Part shown: in pieces, positions 1 through 64,000 of the stretch
Position numbering within the stretch: the stretch's first letter is position 1
Layout: every line of letters begins with the position of its first letter
Assembly (NCBI GenBank): GCA_036874045.1
Contig: CM072337.1
Span: 8,618,001 to 8,682,000, forward strand
Direction: 5' to 3'
Length of the DNA stretch: 64,000 bases
Source: Cymodocea nodosa
Taxonomy: Eukaryota > Streptophyta > Magnoliopsida > Alismatales > Cymodoceaceae
Translations under genes and position numbers: made by a program
Notes under the pieces: generated by a model
The model's database searches: none
What the model saw: only the letters and a program-made list of their open reading frames with translations
Told to the model about the DNA's origin: nothing

Positions 1-227
1 CCTAAGCTTGTCTTATAAGCAGTTCTATAAGCCCAAAGTGCATCTATCAATCTATTAGCCCAATTTGTTCTAGTAGGATTTACTACTTTTTCTAAGATTA
101 ACTTAATTTGTTTGTTTGCACTTTCTACTTGTCCACTTGTTTGTGGATGATATGATGTTGCAATTTTGTGATTTACTCCATATTTCTTCATTAAGGCTTC
201 AAAACTTCTATTACAGAAATGAGTTTC
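1..227 (-). pseudogene. Antisense integrase fragment of an A-type (Athila-like) gypsy element
   Basis: Read on the minus strand, this matches the integrase core of element A1 around 6302-6540, from the IISDRGTHF-like motif (second catalytic Asp) through the segment ending in [10 protein letters not shown]. It is only a scrap: upstream integrase sequence, which should lie to the right, is replaced by the 5' LTR of A1, and the rest lies beyond the window. It is probably the remains of an opposite-strand A element into which A1 was inserted or recombined. Similarity to the A1 integrase is seen directly; the history is inference. Confidence 0.85.
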
Positions 228-2280
228 TGTTTAGAATGAAAAAGTGCATAATATTAATGGTTAAATGATGGTTAATTGCATAATATTTAGCTTATCATAT
301 GAGAATTAAGCCATTATGTTATAATTGCACTGTTATAAGCTTTAATTAAAGAATCTGCTTAATTTTGGGGAATTAATGTTAATTTAGTACATTTCTGAAC
401 TGTTGGTAAGTTGTAGACTGTGAAATTCTTAAATATCCGAATTTTCTGTTATTTCGGACAGTTATGTTTAACGTATCGAACATGTATCGAACAGTTATGT
501 TTAAATTGCCGAATAGTTATGTTTTAAAAGAATATTTTATTATTTCCTAAAGTACACGTGTCAAAACCATAATGCATGACTTAAGTGAACTTTTAGTGAG
601 TTATCTATAACTATCCGAAATTGCAGCTGGGCATCGGATAGTTATATGTGTAACTCTTCGAAATCTCCTTTTATTTAGAAAATAGCTGTGGACATGTGTC
701 ATGTTTTGGGAAAGTGACTTAAGTGGATTTTCAGTGAGTTATTTCTAACTATCCGAAATGCATCTGGGCATCGGATAGATAGACCTGTAACTCTCCGAAA
801 TGTTTCTTTTATTATTAAACTACTGATGACACGTGTCGTGATCTAGAAGATTGACTTAAGTTATATATCGGTGAGTTATCTGTAACTATCCGAAATGCAT
901 TTGAGCATCGGATAGTTAAGTCTGTAACTATCTAAAATGCACCTGAGCATTGGATAGTTAAATTTATGCACATGTTTTATAGTTAAATCAACGAAGCAAG
1001 TCCGTTGACTTATCTATAACTCTATGGACTATTTATTTTCTAATATGCCACTGTAGTGGTTAATGAAATAGGACAGTTGGAAGGAAAAACCACGATAGCA
1101 CGTATCACGTAGGAATTCACTCGTCGAAGGGAGAAGAAATCATTGTCGTTGATATGAATGAAGGAAATCCAACTGACCATTCAAGCAGAAGCAGTTACCA
1201 CTGAAGAAATGTAAAAGAAAAGAAGAAAAAGAAGTAAGGTGTGATCGATGGGTGCGGCCAGTGTGTGTAGAGGAGGAACACTGAGCTTTCTGCAGGCAGT
1301 GTCGGCAATTCTCTGAAGTACCACACCAACCATCATCACCACCACCATAATCACCAACCATCGGAGGTCTGTTAGGATACTTTCCTGATGTCGGGTCGAT
1401 TCTGAGTCAAACACAATGCTTGACAACCACTATGAGGAGTGATCGTGTCGCGGGAAGGGAAGCCATTTTCACCAAACGCCGACTCATATCTTAGGAGATC
1501 GTAAAGCTTCTAGCCTTAGCTTCGGGTTGATGCCTGTATGCTGAAGAGGAGATCATCTTGCAATTTTGGACTTGCGATTCTATAGGGAGAGGAGACAGAA
1601 TTGTAAGTGGTTTAATTTTCAATGGTGTAATCACAACGCATGTACTGACGGAAGTATCTACTATCGACTGAGATTACTTTACAGTTTACTGAAATTGGTT
1701 CGTTCAAAAGACTTAAAGATTTTAATGGTTACTATTTGAATTATCTGAATGTTAGTATTGCCTAGTGATAAATCCAGTGTTTACTAACATTAAAGAGTTT
1801 AATTGATGTTATTTACAATCTGTGGAACCGCCCAATGGTTGGCCGAATTCCTCTGTAAATAGCAGTATTAAATAGGAAAGGCAGGCTCATGGAGTTAACT
1901 TAAGTCCACGAGGTTAGTCCGTTGAGTTAGCCATAATTCAACGAACTTTGTTTGTTGAGTTAACTGTAACTCAACGGAGAGCTTATTGAATATATAAATT
2001 TGATTGTTAAAAATGAAACAGTTCTCAATTCTTAAGCAATTTCCTATGGGATCGACGTGTACTTGCACAATAATACAATAGACGCTGTGCACTTGCAGTT
2101 AAAATACAAATTGGAATAAATATCTAATTTGTGTGAAAGGTTGTTTGTTTACTTCTAAAAAAGGAATAGGCATAAAGATAAATTAACTAAGTAAAAATAG
2201 AAGTTAACAAATCCAAGTTTTTCTGGTGCGTTGTTGGAGATCCAAACAAGTTTTCTAGTGTCGTGCTAGGTAACCAAACA
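228..2280 (+). repeat. A1 5' LTR
   Basis: This 2053-bp LTR starts TGTTTAGAATG and ends in CA, seven bases before the PBS. U3 holds three degenerate 137-bp units with G-box-like palindromes. R-U5 holds the segment around 1380-1600 that is shared by all A-type LTRs. Compared with the 3' LTR it lacks 163 bp (15052-15214), and the break lies at a TTTACA repeat. Its putative TATA box reads TGTAAAAG near 1210, where the other A LTRs have TATAAAAG. The stretch 1900-1975 carries the words GAGTTAACT and AACTCAACGGA in inverted pairs. Confidence 0.9.
579..965 (+). repeat. Three degenerate ~137-bp tandem units in the A1 U3 region
   Basis: Units begin with ACTTAAGT at 579, 717 and 854, a period of 138 and 137 bases. 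Each holds GTGAGTTAT, then AACTATCCGAAAT, then a facing copy ATCGGATAG, so each can fold into a hairpin. The first two units end near a G-box-like GACACGTGTC or GACATGTGTC. The same array, at the same period, is in the 3' LTR (13960, 14098, 14235) and in the solo LTR at 33450-35640. Confidence 0.8.
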
Positions 2281-2287
2281 AATTTTA

Positions 2288-2305
2288 TGGCACCGTTGTC
2301 GGGGA
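2288..2305 (+). promoter_or_regulatory. Primer-binding site of A1, tRNA-Asp type
   Basis: TGGCACCGTTGTCGGGGA lies seven bases after the LTR end. It resembles the Athila-type site complementary to the 3' end of plant tRNA-Asp, with apparent C-to-T changes. Sites of the same kind lie at the same spacing in A3 (46138) and A4 (49949). Confidence 0.8.
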
Positions 2306-2381
2306 ATTAATATAAGCAACTGTTAGAGCTGTTTTGTTTTAATGGCGAGAGTGTTGTGTGTTTTCTTCTGTAATTGAGAAT

Positions 2382-5300
2382 ATGGCATATGCTTATGCTC
2401 AAAGATTTCTGAAACCTATAGTTAGCATATGTGAATTCTGCAATTCCGAAGGACACAACATTTCTGACTGTTTGAAACTGAGATGTTTGCAGATGGCTAG
2501 ATCCAATGAACAACAAATAAATTATCCTCAATATAATAGAGCCGAGTATGAGAATCCTATAGTTTACCCAACTGATGGTCAGTATAGAATGTGTAATATG
2601 TTGAGAGACACAGAAGTTTGGGATAGGTATGATAGACTAGAGCGTAGTATAGAGCAAAACCTAGACAAACTAGAATACTTTATGTGTCAGCAACAAGAAG
2701 TCAACCAATTAAACTATAAGGAAGCATATTCAGAACCTAAAATGGATATAATTTACGAAACTGAAAAAACCATAATGAAAATTGATCAAAAATTGAATGC
2801 AATGAGATTAGATGATCTAGAAAGAAAAGTAAAAGCATTGGACAAATATACAATGAAAATACAAGTTATGCAACAGGACAATGGAAATTATAATGTTATA
2901 GATCTATATAATTTACAAAATATACAGCAAAAAGAAAACATTAATGCAAGAGAATTTAAAGAATGCACTTTAAAACTAAAAACAATTGAAGATCATAATC
3001 ACAAAAATGATATACAAAAACATCATGAGAGTAACGAAAATCTGGAAGATGTATGTGTAACAATAAGATCTAGAACTAATATACCACCAAGAACTCAAAA
3101 TGAAAATAATATGAAGGTGGATAAGAGTAAAAATCAAAATGATAATGAAAATGTAATAGCTGAAAATCTAGAAATCACTAAAGAACAATCTAAATCTGCT
3201 AATGAGGCTAAAAATGATCAAACAAATCAACAGAAAGAAAAAGAATCTTTTAAATCACAATCTTTAGCACCCTATCTTGAAAGATTACAACAAACAATAC
3301 CTGAAAAATAAGAAAAAATCAGAGAAATTTTTGAAAAAGTACAAGTTAACATTCCTTTGCTAGATCTATTGCAAAAAATGCCACCTTGTGCTAAATTTCT
3401 AAAGGATTGGTACACTAAGAAAAGAGAGCAAAAGGTTCTTAGAAAGGTCTTTTTAGCTGAGCAAAGTAGTTCCCTATTTCTGCCACAAATTCCCAAAAAG
3501 TTATATGATCCTGGAATCCTTGTTATATCATGCACCATAGGAAATACCATTCTAGAAAGAACCTTAATAGACTTAGGTGCAGGTATAAATGTTATGCCAA
3601 GTGATATATTTGCATCCTTAGGATTAGAAGACTTAACTCCTACTAGTACGGTTATTCAATTAGCTGATAGAAGTATAAGATACCCTAGAGGAAAAATAGA
3701 GGATGTCTTAATTAAAATCAAAAACTTTATATATCTTATTGATATTGTAATTTTGGATTCCAAACAAATTAAGCATAAAAATAGTGATACATCTTTAATT
3801 TTGGGAAGGCCATTTTTAGCAAAATCAGTGGCTATTATAAATTGTAAAATTGGAGTAATGAAGTTAGCATATGGTAATGAGGATACTCAACTAAATATTT
3901 TCAAACTAGAAAGGTTTGAGGAGTTAGAAATGTCCTTACTTACCATAGACTTTTTAGAGGATGAAGGAGATATGTCAGATGATGTGATTCAAGAAGAATT
4001 AAATAGGCAAATCAATTCTGAAATTTTAAAGGAAAGTGAAAGCATAAATATAGAAGGTGATCTGGAAGAAATTAATTTACAAAATGATGATGTTCAATTA
4101 GGAGCTCTAGCTTCTGATGGGCAACATTTAGAATTAAAACCTTTACCTCCTGAATTAACCTATATATTTCGAGAAGAGAAATGAACATGTCCAATCATTA
4201 TTGCTTCAGATTTAAAAGAGGATCAAATAGCTAAATTAAAAGATGTAGTAAAAAGTTATAAAGAAGCAATAGGATGGACTATGACTAATATAAAAGGGTT
4301 AAGTTCAACTTTATCCTGTCACCACATATATTTAGAAGAGAATGCTAAACCTGTTAGAATTCTTGAGAGGAGATTAAATCCAAACCTTAAAGAAGTAGTC
4401 AGGAAGGAAATAGTGAAATGGTTAGATAATGACATAATTTATCCGATTTCTGATAGCTCGTGGGTTAGTCCAATTCATGTAGTTCCCAAGAAATTAGGAT
4501 TAACAGTTATTAGGAATGAAAGTCAAGACTTGATACCTACTAGAATTCAATCAGGCTGGAGAGTATGTATAGACTATAGAAAACTGAATGTTGTGACTAG
4601 GAAATATCATTTTCCCTTACCTTTTATAAATCAAATGTTGGAAAGATTAGCAGGGCAAAAATATTTTTGTTTCCTAAACAGGTATTCAGGGTATAATCAA
4701 ATTCCAGTAACATTAGAGGATCAAGAGAAAACAACTTTCACCTATCCTAATGGAACTTATGCTTTTAAGAGAATGCCATTTGGATTATGCAATGCACCAA
4801 CTACCTTTCAAAGGTGTATGCAGGGCATATTTACTGAAATGACTGAAGATTTTTTAAAAATATTTATGGATGATTTTACTGTATATGGCAACTCATATGA
4901 AGTCTGTTTAAAAAATTTAGACTTAATATTAAAACGTTGTGTGAAAAAAAATCTGGTTTTAAATTGGGAAAACTGTCACTTCATGGTTAAACAAGGAATA
5001 GTCTTAGGGCATGTTGTTTCTAAGAAAGGGTTGGAAGTAGATAAAGCTAAAATAGAAGTAATTTCTAATCTACCAGAACTTAAATCAATAAAAGATATTA
5101 GATCATTTCTAGGACATACTGGTTTTTATCGAAGATTTATTAAAGACTTTAGCAAGATAGACCTTTAACTAATCTATTAAAAGATGTTCCATTTAACTTT
5201 GATAAAAATTGCAATGAAGCATTTTTCAGACTTAAGACTAGCTTAATTTCAATTCCTATAATTCAAGCACCTGATTGGAACCATCCATTTGAATTAAAGT

Positions 5301-7027
5301 GTGATGCTTCTGATTTTGCTGTAGGAGCAGTGTTGAGACAAAAGATAGAAAAATCTCCTAGAGTGATTCATTATGCAAGCAAAACCTTAAATGATGTTCA
5401 AGTTAATTACACAACTATTGAAAAAGAATTATTAGCTATTGTGTTTGCTTTAGAAAAGTTCAGATCATATCTAATTGGAGCTAAAGTAATAGTATACATG
5501 GATCATTCAGCTCTAAAACATCTAATAAAGAAAAAACAGACTAAGCCTAGATTGATCTAATGGATATTATTATTACAAGAATTTGATCTAGAAATTAAAG
5601 ATAAAAAAGGTTGTGAGAATGTAGTAGCAAATCATTTATCAAGATTACAAATAGAAAAATCAAATATTGAAATTAAGGATAATTTTCCTGATGAACAATT
5701 AATGACCATCAACACAATATCTTGGTATGCAGACATAGTTAATTACTTAGTTACTAGTCTAACACCTAAGGATTGGAGTAGACAGGATAAGAAATTGTTT
5801 TTCTCAAGAGTAAAATATTACTATTGGGAAGACCCATACTTATTTAAGAAATGTCTTGATCTAGTTTTAAGGAGGTGTGTTCCAGAAACTGAATATCCGA
5901 GTATATTGTCTTTTTGTCATGATCAAACTTGTGGAGGGCATTTTGGTTTAGGGAAAACTACTGCAAAAATTCTGCAATGTGGGTTTTATTGGCCAACACT
6001 ATTCAAAGATGCTCATAAATATTGCTTAAGTTGTTTAAGATGTCAACAAATAGGAACAATATCAAAGAGGAATATGATGCCTCTTAATCCTATTGTTGAG
6101 GTTGAAATCTTTGATGTGTGGGGAATAGATTTTATGGGTTCATTTCCAATGTCTAATCAATTTAATTACATATTGTTGAGGGTGGATTATGTATCTAAAT
6201 GGATAGAAGCTATTCCTACAAAAACTAATGACAACAAAGTGGTAATACAATTTATAAGAACCAATATATTTGCTAGATTTGGAATACCTAAAGCTATTAT
6301 TAGTGATAGAGGAACTCATTTCTGTAATAGAAGTTTTGAAGCCTTAATGAAGAAATATGGAGTAAAACACAAAATTGCAACATCATATCATCCGCAAACA
6401 AGTGAACAAGTAGAAAGTGCAAACAAACAAATTAAGTTAATCTTAGAAAATGTAGTAAATCCTACTAGAACAGATTGGGCTAATAGATTGATAGATGCAC
6501 TTTGGGCTTATAGAACTGCTTATAAAACGAGCTTAGGTATGTCACCTTTTAGGCTAGTATATGGAAAAAGTTGTCATTTACCTGCTGAAATAGAATATAA
6601 AGCTTATTGGGCATTAAAAACTCTGAACACTAATTTAAATCAAGCTACTGAAAATAGAAAAATGCAATTAATTGAATTAGAAGAATTTAGAAATGAAGCT
6701 TTTTCGAAGATTGTAAAAGAAAAAGAGAAAATGAAATTCTAGCATAATAGAAAAATTATTCCAAAAAGCTTTGAAATAGGACAAGAAGTATATCTTTATA
6801 TGGCTAGACTTCATAACCATCTAGGAAAATTAAGATCTAGATGGGTAGGACCTTACATAGTTTGAAATATTTATCCTTATGGTGCTATTGAAATTGAAAA
6901 TCCTAAAAATCAGAATATATTTAAAGTAAATGGACAAAGACTTAGACCTATTCTGAAAACACCAAAAAGCTCCTTTGGAATTATAGAAGAATTTAGAGTA
7001 GAGGACTACTTGAGCTTTACTTTGTAA
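2382..7027 (+). pseudogene. A1 gag-pol (Ty3/gypsy, Athila type), broken
   Basis: One reading frame runs from the ATG at 2382 to a frameshift near 5160 and continues in another frame to the TAA at 7025. A CX2CX4HX4C zinc knuckle (CEFCNSEGHNISDC, 2430-2471) stands almost at the N terminus. A long charged, Asn/Glu-rich part follows. Then come protease (IDLGAGINVMP near 3570), RT (FMDD at 4863-4874), RNase H ([12 protein letters not shown] near 5300), the integrase HHCC zinc region (about 5920-6050) and the DDE core with [14 protein letters not shown] and the final Glu in SEQVE. Breaks are TAA at 3309, TGA at 4182, a frameshift near 5160, TAA at 5558, TAG at 6740 and TGA near 6863. No capsid-type gag domain is visible before the zinc knuckle, and the start is only about 75 bases after the PBS. 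Confidence 0.9.
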
Positions 7028-7548
7028 GAAATCAATTTTATGTTTAAAAAAAAAAAATATTAAAAAAATATATATAAAATATAAAAATCGTTGTGGTTCA
7101 ACCGACTAGATCCATCGGTATGACCGAAACATAAAAAATATGTATATTAATTTTTTTTTAAAATTAGGTCTGACCGAAACATAGTATCGGTTAAATCGAA
7201 AAAAAAGAAGAAAAAAACAGTAAAACTATTATCTATAGTATTTTTATTATTATATTTGTTTGTAAAGGAAGTCTGTTGAGTTACGATTAGTTCAACGAGC
7301 TTACTCCATTGAGTCTTAAGTTAGTCAATGAGCTTATTCCGTTGAGTTAACTATAACTCAATGGACTACTGTAGCTAAGACCGCGGATGAGAGAGTAATA
7401 GTTGGTTCGGGAAATGACCCGATTACGTGCCTAAACTTAGGGCTTATTTAAACTAAAACCTAGGGTTTTGGGGGCATTATCCAGCAAATCTTTTAGAATC
7501 TAGAACAGTAGAAATCAGAGCGATTTCGTGCTATTCTGTAACTCCACA
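7028..7548 (+). other. Non-coding spacer between pol and third ORF of A1
   Basis: No coding signal is seen. The stretch holds A-runs and T-runs (7045-7170), repeated GACCGAAAC words near 7120-7180, and the inverted words GTTGAGTTA and TAACTCAA (7270-7370) that are also found in the LTRs. A start codon in the right frame for the third ORF follows at 7549. Confidence 0.6.
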
Positions 7549-9750
7549 ATGAGGAAGATGACACTTGAATTCTAGGAAAAGGTAGTTGACACAACATAGT
7601 TTCTGAAGGAATCGGAAGAATGGCACACGCGGCAAAAGATTCGGAATACAACAAGAGAGAAAGAGTTACAAAAGGTAGAATCAGAACTCTTTAACTTAAG
7701 GAAAGTTTTGGTTGAGTTAGAAATACAAATACCTCAGATAATGGAGACACAAATCAGAGTGGCAATAGAAATTGTAGTTAGTAAAGAAAGAAAAATATGG
7801 TCGAACAACGAAGTAGCCCTCGAGCTAATTCAACGTAAAGCCAGATTGTGGTTTAAAAAATGCATTGCTGGTTGTGGAAGTTGAGAAATATGGCAGCAGC
7901 AACGAGCAGGAGAATAGGAAGAACCGACTACTGAAAGACTTGTTCCTGAGGAACAGCAGTCAGGACCTCCAATTCAGCTAACAGAGCCATTACCTCAAGT
8001 AGCATTTGCTTGGTCGAGAACTGAAGAAGAAGAGAAAGAATTTACTAGCTTGGTCAAAACAGCAAGAGACCAATGTGATACTCAAGAAATAGCTATGGCC
8101 AAGGCACATATGTTATATGATGCCATTAAGAAAAAAAGGGTCGAAGAAAAGATGAGGGCCTAGTACAAAATAAAAGTTAAACAGCATCAGGCAGCAACTA
8201 AATCAAGTGCTGTAGGAGAGGCTGGTCCTTCGAGACCAGCAATTATGAAGAGAATTAAACAGGAAGAGCTAGTACCTGTGGCTCGAAGGCCTGTAGAGCC
8301 TACTTTTGTAGATTTAATTTCAGAAGAAGAAGAGGAAGAACATGCACAATTAATCAGAAAAAGGAAAGGAAAAGAGAAAGTGTTTGACTATCAAAAAGAG
8401 ATTAAATCTGAGGTACCAATTTTAACAGGGCCTATGGAGCAAATTTTTATAAACCTACTATCTGATTCTGAGGAGGAGCAGGAGCTACAGCAGCAGGAGC
8501 AAAGACAAGAAGAAAATCAAGCTGAAATTAGTCTACAGCCTGTACAAGAAGAAACAGAAATTATGGCAGAAACTGAATTGCCCGTGACTCCATCCCAATT
8601 TGTTTCAGAATCAGAAAAAACAGTAACATAATAGATTGGTAGTCAGGAGGAAGAAGAAAGAGCAGAAAATGAAGAAGCTGAAAGAAGCCATTTAAACAAA
8701 AATAACTTTACAGATTCCACTGAAGAGCAAGAAACTCTTCAGCAATTTATGGAAAGAATTCAAGACAGAGTGGAGAGTTCTGCCGACTCACCACCACAGA
8801 CAGAAACAGAAATTCAGGAATCTGTAGAGAATATTCAAATGCAGCCTATAGTAGAGGAATATCAAGAACAAACCCCTCTGGAACAACAAAGTCACCTTCC
8901 TGACCCGACTGAAACAACAATTTTGAATGAAGTACATTTTTGGAGCCAGGAAGCTTATACCAAATATCAAGAGATTAGGGGTTACGATATTATTTACAGT
9001 AGACCAGTAAATTGGGATGGAATGCAAGAAATCAAAGATTTATTTGAATTCCAAGGTCTATTGAAGTTTATTTCTCAAGAAAGAGGGCATGCAATTTATA
9101 AGAATTTAGTACCCTGTTTTTATGCAAATTTAAGAGAAGGTGAAGGAGGATTAATTTCAAATGTGGAGGAAGCTGATGTATAGATAACACCAGAGCTTCT
9201 CCACAACATTTTTGGATTAAAGAATGAAGGACTAAAAATTTTGGAAGATACAACTGTAGTTGAGTGGACAGAACAAGAAATAAAAGATTGTTTAGCTATC
9301 AATCCTGGTGTGCCTTTATTAAACAAATTGAAGCATTTAAATGGTAAAGCACACATGGTAGCCAACATTTTGATTAAGAATGTCTATCAACGACAAGGCC
9401 ATGACATAGAATTGAGTCAATTTCTCAAATGGGCCACGTTGGCAGTTGTAAATAGGATTCAAATAAATTGGTCTGCAGTTTTTATCTCCAAGCTGAAAAT
9501 AGTAAAGAAAAAATTGTTTTATGGAGATTTGATTCCACTGCAGATGGTGGACTGTATCGATTTCACTAAATGGACATCAAAAAGGATTAGATCAAGAACC
9601 ATTTCAGTGAAAGAATACAGAAATTTTGTAGCTACAGAAATAGTTGTACCTTCTAAAGGAATTTCAGGAGTTGTAGAAAGAATTAATCAATTAGAACTTC
9701 AATTAGAAAAAATCCAAAAGGAAGTAGATGAACTTAGGAATAGAGATTAA
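7549..9750 (+). pseudogene. A1 third ORF in env position, plant-transposon-protein-like
   Basis: A single frame from ATG 7549 to TAA 9748 gives 734 codons. It is broken by stops at 7573, 7597, 7882, 7915, 8161, 8629, 8632 and 9181, five of them TAG. The first two thirds are Glu/Gln-rich and low in complexity. The last third (about 8930-9600) is folded-looking and contains LFEFQGL, FGLKNEG, NRIQINW, VFIS and KLFYGD. This resembles the domain often annotated as putative plant transposon protein. The C terminus (9660-9740) looks like a coiled coil. There is no clear signal peptide or membrane segment, so an envelope role is not supported by what is seen. A related ORF sits at the 3' end of the copia-type B elements (18116-20286 and 61724-63941). 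Confidence 0.8.
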
Positions 9751-10185
9751 ATTGTATTGTTCGTCTACTTGTATAAAATTGTATGAAATTGTATGATGTA
9801 CTTGTATTGTAAATTGATTCATATTAATGAATGTAAATTTTTCAGATGTACTTTTCATACATGTTTTGAATGTGAAATGAATGGAATGTATTGAATGTTA
9901 TATATATTTTGTGGAAGATTATGATTGAATGTTTAACAGATTTACAATTTGCTGAATGACAAGATAAATGCTTAAAAATTTCTACATGTTACAAGGTAAA
10001 ATGTAAATTCTGCATAACATAAAATGACCTGCAAGTTAAATCTTTATATAATGTTCAGATTTAAACGAATTTTGATTAGAATGATGCATTAATGACATAG
10101 ATTTAACTTTATTTTAGTTAGTAGAATGAAAAAGAAAAAAAGCAGAGAGGAACTTACGAGAGTAAAACTTAGAGGTTGCTAAGTG

Positions 10186-10216
10186 TTAACTCAACGAAGT
10201 AACTTCGTTGAGTTAA
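10186..10216. repeat. Perfect 15-bp inverted repeat with 1-base spacer
   Basis: TTAACTCAACGAAGT (10186-10200) faces ACTTCGTTGAGTTAA (10202-10216). It is the tightest of the many inverted pairs of this word in the A-type sequences and could extrude a cruciform or fold as an RNA hairpin in the element transcript. Confidence 0.9.
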
Positions 10217-10475
10217 ACGTAACTCCACGAGGTCAGTAATATAATATAAGGTCACTCCGTTGAGTTATCTGTAACTCAACGAAGTTAGTCCGTGGAGTTA
10301 GCAACAGTAGCTGACTGTGTTCCGTTGAGTTATCTATAACTCAACGAGGTTAGTTCGTGAATTAAGTAGAACGGTTATTCTTTTAACCATGAACGAAACT
10401 TCATCGATTTAGTAGTTACCAAAATTTGAAATTAGTAGTGGTACACATACCCATAAAAATAGGAACCACGATGCA

Positions 10476-10500
10476 CGTTGCAAGACACGTTCTTGCAACG
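10476..10500. repeat. 9-bp inverted repeat upstream of the F-box ORF
   Basis: CGTTGCAAG and CTTGCAACG face each other around the loop ACACGTT. It lies 152 bases ahead of the F-box start codon and just before a TATA-like run. Its function is unknown. Confidence 0.8.
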
Positions 10501-10651
10501 AGATTTATTCACTTTATGGATGTGCATTATATATATATAACAGAATGTTATTTACGAGTTACCAGTACTTTTAAAAGAAAGGAGAATGCGTTGGAGGAAC
10601 TGGAAGGAGAAGCAGCTGATTCAACTTCATCCGATAACAAATATTTATTGA

Positions 10652-11812
10652 ATGGAAAGCTTCAGACCAAATCTACAAATGGAATTGATGCAATTACCGT
10701 TGGATGCACTAAGGGAAGTACTAAGTAACTTATCAACTAAAGATCTGTGCAGGTTGTGTTGTGTATCAAAGGAAATTAAAGACTATATTGAAGAAAAATA
10801 TTTTCAGGGACTACAAGCTGCAAAAATGACTAAGATTAGAGATGGATTCATATAGAGGTCATTTAATCGTAGTTCAATTAACCATGAATATCTGGCTATG
10901 GAAGAAACTACTGGAATTCCACCCAATACATTAAAAGGAATAAATCATATTATGGGGATAGATGAAGGATTAATCATATACAGGACGAGACCAAGGTATG
11001 CAAGTTTATTATTACCTGATATTTTGATAAGAAATCCTATAATAGGAGAAGAATGGAATATAGGAAGACCTAATAGATTTGAAGTACCAATTGTAAATTG
11101 TGGATCGGCTTTGATTTTTTTTGATAAAAATTCTGCAATTCCTAAAAAATTATATTATTGGAGACCTACAGGAAATTGGGGTGAAGATTTACGCTTAAGT
11201 GTGTATAATTTTCTGAATAGATCTTGGAATGAAAATATTATGATATATCTGGGACGGAAATCATTAATTAACCAAACACATGTCATACTTGATGGATATA
11301 TATATCTAGTCACATATATATCAATAGCATTTGGATCTGATTTATACATAGTGAGCCTAGACAGTTATGATGAATTTATAGAAATTTTACCTATATCGAG
11401 AGAAATAGCTAAACCACCATCTACAGAATTTAATAAAATTCAAATAGGAATGTGGTATAATGAAGATGATGATCCTACTTTATGTCAGATAAGATGGTGG
11501 GATGAACTGATGAAATTTCAAATATGGATTATGGAAGACATAAATGAATGGAAGTGGGAAGAGTATATTGAAATAGATGTAGAAATAGAAACTACTACAT
11601 TACCCTGGAACCAAAAAGGATCTCTTTCTGCATTTCATATCATTAATGGTAATACACTTGTATTTGGAATTTATAATATATTACATGTGTACAAATTAAG
11701 GAGGAACAAGAACTGCATTAAAACAGAATTAATAGCAAGAACTATGCCTAAAAAGTTTGCTTGGATTGATACATTTATTCCATTTGTTCCTACTTTTCAA
11801 TCATGTTCTTAA
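10652..11812 (+). pseudogene. F-box protein gene carried inside retrotransposon A1, one in-frame stop
   Basis: ATG at 10652, TAA at 11810, one frame of 387 codons, no intron. The only break is TAG at 10853-10855; the frame is the same on both sides. Residues about 14-48 form an F-box (LPLDALREVLSNLSTKDL, then LCRLCCVSKEIKDYI), the domain that binds SKP1 in SCF ubiquitin ligases. The rest looks like the plant F-box-associated beta-propeller region: RNPIIGEEW, DGYIYLVTY, and FQIWIMEDINEWKWEEYIEI, which matches the usual IWVMKDY-type strand. Context is unusual: it lies on the same strand as A1, between the third ORF and the 3' PPT. It may be a captured host gene or an ORF native to this family. 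An F-box read from 10652 without read-through would stop after 67 residues and keep only the SKP1-binding part. Confidence 0.85.
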
Positions 11813-13564
11813 GTTGTGATTTTGTGTATTTAATGTTGTGTGTATTATGCATTTATTTTTATTTTATTTTTAAAAAAAATTGTAGTTTTCATGTTTATTA
11901 TATAAAAGAAAAAAAACAAAGCAAAATATCAATCTAATTTGTTGGTATCTGTTCTGGGAAACCAACTAGCTTGCTTGTGAGCCACCAGAGGCATAGGAGC
12001 CTAGGTTCCACATAAGACACTGATTATTAATATCTATTAAATGTTATTTTGTTTTATATTCTACTTTTATCTGTGAATAAAAAGTTTTTCAGAATCAAAA
12101 ATTCGAATATGCAAAAGGAGATACAAACGAAACAAGGTATGTAACCAATTACTTATCCTGAATTTTAAATCAACAAACTGTATTCATACCTACTACAATT
12201 ACTGTACTTATTGTCAAATCTTTTACATTGAGGACAATGCAAAATGTACGTATGGGGGGAGGTAATTAAAGTAACAACCATGTAAGTTTGTTAATTAAAG
12301 GAATTAAAATGGTACTGCAAAGTTTTGTGGAAATTGAAAATTTTTATGAACTTGCTGTAATTATCTGATAATTGAGATTGTAAAATTTTTATAAACTGTA
12401 ACTGCTTGAATGTTATATTTAGAAGACTATATAAGATGCTATAGAATTTACTATTTATGAAAATCTAGATATAGTATCTTATGTTTTTTCTGAATTTCAT
12501 GAGTTTAACAGTCTCACGATTTTAAAATGAAATTAGAATGCTTAATGAAAAATCAGTAAATTATCTGAAGTCCTGAAAGAACTGAGATGTGAATTCTAAA
12601 TTAAATGAAACACATCTGATTAAAGATACATTTAATTTGACTGATTGAACTTGTAGAATGATTTATGTGTAGATCTTATTAAACTACAAAAAAAGTATGA
12701 GCTTATTGTTATGGATTCATATTTTCAGTAAATGATAGAAGCAGGACTATATGAGATTGGTGTTTCACTGCACCTATATTAATGAAATACATGCATATAC
12801 AGTATGTGATTAATGTTTTGTTTTGTGTTTGTATTTTGATTGGAAAAAAAAAAAAGGAAAATTTGAGAGTTTATTGACTTGTTTGATCACGAGCCTTTTG
12901 TACTTGAGCAGATAGGTATGTAATGATTGTTGACCTGAAAAAGGACTCTTGAAATCTGGCAACCTAAGATCTTGATCAGATCTGGGATTGTTGACTGAAA
13001 GCTCGTTGCATGGGTATATTAGAAAGCTCTTGTATGATTCAAGCTTGTCAAATTAACTTTTAAAGTTAAAAAATATATATATATATATACATATACTGTT
13101 CTGAAAAGATACAAGTGTTTTGTGAAATACAGATATTTTATGAATTGAGTATATTTTCTGTTATCTAGAATTGCTGTAATATGAATCTGGAATTGACTTT
13201 TGAAGTTGTTTAATGGAGATACAATTCTTTATTATATTTGTCTTAATCATATTGAATTGGACTGTACTTTGATTCGTATGTTGTTGAAATTTCTTCTAGA
13301 AATCTTATTGGAAAATTTAGGATGACAGATGATGAAAAGAAGAACAAACGATAATATAATTAACACCTATGTGATGATGATATACTTTGTATGTAATTTA
13401 CATATATTCTAAGTATATTTGCATGTTGATTACTGAAACATATAGAATATATATTTTTATGCTAAACAAAAAAAAAAAAAAGTAAGGGGAAGAATTAATT
13501 CTAGCACTTTTAGAAAGACCAATTAATTAGATCTTAGTTTGCTAAGGGACTAGCAAAATTTAGG
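11813..13564 (+). other. Long 3' non-coding region of A1
   Basis: No ORF is supported. A motif typical of Athila 3' regions, TTGAGGACAATG followed by TATGGGGGGAGG, lies at about 12227-12262 and looks like an internal polypurine tract. The remainder is AT-rich, with an AT microsatellite at 13072-13089 and A-runs near 12845 and 13470. Confidence 0.6.
13539..13556 (+). repeat. Small hairpin just before the A1 PPT
   Basis: TTGCTA and TAGCAA face each other around AGGGAC, nine bases before the PPT. The same hairpin and spacing occur at 51807-51824 in a different gypsy element, which suggests a conserved role near plus-strand priming. Confidence 0.75.
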
Positions 13565-13575
13565 TATGGGGGAAG
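13565..13575 (+). promoter_or_regulatory. Polypurine tract of A1
   Basis: TATGGGGGAAG ends immediately before the TG that opens the 3' LTR. This is the expected plus-strand primer site of an LTR retrotransposon. Confidence 0.85.
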
Positions 13576-15819
13576 TGTTTAGAATGAAAAAGTGCATATT
13601 ATTAATGATTAAATGATAGTTAATTGCATAATATTTAGCTTATCATATGAGAATTAAGCCATTATGTTATAATTGCACTGTTATATGCTTGAATTAGAAT
13701 TACTGCTTAATTTTGGGGAATTAATGTTAATTTAGTACATTTCTGAATTGTCGATAAGTTGCAGGCTGTGAAATTCTTAAGTAACCAAATTTTTTGATAT
13801 TTCGGATAGTTATGTTTAACATACCGAACATATTTCGGACAGTTATGTTTAATAGACCGAACATGTATTGGATAGTTATGTCTAAATTGCCGAATAGTTA
13901 TATTTTGAAAGAATAGTTTATTATTTCCTGAAGTACATGTGTCAAAACCATAATGCATGACTTAAGTGAACTTTCGATGAGTTATCTATAACTATCTGAA
14001 ATTGTAGCTAGGCATCGGACAGTTATATGTGTAACTCTTTGAAATCTCTTTTTATTTATAAAATAGCTGAGGACACGTGTCATGTTCTGGGAAAGTGACT
14101 TAAGTGGATTTTCGATGAGTTATCTCTAACTATCCAAAATGCATCTGAGCATCGAATAGTTAGCCCTGTAACTCTTCGAAATGTTTATTTTATTATTAAA
14201 TTACTATTGACACGTGTCAAGATCTGGTAGATTTACTTAAGTTATATATCGGTGAGTTATCTGTAACTATCCGAAATGCATCTAAGCATCAAATAGTTAA
14301 GTTTATAAGCATCCAAAAATGCACCTAAGCATCGGATAGTTAAATTTATGCACATGTTTTATAGTTAAATCAACGAAGAAAGTCTGTTGAGTTATCTGTA
14401 ACTCCATGGACTATTTATTTTCTAATATGCCACTGTAGCGGTTGTAGGAACAGACAATTGGAAGAAAAAAAATCATGATTGCACGTATCGCGTAGGGAGA
14501 AGAAAACATCGCTGTTGATATGAATGAAGGAAATCCAACCGACCATTCGAGCAGAAGTAGTTACTACTAAAGAATTATAAAAGAAAAGAAGAAAAAGAAG
14601 AAAGGGTGTGATCGATGGACGGCTAGTGTGTATAGAGGAGGAGTACCGAGCTTTATACAGACTGTGTCGGCAATTCTCTGAAGTACCACACCAACCATCG
14701 TTACCACCACCATAACCACCACAATCACCAATCATCAGAGGTCTGTGAGAATACTTTCTTGATATCGGGTCGATTCTGACCTAAACACAGTGCTTGACAA
14801 CCATTGTGAGGAGTGATCGCGTCGCGGGAAGGGAAGCCATTTTCACCAAGCGTCGACTCATATTTCAAGAGATCGTAAAGCTTCTAGCCTTGGCTTTGGG
14901 TTGATGCCTATATGCTGAAGAGGAGATCATCTTGCAATTCTGAACTCGCGATTCTATAGGGAGAGGAGACAGAATTGTAAGTGGTTTAACTTTCAGTGGT
15001 GTAATTGCATTGCAAGTAGTGACAAAAGTATTTATTATCGACTGAGATTACTTTACATTTCACCTTTCGCCCATTTCCATGTTCATATTAAAACAAAAAT
15101 ACCAAAAACAATTTATCTATGTTTGTATGTTGTATTTGAGTGTTGTATTGTTTGTGTTGTATCGTGATTAATGTTATCTTATTAGTGTTGTGATTGTTTT
15201 ATGTTAGTTTTAGTTTTACAGTTTACTGAAATTGGTTTGATCAAAAGACTTAAAAATTTTAATGGTTACTATGTGAATTATCTGAATGTTAGTATGCTTA
15301 ATGATAAATCCAGTGTTTACTAACATTAAAGAGCTTAATTGATGTTATTTACAATCTATGGAATCGCCCAATGGTTGGCCGAGTTCCTTTGTAAATAGCA
15401 GTATTTAAAAAGAAAGGTAGTCTCGTGGAGTTAACTTAAGTTCACGAGGTTAGTCCGTTGAGTTAGCCATAACTCAACGAACTTTGTCCGTTGAGTTAAC
15501 TGTAATTCAACGGAGGGTTTATTGAATATACAAATTTGATTGTTAACAAGCAAACAATTCTAAGTTCTTAAGCAATTCCCTATGGGATCGACTTGTACTT
15601 GCACACTGATACAATAGACACTGTGCACTTGTAGTTAAAGTACAAATTGGAATTAATATCTAAATTGTATTAAAGGTTGTTTGTTTACTTCTTAAAGAAA
15701 AAAATAGACATAAAGATAAATTAACTAAGTAAAAACAGAAGTAACAAATCCAAGTTTTTCTGAAACGTTATTGGAGATCTAATCAGATATTCTGGTGTCG
15801 TGCTGGGAAAATCCAAACA
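13576..15819 (+). repeat. A1 3' LTR
   Basis: This 2244-bp LTR runs from TGTTTAGAATG to ATCCAAACA. It has the same plan as the 5' LTR, but keeps the 163 bp that the 5' copy has lost and keeps an intact TATAAAAG (14576-14583). The three ~137-bp U3 units start at 13960, 14098 and 14235. Two perfect GACACGTGTC-like G-box palindromes occur (about 14073 and 14210). Confidence 0.9.
14576..14583 (+). promoter_or_regulatory. Putative TATA box of the A1 3' LTR
   Basis: TATAAAAG precedes a purine-rich AGAAAAGAAG run and the conserved R-U5 block. The same box is found at 34406, 42200, 44941 and 48752 in the other A-type LTRs. Confidence 0.6.
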
Positions 15820-15887
15820 ATAAGCTAAATATTATGCAATTAACCATCATTTAACTGTTAATATTATGCACTTTTTCTTTCTAAACA
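15820..15887 (-). repeat. Inverted scrap of an A-type LTR (first 68 bp)
   Basis: The reverse complement matches the first 68 bases of A-type LTRs, ending at the TGTTTAGAA terminus at 15887. It lies between the 3' LTR of A1 and copia element D. With the antisense integrase at 1-227 it is consistent with an older minus-strand A element that held A1, most of it now lost. Confidence 0.85.
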
Positions 15888-17149
15888 TCTGTTCTCACTG
15901 AAGTGTCCTAGTCTTTTATGTCATAAGTCAGTGTCTTCAATATCACTAACTACTGCAATAGTGTCATCTTGATTCGATGTTAGATATAAGGTGCTAGTCC
16001 TCTATCTTGAGGCAATAATTCTTGCACTTTTGGTTACCTTCCATTTGCCTGCACCAAAAGCAATCTGATAACCATCATTATCTAGGGAACTTATGGAAAT
16101 TAAATGCTTTGCAAGATCAGGAACATATCTGACCTCTTGCAATTTCCATATCCCTTGTTTTGTTTTTATGTGTACCTCTCCTATTCCCAACACATCCAAA
16201 CTTGTGTTGTTAGCTAGGTACACATTTCTCACAGGAGTTGCATGATAATTGTGCAACAAATCCTTCCTATAGGTAGTGTGGAATGAAGCTCCTGAGTCTA
16301 GTACCCATGAGTCAATTGAACTGTCTACGTAGCATACTAGGGCATCATCTGAATCATAGGAGACAACATTTGCACCTGCTCCTTCTAATTCCTTCCCTTT
16401 GCTGTCTTTCTTGGGAGCCTTGCACTATGACTTGAAGTGCCCCATTGATTGCAATTCCAACATTTGATATCTGATCTCACTTTACTGGTACCTCTAGACT
16501 TTGACCTTCCTTTGGATTTAAATTGTTTTGATTTACTTCTCCCTCTACTTTCAACACTAAGGGAAAAAGTTGAAGTTGACAATTCACTTTTTCTGTAAAT
16601 GTCCTCACTCAAAATTAAATCTCGGATGTCACTCATTTTGAGCTTCTCATGACCTAGTGAACTACTTACACCAGTCACGATAGGAGACCAACTTTCTAGT
16701 AATGATGATAATAAAATCAAGGCCCTGATTTCATCATCAAATACTATATCTACTAAATGCAGTTGATTCAAAATAGTATTTAACTCATTAATGTGGTTTG
16801 TAACATTTCTATTTTCATGCATTTTCAGATTAAATAATCTACGCATGAGAAATACCTTGTTGGCGGTTGATGGCTTCTCATACATGTTGGACAAAGCTTT
16901 CATCAAGTTAGCCATTGTTTTCTCTTTGGCAACGTTTGAATGAATGTTCCTTGCTAGTGACAACCTGACGAGACCTAGAGCTTTTCTGTCCAGCAACTCC
17001 CACTCTTCCTGATCCATCTTCTCTAGTTTTCTTCTGAACAGAGGTTGATGAAGATCCTTCTGATACAAACAGTTTTCTATTTGAGACCTCCAGTATCTGA
17101 AATCTTTTCCATCAAACTTCTCGATCCTGAGCTTTCTATCATCTGCCAT
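15888..17149 (-). pseudogene. D gag-protease fragment (Ty1/copia), broken
   Basis: The start ATG is at 17149. Residues 1 to about 220 form a copia-type gag with FDGKDFRYWRSQIENCLYQ near the N terminus. A zinc knuckle begins CWNC near 16455, but a frameshift inside it puts the His and last Cys (GHFKS, then a stop, then CKAPKK) in another frame. Protease follows with the catalytic DSGAS near 16300 in WVLDSGASFHTT, then VRYVPDLAKHLISISSLD. Near 15900 the pre-integrase motif HKRLGHFSEN is seen, with the Trp codon before it turned into a stop. The sequence ends at the inverted A-type LTR scrap. Confidence 0.85.
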
Positions 17150-17171
17150 TTTGTTAAACTGAAAACCTTCA

Positions 17172-17183
17172 GCTCTGATACTA
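17172..17183 (-). promoter_or_regulatory. Primer-binding site of D, initiator tRNA-Met type
   Basis: On the minus strand it reads TAGTATCAGAGC, one base different from the usual TGGTATCAGAGC. It lies two bases after the LTR end. Confidence 0.8.
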
Positions 17184-17185
17184 GT

Positions 17186-18089
17186 TGTTATGATTAAAAC
17201 CAATCGTTCAGTCAACTTTCTATGGCACGATTCTGAAACACTCACCTCTTAACTCACTGAAATTGGAAGTGAAGAGTAAGAGAAAGAAATAACACTGAAG
17301 ATAAGGATTTACATGGTTCGGCAATTACCTACGTCCACAAAGAGTTGAGGGTTCTACTATGAGCTTCGACACAATCAACCGCTCAGTTTTTACATCATAA
17401 ATGTTTATATACTACCCAACTTAGGGTTAATAAACCTTTAATTACATTCAAGCCATTATAGTAGAGAAATAATGCTTCGGAGAAGGGACTCTCAATTTCG
17501 AAGCCTTATCTTCCCATCTTTTCAAAATCTACAACATTTCAGATGGTTATAGACTTAACTATCCGAAGAAATTCTCCTTTCTTCATTTGTTGTAACAAGC
17601 AATACTATAGCAGGCTAACTATCTGGAGAGATTCGGTATTTCAGATAGTTACAAACCTAACTATCCGAAAACCCACTTACTTCTCTCTCTTTGTCCTTTC
17701 GGAAGGTTCTATTGTTAACTCTCTGAAAACTACATGTCTTTTGAATACTTACTATCTTAACTATCCGAAAACTCACTTAAGTGTCTCTTTAGTCATTTCG
17801 GAAGGTTCTGTCGTTAACCTTCCGAAAGCTTATGATTTTCGAATAGTTACTACTTAACTATCTGAATATCCACTTAAGTTACTGCTTTTCAAATACTTGG
17901 CTTCTTAACTATCCGATCGTACACATAAGTATCCTTTAAGTCGTTACGGATGGTTACAGCTAGTAACCCTTTGAAATCTTCTAACTTTCGGATAGTTAGC
18001 TCAAAGCCTCTAACTGAAACTTTATTTTCAGATACTTAGGCCTGATAACCTATCAAAAATATAAATCTGCCAGATACTTACTGTTAACA
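17186..18089 (-). repeat. D 5' LTR
   Basis: On the plus strand it runs from TGTTATGATT to TTAACA, 904 bp. The part 17530-18060 is a string of the words AACTATCCGAAA and TTCGGATAGTTA in both directions, the same words as in A-type and C-type LTRs. The right end is inferred from the CA terminus and from where the B1 reading frame resumes. Confidence 0.65.
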
Positions 18090-18115
18090 AGCTTCCGACT
18101 GAACCTAAACTTCTT

Positions 18116-20286
18116 ATGGCATACTCCACACCTGTACTACCTGCCCTAATAGACAAAAGGTTAGCAAAAATTTATAGTGAATACTTCTTTCCTGAAGGAA
18201 TATTAAATGAAGTTAGACTAGAACTTCATAATACTGATGAAAGTATTAAATACATGGGTATTCGAAGCAAATTTGACAAAGAATATAGAATGAAATGTGC
18301 TGAAATTGCATTTTTAGAACAGTATGCAAAATATATGGAAAAAGGCATAGGTTCATCAAATAGAATTCCTCAAACCCCTATCAATGGTACACAACTACAT
18401 GCATTTGAGGAAGAACATGAATCTGCTATTCCTACTCCTTTGTATTCAAAAGAAAAACAAACAAATATTGCTATGGATAAAAGAAAAGTTGAAGGTCTTC
18501 GAAAGGCAATAGCAATAGAAAGTGCCTTAGAAGAATTGAACCAAAAAACTTCTATGGAACAATTTCAAAAGAAAACAGCAATACTTAAAGAAGAGAGACT
18601 AACTTGTTATAGAAGAAGAAAAATTAGGAAAATTATGTCTAAGGAAACAAAGTCTACTAGAAAAGAAAAATCAGATGAGCAGTTATTTCCAAAGGACAAT
18701 GTATGTCTAGACATTATTCCTTATAGTGCATCTAATAAACTCATCAATTCCAAGCATGATGAAACTGATGAATATAATGAGATTTTATTTTCTCTTGCTA
18801 GAAAACTTGAGAAGAAATCCAAGTCAAATATTAGTTCAAGTTTTTCTATTAGTTCAAGCCCTAATGATGTAGAAATTAAACAATCAGAGCATTAGGCAAC
18901 TAACATAGAAAAGTTATTGCAAATATAATTGAAAATGTAGAGGTAGTAACTAGTTCACAAGCTGGATTGTCTGGAGTAGCGAATATTGAAAAAGTTAAGA
19001 CTCTAGAAGAGCTTAATGTCAATCAGTCTTCTTTAGAATCTATAGAAGCAAAGTCTGAGAATTCACAACATGTATCAATGGAGATATCTGTTGAACAAAA
19101 TGAACAAGATACACTAGCTGTAGAATTTGTGGAACAATTGAACTCTGAACATTCTATAGAGACTGAATAGATGAATGTTGAGCATAGTGAAGATGTTCCT
19201 TACACTATTGAAGTTGGAGAATCAAGCTTACATACGTAGCTTCAAGAAAATAATTTCTTAGAGGAACAACATGACATTCATTTTGAAGAAAAGGTTCCTG
19301 AAGATGAATTAAATTCTGAATCAAGGCTTCAGGTATCACTTTCTTTGTATAGAGTATTACAAATTCAAGGTAATTCAATTCATTTTAGATCTGAGGAAGC
19401 ATTGCAGAAATACAATAATCTGATTACATGTCAGATTTTACATGCTCGTCTAATAAAGTTCAAAAATTTGATGGAAATAAGATATCTATTTGAGTTTCAA
19501 GGCCTAATTCAATTCTTGCCAGTTGAAACAAAATGGAAACAATATAAAGAGCTTATTGTAGCCTTTTACAGCAATCTGGTCAAGAATGATAATATACTGT
19601 CAACTCAAATAAATAAACAAGAGTTCACATTATCTCCTAAATTAATTTTTGAAGTTTTGGGATTAGAAAATGAAGGTGTTGTTGTTACAAATAGATTTGA
19701 CATGGTTAGATAGCTGGAATGGGACATTCACTCACTATCAAAGATTCCAAAAGTATATAGTGAAATGAGATTAATGGAAAATCTGAATGTAGAGGCAAGG
19801 TTTATTGCAAATATATTACATGCAAATTTATTTCAAAGAGTGGAACATAATCTAGAAGTTAGCAGAAGATATTTATATGCAACTTATGGCCTGCTGAATA
19901 GAATTCAAATCAATTGATTTGATGTTTTCATTTCTCAACTACACCATATGAGTTCAAAGTTATTTTTTGGTGATGCTGTATGTAGACTCCTTGCAAACCA
20001 ATTAAATTTATCCAATTAGCCCTCTAAAACTAAAGGCATGAGAGCTTTTAGTGTAAAAGATTTGCAAAGATTCCAAGCCATGCATCAACCTCAACCTCAT
20101 CAATAACCAGAATGTACAGAATAGATACAATCACCTATACAGCCAAGTTATTCAGTTCGAACAAAACAGTAACCCCAGCTACCTCCTTCCCTAGATGATG
20201 TGCTTAACGAAATCAAAAATGATATTAGGCATCTAGGAGATAAAATATGTAATGCTATTAGTGATATCCTTAGGGGGAATAGATAA
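18116..20286 (+). pseudogene. B1 third ORF, homologous to the third ORF of A1
   Basis: It starts at ATG 18116; the frame is open further upstream to the D junction, so the real start may be earlier. Charged, Lys/Glu/Ser-rich N-terminal two thirds are followed by a conserved part (about 19350-20000) with LFEFQGL, VLGLENEG, NRIQINW, VFIS and KLFFGD, the same motifs as in A1. The C terminus (20190-20280) is a short amphipathic segment with IRHLGDKICNAISDIL. Breaks are TAG at 18893, a 1-base loss near 18910, TAG at 19168, 19237 and 19711, TGA at 19915, TAG at 20017 and several stops from 20100. The minus-strand copy B3 has CAG at 18893, 19168 and 19237. About 200 bp present in B3 (63124 to 62846) are missing here near 19150. 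Confidence 0.75.
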
Positions 20287-20816
20287 ATGTCAAGTCATTT
20301 ATTTGTTTGCTTGTATCTGAATACAAAATGTAATGTTTGTATTTATTGCTTGATTATTTGAACACTACATTTTTCTGTAAATGGTTACAATTCTTATTAT
20401 TGTTTATAGAAAGCTTTGTTGTAAATATATCTCTCGATTTATATATTGTGTAATCATCTTTTTGATTAATGACAAAAAGGAGGAGAAATGTTATTAATTC
20501 AAAAGAAGAAGATGATTATGATTTTAATTGCATATATTATAAAGGGAGATGATAGTTATGTGGTTATTGTAATCTAACAAATGATAATGTAATTTGAAAG
20601 ATAATTATATGGTTATTCAAAATCTTAAGATACTTATGTAATTATTGACATCTGAAAGTTTTATTTCTAAGAGGTGAATTTTACACAAACAATAGAAATA
20701 AGCTTAAGTGAACTTAAGTCAACAAACTTGTTTGTTGAATTAAAAGTTAACCCAACTAAGGTGCTTGTTGAGTTAAATATATTTCATAGTTGATTTAATA
20801 TGGTTTTGTCATCATC
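20287..20816 (+). other. 3' non-coding stretch of B1
   Basis: No gene is seen. Facing copies of a GTTGAGTTAA-like word occur at 20700-20780. The corresponding part of B3 is 61211-61723 on the minus strand. Confidence 0.6.
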
Positions 20817-20830
20817 AAAAAGGGGGAGAT
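20817..20830 (+). promoter_or_regulatory. Polypurine tract of B1
   Basis: AAAAAGGGGGAGAT ends directly at the TG of the 3' LTR. B3 has the matching tract on the minus strand at 61197-61210. Confidence 0.85.
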
Positions 20831-21148
20831 TGTTAAGTATTTTGTTTTGATGATGTGTGCTGAATGAAAGTAATCATATTTGCTCAATTACTATTGCTTG
20901 TGAAAAGAAATTAAAAACATCAATTAATACAGAAAAAGTTTACAGATATAAATAATTGTCTGTATTAGATCTGAAATTATACTATTAAATAACTAGTCGT
21001 TTCGTTGCAGTAATTTCTCATTTAACTAAATGTTAAGTTAACGTGTGTTTTTTTATTGAAAAGCATGATATGTTTTAAAGTTATATTTTCTGTATCATGA
21101 ACAATGCACGTTTAGACAACTTGTTAAGTTAGAGTGTTATTTATATAG

Positions 21149-21266
21149 AGGTCACGTGAGAACTCGTTAAGTTAGAGGCTTAAAGGTTAAAATAGGTCAC
21201 GTGAGAACTCGTTAAGTTAGAGGCTTAAAGGTTAAAATAGGTCACGTGAGAACTCGTTAAGTTAGT
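21149..21266 (+). repeat. 45-bp tandem repeat carrying CACGTG in the B1 LTR
   Basis: Two full units (21149-21193 and 21194-21238) are followed by a partial third. Each starts AGGTCACGTGAGAACTCG. Other B LTRs in the window show about two such boxes, so this copy has gained one. Confidence 0.85.
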
Positions 21267-21989
21267 GTAAAAGAAGAGACGAACTCGTTAAGTTAGTGTT
21301 GTACACATGGTGAAATTAAAGGTTACGAATGTTATATTGTATCACGTGAGTTGCACATGTTTAACTCGTTAAGTTAACATAACTACACGCATTGAGTTGC
21401 TATATTGAACACTAAGGCAACGTGTTAGGTTAGCATTATAAACTTAAGTTATTATTATTGCACGTGATAAAATTCTTATTATAAAAACATTTGTTTATTA
21501 CTAGATCGGTGAGTTATCAGATTTTCAGATACTTAGAAAACTTAACTATCTGATATTTAAACTATTTTCGGTGAGTTAGCATTTAACCTTCCAAAAGAAA
21601 GGTTAAGTTGGTTCATTAAGTTATTGTAACACCATGAAGCTAGTTCGTTGAGTTAGCGTAACACCACAGACTTAGTTCATTGAGTTAGCTACAGTACTTG
21701 TCACGTGAGTTGGCATATGAGGAACTCATTAAGTTATATATCTACTTGTTTTACTTGTTTAGTTAACATTAAAGTAACGACTTCTTATTACACTTGATGA
21801 AAAATTTTGGATGAGAAAGTTTATTTTGCAGGAAATTTTTCAGAGATTAGGATTGATGATTAAAGAAAATTCGAAATGTAAACATGGGTCAAAACGTGTG
21901 TATTTCAATGAAGGAAAAAGAGAAGACGTAAAGAAGTGGAAAACTGGTAGTGATTAAACATGAAGGATATGCATGAAATAAAGATATAG

Positions 21990-21998
21990 TATAAAAGG
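21990..21998 (+). promoter_or_regulatory. Putative TATA box of the B1 LTR
   Basis: TATAAAAGG is found here, and the same box is in the B2 LTR (TATAAAAG at 53949) and inverted in the B LTRs near 30283 and 58290. Confidence 0.6.
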
Positions 21999-22512
21999 CA
22001 TAGAATTCTCGTTGATCAATTATCCCTACACACCAAATGAAAAATCTTTTCAGAGATCAAAAACACCTCTTCGGGGAAAAGCTCTCAAATAGAAGAAAAT
22101 TCAATAAAGTAGAAAAGGTCAAATTTATGTCACTGAATATCTGAAGTATTAGGAGAAAGCAAATTCAGTGAAGTAAAGAAAGACAAGATATTTATCACTG
22201 AAGAATTGCTGAAGAAGAAAAAGAAGAAGAAGAAGAAAGATCTCAAACAGGTAGAAATATTTTTAAATTTTGCAAATTAGTTTTCTCTGTTTGCAGTTAT
22301 GAAATTGTATAGATGAAACATGGTATCGATATATAATTGCATCTACAATTTCTAAGGAGAATTGAATTGTATATTATAATTGAAACCTTGAATAAAAATG
22401 TTTTTATGAAAACAATGTCTCAACTTATTTTTGAGTTTTAAAGTTTCAATTATAATCCAAAATGTTGAAAAACACAATTCACCCCCCTCTTGTGTAGTCA
22501 TACGATCCTACA

Positions 22513-23250
22513 ATTTTATATCTAAGATACTTGATTTTACTTTATATACTTACATTTTGTATTTAAAATAATTTGATTTAATTTTATTTTAGATACTTGT
22601 ATTTTGTATCGACAATATTTTGATTCCAATTTCTTAGATATTTATATATCTATATTTTATATTTAAGATGTTTAAATACACTTGTTTTGGGTCTTAGGTC
22701 TTTATATTTTATACCTAAGATATTTAAATTTTTTTTAGATATTTGTATTTCATATCTAAAATACTTTTAATTTTGAATCTTAGATATTTACATTTTATAA
22801 CTAGAATACTTAATTTTTATTTTATTTTAGATAATTATATTTTATATCTAAAATACTTTAATTTTGAATCTTAGATATTTATATTTTATATCTAAGATAC
22901 TTTAATTTTGAATCTTAGATATTTATATTTTATATCTAAAATACTTTAATTTTGAATCTTAGATATTTATATTTTATATCTAAGATACTTTAATTTTGAA
23001 TCTTAGATATTTATCTTTTATATCTAAGATATTTATTTTTTTATTTTAGATATTCATATTTTATATCTAAAATATTTTAATTTTGAATCTTAGATATTTG
23101 TATTTTATATCTAAGATATCTAATTGCTTATTTTAAATATTTATATTTTACATCTAAAATACTTTAATTTAGAATCTTAGATATTTATATTTTATATCTA
23201 AGATATTTAAATTTTTTTTTAGATATTTATATTTTATATTTAAGAATGCT
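22513..23250. repeat. AT-rich minisatellite, ~44-bp unit, each unit a hairpin
   Basis: Degenerate units occupy most of this stretch and are clearest from 22725 to 23240, about a dozen copies. Each unit holds CTTAGATAT and ATATCTAAG facing each other around nine bases, then a TACTTTAATTTTGAAT-type linker. Spacing alternates a little and the ends are worn. The B1 LTR ends exactly where the array begins, so B1 was probably inserted into or beside it. Confidence 0.85.
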
Positions 23251-26000
23251 TTTATCTTCCCAAAATATTTGACTATTATATGTGTGTGTGTGTTTTTTTT
23301 AAAGGAAACTGAAGGAGATTCGACCTAATCGATCTTCGGTTAGATTGAAAGGAAAAGAAGACCGCAGGCATTTGCCCCTCTCCCTTTTCCCTCTCTCATT
23401 CTTTTCTCCTTTTTTCGTATTTTAAACGTCTAGTCTAATCGATCGTACGCATTGGTCAGACCAACCTTTTAGCATTCGGTCCAACCGTGGATATATTTTG
23501 GTTGGACCTTCCTCTCGTTTCATATATGTATGTTTTTGTATGTGTTGTGATTTAAGTTCAATTATTTTCCGTTCTAGGTATGCTCATTTCGTCAACCATT
23601 TCTCTTTTTTTTATTCATTGCTTTTTTATTTATTCATTTGCACTTCTTTCCCTCTTTTTTCTTTTTTACCGCTTGATGGACAGAGCGTCGCTCGCCCACA
23701 AAAAAATGCGAACGCTAGCCGTTGTAGTTTCAAGAGGTATGCGACGACATGCTTGGAAGTCATAGCTGCCAAAGAACGTTTCCTTCTAGGAAAGTGTGCG
23801 ACAATGTATTCTTTTCTTTTTTGATCTTACCTCTTCCCTTCTCTTTGTTTAAACAGACTGAAACTTACGTTGTTTGGTTGATTTTCTTTTGCAGTTGGAA
23901 CATGCGACGGAGAAATGCAGATGCTTGCGACAGTGCGTACAGCGGAAGAGAAAAAATCATTGTTTTCGCTAGCAGGAGACTTTCTGGCTTTTCCTTTGTA
24001 CAGCTGTACGTCAAAAAAATTTTCTTTCGTTGGTAGTAACTGATGTTCGGAGAGTAGGAGCAGGTGTGCGTGTGATTTTTTTTTTCGAATCTGCTTCCTC
24101 TTCTTTTTATAACCTTCCATCGGAGTGGCGAGAGTGACCCCGTTGCGCATCATGGAAGAGAAAAAATAGCAGATGTGTGGAGCTTTGTTCGTGGGAACGT
24201 GTGCTCTTATAACTTCGATAATAATTTCTTTTGTTTTTGTTTTGTATTTTGTTTGTTGTTATTATTTTTTTATATGCATTTGATTTCATTATCATTTCAT
24301 CATTTCTGTCGTTCATCATTTCATTTTTTTTTGTTATATACATTTTTACTTGGTTTTTTTTTATATTGTGTCCGACGTGTCCAATCTTGTCTTAAATACT
24401 TACCCCTTCTAAAATATTTAATTGGGATTACACTTTAGTTGAAATATCTAATTTCATTTTAGAAATTATTGTTTTGTGTTCACTGTTCTTTTTTCTTTTT
24501 GACTTCATTTGAGGTATTCATGCTTCAAATGTTTAATTTTATATTAACATTTGTTTTATCATTTGATCAAAAATTTTTTGGTCATCTCCATTTTTATTTA
24601 TTTCATTTAATTTTTTGCCGTCAACAATTAGAAATAGTTCATTATTTATGTATCTATATATTTTGAAACTATCAATCAGCAGCAACTGTTTCTTTTATCG
24701 GCGATCCGATTCAGATGCTTGATCTTAATATCCACTTAAAAAAATAAATAAGAAAATCCCCAGCTGAAGCTTGAAGGTGATGTCATTAGTCATCATGAAC
24801 TCAATCACATGATTTTTGTTATATATATAATACATTTTTTATCTTAAAATTTCTAGAGTAATCTCCTCGGGTCTTAACAATATCGCTTGTTTGACATTGT
24901 GGGCAAGCTGGTACGATCAAGTGTCTCACGTTGCTTAAGAAGGCATCTTCACTTTCTGCCACATCTTTCTTGCTTTCAACATCTTCTTTCTATCATCTTT
25001 CTTAATGGAGGAATCATTTGAAAAGACAAAACGTCATCCTTCTTTTGGTGCCAGGTACAAGCAAAATAAATCACAAATTTCCTTTTCCAATATATCTGAT
25101 CATCCAGCTACCAATGTCTCGTATTCTTCCTCCAATCGCCCCGCTGTGGTGTTACACTGTTGTAGTTCCATAACTAGTTAAAATAGTTTGAAGTGTCAGG
25201 ATATACGAGGAACAACCCCATAATTCAATACCCATTTCAAAACCTGCACGAACAAACGTATGCTTCAACTTGTTTTCGGTATACTATTTTTGTTTTCTAA
25301 AGTGGTTTGCTAGAACAAGTGAGAAATGTGATTGAAATCTATTGAGTGTTTGCACTAAAGAAAAGAGAAAATATAGTCAAATGAAATTTAAAATAAATAA
25401 GATCATCTAATTTTATTTTCCGTTTGATTCAGATGTTTGTAAATGTTTAGGAAGGAAAAAAAGTATTTTTCTTCTAAATTCTACTTTTATGGATAGTAAA
25501 CCTAAAGAATCAATTGAAGTTCGTAATGGAAACCGAAGTAATTACTTTATAGTGGAAAATAGTACACACACTATAATTTGAATTTAATTTTGATCAAAGT
25601 GAAAATATTGGTTTTAATTTTGATCAAAATGAAAATATTAGTTTTCTTTGATTCTGTACACAAACTTCCATTGTTTGAAAGCAAGCATTGTTAAATGCTA
25701 ATCGAGCTGCCATTCCAATCAACCAAAGTAGAAGACGACATGTGGATGCATACTCATAGCAATATTTAAATCCTCATTTCCGCTACTTTCAACCAATCTC
25801 GAAAAGGAAGACGGGCATTCCTTTGAAAAAATTAGAGATCAACTTCTGAATAAATGGAACATTGTGGTTGATTACAACCCTACTTCTGCTGCTTTTACTA
25901 TTACATAATTCATTACTAAGTTGTTAATATCATCTGTAGGAGATAGACACATCCTACGATGCAGTTTCAAGTGTAAAGATAGCTTGGAAGTTCTTAGAAC
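23251..26000. other. Intergenic region between minisatellite and NAC gene
   Basis: No gene can be supported. A TG microsatellite lies at 23281-23294. The part 23330-24450 is T-rich, with scattered short frames of low complexity. Near 24880-25170 the minus strand has short coding-like stretches (SNVRHLIVPACPQCQTSDI, and further right LEEEYETLVAG) that may be the remains of an unidentified gene. The part 25690-26000 is probably the 3' untranslated side of the NAC gene. Confidence 0.5.
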
Positions 26001-27803
26001 TCAGCGAAAGAAATTTTTAAGGTTCTTTTCCGAGGCTGCATGGAAATTGCTCTGTTCTTCCTCTTCATCGTCACCAGAATCTTGGGTGACACAGCTTGAT
26101 TCCATCTCCTGGTCGGGTGAACCCACATGGTGGTGATATTTCTGTTTCATGATCTCAATAAATCCATTTTGTTTGCTGGTATCATCTTGATTTGTGGAGG
26201 GTTTGCTCATCTTTGAGTACTTGTTATTGATAGATCTTTCCTTCTGAAAGACTCGACACAGCACCCAGCCTCCCATCTGCATCAAACACCATACAGTACC
26301 TTGTTATGAATATAGTATTGCAAATGATTATTACGAGTGAAACCTTCTTTCTGTAGGTTTTCTAGTACTATTTATGCTTGTTAACTGAAAAAATTCTAAC
26401 GAAGAAAAGCTTTTTCTTTTCCTGTAATTGATGCTGCATGTCTCTGGTCAAGAGTTAAGCTTCTTCTGCATGTGTCCAAACATGACTCTGAAACTGTAAA
26501 TCTTCGGGTTATCTGTATTTTTTTAATAAGTGGTTTTCTTGTATTTTTTTTAATAAATAGTAACCATTGTTTGGGTATCTGTCTAGGTCCTAAGTGGTAG
26601 GAAGCAACACGAAAGTTCGACCAGCAGACATCACAGGGGTCATGTTCCTTGAAGATCTTGTGTGGGAACCACAAAAGATCGCAGAGATGACAGGCACCCA
26701 ACTTATTCCGATATCTTTTGATGTCATCCATTTGTTCAAAAACCATTCATGAATGGGAAATTTGTGAACAACCTGGTGTCAAACATAAAGCGTAGGTGCC
26801 AGTCCACCCAACATAACAACACGCAATAGAATGAAGTTGACTGGTGAGCCTATTTTTTTTACATAGGTTATGGTCTTCCTAGCTAAGACAATAGACAGAA
26901 TTCTTGAGCTGAAAAGTTGTTTTTCTCCGAAAAAATTTACTGCAACAGATTGTTCTCGGTCTGCAAGTTGATTATGAACATCCTTTCTAGATGATGCCCA
27001 AGATGAAAGAACTGAAAGAAGCTGCTTTTTATTTGGATCAAGGTCAGCAAACGGAGAACAGATGACTAAAGTGTATATGGTACCGAGATGTTTGAGGCTG
27101 AAATCACGCAAAGTCGGAAATTCCGGCAGTGTGTTCAAAATTAAGAGGTCAGAATCCCAGCCTTCTTTTGGTGAATTGTCAAGTAAAAACATGAATCTCT
27201 ACTCTACTAACATGGGGCAAATCATTAGCAGGAGAAACAATGGAAGAAACAAGGGGGGGCACAGTAGAACTCACATGGGTGGTAGGGGAGTTGTCCTGCG
27301 TTAGACGGTATTCATGGAGGACCCAATCAGTCCTGGTGGACCCATTGGACGGCCTGCCTTTGTGGAACGCCATCACCCTCATCACCCCAACCACCTGCTT
27401 CCCTTCACCAACTGTGACTCTCTTGTCCTTCCCGGTGACCTTCCAGTACCCAGACCCAGCAGCTCTGCTCACCCTGTTGCCGTTGGCCTCTTTCTTGAAG
27501 TGGAAGAAGTACCTTTCCTTCTCACCACACCCAACAGCACCACCTGAAACGCAAGAAACAAGACCAGCCCACTCAGATCTGCTGAGCGTCACATGTGTCA
27601 CCGTACGGCTCAATATTCGATACCGAACCTGCAGGTATGTCCCATGGGTCGTAGACGGAGAGTTGGATGTCAGGCATGATGGGGGCGGCCGGTAATGGGT
27701 AGGAGAGGACCTTCCTCTTCAGGTACTGCACGACCAACTCCTCGTCTGTCGGGCAGAACCTGAAACCTGGTGGTAACTTTATCACCGCGCCTTTGTTCTC
27801 CAT
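26001..27803 (-). CDS. NAC-domain transcription factor, three exons (VNI2/NAC083-like)
   Basis: Proposed exons, read from right to left: 27803-27629, 27543-27275 and 26276-26001, joining to 239 codons plus TGA. Intron 1 (85 bp) and intron 2 (998 bp) both have GT and AG ends; the intron 2 donor is GTGAGT. The NAC DNA-binding domain is complete: LPPGFRFCPTDEELVVQYL (subdomain A), DPWDIPAG, then EKERYFFHFKKEANGNR, GSGYWKVTGKDKRV, RTDWVLHEYRL and WVLCRVFQKERS (subdomain E) in exon 3. The short acidic C terminus has a run of Asp/Glu. The usual FRFHPTDEEL has Cys in place of His. NAC proteins act in the nucleus as dimers binding CACG-core promoters. Spacing between HEYRL and WVLCR fits the NAC083 (VNI2) type. 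It is the only gene in the window that looks intact; the clade is inference and the donor was chosen by phase and consensus. Confidence 0.85.
26779..27192 (-). other. Long open frame inside NAC intron 2, unidentified
   Basis: An open frame of 137 codons on the NAC strand ends in TGA-free sequence until 26779 and has ordinary protein composition (for example SPFADLDPNKKQLLSVLSSW and VNFILLRVVMLGGLAPTLY). Coding-like sequence seems to continue to about 26400 with stops and frame changes. It has no NAC features and I do not recognise the family. It may be a fragment of another gene copied into the intron, or chance. Confidence 0.35.
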
Positions 27804-27922
27804 CTTTTCTCTGTTTTTCCTTGATGCAGTAGGAGTAAGAGAAGTGCACCGGTGTAATGAAATTGAAAGGGGTAGACAGCCGTGTTGTTTGGCGCAGTGG
27901 GAGGGAGACGAGTGTGTTTGGG

Positions 27923-27929
27923 TTTTATA
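27923..27929 (-). promoter_or_regulatory. Putative TATA box of the NAC gene
   Basis: TATAAAA on the minus strand lies about 120 bases before the start codon at 27803, a fitting distance for a core promoter with a short leader. Confidence 0.55.
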
Positions 27930-28979
27930 GGAGTGTTTCACGGAGAAGAAAATGAAGTTTGTGGCGTAACTAGGACTCAAGCTCTTGGGCTCCAGCAGCT
28001 TCTTCAACCCAACTTCAGGTCTACCACCATCTTCAACTGCAGTTTGTGTGATGTTTTGGTTTACTGATACCGAGTTGGAAACAACCAAACCGTCAAACAC
28101 GACGGCAAATATTAAATAATAAAAGGCTAGCATGCTGTCGTAACTTTTTATGTAAATAATAATAAATATTGGACAAGGAAGATGATGTAAATTCCGTGTG
28201 ACACTACGTAAGGCATTATTTTGATGAGAGCTCAAATTATTATAGGATTGAACATAAATTAGGATTTTCTATATCATTCATATCATAACACCTCCGAAGT
28301 TGTGCTCTCAGTTTCATTTTTATTCTAGGTTTTATTAAAGTAACCTTTTTTTGCATCTTCATTATAGCTGGACTGATCAATCAGATTTTTATTTTTAGAT
28401 TTCCTCTCCCTTTTTATCGGAGATAGCTTTTAAGGTATAGATAGAACTTATAATATTTTAAGGGAAATTTCATGATACATGGATATTTCACCGGAAAAAA
28501 TTGACTACCTATTTTCTTAATTAGAAATCCCACATTCCATGTATTTTAATTAAGAAAATTCGTACCCAAAGAACTTTCTTATTGTTTGGAGTTTATTCAT
28601 GCTTGGTAGTGACGCTCATTATGCTTTGCTTTGTGTATATCATGTCGGCGCTCTTTTCTTTTAGAATGTCTTGAGTGCTATCCTTTCCATCCATCTTTAT
28701 GGGAATTTAATATGTTGCCATTAATGACCAAGAGGACCTCGTTTATTTGTACGAATTAGAAACATCTTAGAATGGTCAATCAATACGACATTCATTGTTG
28801 CTTTATTGTATACGCTTGTCAAAAGCTTATTATTTGGCCAAGTATTGTAATTAGATAATAATGTAAAGAATCGATTCAACCCCAAGTTTTCATATAAAAT
28901 ATGAAAAATAAAAATACACAAAAATTGAAAGTTACCCTTCATCCTAAAGTAAAATATATATCTTTTGAAAAATTAAAAT
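27930..28979. other. Upstream region of the NAC gene
   Basis: No gene or repeat is recognised. The sequence is AT-rich. The first few hundred bases probably hold the NAC promoter. Short frames here are of low complexity or lie within the presumed leader. Confidence 0.5.
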
Positions 28980-29406
28980 ATAAACAACAACAATAATTTA
29001 AGCCATAACCTCATTACTCAATCGTATGAATTCTTTTTTCCCGTGAATTTAAAATTTTCTCATAATTCTTAACTAAGTAGTTTTAGGCATTCATTTATTT
29101 CTTTTAATTTCTTCTATCTTAATTAATTCTCTTATCTTAACTATGTGGTTTTGGCCTCATAAGGATGACTAAATCACTTAAGATAATTTCTTCTTATTTT
29201 ATCTACAATTGATTTAACTTCTACTTCATTGCTAATAAAATTGATTTTTAGTTCATTCCTTAAAGTATCATCACACATTCATTGAATCATACATATCTTA
29301 GAAATACCAATTTTTTTGCATATAAGTATATTTTATAATACAATATTTTTAATCATAAAGTATAGTTGAGTAAATAATAGTTTTATAGATAATGTTATCC
29401 TCCTAT
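28980..29406 (-). pseudogene. Decayed LINE reverse transcriptase, 3' part
   Basis: On the minus strand, frames broken by many stops resemble the region after the RT of plant LINEs, with traces such as IRRNYLK and FSHPYE where LINEs have a KMRENRLRWFGHV-like segment. It continues the fragment at 41080-41345: element C split the two, and the TSD CCTAT marks the break. Highly decayed. Confidence 0.6.
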
Positions 29407-32400
29407 TGTTAGGACTTTATGGCTTACTAGAGGGGGGGGTGAATGGTAATAATTTGTTTCTTTAGTTTTTTAATGGTAGATTGATATAAAGAATTAGCAA
29501 GCACATGATAAAAAAAAACACACAGAGATTTTAGGTGGTTCACCACTAACGGCTAGTCCACTCCTAAAGGATACTTGGGCTTTACTAAACTTTCACAAAC
29601 TTACAATCACTTGCTTTAAGGTTAAAGCAAGAACCAACCATTCACTTGAGCTTTCTAGTCATACCTCCAACCAATCTTTCTTTGAAGTTTTGATCCGTGT
29701 ACTTTAGTAAACACTAGGTTGAAAGTGTAGGATCATTTGACTATACAAGAGGGGGGTGAATTGTGTATTTTTAATATTTTCTAAAATATAATTGAAACTT
29801 TAAAACTCAAAAACAAGTCGAGACATTGTTTTCATAAAATCATTTTTATTCAAGGTTTCAATTACAATATACAATTCAATTCTCCTTAGAAATTGTAGAT
29901 GCAATTATAACTCGATACCATGTATCATCTAAACAATTTCATAACTACAAACAGAGAAAACTAATTTACAGAATTTAAAACTTTTCTCCCTGTTTGAGAT
30001 CTTTCTTTTTCTTCTTTTTCTTCTTCAGCAATTCTTTAGTGACAAATATCTTGTCTTTCTCTGTTTCACCGAATTTGCTTTCACTTGATACTTCAAATCT
30101 TCAACGACATAAATTTAACCTTTTATGCTTCACTAAATTTTCTTCCACTTGAGAGATTTTGCTTGAAGAGGTGTTTTTGATCCCTGAAAAAGATTTTTCT
30201 TTTGGTGTGTAGGAATGGTTTGATCCTTGAAAAGATTTTTCATTTTGTGTGCAAGGATGGTTTGATCAATGAGAATTCTATGCCTTTTATACTGTATCTT
30301 CATTTCATGCATATCCTTCACGTTTAACCACTACTAGTTTTCCACTTCTCCACATCTTTTCTTTTTCCTTCATCGAAACACACACGTTCTAACCCACGTT
30401 TATATTTCGAATTTTCTTTAATCATCAATCCTGGAACTCTGAAAAATTTCCTGCAAAATAAACTTTCTCATCCAAAAATTTTTCATCAGTGTAATAAGAA
30501 GTCGTTACTTTAATGTTAACTAAATGAGTAACACAAGTATATATATATAACTTAACATTTCTAACTTAACGAGTTCCTCATGTGCCATTTTACATGACAA
30601 ATATTGTAGCTAACTCAATGAAGTAAGTTTGTGGTGTTATGCTAACTCAACGAACCAGCTTAACCTTTCTTTCGGAAGGTTAAACGATAACTCACCGAAA
30701 ATAGTTTAAGTTTTGGATAGTTACGGATGTAAGTCACCGAAAAACTCTTTATATTATAAAACTAGTGAGACACGTGTCAAGACCTGAAAACATGACTTAA
30801 GTTACCTTTCGGATAGTTACGATTGTAAGTCTCCGAAAAAAAACTCTAACTCACTGATTCAGTAATAAACAAATGTTTTTATAATAAGAATTTTACCACG
30901 TGCAAAAATAACAACTTAAGTTTATAACGCTAACCTAACGCGTTACCTTAGTATTCAATATAGCAACTCAACGCGTTTAGTTATGTTAACTTAACGAGTT
31001 AAACATGTGCACCTCACGTGATACAATACAACATTCGTAACTTATAATTTCACCACGTGTATAACACTAACTTAACGAGTTCGTCTCTTCTTTTACTCAC
31101 TAACTTAACGAGTTATCACGTGACCTATTTTAACCTTTAAGCCTCTAACTTAACAAGTTCTCACGTGACCTCTATACAAACAAAACTCTAACTTAACGAG
31201 TTGTCTAAACGTGCACTATTCATGATATAGAAGATATAACTTTAAAACATATCATGCTTTTCAATAAAAACACACGTTAACTTAAAGTTTAGCTAAATGA
31301 GAAATTAATGCAACGAAATGACTAGTTATTAACTTTAGATCCAATATAGACAAGTATTTATATCAGTAAGCTTTTTCTGTATTAATTAATGATTTTAATT
31401 TCTTTTCACAAGCAATAGTAATTGAGCAAATATGATTATTTTCATTCAGCACACATCATCAAAACAAAAATACTCAACAGAAAGTATCAGAGTTGAGTGC
31501 GTGATAAGCTTCTGAAATTGAGTCTATAAATGTTGAAGATGATTTGATCTCTAAGGCTTTCTTCTATTGAGCTTGGTGTAAATATATGTATGAGCAAAAG
31601 CTTAGCTAATTCTGTTGTCTGTAGCTTGTATATATACTAAACATGTGTAACGATCATATTTTTCATCCAACGGATGTATTCTACTGTACTTGATCGAATT
31701 TCAGTCCCAAATATGGTAAGTTACCATTTAAGAAGATATTTCAAGATATCCTTTTGATTTTCTCAACCTTTCGGATAGTTAGCTGTGTAACTCTCCGAAG
31801 GATGTTTGTAACTCACCGAAAAATCACTTAAGTCTTTCTGCCATGTAGGGTTTTAGATCGTACAATGAGAGCTGTCATTCAATCGGATACCTGCAGTTGT
31901 AACTTACCGAACTGTTATTTAACTATCGGATAGTTAGCTATAGTAACCCTCCGAAATCCTTCATTAAGTTTCCGATTGCTTTATTTAATTCAACACGTGC
32001 ATAATAGACTGACTTAAGTTTCGGATGGTTATACCTGTAACTCACCAAAACACTTCAAGATTTTGGATAGTTAACTCCAATAACTTTTTGATTTTCCTTT
32101 TAAGCTTCTGTTTGGATTTCTACACATGCGAAATTCAATGACTTTAAGCTTCGGATGGTTATTCCTCTAACTCACAGAAACTCTTCAAGATTTCAGATAG
32201 TTAACTCCTGTAACTTTTCGATTCTTCATACATCCATCTTTCTAACTCTTCAAAAACCTTCTAATTGTTAGATACTTAATCTTCTAACTGTTCGATTGTA
32301 TTGCTACTGCTTTATACTGCCTTTCAGATACTTAGACTGTTAACTCACTGAAAATATTTCTCTTTCAGATAGTTAAGCCTGGTAACCTTTCGAAGTCCTT

Positions 32401-32528
32401 TTTATCATTGTAGCAAGCTTTGAACTGTTTGTATCAACTTTTGCTCTCTTGCTGACTGTTAAGCCTGAGAAATACAATTTAAAACCTCACATTGATTTTT
32501 GCATTATCAAAATCTAGAGGTCCTTTCA
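29407..32528 (-). repeat. C 3' LTR, interrupted
   Basis: On the plus strand it runs from TGTTAGGACTTTATGG to GGTCCTTTCA. It is split by a B-type solo LTR at 29726-31479. The uninterrupted copy at 39717-41079 shows the empty site at about 40034. The part 31750-32400 is a string of TCGGATAGTTA, AACTCTCCGAA and AACTCACCGAAA words. Confidence 0.9.
29726..31479 (-). mobile_element. B-type solo LTR inside the C 3' LTR
   Basis: This 1754-bp LTR runs from TGTAGGATC to ACTCAACA on the plus strand, so it is in reverse orientation relative to B1. The 5-bp duplication GAAAG is perfect on both sides (29721-29725 and 31480-31484). Solo LTRs arise by recombination between the two LTRs of one element. It carries a GACACGTGTC G-box at about 30770 and several CACGTG or CACGTGA boxes at 30895-31190. 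Confidence 0.92.
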
Positions 32529-32542
32529 ATCTCTCCCTTTTT
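32529..32542 (-). promoter_or_regulatory. Polypurine tract of C
   Basis: On the minus strand AAAAAGGGAGAGAT ends at the 3' LTR of element C. Confidence 0.8.
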
Positions 32543-32904
32543 GATAATGGCAAAAAAACCTTACAATATATTACATGTATTTCTCTCCCTATATATCTAT
32601 ACAGAAAGGCACACAAGGAATACAGAATAATGAGATTTAGAAACTCCCCCTATTTTTTTGAGATTACTCCCCCTATTTTACTACAGCCTACTACCAAAAT
32701 ATGGTATTTCTCCCTCTTTTTTGCCGATTGTCAAAAGGAGTGAGAAGTAAGATACTGACTTGGTGGAGCAATTCTAGCTGATTATCAAAAGAATGACTAA
32801 GTTGCTGCAAAACAGAGATGTTAGTAGAACAAGCTCTTAGTTGTGAGCTTGGAGAGTAGAGAGATATGAAATTATAAATCATATAAAGAGCAAATCCCTA
32901 AATT

Positions 32905-35900
32905 TCATCTAATATGATTAAATGCAAATTCAGATAATGGTTTGGTGAAAATATCTGCAAGTTGTTCTTTAGTAGAGACATATTCTAAGGAAATATGACA
33001 TTTTTCAACATGGTCTCTTAGAAAATGGTGTCTAATCTTGATATGTTTTGCTCTAGAGTGTAGAATTGTATTTTTGGAGAGATTGATGGCACTACAACTG
33101 TCACAGTAAATAATGGTATTCTGAAAATTTAGCTTATAATCTGCCGAAGTTTGTTGCATCCATAAAATCTGTGCATAACATAGGCCTGCTGCCATATATT
33201 CAGCTTCAATGGTGGATAGAGCTATAGAGTTTTGTTTCCTGTTGAACCAAGAAACAAGTGAATGACCAAGCAACTAACATGTCCCACTAGTGCTTTTTCG
33301 ATCTAATTTGCATCCTGCATAATCTGCATCACTGTATCCTGTTAATATCAAATGATTCTATGAAGAATAGAATAAGCCAAAATCTTTGGTACCCTGTAGA
33401 TATTTAAATATACGTTTAACTACTTTTAAGTGTGATGCTTTTGGAGAGGTGTTTAGAATGAAAAAGTGCATATTATTAGTGGTTAAATGATGGTTAATTG
33501 CATAATATTTAGCTTATCATATGAGAATTAAGCCATTATATTATAATTGCAATGTTATATGCTTTAATTAAAAAATCTACTTAATTTTGGGGAATTAATG
33601 TTAATTTAGTACATTTCTGAACTGTCGATAAGTTGTAGGCTGTGAAATTCTTAAGTATCCGAACATATTTCAAATAGTTATGTTTAACAGACCGAACATG
33701 TTGGATAGTTACGTTTAAATTGTTGAATAGTTATGTTTTGAAAGAATATTTTATTATTTCCTGAAGTACACGTGTCAAAACCATAATGCATGACTTAAGT
33801 GAACTTTTGGTGAGTTATCTCTAACTATCTGAAATTGCAACTGGGCATCGGATAGTTATATGTGTAACTCTCCAAAATATATTTTTATTTATAAAATAAC
33901 TGTGGACACGTGTCATGTTTTGGGAAAGTGACTTAAGTGGATTTTCGGTGAGTTATCTCTAACTATCCGAAATGCATCTAAGCATCGGATAGTTAGACAT
34001 GTAACTCTCTGAAATGTTTATTTTATTATTAAACTACTGCTGACACATGTCGAGATCTGGTAGATTTACTTAAGTTATATATCGGTGAGTTATCTGTAAC
34101 TATTCGAAATGCATCTGAGCATCAGATAGTTAAGTTTGTAAGTATCCGAAATGCATATAAGCATCGGATAGTTAAATTTAGGCACGTGTTTTATAGTTAA
34201 ATCAACGAAGAAAGTACGTTGAGTTATCTGTAACTCCACGGACTATTTATTTTCTAATATGCCATTGTAGCAGTTGTAGAAACAGGACAATTGGAAGAAA
34301 AACCACGATTACACGTATCACGCAGGGAGAAGAAAGCATTGCTGTTGATATGAATGAAGGAAATCCAACCGACCATTCAAGCATAAGCAGTTACTATTGA
34401 AGAAATATAAAAGAAAAGAAGAAAAAGAAGAAAAGGGTGTGATCGATGGACGGCCAGTGTATACAGAGGAGGAGCACCGAGCTTTCTGTAGACAGTATCG
34501 GCAATTCTCCAAAGTATTACACCAACCATCGTTACCACCACTACAATCACCAACCATCGTTACCACCACCACAATCACCAACCATTGGAGGTCTGTGAGA
34601 ATACTTTCTTGATGTCGGGTCGATTCCGAGCCAAACACAGTGCCTAACAACCACTGTGAGGAGTGATCGCATCGCAGGAAGGGAAGCCATTTTCACCAAG
34701 CGCCGACTCATATTTCAAGAGATCGTAAAGCTTTTAGCCTTGGCTTCGGGTTGATGCCTATATGCTGAAGAGGAGATCATCTTGCAATTCTGGACTCGTG
34801 ATTCTATAGGGAGAGGAGACAGAATTTTAAGTGGTTTAATTTTCAGTGGTGTAATCGCGTTGCAAGTAGTGATGGAAGTATTTACTATCGAGTGAGATTA
34901 CTTTACATTTCACCTTTTGCCCATTTCCATGTTCATATTAAAACAAAAATACCAAAAACAATTTATCTATGTTTGTATGTTGACTTTGAGTGTTGTATTG
35001 TTTGTGTTGTATCGTGATTAATGTTATCTTTGTCAGTGTTGTGATTGTTTTATGTTTGTTTTAGTTTTACAGTTTACTGAAATTGGTTCATTCAAAAGAC
35101 TAAAAGATTTTAATGGTTACTGTTTGAATTATCTGAATGTTAGTATGCTTAATGATAAATCCAGTGTTTACTAACATTAAAGAGCTTAATTGATGTTATT
35201 TACAATCTATGGAATCGCCCAATGGTTGGCCGAATTCCTCTGTAAATAGCAATATTTAAAAAGAAAAGACAGGCTCGTGGAGTTAACTTAAGTCCACGAG
35301 GTTAGTCCGTTGAGTTAGCCATAACTCAACGAACTTTGTCCGTTGAATTAACTGTAATTCAACGGAGGGCTTATTGAAGATACAAATTTGATTGTTAACA
35401 AACAGACATTTCTCAGTTCTTAAGCAATTCCCTATGGGATCGACCTATACTTGCACACTGATACAATAGACACTAAGCACTTGCAGTTAAAGTACAAATT
35501 GGAATTAATATCTAAATTGTATGAAAGGTTGTTTGTTTACTTCTAAAAGAAAAAGAATAGGCTTAAAGCTAAATTAACTAAGTGAAAACAGAAGTAACAA
35601 ATCAAAGTTTTTCTAGTGTCGTGCTAGGAAAATCCAAACAAGAGGCTTGATATCTTGCACAAGCACAAACACTGAACATTATGTCTAGTCTACTAGCTGT
35701 TAGATACAGAAGTGATCCAATCATGCCTCTGTATTTCTTTTGATCTACTGAAATGCCAGAGATGTCCTTATCAAGTTTTTCATTTGAGTTCATGGGAGTA
35801 CTTGCTGCTTTGGATTTATCCATACCAAATTTTAAGAGAATCTCTTTGCAAAATTTTTCTTAATTCAAGAAAATGCTATGCTGAAGTTGATGAATTTGTA

Positions 35901-38900
35901 ATCCTAGAAAGAATTTTAATTCTCCCATAAGACTCATCTTAAATTCATTCTTCATTAAGATTTGAAAATCATGACATAGTTTCTCATGTGTAGCACCAAA
36001 AATGATATCATCCATGTAGATCTGAATAATCAACATATGAGAACTTTTTGATTTGATAAATAAAGTGTTGTCTGCAGTTCCTATGTTAAACTGATTCTCA
36101 AGAAGGAAACTCTTTAGTTTATCATACCATGCACGTGGTGCTTGCTTCAAACCATAGAGAGCTTTATTCAGTTTGTATACATGGTTTGGTCTTTCTTCAT
36201 CTTCAAAACCTGGTGGCTGTTCTACATATACTTCTTCTTGCAGAATGCCATTAAGAAATGCACTTTTAACATCCATCTGATAAAGCTTGATTTTCATACT
36301 GCTTGCAAAGGCAAGCAACATTCTAATTGCTTCAAGTCTTGCAATAGGTGCAAAAGTTTCTTCATAGTCGATTCCTTCTCGCTGGTTGTATCCCTGAGCA
36401 ACAAGTCTAGCTTTATTTTTGATAATATTGCCATTATTATCAAGTTTGTTCTTAAACACCCATCTAGTTCCAATAATTGATTTTTTGATGGACTTTTCAA
36501 TTAAATTCCAGACTTCATTTTTCTTGAACTGATTTAGTTCCTCTTGCATGGCCATAATCTAGTATTCATCATTGCAAGCTTCTTCAACTGTTGAAGGTTC
36601 AAGTTCAGACACAAAAGCACAATAATTTTGCTTCTTGTTTGAACACCTTGATTTATATTCCCAATAATTTGTCCAATGGGATGTCCAGACTTTGTCTTCT
36701 ATGCTTTTTCTGTCATAGTAGGTGTAGGCAGTGTTGAACTATCCTTTTTCTGAGGAATTTTCTGATTTGTTGATTCACTTTCACTTTCACTATCTATTTT
36801 TAGCTTCTTCAATTTTCCTACCATGTCTTCATCAAAGGATACATTCATTGACTCTTCTACTCTTCTTTCATGTTCAAAATAGACCTTGTAAGCCTTGCTT
36901 CTCGAAGAGTATCAAAATAGACAAGTAGAGTAGGATCAGACTTTGCATCAAATTTGTCCTTTTGATCCTTAGTATTAAGCACAAAACATCTTGATCCAAA
37001 GACTTTGAAATATCCAACATTTGGTATTTTACCATACCATAATTCAAAAGGTGTCTTATATAGGATAGGTCTAAGATGAGTTCTGTTTATAGAGTAACAT
37101 GTAGTATTTACAGCTTCAGCCCATAAAGACTTTGGTAGATCAGATGCATTAAGAATTGTCCTTGCCATTTCTTGTACTGATCTATTTTTCCTTTCTACAA
37201 CTCCATTCTGTGCAAGAGTTCTTGGACATGAGAATTCATGCAGTATGCCAAAGGAATTGCATAATTCTTCAAATTCAGAATTTTCAAATTCACCTCCATG
37301 ATCACTTCTGATCTTCTTCATAGTCAATTCTTTTTCATTTTGAATTCTATTATAGAGATGTTTGAATTCATAGTAGGCTTCATTCTTGTGTGTTAAGAAA
37401 ATAACTCAAGTGAATCTTGTGTAATCATCAACTACCACTAAGGTATATTTTCTTCCTCCTAAACTAGTTGTTTGTGTAGGACCAAATAGGTCCATATGCA
37501 ATAGATATAATGGTTGACGTGTGGCAATGTCTTCAATACTCTTGTGTGCTGATTTCTTTTGTTTTCCAATTGTACAGTCACTACATAATTTATCTCTCTT
37601 GAATTTAAGCTTAGGCACACCTCTAACAAGATCATGTTTGGTCAATTCTCTTAGAAGTCTCATGTTCACATGATTTAATCTTTTATGCCATAACTATTCA
37701 TCTTCATTAGAAGCAACTAAACATGCATCACTAGATATATTATCACATGGAAATTCCAAAGCATAAATTGAATTATTTCTATATCTAGTAAATTTGATTT
37801 CATGTGTATCCTGTTGTAATATAAAACAATTTTCTATAGTAAAGAGTATACTGTAACCTTTGTCACATAATTGACCTACACTTAGCAGATTCTGTTTTAA
37901 ACCATTTACATGTAAGACATTTTCTATTTTTCCACTTTTAGATGCAACATTTCCTATGGCAGTAATTCTACATTTTTCATTGTTACCAAACTTAACAGAT
38001 CCTAAATTTATTGATTTAACAGATTCCAGAAATCTTTTCTTACCTGTCATATGCTTTGAGCATCCACTGTCAATAATCCACTTGGACATTTGAGCTTTCT
38101 TGTCCATGCAGTCCTGCAAATCATGTTGAAATTAAGACTTTTGGTACCCATATTTTCTTGGGTCCATTAGTGTTAGTCCTTTGTATATTGAACCTGTTAC
38201 CTTTTGGTAGTCATATAGAAGTAGATCTCTTCTTAATGACAAAAATAGTTGTGTCATCTCTGTAAGATCTAATTTTTCCACCACAGTAGGGAGTTTCCTG
38301 TGGTACAGCATACCCTAGGCCAAATTTACTTCTTCCTATTCTTTGGGATCCTATGATTTTGTTTAAACTGTTTTCACCTTTAGTTAATTTACATACAATT
38401 TTCTTTAAATCAGTAACTTCAGATAACACATTCTTATTTTCTTCTTTCAGATCAAAATTTTTACAACTATAGCTATCCATTTTAGTTTTTAATTCCCTAA
38501 TATCAACTAGGGCTTTTTCTAATTCAGCAAAAACATCTTCTAGATGGAAATTTAAACTCTTTAATTCTTTCTTATACTTCTTACATTTTACATATAAGTT
38601 ATCTATTATACAGAGAAGACTATCTATATTTACATCATCATTCTCTTTTTTTGAGCAATAAGATGTAGAGCATACCTCTTGTGCAGCAAAGCACACGTTT
38701 GCAGATGCCTCTTCATCTGAGTCTGATGAGCTGTTGGATGAACTACTATCATCCCATGCGGCTTTCAAAGCCATTTTCTTCTTATTCTTCCTCTTCCATT
38801 TTTGTTTGTCCTCCTCCTATTGAAAAGGACAATAAAGTTGAATGTGTCCCAATTTCTTTCACTTGTAGCATGTAGGGACTTTTGATCTTGAGTAGCTGGC

Positions 38901-39664
38901 TTTGCCTCCTTGTCTCATCATCTTTCTGAAATTTCTGGCTAGTAGTAACACTTCATCCTCATCCGAGCTTGGTTGGTCTTCTGTTGAAGGAAAGGCTAGT
39001 TCTTTCTTTTTCTCAGCCTTTCTTTTAGTGACTCCTTCTTCTCTCCATTCCTTCATTTGGACTTCATGGGCCAGAAGATTTCCCAACAGATCTTCAACTG
39101 AATAGTTGTTCAAATCCTTTGAATCTTGTATGGAAGTAGACTTCTACTTCCATTCGACTATCAAGCTTCTTAGGATCTTTTGTACCTGTTCACGATTAGA
39201 AAAACTCCTTCCAAGGCCTCTTAGTTCATTCACAATTTCTGTGAATCTAGAAAACATTTAAGTAATACTTTCTTTTCAAGCATTTTGAATAATTCATATT
39301 TTCTTAACAAAATGCTGATTTTAGTATCTTTAACTTGGTTAGTTCCTTCATATGTAATTTGAAGGATCTTCCAAGCTTCATGAGAGAATTTACAAGCTGA
39401 TATTTTATTATACTGTTCACCAGTTAGTGCACAGTAAATGGAATTAAGCCCACTAGCATCCATCTGGATGATTTTTTCATCCTCCTCAGTCTAGTCACTT
39501 TCATGACTGATTGGAATTGGTGTACCATGTACAACCATTCTCCAAAGTTTCACATCTATACTCCTGAGAAAGTACTCCATCCTATTTTTCCAGTAGCTAT
39601 AATTGCTACCATCATATAGGGGAGGTCGATGGATATTCTAACCCTCTGCAGTGTGGAAAGTCAT
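32905..39664 (-). pseudogene. C gag-pol (Ty1/copia), broken and split by a solo LTR
   Basis: The start ATG is at 39664. Gag begins with RPPLYDGSNYSYWKNRMEYF. The zinc knuckle near 38860 reads CYK, stop, KKLGHIQLYC: the second Cys codon has become TGA. Protease has WIIDSGCSKHMTG (near 38080). Integrase has LLHMDLFGP, VVVDDYTRF and, after the gap near 37330-37400, SDHGGEFENSEFEELC with the final Glu in GVVERKNRS. RT (about 36550-35900) has [27 protein letters not shown] and YMDD. RNase H has STIEAEYMAAG and a C-terminal KHIKIRHHFLRDHV. Many stops and frameshifts occur. The frame resumes exactly across the solo LTR at 33450-35640 when one copy of its duplication is removed. Confidence 0.92.
33450..35640 (+). 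mobile_element. A-type solo LTR inside C RNase H
   Basis: This 2191-bp LTR runs from TGTTTAGAATG to ATCCAAACA. The duplication AGAGG is perfect (33445-33449 and 35641-35645). It is closely similar to the A1 3' LTR, with a TATAAAAG box at 34406-34413 and the same tandem U3 units. Its orientation is opposite to C. Confidence 0.95.
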
Positions 39665-39702
39665 AATCTCAGATGGTTAAATCTATTAACAAGATCAACC
39701 TT

Positions 39703-39714
39703 GCTCTGATACCA
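39703..39714 (-). promoter_or_regulatory. Primer-binding site of C, initiator tRNA-Met type
   Basis: On the minus strand it is TGGTATCAGAGC, the standard copia site, two bases after the LTR. Confidence 0.9.
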
Positions 39715-39716
39715 AT

Positions 39717-41079
39717 TGTTAGGACCTTATGACTTACCAGAGGGGGGGTGAATGATAATAATTTGTTTCTTTAGCTTTTTAATGGTAGATTGATATAAAG
39801 AATTAGCAAGCACACAATAAAAGAAAACACACAAAGATTTTAGGTGGTTCACCACTAACGGCTAGTCCACCCCCAAGGGATACTTGGGCTTTACTAAACT
39901 TTCACAAACTTACAATCACTTACTTTAAGGTTAAAACAAGAACCAACCATTCACTTGAGCTTTCTGGTCATAGCTCCAACCAATCTTTCTCTAAAGTTTT
40001 GATCCGTGTACTTCAATAAACACTAGCTTGAAAGTATCAGAATTGAGTGCATGATGAGCTTCTGAAATTGAGTCTGTAAATGTTGAAGATGATTTGATCT
40101 CTAAGGCTTTCTTCTATTGAGCTTGGTGTAAATATATGTATGAGCAAAAGCTTAGCTAATTCTGTTGTTTGTAGCTTGTATATATACTAAACATGTGTAA
40201 CGATCATATTTTTCTTCCAATGGATGTATTCTACTGTACTTGATTGGATTTCAGTCCCAAATATGGTAAGTTATCGTTTAAGAAGATATTTCAAGATATC
40301 CTTCTGATTTTCTCAACCTTTCGGATAGTTAGCTGTGTAACTCTCCCAAGGATGTTTGTAACTCACTGAAAAATCACTTAAGTCTTTCTGCCATGTAGGA
40401 TTTCAAATCGTACAATGAGAGCTGTCATTCAATCAGATACTTGCAGCTGTAACTTACCGAACTGTTATTTAACTATCAAATAGTTAGCTACAGTAACCCT
40501 CCGAAATCCTTCATTAAGTTTTCGACTGCTTTATTTAATTCAGCACATGCATAATAGACTGACTTAAGTTTTAGATGGTTATACCTGTAGCTCACCGAAA
40601 CGCTTCAAGATTTTGGATAGTTAACTCTAGTAACTTTCCGATTTTCCTTTTAAGCTTCTGTTTGGATTTTTGTACATGGGAAATTCAATGACTTTAAGCT
40701 TCGAATGGTTATTCCTGTAACTCACCGAAACTCTTCAAGATTTCGGATAGTTAACTCCAGTAACTTTCCAATTCTTCATACATCCATCTTTTTAACTCTT
40801 CGAAAACCTTCTAACTGTCGGATACTTAATCTTCTAACTATCCGATTGTATTGCTATTGCTTTATACTGCCTTTCGGATACTTAGATTGTTAACTCATTG
40901 AAAATATTTCTCTTTCGAATAGTTAGGCTTGGTAACCTTCCAAAGTCCTTTTTATCACTTGTAGCAAACTTTGAACTGTCTGTATCAACTTCTGCTCTCT
41001 TGTTGACTGTTAAGCTTGAGAAATACAATTTAAAACCTCACATTGATTTTTGCATTATTGAAATCTAGAGGTCCTTTCA
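39717..41079 (-). repeat. C 5' LTR
   Basis: This 1363-bp LTR is uninterrupted. From 40310 to 40940 it is a string of TCGGATAGTTA, CTCTCCGAA and CTCACCGAAA words. The right end at 41079 is fixed by the CCTAT duplication. Confidence 0.92.
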
Positions 41080-41345
41080 CCTATCACATAACAATTTAGA
41101 AATATTTCTCAATTTCATCTATTCTACTTTAGTTCTATGAATAACATCTTCTATAATTTCATTATCACTACTTATTATATATCTTAAATATTTAAAAGTT
41201 TTACTTTTATGTATCACATGACCATCTAATGTATCCCTTCATTTTTATTCCTACTTTCATTGAATCTAAATTCCATACATTCAATTTTTAACCTACTCAA
41301 TCTATATCCTTTAGGTTGTAAAGTATTTGTCTTTGTTTCTAATTT
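41080..41345 (-). pseudogene. Decayed LINE reverse transcriptase, 5' part of the split copy
   Basis: On the minus strand a frame reads LQPKGYRLSRLKIECMEFRF, matching the LESKGFRLSRTKTEYM-type motif of plant LINE RTs, followed by traces of a KTFKYL segment. The rest of the copy is at 28980-29406, beyond element C. Many stops are present. Confidence 0.7.
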
Positions 41346-41522
41346 AAAACTAATTCATCGGTATATCGATGGAAATATTTGCATGTTAAACATTATGAGC
41401 CCTAGATACTTGATGGTTAATTGGTATACTGATGGGAAAAAACTTGATATGCTAGATGTTATGAGCTTAGACAAATAGTATGCTATTTTGCAATATGGTA
41501 TTCCATTTTTGCTCTAGAGAGT
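41346..41522. other. Short unassigned spacer
   Basis: No gene is seen. Short related segments around TGTTAAACATTATGAGC and GCTAGATGTTATGAGC (about 41385 and 41450) form an imperfect direct repeat of about 68 bp. The last five bases, AGAGT, recur at 43346-43350. Confidence 0.4.
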
Positions 41523-43321
41523 TGTTTAGAATGAAAAAGTGCATAATATTAACAGTTAAATGATGGTTAATTGCATAATATTTAGCTTATCATATGAGAA
41601 TTAAGCCATTATGTTATAATTGCACTATTATATGCTTTAATGAAAGAATCTGCATAATTTAAAGGAATTAACGTTAATTAAGTATATTTATGAACTGTCG
41701 ATAAGTTGCAGGCTTTGAAATTCCTTAGTATCCAAATTTTCTGTTATTTTAGAGAGTTGTATTGCATGTACTGGACAGTTATGTTTTTAACGTTTAAAGA
41801 ATATTTTATTATTTTTTGGAATACACGTGTTGAAACCATAATGCATGACTTAAGTAAATTTTCGGTAAGTTATCTGTTAACTATCCAAAATGCATTTGAG
41901 TATCAGATAGTTGAGGTTTGTAAGTATTCGAAACATTTGAACTAGTTATTTCTTTATTGTAGGTATTTTATAGTTAAATCAACAAAGTAAGTCCGTTGAG
42001 TTATTTGTAACTCCATGGACCATTTATTTTCTAATATGTCACTGTAGCAATTGCAAAAATAGGACATTCGAAGGAAAACCACAATTACAAGTATCACACA
42101 GGAATTCACTCATGGAATGAAGAAGAAATCACCATCGTTGATATGAATGAAGAAAATCCAACTAATCAATTAAGTAGAAGCAGTTACTATTGAAAGAAAT
42201 ATAAAAGAAGAGGAAAAAGACAGAGAAAGTGTGTGTGTAGAGGTGGAGGATCATGCTAACTACAAGAAGTGTTGGAAGTTCCTTGAAGCTCCACATCACC
42301 ACCAAAATCACCAATCATTGAAGGTCTGTGAGGATACTTTCCTGATGTCGGGTCGATTTCGAGCCAAACACGGTGACCGACAATCACTATGAGGAGTGAT
42401 TGCATCGCGGGAAGGGAAGTCATTTTCACCAATCATCGACTCATATCTCAAGTGATTGTAAAGCTTCTAGCCTTGGTTTCAGGTTGATGCTAGTATGCTG
42501 AAGAGGTGATCATCTTACAATTTTGGATTCGCAATTCTATAGGGAGAGGAGGCAAGATTGTAAGTGATTAAGTTTTTACTATCAATAGAGATTTTTACAT
42601 TTCACCTTTCATTCATATTTAAGGACATATCAAAACAAAAATACCAAAAATAATAAATTATCTATGTTTACATTTAGTATTAAAGTATTGTATTGTTTGT
42701 TTTGTATTATGATTAATGTTATCATTACTAGTATTGTGAATGCTTTATGTTTGTTTGATTCAAAAAATAGAAAATAATTTTACAGTTTATTGAAATTGAT
42801 TCATTCTAGATACCTAAAGATTTTAGTGGTTATTGTTTGAAATATCTAAATGTTAGTGTTGCTTAATGATAAATATAATATTAACTAACATTAAAGATCT
42901 TAATTGATATTATTTACATTCTGTGGAACAGCCCAATGGTTGGTCAAATTCCTCTGTAAATAGTAGTATTTAACTAGAGAGATAGGCTCGTGGAGTTAAC
43001 TTAAGTCTATAAGGTCAGTCCATTGAGTTAACTATAACTCTATGAACTAGGTCCGTTGTGTTAATTGTAACTCAACAGAGTGTTTAACTAATCACATTTA
43101 AACTCCAATATAAAAATAGAAACAGTACACAATTCTTACTCAATCTCTATGGGATCGACCTGTACTTACACACAAATACAATATACACTGTACACTTGTA
43201 GTTAAAATATAAATTGGAATTAATATCTAATTTTTGTGAAAGGTTGTTTGTTTACTTCTAAAAGTAATTATTGATATAAGCATAAAAACAAATTAAACAA
43301 GTTTTCTAGTGTCGCTTAACA
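41523..43321 (+). repeat. A2: A-type LTR, divergent
   Basis: It starts TGTTTAGAATG and shares the R-U5 block and a TATAAAAG box (42200-42207), but U3 is shorter, with one TATCCAAAA-type unit. The right end is taken at TTAACA by comparison with A1; it could lie about 20 bases further. No internal region follows, so it is a solo or truncated copy. Confidence 0.75.
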
Positions 43322-43350
43322 AATAGAAGTTAACAAATCAATAAAAGAGT

Positions 43351-44369
43351 TGTTTAGAATGAAATTATGCATAATATTAGTAGTTAATAAATAGTTAATT
43401 GTATCGTATTTAGCTTATTATATGAGAATTAAGCTATTATGCTACATTTATACAATTACAGGTCTTAATTAAAAAAAATGCATAATTTAAAGCAATTAAA
43501 TGTTAATTAAGGATTATTTTTGAAAGATTGAAAATCTAGTTTACATATGGTTTTATAGTATTAAGTTTACAGAGCCTTGTAATATTACTAAGGTAAGTTT
43601 ATAGAACCTCGTAATATTACTACGATAAGTTTATGGAACCTTGTAAAGTTAGGAATTATTTCACACGTTTAATTATGAATGATTAGAAATTACTTCTTTT
43701 ACATATTAAGTGTAAGTGCTATATAAATATTTTTCTATTAAATTGTAGAACTGAACGAGTTCGTTGAGTTGCACTTAACTCAACGAGGTTGGTCCATTGA
43801 GTTATAGTTAAGTCAACAGAGTAAGTCCATCGTGTTACATTAACTCCACAAACCAGTTATTTTCTAATTTTCGATTGTGAGCAGTTGTAGGAAATTTGAA
43901 GGAAACCACGTTGCATGAATCACACCATGATTTTAATTTTGGAATGAAGAAGTAATCACCAATGTTGATGTGAAGTAAGGAAATCTAACTAGTGATTTCG
44001 GTAGAAGTAGTTATTACTGAAAGAAATATATAAGGAAAAGAAAAAGAACAAAGAAGGGGGAGAGAACCGCACTTACTATAGAAAGGTTAGACGTTCCTTG
44101 AGCTCCCACTAATACCACCATTACTACCATTCATCAAAGGTCTATGAGGATACTTTCTAGATGTTGGGTCGATTCCAAGCCAAACATGGTGACTGACAAC
44201 TACTGTGAGGAGTGATTTCGTCATAGAAAGGAAGGACATTTTCACCAAGCACCAAATCATCTCTCAAAAGATAGTAAAGCTTCTAGCCTTGGTTTCAGGT
44301 TGATGCTGCTATGCTGAAAAGGAGATCAACTTACAAAAGTCTAGGTTCATAATCCAATAGGGAGAGGAG
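43351..44369 (+). repeat. A2': truncated A-type LTR with its own U3
   Basis: It starts TGTTTAGAATG and breaks off after GGGAGAGGAG in U5. In place of the TATCCGAAA units its U3 carries a 32-bp tandem repeat (43562-43655). The 32 bases between it and A3 are unassigned. Confidence 0.75.
43562..43655 (+). repeat. 32-bp tandem repeat, nearly three units
   Basis: Units start TAAGTTTA at 43562, 43594 and 43626; the first two contain GTAATATTACTA. The repeat is limited to this LTR within the window. Confidence 0.75.
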
Positions 44370-44401
44370 TGTTGAAATTCGAACGGACCTTTCTAGTTGA
44401 T

Positions 44402-46130
44402 TATTTAGAATGAAAAAGTGCATAATATTAACGGTTAAATGATGGTTAATTACATAATATTTAGCTTATAATATGAGAATTAAGCCATTATGTTATAATT
44501 GCACTATTATATGCCTTAATGAAAGAATCTGCATAATTTCAGGAAATTAATGTTAATTAAGTACATTTCTGAACTGTTAGAGAATTATAGGCTTTTTAAT
44601 TCCTAAGTTTTCAAATTTTTTGCTATTTTGGAGAGTTATATTTCATGTACCAGACAGTTATGTTTTAAATGCTTAAAGAATATTTTATTATTTCCTAGAG
44701 TGCACGTGTTTTATAGTTAAATCAAAGAAGTAAGTCCGTTGAGTTACACTAACTACACATACCATTTATTTTCTAACATGCCACTGTAGGAGTTGTAGAA
44801 ATAGAAAATTCGAAGGAAACCACAATTGCACGTATCATGCAAGAATTCACTTGTGGAATGAAGAAGAAATCACCATCGTTGATATGAATGAAGGAAATCC
44901 AACCGATCATTTAAGTAGAAACAATTACTACTGAAAGAAATATAAAAGAAGAGGAGAAAGATGAAGAAAGTGTGGGGGAGAGAGGTGGAGAACCATGCTA
45001 ACTGCAGGAAGCATTGGAAGTTCCCTAAAGTTCCACACCACCACCAAAATCATCAACCATCGAAGGTCTGTGAGGATACCTTCTGGATGTCGGGTCGATT
45101 CTGAGCTAAACACGGTGATTGACAACCATTGTGAGGAGTGATTGTGTCACAGGAAGGAAAGCCATTTTCATCAGGCACCAACTCATATCTCAGGAGATCG
45201 TAAAGCTTCTAGCCTTGGTTTTGAGTTGATGCTAGTATGCTGAAGAGGAGATCAACTTACAATTCTTGATTCGCGATTCTATAGGGAGAGGAGGCAAGAC
45301 TGTAAGCGATTAAGTTTTCAGTGGTGTAATCGCGTTGCATGTAGTGACAAAAGTTTTTACTATGGATAGAGATTTTTACATTTCACCTTTCACTCACCTT
45401 CAAGAACATATCAAAACAAAAATACCAAAAACAACTAATTATCTGTGTTTGTTTACATTTAGTATTAAAGTGTTGTATTGTTTGTTTTGTATCGTGATTA
45501 ATGCTATCATTGTTAGTATTGTGAATGTTTTATGTTTATTTGATTCAGAAAATAGAAAATAATTTTATTATTTACTAAACTTGATTCGTACAAAATACTA
45601 AAATTTTTAATAGTTACTATTTGAAATATCTGAATGTTAGTGTTGTTTAATGACAAATCTCAGATTAAAGAGCTTAATTGATGTTATTTACATTCTGTGG
45701 AACTGCCTAATGGATGGCTGAATTCCTTTGTGAATAACAATATTTAACTCGAAAGGTAGGCTCGTCGAGTTAATTTAAGTCCACAGGTTAGTCCATTGAG
45801 TTAACCATAACTCCACGAACTAAGTCTGTTGAGTTATAGTTAACTCAACAGAGTGCTTAACTGGACACATATAAACTCTAATATAAAAATAAAAATAGTA
45901 TACATTTCTTACTCAATCTCTATGGGATCGACCTGTACTTGCACACAAATACAATATACACTATGTACTTGCAGTTAAAAATACAAATTGGATTTAATAT
46001 CTAATTTGTGTGAAAGGTTGTTTGTTTACTTCTAAAAGAATTTATTAATATAAGCATAAAAATAAATCAAACAAGTTTTCTGACATCGCTTAATAGACAA
46101 GTTTCTGATTTAACTTTTTACAACAATACA
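44402..46130 (+). repeat. A3 5' LTR
   Basis: This 1729-bp A-type LTR has its first two bases changed to TA. It has a TATAAAAG box at 44941-44948 and the shared R-U5 block, and ends AATACA seven bases before the PBS. Confidence 0.85.
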
Positions 46131-46137
46131 AGTTTTT

Positions 46138-46155
46138 TAGCACCGTTGTTGGGGA
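46138..46155 (+). promoter_or_regulatory. Primer-binding site of A3
   Basis: TAGCACCGTTGTTGGGGA is a worn tRNA-Asp-type site at the same place as in A1. Confidence 0.7.
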
Positions 46156-46237
46156 TTGAGAAGCTAAGCAACTGTGAGTGCTATTTTGTCTTAATAGCAG
46201 AGGGAGTGTTGTGTGTTTTTATTATATAATTGAGAAT

Positions 46238-47925
46238 ATGGCATATGCTTATGCTCAAAGATTTCTGAAACCTGTAGTTAGCATATGTGAATTCTGGAAT
46301 TTGGAAGGTCATGACATTTCTGATTGTTTGAAACTGAGATGATTGTAGATGGTTAGATCACATGAACAACAAATGAATTATATTCAATATAATAGAACTA
46401 AGTATGAGAATCCTATAATTTACCCAACTAATGGTCAGTTTAGAACAAGTAATATGTTGAGAGATAAGGAAGTTTGGGATAGGTATGACAGACTTGAGCA
46501 TAGTTTAGAGCGAAACATGGACAAACTTGAACAATACATGTGTCAACAATAAGAAGTCAACTGATTGAATTATAGGGAAGAATATTTAAAACCTAAAATC
46601 GATATCACATATGAAACGGAAAAAACTATAATGAAAATTGATCAAAAATTGAATGCAATGAGACTAGATGATCTTGAAAGAAAGCTAAAAGCATTGGATG
46701 AATTTACAAAGAAATTATAAGTTATGTAATAGGAAAATACAAATGAAAACTTTAATGTTACAAATTTGCCTAAGTTGCAAGACATACAGACAAAAGAAAA
46801 TACCAAAGAAATAGAATTTAAAGAACATAAGTCAAAACTGAAAACAATTGAAGACTAGAATTATAAAAATGAAATACAAGAACATCATGAAAGTAATGAA
46901 AATCTAGAAGATGTATGTATAACATTAAGATCTGGAATTGATATACCACTAAGAATTTAAAAAGAAAGTAATGTGAAGGTGGATAAGAACCAAATTAAAA
47001 ATGATAATGAAAATGTAATATCTGAAAACTTAGAAATCAATGAAGAAAAATTTGAATTCGAAAATGAGATAAAAAATGATCAAATGAATGAAATGAAAGA
47101 AAAAGAATCTTGTAAATCACAATCATTAGCACCCTATCTTGAAAGATTACAACAAACATTTCTTGAAAAACAAGAAAAAATTAGAGAAATTTTTGAAAAA
47201 GTACAAGTTAACATTCCTTTGTTAGACTTGTTATAGAAAATACCACATTGTGCTAAATTTCTTAAGGATTGGTGCATTATGAAAAGAGAGTGAAAAGTTT
47301 TAAGAAAAGTCTTTTTAGTTGAGCAAAGTAGTTCCTTGTTTCTACCACAAATTCCTAAAAAGTTATTTGATCTAGGAATCCCTGTTATATCATGCACCAA
47401 AGGAAATGCCATTCTGGAAAGAACCTTAATAGACCTAGTTGTAGGTATAAATGTTATGCCTAGTGATATATTTGCATCCTTAGGATTAGAAGGCTTAATC
47501 CCTACTAGGATTGTCATTCAATTAGTTGATAGAAGTATAAGATACCCTAGAGGACAAATAGAGGATGTCCTAATTAAAATCAAAAACTTCATATATCCTA
47601 TCGATATTGTGATATTGGATTGCCAACAAATTAAGCATCAGAATCATGATACATCTTTAATTTTGGGAAGATTATTTTTAGCAACATCAGGGGCTATTAT
47701 AAATTGTAAAATGGGAGTGATGAAGTTAGCATATGGTAATGAGGATACTCAATTAAACATTTTCAAACCAAAAAAGTTTGAGGAGTTAGAAATGTCCTTA
47801 CATACTATAGACTTTTTAGAGGATAAAGGAGATATGCTAAATGATGTGATTCAAGAAGAATTAAATAGGCAACTAGATTCTGAAACTTTAGAAGTAAGTG
47901 AAAGCATAGATGTTGTTTGGGGTTA
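46238..47925 (+). pseudogene. A3 gag-protease fragment
   Basis: It starts MAYAYAQRF like A1. The zinc knuckle has lost its second Cys (CEFWNLEGHDISDC). Several stops are present in gag, including TGA and TAG just after the knuckle and TAA near 46550. The protease part is open from 47336 with the catalytic Asp in LIDLVVGINVMP, where A1 has LIDLGAGINVMP: the Gly-Ala next to the Asp is lost, so this protease would not work. It is cut at 47925 by the A4 LTR. Confidence 0.85.
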
Positions 47926-49941
47926 TGTTTAGAATGAAAAAATGCATAATATTAACGGTTAAATGATGGTTAATTGCATAATATTTAGCTTATCATATAA
48001 GAATTAAGTCATTATGTTATAATTACACTGTTATATGCTTTAATGAAAGAATCTACATAATTGCAAAGGAATTAGCATGAATTAAGTACATTCTATTTAT
48101 AAAGCTTATTAAGGACACGTGTCGTGATCTGAAAACTTGATTTAAGCGTGGTTTTATAATATTAAGCATGATCCATTTTATTTTGCATATATTTATAACA
48201 TGTACAGGTGCACAGTAACAACTCGTTGAGTTAGTGTTCTTTTTGTTGAAAGATCACGTGCCAACTCGTTGAGTTACAGGTTTAAAGGTATAAAAAGATC
48301 ACGTGAGAACTCGTTGAGTTAGCGAGTGAAAAATCGTAAGTTATATATCTGAACTCATTAAGTTAGATTTATGCACATGTTGAATTTAAATGCTTTAGTA
48401 TATCACATGAGGTGTACATGCTTAACTCGTTAAGTTAGCATAACTGTACGCGTTGAGTTACATGAATACACACTAAAGTAACACGTTATGTTAGCAGCTT
48501 ATTTCTTTATTGAACGTGTTTTATAATTAAATCAACGAAGTAAGTCCATTGAGTTATTTGTAATTCCACGGACCATTTATTTTCTAATATGCCACTATAG
48601 CGGTTATAGAAGTAGGACATTCGAAGGAAAACCACGAATGCACGTATCACACAGGAATTCACTCGCGGAAGGAAGAAGAAATCACCATTGTTGATATGAA
48701 TGAAGGAAATCCAACCGATCATCTAAGCAGAGGCAGTTACTACTGAAGAAATATAAAAGAAGAGGAGAAAAAATGAAGAAAGTGTGGTTGGCAGTGTGTG
48801 TAGAGGTGGAGGACAGTGCTAACTACATGCAGCGTTGGAAGTTTACTGAAGCATCCACACCATCACCAAAAATCACCAACACCACCATAATCACCAACCA
48901 TCGGAGGTCTGTAAGGATTCTTTTCTGATGTCAGGTCGATTCCGAGCCAAACACGGTGCCTGACAACCATTGTGAAGAGTGATCACGTCATGGGAAGGGA
49001 ACCCATTTTCACTAAGCATCGACTCATATCTCAAGAGATTGTAAAGCTTCTAGCCTTGGTTTTGGGTTGATGCTAGTATGTTGAAGAGGAGATCATCTTG
49101 CAATTTTGGACTAGCGATTCTATAGGGAGAGGAGGTAGGATTGTAAGTGATTAAGTTTTCAGTGGTGTAATCGCATCACATGTAGTGACAGAAGTATTTA
49201 CTGTCGATAGAGATTTTTACATTTCACCTTTCGCCCATTTTCATGAACATATCAAAACAAAAATACCAAAAACAACAACTTATCTGTGTTTATATTTAGT
49301 ATTTAAGTGTTGTATTGTATTATGATTAATGTTATCATTGTCAGCATTGTGAATGTTTTATGTTTGTTTCATTCTGAAAATTGAAAATAGTTTTATAGTT
49401 CACTAAAATTGATTTGTTCTAAATACTTAAAGATTTTAATGGTTACTGTTTGAAATATCTTAATGTTAGTATTACTTAATGATAAATCTAATATTAACTA
49501 GCATTAAAGAGCTTAATTGATGTTATTTACAATTTGTGGAACCACCCAATGGTTGGCTGAATTTCTTTGTAAATAGTAGTATTAAACTGGAAAGATAGGC
49601 TCGTGGAGTTAACTTAAGTCCACGAGGTTAGTCCGTTGAGTTAACCTTAACTCCACGAACTTGGTCCGTTGTGTTAACTGTAACTCAACGGAGTGCTTAC
49701 TGAACACATAAATTTCATTATTAAAATCGGAACAGTACACAATTCTTACTCAACCTCTATGGGATTGACCTGTACTTGCACACAAATACAATATACATTG
49801 TGCACTTGCAGTTAAAATACAAATTGGAATTAATATCTAATTTATGTGAAAGTTTGTTAAATTACTTCTAAAAGTAGTTATTGATTTAAGCCTAAAGACA
49901 AATTAAACCAGTTGTCTGATCTAACCTTTTACATCAATACA
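47926..49941 (+). repeat. A4 5' LTR, with a B-like module in U3
   Basis: This 2016-bp A-type LTR has the usual start, TATAAAAG box (48752-48759) and R-U5 block. Between about 48115 and 48520 the usual A1-type U3 units are replaced by a segment like the B LTR: CACGTG boxes followed by AACTCGTTGAGTTA, then ACTCGTTAAGTTAGCATAAC and ACACTAAAGTAACACGTTA. The order of these words follows that of B1 21130-21440. Confidence 0.85.
48115..48520 (+). repeat. B-LTR-like module embedded in the A4 LTR
   Basis: Compared by eye with B1 21130-21440, the words appear in the same order over about 350 bp. A GACACGTGT box opens the module. The same A-plus-B combination is seen inverted at 59170-59800. Confidence 0.75.
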
Positions 49942-49948
49942 AGTTTTC

Positions 49949-49966
49949 TAGCACCGTTGCTGGGGA
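49949..49966 (+). promoter_or_regulatory. Primer-binding site of A4
   Basis: TAGCACCGTTGCTGGGGA is closer to the tRNA-Asp complement than the A1 site at its middle positions. Confidence 0.7.
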
Positions 49967-50047
49967 TTGAGAAGCTAAGCAACTGTAAGTGTTGTTTTGT
50001 TTTAATAGCAAGAGGAGTGTTGTGTATTTTCTTCTATAATTGAGAAT

Positions 50048-51085
50048 ATGGCATATGCTTATGCTTAAAGATTTCTGAAACCTGTAGTTAGCATATGTGA
50101 ATTTTGCAATTTGGAAGGTCACGACATTTCTGATTGTTTGAAATTAAGACGATTGCAAATGATTAGATCACATGAACAACAAATGAATTATCTTCATTAT
50201 AATAGATCTGAGTATGAGAATCCTATGGTTTACCCAACTAATGGTCAGCTTAGAATGTGTAATATTTTGAGAGACAAGGAAGTTTGGGATAGGTATGATA
50301 GACTGGAGCGTAGCTTAGAGCAAAATATGGACAAACTTGAATAATATATGTGTCAGCAACAAGAAGTCAACCAATTAAACTATAAGGAATCATATTCAGA
50401 ACCTAAAATTGATATTATTTACGAAACTGAAAAAACCATAATGAATATTGATCAAAAATTGAATGCAATGAGATTAGATAATCTGAAAAGAAAATTAAAA
50501 GCATTGGATGAATTTACAATGAAATTACAAGTTATGCAACAGGACAACACAAATGAAAATTGTAATGTTACTGATCTGCATAATTTGCAAGACATACAAA
50601 CAAAAGAAAATACCAATGCAATAGAATTTAAAGAATGCAGTTTAAAACAAAAAATAGTTAAAGATAATAATCATGAAAATGATATACAAGAACATCAAGA
50701 AAGTAACGAAAATCTGGAAGATGTATGTATAACATTAAGATCTAGAATTGATATACCATCAAGAATTCAAAACGAAAATAATATGAAGGTCGATAAGAAC
50801 AAAAATCAAAATGATAATGAAAATGTGATATCTGAAAATATAGAAATCAATGAAGAAAATCTGAATCTGAAAATGAGACTACAAATGATCAAAACAAATC
50901 AAATGAAAGAAAAAGAATCTTTTAAATCACAATCATTAGCACCCTATCCTGAAAGATTACAACAAACAATTCCTAAAAAACAAGAAAAAATTAGAGAAAT
51001 TTTTGAAAAAGTACAAGTCAACATTCCTTTGTTAGATTTATTATAGAAAATGCCACATTGTGCTAAATTTCTTAAGGATTGGTTA
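50048..51085 (+). pseudogene. A4 gag fragment
   Basis: It starts MAYAYA with the Gln codon after it turned into TAA. The zinc knuckle is intact (CNLEGHDISDC preceded by CEF). The frame is open from 50348 to 51046, the longest gag stretch among these copies. It keeps CAA (Gln) where A1 and A5 have TAA at the gag-PR junction. It breaks off near 51085 at the 3' end of another gypsy element. Confidence 0.85.
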
Positions 51086-51840
51086 CTAAAAATAAAAAGA
51101 AAGAAAAGAAGAAAAAGAAGAAGAGAGATTGATTACTTGTTCTTACAAAGGCTACTAAGTAATCGGTCAACTTTCCCCTAAGTAAGGGATTGTGATCGCG
51201 TAAAAAGGTGCTGGAGTAGGAGGTAATCTAAAAAAAAGAGAGAAAAAATGAGAAAAAGAGAGAGAGAGTCAAAATAAAAGGACAATGGACTCAAGGATAG
51301 ACCTTTGGGATTACCTAGGTAACTTGGAGGGAGTTGAGTAGGTTATTTCTTAGTCTTGGCCATTTTCACATACACTTATTTATACAGTACTTTACTTTCT
51401 TAGGATGGAAATTGAATGATTATTTGAATCCAATTTAGAAAGGTAAGAGGGTGCTTGAATAAAGGTGAAGCTAATAGGTCAAGATTACTTAAGAGCAACT
51501 TTATCCATGTGTAGGAAACCAAGAGCATATTTTTATTGTTTTTGTCTTTTAATTGTGTTGTTTCATGTTTCATTATGGATTTTGTAGGTATATTCGCTAA
51601 AAACCCTTTGGAGACACAACTCCACCACTAGGGTGACCTAGGGGTTTAAAGGCTTGCTGCACATGCTAAGTGTAGTCGTGATCCCTACGAAAGTGGCTTA
51701 GGTTAGTTCTATTTTTGTTATTTGTTTATTAGTTGTTTTTGTTTTCTATTTTTAATAAGTGCATTTTCATATGGGCTTTGTGTTATCATTGTTTAGTTTT
51801 AGTCATTTGCTAAGGGACTAGCAAAGACTAGGTATGGGGG
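51086..51840 (+). mobile_element. E: 3' internal end of another gypsy-type element
   Basis: No ORF. It holds a purine-rich GAA stretch (51086-51130), then AT-rich sequence ending with the hairpin at 51807-51824 and a PPT TATGGGGG (51833-51840). That order is the same as in the 3' end of A1, but the rest differs. It is probably the 3' part of an Athila-like element of a different family. Confidence 0.6.
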
Positions 51841-51903
51841 TGCGTAAAGTATCAATTTGTGCATTTTATATATGTTAATTACCATATATAAAATGCACAA
51901 ATT
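51841..51903. repeat. LTR start of E ending in a perfect 21-bp palindrome
   Basis: TGCGTAAAGTATC follows the PPT and probably opens an LTR. Bases 51854-51874 and 51883-51903 are perfect reverse complements around eight bases (TTAATTAC). It may be a hairpin of that LTR or a head-to-head junction of two copies of it. Confidence 0.8.
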
Positions 51904-52268
51904 ACCATTATCTATATATCACTCTTCAACTCACAACTACTTTAATCACAATACAAAACAAACAATACAACACTTAAATACTAAATATAAACTCAAATAA
52001 GTTGTTGTTTTTAGTATTTTTGTTTTGAGATATTCATGAAAATGGGCAAAAGGTGAAATGTAAAAATTTCTATCGGTAGTAAATACTTCTATCACTACAT
52101 GCTACGCGATTACACCACTGAAAACTTAATCACTTACAATTCTACCTCCTCTCCCTATAGAATCGGAAGTCCAGAATTGCAAGATGATCTCCTCTTCAGC
52201 ATATTGGCATCAACCCGAAACCAAGGCTAGAAGCTTTATGATCTCCTTAGATATGAGTCAGTGCTTGG
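51904..52268 (-). repeat. Inverted piece of an A-type LTR
   Basis: On the minus strand it matches the R-U5 block and the downstream part of A-type LTRs (comparable to about 14870-15200 of A1). It is cut on the right by the F LTR. Confidence 0.85.
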
Positions 52269-52934
52269 TGTTAGAAATTTTGTTTTGATGATATATACTT
52301 TATTAAAGTTTTTAAATAAGTCTAAATAATATTCTCTAACTATATTTCTCTAAGTATAATAGTTAATAAATTATCGGATAGTCTCATTTTTATGTCGGAT
52401 AAGTTAAAAATTTCCAGTTGAACTTGGATAAGTTAGATTTTCGATAGTTAAACTTTCAGATAGTTAACGTTTCATTTTTGTTGAATAGTTTATGTTAAAA
52501 ACTCGTATAGTTAAGTTATCTACATGTGTGTTTTTAATGTTTTAAGTTGTCACATGTTTTCCATGTGCATTCGGTAATGAAAATCGAATAGTTAGATAAC
52601 TATTCGAGTTTTTATACGCATGGATAGATAACTATTTGAGTTTTATAAAAGGACTAACAAACAGATAAGTTTTCTATGTTTAGTCACATGTTTTGTAGGT
52701 GCAATGCACGTTTAGACAACTTGTTAAGTTAGAGTTTTGTTCGTATAGAGGTCACGTGAGAACTCGTTAAGTTAGAGGCTTAAAGTTTAAAATAGGTCAC
52801 GAGAGAATTCGTTAAGTTAGTGAGTAAAAGAAGAGACGAACTCGTTAAGTTAGTGTTGTACACGTGGTGAAATTATAAGTTATGATTGTTATATTGTATC
52901 ACGTGAGGTGCACATGTTTAACTCGTTAAGTTAA
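52269..52934 (+). repeat. F: LTR start related to B, cut by B2
   Basis: It starts TGTTAGAAATTTTGTTTTG, like B LTRs but with a different U3 made of ATCGGATAG and AACTATTCGAG words. From about 52705 it joins the B-type string CACGTTTAGACAACTTG and CACGTGAGAACTCG. It is interrupted at GTTAA by the B2 LTR. Confidence 0.65.
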
Positions 52935-54515
52935 TGTTGAGTATTTTTGTTTTGATGATGTGTGCTGAATGAAAATAATCATATTTGCTCAATTACTATT
53001 GCTTGTGAAAAGAAATTAAAATCATCAATTAATACAGAAAAAGCGTACTGATATAAATACTTGCCTGTATTGGATCTGAAGTTAATAACTAGTCGTTTCG
53101 TTGCATTAATTTCACATTTAGCTAAACGTTAAGTTAACGTGTGTTTTTATTGAAAAGTATGATATGTTTTAATGTTATATCTTCTATATCATGAACAGTG
53201 CACGTTTAGACAACTCGTTAAGTTAGAGTTTTGTTTGTATAGAGGTCACGTGAGAACTTGTTAAGTTAGAGGCTTAAAGGTTAAAATAGGTCACGTAATA
53301 ACTCGTTAAGTTAGTGAGTAAAAGAAGAGACGAACTAGTTAAGTTAGTGTTATACACGTGGTGAAATTATAAGTTACGAATGTTGTAATGTATCACGTGA
53401 GGTGCACATGTTTAACTCGTTAAGTTAACATAACTAAACGTGTTGAATTGCTATATTGAACACTAAGGCAACGCGTTAGGTTAGCGTTATAAACTTAAGT
53501 TGTTATTTTTGCACGTGGTAAAATTCTTATTATAAAAACATTTGTTTATTACTAGTTCATTGAGTTATCATAACACAACGGAGATGGTTCGTTGAGATAG
53601 CATAACACCACGGACATAGTTCGTTGAGTTAGCTACAGTACTTGTCACGTGAAATGGCACATGAGGAACTCGTTAAGTTAGAAACGTTAAGTTATATATA
53701 TACTTGTGTTACTCGTTTAGTTAACATTAAAGTAACGACTTCTTATTACACTGATGAAAAACTTTTGGACGAGAAAGTTTATTTTGCAAGAAATTTTTCA
53801 AAGATCCAAGACTGATGATTAAAGAAAATTCGAAATATAAACATGGGTTAGAACGTGTGTGTTTCGATGAAGGAAAAAGAAAAGACGTGGAGAAGTGGAA
53901 AACTGGTGGTGGTTAAACGTGAAGGATATGCATGAAATGAAGATACAGTATAAAAGACATAGAATTCTCATTGATCAATTTATCCTTGCACACAAAAAGA
54001 AAAATCTTTTCAAGGATCAAACCATCCCCGCACACTAAAAGAAAAATCTTTTTCAGGGATCAAAAACACCTCTTCGGGAAAAATCTCTCAAGTGGAAGAA
54101 AGTTCAGTGAAGCATAAAAAGGTAAGATTTTCGTCATTGAAGATTTGAAGTATCAGAAGAAAGCAAATTCGGTGAAGCATGAAAAGACAAGATATTCGTC
54201 ACTGAAGAATTGCTGAAGAAGAAAAAGAAGAAGAAGAAAGATCTCAAATAGGGAGAAAAGTTTTAAATTCTGTAAATTAGTTTTCTCTGTTTGTAGTTAT
54301 GAAATTGTTTAGATGATACATGGTATCGAGATATAATTGCATCTACAATTTCTGAGGAGAATTGAATTTTATATTGTAATTGAAACCTTGAATAAAAATG
54401 ATTTTATGAAAACAATGTCTCGACTTGTTTTTGAGTTTTAAAGTTTCAATTATATTTCAGAAAATATTGAAAATACACAATTCACCCCCCTCTTGTGTAG
54501 CCATACGATCCTACA
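52935..54515 (+). repeat. B2 5' LTR
   Basis: This 1581-bp B-type LTR runs from TGTTGAGTATTTTTG to ACGATCCTACA. A TATAAAAG box is at 53949-53956. It is followed two bases later by the PBS, which identifies it as a 5' LTR. Confidence 0.9.
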
Positions 54516-54517
54516 AG

Positions 54518-54529
54518 TGGTATCAAAGC
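54518..54529 (+). promoter_or_regulatory. Primer-binding site of B2, initiator tRNA-Met type
   Basis: TGGTATCAAAGC differs by one base from the standard copia site and ties the B family to Ty1/copia. Confidence 0.85.
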
Positions 54530-54715
54530 TTTGTGAATAATCTTTGATATAAAATCGATACCAACTTATTTAATATCATTGCTTATTCTACCTTCCTTGT
54601 TTTTAAACGGAAATTAATATCTGAGCATACGTTTAACTCTATTGATTTAAGGCTCAAGTTGTTTTAAAGTTTTTAGACTGTTTAAAATCAAATAGGTTGA
54701 AAAATCTAAGGTAAA

Positions 54716-54898
54716 ATGGTTACTAGAAATGGTAATTTTTCTTTATATGAAGGCCAAAATCGTAATCGTCCTCCTTTATTTTATGGTATACATTTTGAAT
54801 ATTGGAAATATAGGATGACTGTTTTTCTTCAAAGTATAGATCATAAATTGTGGTTCATGATTTCTAAATCATGTACTCCGTTAACTACTCCTTATTAA
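54716..54898 (+). pseudogene. B2 gag start (Ty1/copia, SIRE-like)
   Basis: The first 60 codons of gag are present, with RPPLFYGIHFEYWKYRMTVF and LQSIDHKLWFMI, a pattern usual for copia gag N termini of the SIRE kind. It breaks off at an inverted B LTR piece. It is the only part of B gag-pol in the window. Confidence 0.8.
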
Positions 54899-55522
54899 TT
54901 ACAAATGTTTTTATAATAAGAATTTTACCACGTGCCAAAATAACAACTTAAGTTTTCTAATGCTAACTTACCGCGTTGCCTTTGTGTTCAATATAGCAAC
55001 TCAACGGGTTTAGTTATGTTAACTTAATGAGTTAAACATGTGCACCTCACGTGATACAATATAACATTCGTAACTTATAATTTCACCACGTGTACAACAC
55101 TAACTTAACGAGTTCGTCTCTTCTTTTACTCACTAACTTAACGAGTTCTCACGTGACCTATTTTAACCTTTAAGCCTCTAGCTTAATGAGTTCTCATGTG
55201 ACCTCTATACGAACAAAACTCTAACTTAACGAGTTGTTTAAATGTGCACTATTCATGATATAGAAGATATAACTTTAAAACATATCATGCTTTTCAATAA
55301 AAATACATGTTAACTTAACATTTAGTTAAATGAGAAATTAATGCAATGAAATGACTAGTTATTCAACTTAGTATAATTTCAGATCTAATACAGACAAGTA
55401 TTTATATCAATAAGCTTTTTTTGTATTAATTGATGATTTTAATTTCTTTTCACAAGCAATAGTAATTGAGCAAATATGATTATTTTCATTCAACACACAT
55501 CATCAAAACAAAATACTCAACA
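54899..55522 (-). repeat. Inverted B LTR piece
   Basis: On the minus strand it is the first 620 bases or so of a B LTR, with its TGTTGAGTATTTTG terminus at 55522. Its right flank ATAAT fits the A5 gag sequence, so it was probably inserted into A5. Confidence 0.85.
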
Positions 55523-57777
55523 ATAATAGAGCTAAGTATGAGAATCCTATAGTTTACCCAACTAATGGTTAGTTTAGAATGTGTAATATGTTGAGAGACA
55601 AGAAAGTTTGGGATAGGTATGATAGACTAGAGCGTAGCTTAGAGCAAAAAATGGACAAATTGGAACAATACGTGTTTTAGCAACAAGAAGTCAACCAATT
55701 AAACTATAAGGAAGAATATATAGAACCTAAACTTGATGTTATATACGAAACTGAAAAAACCATAATGAAAATTGATCAAAAATTGAATGTAATGAGATTA
55801 GATGATCTTGAAAGAAAACTAAAAGCATTGGATGAATTTCCAATGAAATTACAAGTTATGCAATAGGAAAACACAAATGAAAACTTTAATGTTATAGATT
55901 TGCATAATTTGCAAGACATACAAACAAAAGAAAATACCAATGCAATAGAATTTAAAGAATGCAATTTAAAACTAAAAACAATTGAAGATCATAATCACAA
56001 AAATGAAATACAAGAACATCATGAAAGTAATGAAAATCTAGAAGATGTATGTATAACATTAAAATCTAGAACTAATATACCACCAATAATTCAAAAAGAA
56101 AGTAATATGAAGGTGGATAAGACCAAAATTCAAAATGATAATGAAAATGTAATATCTTAAAACTTAGAAATCAATGAAGAAAAATCTGAATTTGAAAATG
56201 AGACTAAAAATGATCAAACAAATCAAATGAAAGAAAAAGAATCTTGTAAATCACAATCATTAGCACCCTATCTTATAAGATTACAACAAGCATTTCCTAA
56301 AAAATAAGAAAAAATTAGAGAAATTTTTGAAAAAGTACAAGTTAACATTCCTTTGTTAGACTTATTGTAGAAAATGCCACATTGTGCTAAATTTCTTAAG
56401 GATTGGTGTACTAAGAAAAGAGAGTGAAAAGTTTTAAGGAAAGTCTTTTTAGCTGAGCAAAGTAGTTCCCCATTTCTGCTATAAATTCCTAAAAAGTTAT
56501 CTGATCCTCGAATCCTTGTTATATCATGCACCATAGGAAATACCATTCTAGAAAGAACCTTAATAGACCTAGGTGCAGGTATAAATGTTATGTCGAATGA
56601 TATATTTGCATCCTTAAGATTAGAAGGCTTAATCCCTACTAGGGCTGTTATTCAATTAGTTGATAGAAGTATAAGATACCCTAGAGGAAAAATAGAGGAT
56701 GTCCTAATTAAAATCAAAAACTTCATATATCCTATTGATATTGTAATTTTGGATTCCCAACAAATTAAACATCAAAATCATGATACATCTTTAACTTTTG
56801 GAAGACCATTCTTAGCAACATCAGGGGCTATTATAAATTGTAAAACTAGAGTAATGAAGTTAGCATATGGTAATGAGAATACTTAATTAAACATTTTTAA
56901 ACTAGAAAAGTTTGAGGAGTTAGAAATGTCCTTACATATTATAGACTTTCTAGAGGATGAAGGTGATATGCTAGATGATGTGATTCAAGAAGAACTAAAT
57001 AGACAACTAAATTTTGAAAATTTAGGAGAAAGTGAAAGCATAAATGTAGAAGGAGATCTAGAAGAGATTAATATAGAAAATGAAAATGTTCAATTAGGAG
57101 CTTTAGCTTCTGATGGTCAACATTTAGATTTAAAACCTTTACCTCTTGAATTAACCTATATATTGATGGAAGAAAAATGAACATGTACAATCATTATTGC
57201 TTTAGATTTAAATGAGGATCAAATTTCTAAATTAAAAGATGTAGTAAAAACTTATAAAGAGGCAATAAGATGGACTATGACTGATATAAAAGGGTTAAGT
57301 GCAACTTTATGCTATCACCACATATATTTAGAAGAGAATGTTGAACCTATTAGAATTCCTAAGAGGAGATTAAATCCAAACCTTAAAGAAGTAGTTAGGA
57401 AGGAAATAGTGAAATGGTTAGATAATGACATAATTTATCCTATTTCTAATAGCTCATGATTTAGTCCAATCCATGTGGTTCCCAAGAAATCAGGATTAAT
57501 AGTTGTTAGGAATGAAAGTCAGGACTTGATACCTACTAGAATTCAATCAGGCTGGAGAGTGTGTATAGACTATAGAAAGCTGAATGCTGTGACTACGAAA
57601 GATCATTTTCCCTTACCTTTTATAGATAAAATACTAAAGAAATTAGTAAGGCAAGAATATTTTTGTTTCCTAGATGGGTATTCAGGATATAACCAAGTTC
57701 CAGTAGCATTAGAGAATCAAGAGAAAACAACTTTCACCTGTCCTAATGGAACTTATGCTTTTAAGAGAATGCCATTC
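55523..57777 (+). pseudogene. A5 gag-protease-RT fragment
   Basis: It begins within gag (after the zinc knuckle) and runs to the middle of RT, ending after FKRMPF. Protease has IDLGAGINVM with a good catalytic Asp. RT keeps CIDYRKLNAVTTKDHFPLPF and FLDGYSGYNQVP. Breaks include TAG and TAA in gag, TAA near 56307 at the gag-PR junction, TGA at 57178 between PR and RT (the same site as 4182 in A1) and TGA at 57457 replacing a Trp. It is cut on the right by the B3 LTR. Confidence 0.88.
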
Positions 57778-59068
57778 TATAGGATTGTATGGCTATACAA
57801 GAGGGGTGAATTGTGTTTTTCAACATTTTCGATTATAATTGAAACTTCAAAACTCAAAAACAAGTAGAGACATTGCTTTCATAAAAACATTTTTATTCAA
57901 GGTTTCAATTACAATATACAATTCAATTCTCCTTAGAAATTGAAGATACAATTATATATTGATACCATGTTTCATCTATACAATTTCATAACTACAAACA
58001 AAGAAAACTAATTTGCGGAATTAAAAATATTTCTCCCTGTTTGAGATATTTCTTCTTATTTTTCTTTTTCTTCTTCAGCAATTCTTTAGTGAGGAATATC
58101 TTGTCTTTCTCTACTTCACTGAATTTGCTTTCTCTTGATACTTCAGATCTTTAGTGACATAAATTTGACCTTTTCTACTTCACTGAATTTTCTTCCATCT
58201 GAGAGCTTTTCCCCGAAGAGGTGTTTTTGATCCTTGAAAAGATTTTTCGTTTGATGTGTAGGGATAACTAATCAACGAGAATTCTATGTCTTTTATACTG
58301 TATCTTTATTTCATGCATATCCTCCACGTTTAATCACTACTAGTTTTCCACTTCTTCACGTATTTTCTTTTTCCTTCATCAAAATACACACGTTCTGACC
58401 CACGTTTACATTTCAAATTTTCTTTAATCATCAATCCTGAATCTTTGAAAAATTTTCTGCAAAATAAACTTTCTCGTCCAAAACTTTTCATTAAGTGTAA
58501 TAAGAAGTCATTACTTTAATTTTACTAAACAAGTAAAACAAGTAGATATATAACTTAACGTTTCTAACTTAACGAGTTCCTCATGTGCCAACTCACATGA
58601 CAATTACTATAGCTAACTCAACGAACTAAGTCTGTGGTGTTACGCTAACTCAACGAACTAGCTTCGTGGTGTTACGATAACTCAACGAACTTGTACTAAA
58701 CAAATTTTTTTATAATAGGAATTTTATCACGTGCAATAATAACAACTTAAGTTTATAACGCTAACCTAACGCGTTGCCTTAGTGTTCAATATAGCAACTC
58801 AACGCATGTAGTTATGTTAACTTAACAAGTTAAACATGTACAACTCACGTGATATAATATAACATTCGAAACCTTTAATTTCACCATGTGTACAACACTA
58901 ACTTAACGAGTTCGTCTCTTCTTTTACACTAACTTAACAAGTTCTCACGTGACCTATTTTAACCTTTAAGCCTCTAACTTAACGAGTTCTCACGTGACCT
59001 CTATACAAATAACACTCTAACTTAACGAGTTGTCTAAACGTGCACTATTCATGATATAGAAAATATCA

Positions 59069-59800
59069 TGATGGGTGGTGATAATGGTAATGATTTGTAA
59101 AGACAAATTGACATAGTGGTGTTGTACTATTTTATATATGATAATGGTGTTGTACTATTTTCTGTAACACTGTTCATGAAGGGTGGTGATTATGGTAATG
59201 TTGGTGATGTTGGTGAATTGTTGGTGATGGTGTGGATGATTCAGTGAACTTCTGACGCTGCTTGCAGTTAGCACGGTCCTCCACCTTTACACACACTACC
59301 ACACACTACCAACCACATCTTCTTCATTTTTTCTCCTCTTCTTTTATATTTCTTCAGTAGTAACTGCTTCTACTTTAAATGATCGGTTAGATTTCCTTCA
59401 TTCAGATCAACGATGATGATTTCTTCTCCCTTCCACGAGCGAATTCCTACGTGATACATGCAATCGTGGCCTTCCTTCGAATGTCTTGTTTCTGTAACCG
59501 TTGTAGTGGCATATTAGAAATTAAATGGTCTGTGGAGTTACAGATAACTCAATGGACTTACTTCGTTGATTTAACTATAAAACACGTGCAATAAAGAAAT
59601 AAACTACTAACATAACACGTTACCTTAGTGTGTATTCATGTAACTCAGCGCGTACAGTTATGCTAACTTAACGAGTTAAACATCTGCATCTCAAGTGATA
59701 TACTACAGCATTTAAATTCAACACGTGCATAATTCTAACTTAACAAGTTCAAATATTTCGGACACTTACGAACCTAACTATCTGATGCCCAGAAGAGTTA
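59069..59800 (-). repeat. Inverted A4-type LTR piece inside the B3 LTR
   Basis: From about 59170 the minus strand matches A4 from its R region back into the B-like U3 module (CACGTG boxes, CTCGTTAAGTTAGCATAAC). The first 100 bases hold three related GATAATGGTGTTGTAC-like segments of unknown origin. Confidence 0.7.
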
Positions 59801-60981
59801 GTTTTATTCACAACATTCACACATTCATATGAAGCAACTATATTCCATGAGATCTAATCTAAAACAACTATTTATATTAAAGAAATAAACATTTAACTAA
59901 GATCCTAAATGTGCATACATTTATAAATTTAAAATACCTAAATACTCATACACATTTGATATGAAAATATGTTTACAAGTATGAGGATCTCTCCCTTCTC
60001 TTTTACCTTTAATTCATCCACTTCTCTTCAAGCATTTAATCTCTATTCGATGATGAACCACTTTGTCTGCTCCTCGACAAGGCTGTCACCACTTGCAAAT
60101 CACATCCAAAGGGAACTGCCTATGTTTGATTTGGAGAAAATAGGTTGCACGTCCTCAATCCACTTCCAAGATACATGGATTTGTTGGCTTTCTTCTTCAA
60201 CTTTGATGCTTCCTAATTACCTCACCTTGAAGATCACGTCCTAATCTCTTCCAATGCTGCACACGTGCCTCCAATACCACCAAATTCACCTGTGGAGATC
60301 CTTTTGTATGTTGGCTTGGAGTGGAGAAGAGGAGGTCATCTAAGATGAGGGGGAAGGTGCCTAAGCTCACCAATCTTGGAGGAAAACTCTTCCAAAATCT
60401 TGGATGGAGGAGGATGGACGAAAATTGGAGTTGGAGTTCTTTCCCTTGCATGGGGGAGAAAGAGGAGATGATTTTTCCTTTGGCCAACCATCCTCTTTTG
60501 CTTTCCATTGTCATCCATCTATGGAAATATTTCAAACTCCTTCCAATTGAGACCTTCTAATTTAGGCAAGTTTTAATCATTGATTGATTGATTGATGGAT
60601 TGATTTGGAGTTTGAATTGGACGACCATGAGTTGTTGATTTCCCATGATTTAATCCAAGGGTCCACATCCTCACCTATTATCAACAACTCAATCATAACA
60701 TTAAATACATATGCACATTACACATAAATTGCTACTCAATTATAAAGCAAAAAATGAAATGTGCATAATATATTACTTGCTCAATTGAGGATTATTTGAT
60801 TTCATATCTTAATGATAATTCTTTTAAGACATACATGAAATCAGTATATAAATTACTTATATCTACACATGGGCTAATTGACTAGGTGTCAATTTAATAA
60901 AGGATAAATTTATGCATTATTGACTATTTAATCCTTAATTCATGCATATGTCTAAAAATATGATTTGCATGTAATTCCACA
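59801..60981 (-). repeat. Unclassified LTR-like insert
   Basis: It ends at CCACA, so on the minus strand it would open TGTGGAATTACATGC, as an LTR might. It has no coding signal: overlapping frames on both strands near 60200-60560 are open by composition only. A GATT microsatellite lies at about 60573-60596. The left edge and the family are not known. Confidence 0.4.
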
Positions 60982-61210
60982 TTAGAACAGTGCACGTTTA
61001 GTTAAATGAGAAATTATTACAACGAAACGACAAGTTATTTAATAGTATAATTTCAGATCCAATACATACATGTATTTATATCTGTAAGCTTTTTCTATAT
61101 TAATTGGTGTTCTTAATTTCCTTTCACAAGCAATAGTAATTGAGCAAATATGATTACTTTCATTCAGCACACCTCATCAAAACAAAATACTTAACAATCT
61201 CCCTCTTTTT

Positions 61211-61723
61211 GATGATGGCAAAACCATATTAAATCAATTATGAAATATATATATATATAACTCAACAAAGCACCTTTGTTGGGTTACTTTTTAATTCAAC
61301 AAACAAGTTTGTTGACTTAAGTTCACTTGAGCTTATTTCTATTGTTTGTGTAAAATTCACCTCTCAGAAATAAAACTTTCAGATGTCAATAATTACATAA
61401 GTATCTTCAGATTTTGAATAACCATATAATTATCTTTCAGATTACATTATCATTTGTCAGATTACAAACTATCATCTCCCTTTATAATATATGCAATTAA
61501 AATCATAATCATCTTCTTCTTTTGAATTAATAATATTTCTCTCCCTTTTTGTCATTAATCAAAAAGATGATTACACATATATAAATCGAGAGATATATTT
61601 ACAGCTAAACTTTCTATAAACATACATAAGAATTGAACCATTTACAGAAAAATGTATTATTCAAATAATCAAACAATAAATACAAACATTACATGATGTA
61701 TTTAGAAACAAGAAAACAGACAT
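61211..61723 (-). other. 3' non-coding stretch of B3
   Basis: It lies between the PPT and the third ORF and corresponds to 20287-20816 of B1. A TA repeat lies at 61245-61256. No gene is seen. Confidence 0.6.
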
Positions 61724-63941
61724 TTATCTATTCCTCCTAAGTATATCACTTATAGCATTACATATTTTGTCTCCTAGATGCCTAATATCATTTCTGATTT
61801 CATTAAGCACATCATCTATGGAAGGAGGTCGTTGGGGTTGCTGTTGTACTTGATCTGAATAACTTGGTTGTTGTGGTTGTATGCGTTCTGTATAGTCAGG
61901 TTGTTGTTGTTGTTGTTGAGGTTGATGCATGGCCTAGAATTTTTGCAAATCTTTTACACTAAAAGCTCTCATGCCTTTAGTTTCAAAGGGCCAATTAGAT
62001 AAATTTAATTAGTTTGTAAGGAGTTTACATACAGCATCACCAAAAAATAACTTTGATCTCATATGCTGTAGTTGAGAAATGAAAACATCAAACCAATTTA
62101 TTTGAATTCTATTCAGCATGCCATAAGTTGCATATAAATAGCTTCTAATGACTTCTAGATTATGTTTGACTCTTTGAAATAAATTTGCATGCAATATATT
62201 TGCAATAAACCTTGCCTCTGCATTCAGATTTTCCATTAATCTCATTTCACTATATACATCTAGAATCTTTGATAGTGAGTGAATGTCCCATTCCAGCTAT
62301 CTAACCATGTCAAATCTATTTGTAACAACAACACCTTCATTTTTTAATCCCAAAACTTCAAAAATTAATTCAGGAGACAATGTGAACTCATGTTGATTTA
62401 TTTGAGTTGTCAGTATATTGTCATTCTTGACCAGATTGTTGTAAAAGTCTGCAATAAGCTCTTTATATTATTTCCATTTTGTTCCAACTGGCAAGAATTG
62501 AATTAGGCCTTGAAACTCAAATAGATCTCTTATTTCCATCAAATTTTTGAACTTTATTGGACGAGCATGCAGAATTTGACATGTAATCAGATTATTTTAT
62601 TTCAGCAATGCTTCCTTAGATCTAAAATGAATTGAATTACCTTGAATTTGTAATACTCTATACAAAGAAGGTGATACCTGAAGCCTCGATTCAAAATTTA
62701 ATTCATTTTCAGGAACCTCTTCTTCAAAATGAATGTCATGTTGTTCCTCTAAGAAATTATTTTCTTGAAGCTGTGTATGTAAGCTTGATTCTCCAGCTTC
62801 AATAGTGTAAGGAACATCTTCAATATGCTCAACATTCATCTGTTCAATCTCTATAGATTTCGATTCATCCTTTTCTTCTAAGGATTTCATAATTGGACAT
62901 TGAATCCATTATCATACCATTTTCTCGTTTGAGTTCTTTATGTGTACGTACAATTACGGCTCTAATTACTTCTGATCTTTCTAGAGGCATATTTGGCACT
63001 ACTTCTTTGATTACAGTAATGAAATATGTTGACATGAGGAGGAACATATTTACTAGTTATATCATTTGCAATCGCCTGAATCTTTAGACGTTCTTCGAAC
63101 CAATCATATACTTCACTGAGATAGGTGTTCAGAGTTCAATTATTCCACAAATTCTACAACTAGTGTATCTATTTATAATTTTTCATTTTGTTCAACAAAT
63201 ATCTCCATTAATACAAGTTGTGAATTCTCAGACTCTACTTCTATAGATTCTAAAGAAGGTTGATTGACATTAAGCTCTTCTGGAGTCTTAACTTTTTCAA
63301 TATCCACTACTCTAGACAATCCAGCCTGTGAACTAGTTACTACTTGAACATTGTCAATTATATCTGCAATAACTTGTTCTATGTAAGTTGCCTGATGTTT
63401 TGATTGTTCAATTTCTACATCATCAGGGCTTGAACTAATAGAAAAACTTGAACTAATATTTGACTTGGATTTCTTCTCAAGTTTTCTAGCAAGAGAAAAT
63501 AAAGTCTCATTATCTTTATCAGTTTCAGTATGCTCGGAACTGATGAGTTTATCAGATGTACTATAAGGAACAATGTCTAGACATACATTGTCCTTTGGAA
63601 ATAACTACTCAACTGGTTTTTCTTTTCCAGCAGACTTTGTTTCCTTAGATATAATTTTCCTGACTTTTCTTCTTCTATAACAAGTCAGTCTCTCTTCTTC
63701 AAGTATTGTTGTTTTCTTTTGAAATTGTTCCATAAAAGTTTTCTGGTTCAATTCTTCTAAGGCACTTTCTATTGTTATTACCTTTCGAAGACCTTCAACT
63801 TTTCTTTTATCTATAGCAGTATTTGTTTGTTTTTCTTTTGAATACAAAGGAGTAGGAATAATAGATTCATGTTCTTCCTCAAATGCATGTAGTCGTGTAC
63901 CATTGATAGGGGTTTGAGGAATTCTATTTGATGAACCTATG
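61724..63941 (-). pseudogene. B3 third ORF, homologous to those of B1 and A1
   Basis: On the minus strand it runs from the B LTR at 63942 to the stop at 61724. It has the same plan as B1 (18116-20286): charged N-terminal part, conserved part with NRIQINW and VFISQL (about 62090), and a C terminus with a Gln-rich run and IRHLGDKICNAISDIL. It keeps about 200 bp (63124 to 62846) that B1 has lost, including [20 protein letters not shown]. Breaks include TAG near 62300, a TAA near 62470 and several frameshifts. It keeps Gln codons at three sites where B1 has TAG. Confidence 0.75.
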
Positions 63942-64000
63942 TGTAGGATCGTATGGCTACACAAGAGGGGGGTGAATTGTGTATTTTTAATATTTTCTGA
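63942..64000 (-). repeat. Start of another B LTR, cut by the window end
   Basis: TGTAGGATCGTATGGC and the C-rich U5 end in reverse. It interrupts the B3 third ORF; the left flank is CTATG. The rest lies outside the window. Confidence 0.85.

Follow-up and report, generated by a model that had tools for sequence, protein, structure and literature searches.

A resident F-box gene and a capsid-bearing intron in a high-copy Athila-like LTR retrotransposon family of Cymodocea nodosa

The F-box open reading frame at positions 10652 to 11812 (+ strand) of the stretch analysed here belongs, as a resident accessory gene, to an Athila-like LTR retrotransposon family of high copy number. The window, as the whole 64-kb stretch is called below, comprises positions 8,618,001-8,682,000 of CM072337.1 in the Cymodocea nodosa assembly GCA_036874045.1; 374.6 Mb of the host genome were searched. 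High copy number at a constant position, together with the presence of an F-box in a second, older lineage, strongly supports use of the ORF by the family.

The F-box frame and its element

The frame has 387 codons, with one internal stop (10853-10855) before the terminal one. The F-box itself occupies residues 13-49 (PF00646, E = 4.1e-10; PF12937, 1.3e-5); its PF00646 score is 39.6 bits against a curated cut-off of 20.5, and three further copies score 35-40 bits. The C-terminus resembles TIGR01640 (F_box_assoc_1; E = 3.1e-7), at 29.9 bits under the curated cut-off of 37.9, and FBA_1 (E = 0.06-0.08, also under cut-off). The longest open run, 318 codons in the 3′ region, exceeds that of all 1500 simulated regions (three compositions, 500 each), where the maximum was 200. 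PDB sequence searches, including one with the family profile, matched no solved structure usefully. A first-pass annotation of this DNA had described a 387-codon frame with an F-box and an F-box-associated-like region, broken by a single TAG at 10853 and lying on the sense strand between the third ORF and the PPT and LTR. All of this holds, the F-box call by the HMM scores just given, and the position by the end of ORF3 at 9747 and the PPT and 3′ LTR at 13560 and 13576. Third codon positions of the frame are close to those of the element's gag-pol, but its four-fold sites are richer in A, and the codon usage of gag-pol is matched about as well by an unrelated ORF (18116), so that codon composition is weak evidence for residence.

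The surrounding element, all on the + strand, begins with a 5′ LTR (TG...CA; 228..2280), its ends set by a solo LTR at 33450-35640 that has AGAGG at each side; a PBS-like sequence adjoins the 5′ LTR. The 5′ gag place (2343..3308) encodes a zinc knuckle and linker without a capsid domain (zf-CCHC_2, a weak 0.007). It is followed by a protease region (3312..4181; Asp_protease_2, 7e-4 on 3357-4181, under the curated cut-off), a reverse transcriptase (4185..5165; RVT_1, 2.5e-27 on 4281-5165), whose closest proteins are plant-type RTs at no more than 70% identity, and an integrase (5561..6739; rve 4.4e-16 and Integrase_H2C2 9.7e-14 on 5702-6739). ORF3 (7600..9747), at the env-like position, is decayed in the window copy; PF20167 (Transposase_32) matches two of three ORF3 pieces from other copies (L013, 8e-6; L028, 7e-5; both under the curated cut-off), with none in L010. 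Downstream of the F-box frame are a 3′ non-coding region up to the PPT (TTAGGTATGGGGGAAG; 12225..13575) and the 3′ LTR (13576..15819), whose ends are likewise set by the solo LTR.

The element that the first-pass annotation had named "A1" is not one clean insertion. No 5-bp target duplication was found at the element flanks (GTTTC / ATAAG). The K2P distance of the 3′ LTR is 0.081 to the solo LTR and 0.116 to the element's 5′ LTR, and the 3′ LTR has 20 derived sites in common with the solo LTR against 4 with the 5′ LTR. An inverted integrase piece forms the left flank (1-227), and an inverted LTR end the right flank, from 15820. Flanks, missing target duplication and non-sister LTRs together suggest that the window element is probably a recombinant. 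LTR dating of this copy was set aside as invalid, since its two LTRs are not sisters. Elsewhere in the window, two more partial copies (45.6-47.9 and 49.9-51.1 kb) align across the capsid-less 5′ structure; 22513-23254 is an AT-rich tandem array with a 22-nt step, and 16385-17245 (- strand) is a Copia gag (Retrotran_gag_2, 1.9e-24).

The first-pass annotation had also proposed looking through the genome for the same ORF at the same place, where it does recur. With the 304-aa C-terminal piece as query, 6467 first-look candidates yielded 130 scored near-full-length places: the window's own copy and 129 others at 89-93% identity, the matched part being stop-free in 46 of the 130 (hand count). A second sample, blind to F-box presence, consisted of 20 of 117 integrase hits (those best to the window integrase, about every third down the upper half), each taken with 10 kb downstream. 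F-box sequence is present in 14 of these integrase-sampled loci (partial in L015, the N-terminal part alone in L023) and absent from L011, L018, L019, L021, L024 and L027. Where integrase end, ORF3, 3′ region and LTR are all in view (L012-L015, L017, L018, L020, L022, L025, L028), nine of ten loci carry it, L015 in part and L018 not at all. In all 14 it lies on the sense strand, 3′ of the integrase (and of ORF3 where present) and 5′ of the 3′ region; window positions 12200-13575 match sequence 3′ of the F-box in the F-box-bearing loci of this sample.

ORF3 is absent from L016 and L023, which have in common an exact deletion of it (L016 1-760 and L023 1-930, oriented; window-equivalent 7380 to 9700). 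Loss by splicing was considered and rejected, since the common junction is not GT-AG, leaving a deletion. In this derivative subfamily, one member retains the capsid intron described below and the other has lost it.

A capsid-bearing intron and its exon-joined derivatives

Of the 54 unique copies in which the F-box start is readable, 47 have the end of an intron next to the F-box exon, although at least 5 of these 47 no longer have the acceptor AG. Across its 5′ boundary the intron reads ...CTTCAGACTG^GTATGT (with G or A preceding the GT), and across its 3′ boundary ...ACAG or ATAG^AATCGACAAATGG. Among the integrase-sampled loci, 10 of 11 intron-bearing ones have a GTATGT donor, an AG end and a length of 1530-1560 nt; no donor was found in the eleventh (L026) because its upstream sequence differs. 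In most of the copies sampled, an intron of about 1,556 nt separates a short exon that has the start codon from the following exon, which encodes the F-box body. The remaining 7 of 54 copies (the window, L004, L006, L013, L023, L034 and L039) have an exact exon-exon join, with base changes but no shift at the junction, and exon 1 supplies the first ATG of their frame. In the window, the last part of exon 1, including the start codon of the F-box frame (10652..10669, +), meets the F-box exon (10670..11812, +; by translation and domain profiles the F-box module, F-box-associated region and stop at 10853-10855) at 10669/10670, in the same register and length as in the other joined copies, with three base differences. 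The first-pass description of the gene as intronless is thus right for the window copy and wrong for the family, the window copy having lost an intron.

The capsid lies within this intron. In the 8 intron-bearing loci read, the distance from ORF3 to the F-box is about 2.5 kb; capsid-like peptides occur in that stretch in all 8 (PF03732, 3.3e-19, for the L022 piece, the one on which Pfam was run), 3′ of ORF3 and inside the intron, and the capsid is missing at the 5′ gag place. The family's own capsid piece found no capsid match in the whole window (best 0.38). Gag is thus split in this family, with a zinc knuckle in the 5′ ORF (window 2281-3308) and a capsid gene 3′ of ORF3 (L009-L028).

The distribution of joined copies was examined on a tree of 54 sequences (57 loci with F-box matches, less 4 under 90% coverage, L023 among them, plus the window), built without the junction columns and including 6 exon-joined copies. 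It requires 5 changes for these 6, and a single clade of joined copies is rejected (AU p = 1.1e-8). The single clade is rejected in each half of the ORF as well (p = 0.015 and 1.3e-7), which lessens the worry that recombination is responsible. Across the genome, 33-mers with up to 3 mismatches count 3061 unspliced donors and 202 spliced junctions, against 0 and 0 for reversed-pattern controls; the window junction has 3 base differences from the spliced 33-mer.

At the sequence level this is a spliceosomal intron, with GT...AG ends and exact intron-less derivatives. As recorded in these genomic copies, it is spliced in vivo, and the spliced RNA can be reverse-transcribed. The five changes on the tree indicate that this happened repeatedly. 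L013 has the integrase end, ORF3, F-box, 3′ region and LTR, and of the parts inspected lacks this intron alone, so the RNA that gave rise to it was long. The joined copies provide direct genomic evidence that the spliced RNA of an Athila-like element gets reverse-transcribed, a process proposed for the loss of env in Diaspora (PMC1142308). Insertion of the frame as a retrogene with target duplication was also considered; one common 10-mer flanks it, and the idea is made moot by the copy series.

Selection and origin

The F-box module is under purifying selection, while the C-terminus is without clear constraint. In the 54 copies, nonsynonymous and synonymous changes (N:S) number 249:67 among singletons and 62:44 among variants in at least 6 copies (Fisher p = 7e-5), or 1.23 and 0.60 relative to a neutral expectation matched for transition bias. 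In the common class there are 5 N and 15 S at F-box codons 10-60 (binomial p = 5e-4), compared with 54:25 over the C-terminus (p = 7e-4 for the difference), a comparison in which 41 of the 54 copies came from the C-terminal query and are biased against amino-acid change there. This bias could deflate C-terminal change, but it cannot explain conservation of the F-box module. Singletons show no such difference between the two parts (p = 1.0).

The integrase-sampled set tells a similar story for the module, with 8 N and 10 S among variants in at least 2 copies (p = 0.026), and shows no constraint in the C-terminus (40:11, binomial p = 0.35). Over the whole ORF in these 13 copies (window included), variants in at least 3 copies comprise 48 N and 17 S, 1.10 of neutral. 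The test of selection between copies that the first-pass annotation had called for gives a divided answer: constraint on the F-box module, no clear constraint on the C-terminus and, in the integrase-sampled set, none over the entire ORF. Pieces of ORF3 and of the capsid gene are under purifying selection in most classes of shared variants; the capsid piece, with 12 N and 12 S among shared variants, looks constrained. Diversity is 0.056-0.062 in the F-box gene, 0.069-0.091 in the near flanks and 0.052-0.062, equal to the gene, in the 3′ non-coding region.

Stops make up 7 of 191 variants in at least 3 copies. Shared stops (2/108) are fewer than singleton stops (28/344; p = 0.025), a weak difference and not a clear depletion, and one of 13 integrase-sampled copies is free of both stop and frameshift. 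The stop at codon 68 occurs in 10 of 54 copies and is of two kinds, which reads as ordinary decay. The suggestion that the 67-residue truncated product might itself act finds no support here, as 44 of the 54 copies are not stopped there.

A word-based search of a 5.8-billion protein database returned none at E≤10 among 782 word-sharing candidates, while plant RTs up to 70% identical are present in the same database; the viral contigs searched hold no relatives. Against the genome, TIGR01640 gives at least 145 matches (best 49.8 bits), with 38 of the 145 rows listed over the curated cut-off (hand count). Six were fetched, the best one and five stop-free rows; five belong to the window's F-box family (C-terminus 78-83%) and have the same intron end, including the three fetched rows over the cut-off besides L069.

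L069 is a divergent relative (F-box 51%, C-terminus 32%) with frame breaks of its own. On the same strand, 3′ of L069, is a capsid match (62% over 171 residues) whose N-terminal piece begins 0.35 kb beyond the F-box match. L075, L069 and L076 together (C7:17062700-17070800) have an F-box directly 5′ of a capsid and NC-like tail, an older, low-copy lineage in which the F-box is preceded by splice-acceptor-like TTTTATTTTCAG. With L069 as query, 6 more F-box places of this older kind (61-85%, with stops) are among the matches listed; other rows, at 33-38%, are at the level of the main family. Old-kind capsids lie about 0.7-1.0 kb 3′ of the F-box match at at least 4 of the 7 places (C7, C4, C18, C2), with none at the other three among the matches listed. 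The capsids of the two lineages differ by 38% over the aligned part. An F-box lies near the capsid in both and has thus long been tied to this lineage's gag, in two gene orders.

The first-pass annotation had left the choice between a captured host gene and an ORF of the family. Copy number, position and the older lineage strongly support the second, and recent capture is unsupported: simple transduction of a host gene would give few copies and a host donor, but there are thousands of sites, and the donor search it had proposed identified no host F-box gene among the genome matches listed.

Known systems, possible role and palindromic blocks

The element is a candidate member of the Athila lineage. 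Its LTRs (2.1-2.2 kb) are within the 1.5-2.5 kb reported for the Athila/Calypso/Diaspora lineage, with which it also shares a PBS-like sequence only a few bases internal to the LTR and an extra ORF at the env position (PMC1142308); a sunflower Athila ORF is similar to Transposase_32 (PMC11728184), as are, at scores under the cut-off, two of the three ORF3 pieces here. The consensus Diaspora, Athila and Calypso elements are described with one gag-pol ORF, in Diaspora in the order Gag, zinc finger, PR, RT, INT, capsid first (PMC1142308), and Ty3/gypsy elements generally with GAG-PROT-RT-RH-INT, with an intron in Ogre (PMC6317226). The present family, unlike Diaspora, has its capsid 3′ of ORF3 within an intron and then the F-box gene; a capsid that comes first, fused to protease-pol, is not its arrangement.

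Other plant LTR elements also have, in the majority of copies, a conserved extra ORF that lies between pol and the 3′ LTR (PMC7264820; Retand TRP28, PMC11963269). Those named include env-like and Transposase_28 ORFs (PMC7264820, PMC11963269) and Athila ORF-1 and a plant mobile domain (PMC6317226); no F-box is among them in the available portions of these three sources, nor is one mentioned in those of PMC6317226 and PMC5664825. A largely open-access literature search on F-box or captured genes in LTR elements and on spliced gag found no such case in the text accessible; the available part of PMC8764390 reports a tandemly duplicated LTR-gene of the F-box family in Thlaspi. The F-box gene bears on what the extra ORFs of plant LTR retrotransposons do, and offers a recognisable biochemical module, many natural copies on which to test its evolution, and a splice switch of which the intron-less copies are a genomic record.

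In SCF ubiquitin ligases, F-box proteins that carry FBA domains act as the substrate receptors, and retrotransposition requires capsid. Unspliced RNA would give capsid and spliced RNA the F-box/F-box-associated protein, so that splicing would set the balance between them. Through its F-box module the protein would bind host SKP1 and become part of an SCF ubiquitin ligase, and the faster-changing C-terminal domain would pick the target, for which a host factor restraining the element is the most likely candidate. Taken together, a resident F-box gene, a capsid intron, a splice balance and an SCF receptor directed against a probable host factor make up a reading we consider likely. It would be a concrete route for a transposon to exploit host protein turnover. 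In a known partially spliced element, partial splicing likewise decides which protein is made, but it joins two polyprotein ORFs, whereas the present intron holds the capsid gene and its removal would give another protein.

Opposition to host silencing is a plausible role by analogy. Polerovirus P0 (PMC6593998), crinivirus p22 (PMC6784205) and fijivirus P7-2 (PMC3819663) are reported to interact with SKP1, P0 and p22 through an F-box-like motif (PMC6593998, PMC6784205), and some SKP1-binding plant-virus proteins are reported to act against silencing. The common feature would be a selfish genome encoding an SKP1 interactor, with SKP1 binding here predicted from the domain; the retrotransposon gene differs in having a canonical F-box joined to a plant-type F-box-associated region. 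The full combination of split gag, capsid-intron switch and an SCF receptor, made from spliced RNA, by which a host silencing or restriction factor is destroyed is offered tentatively, as somewhat improbable in all its parts at once. If true, it would make a transposon counterpart to viral F-box suppressors, one whose SKP1 dock is conserved and whose target domain changes fast.

Other readings have to be set against these. The protein might act on the element's own capsid or particle assembly, for example in timed Gag turnover, and not on host defence. The capsid and F-box genes lie side by side in both lineages, with their order reversed between the two, and are alternative products of one intron; but the capsid looks constrained (12 N, 12 S) and the F-box C-terminus does not, unlike a co-adapted pair. 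We regard such a role as unlikely, and a host restraint factor is rated above the capsid as the putative target. A gene that merely spreads with the element, with no present function, is given a similarly low probability. Near-neutral C-terminal N:S and the weak depletion of shared stops are in keeping with it, as are the six of 20 integrase-sampled loci without an F-box, four of which keep ORF3 (L018, L019, L021, L024). Conservation of the F-box module in both sample sets speaks against it, as do the conserved splice arrangement and the presence of an F-box in two lineages whose capsids are so far apart over their aligned part.

Far less probable is an ancestral exon-joined form into which the capsid was later inserted, or joins that are template-switch deletions: minority and majority forms do coexist, but the joins are exact at GT...AG, require five changes on the tree and number 202 sites, and the capsid, which retrotransposition needs, is missing from the 5′ place. 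Least credible of all is a one-off passenger, a host F-box gene that this one element picked up and that is now in decay. The window copy does have a stop and is the sole F-box copy within the 64-kb window, but the single capture that the first-pass annotation had kept as the alternative is refuted by the 130 places scored and by donor sites of this element segment that run into the thousands. The reading preferred here remains that of a resident gene, probably encoding an SCF receptor.

A further feature of the family is a 24-nt palindrome, CGTTGAGTTA-N4-TAACTCAACG (up to 2 mismatches per arm), which all 10 loci checked have at three places: in the LTR, 5′ of ORF3, and in the interval from ORF3 to exon 1. 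Eight of these loci bear the intron, and there a further occurrence starts about 85-120 nt 5′ of the F-box coding start. The palindrome is inside none of the 10 ORF3s. The block before ORF3, found there in all ten loci checked, is at 7274..7363 (+) in the window, and that 5′ of exon 1, which is LTR-repeat-like (nhmmer 2.7e-11 against the LTR profile), at 10206..10346 (+). Such a block before each gene may be an internal promoter or RNA signal. An LTR-like promoter 5′ of the F-box was considered and rejected, as LTR similarity is limited to the palindromic block; on its own, 10370-10651 scores no higher against the LTR than shuffled sequence does. Palindrome half-sites also occur in other repeats of the window, at 20.7-21.8, 30.5-31.2, 53-55.3 and 58.5-61.3 kb.
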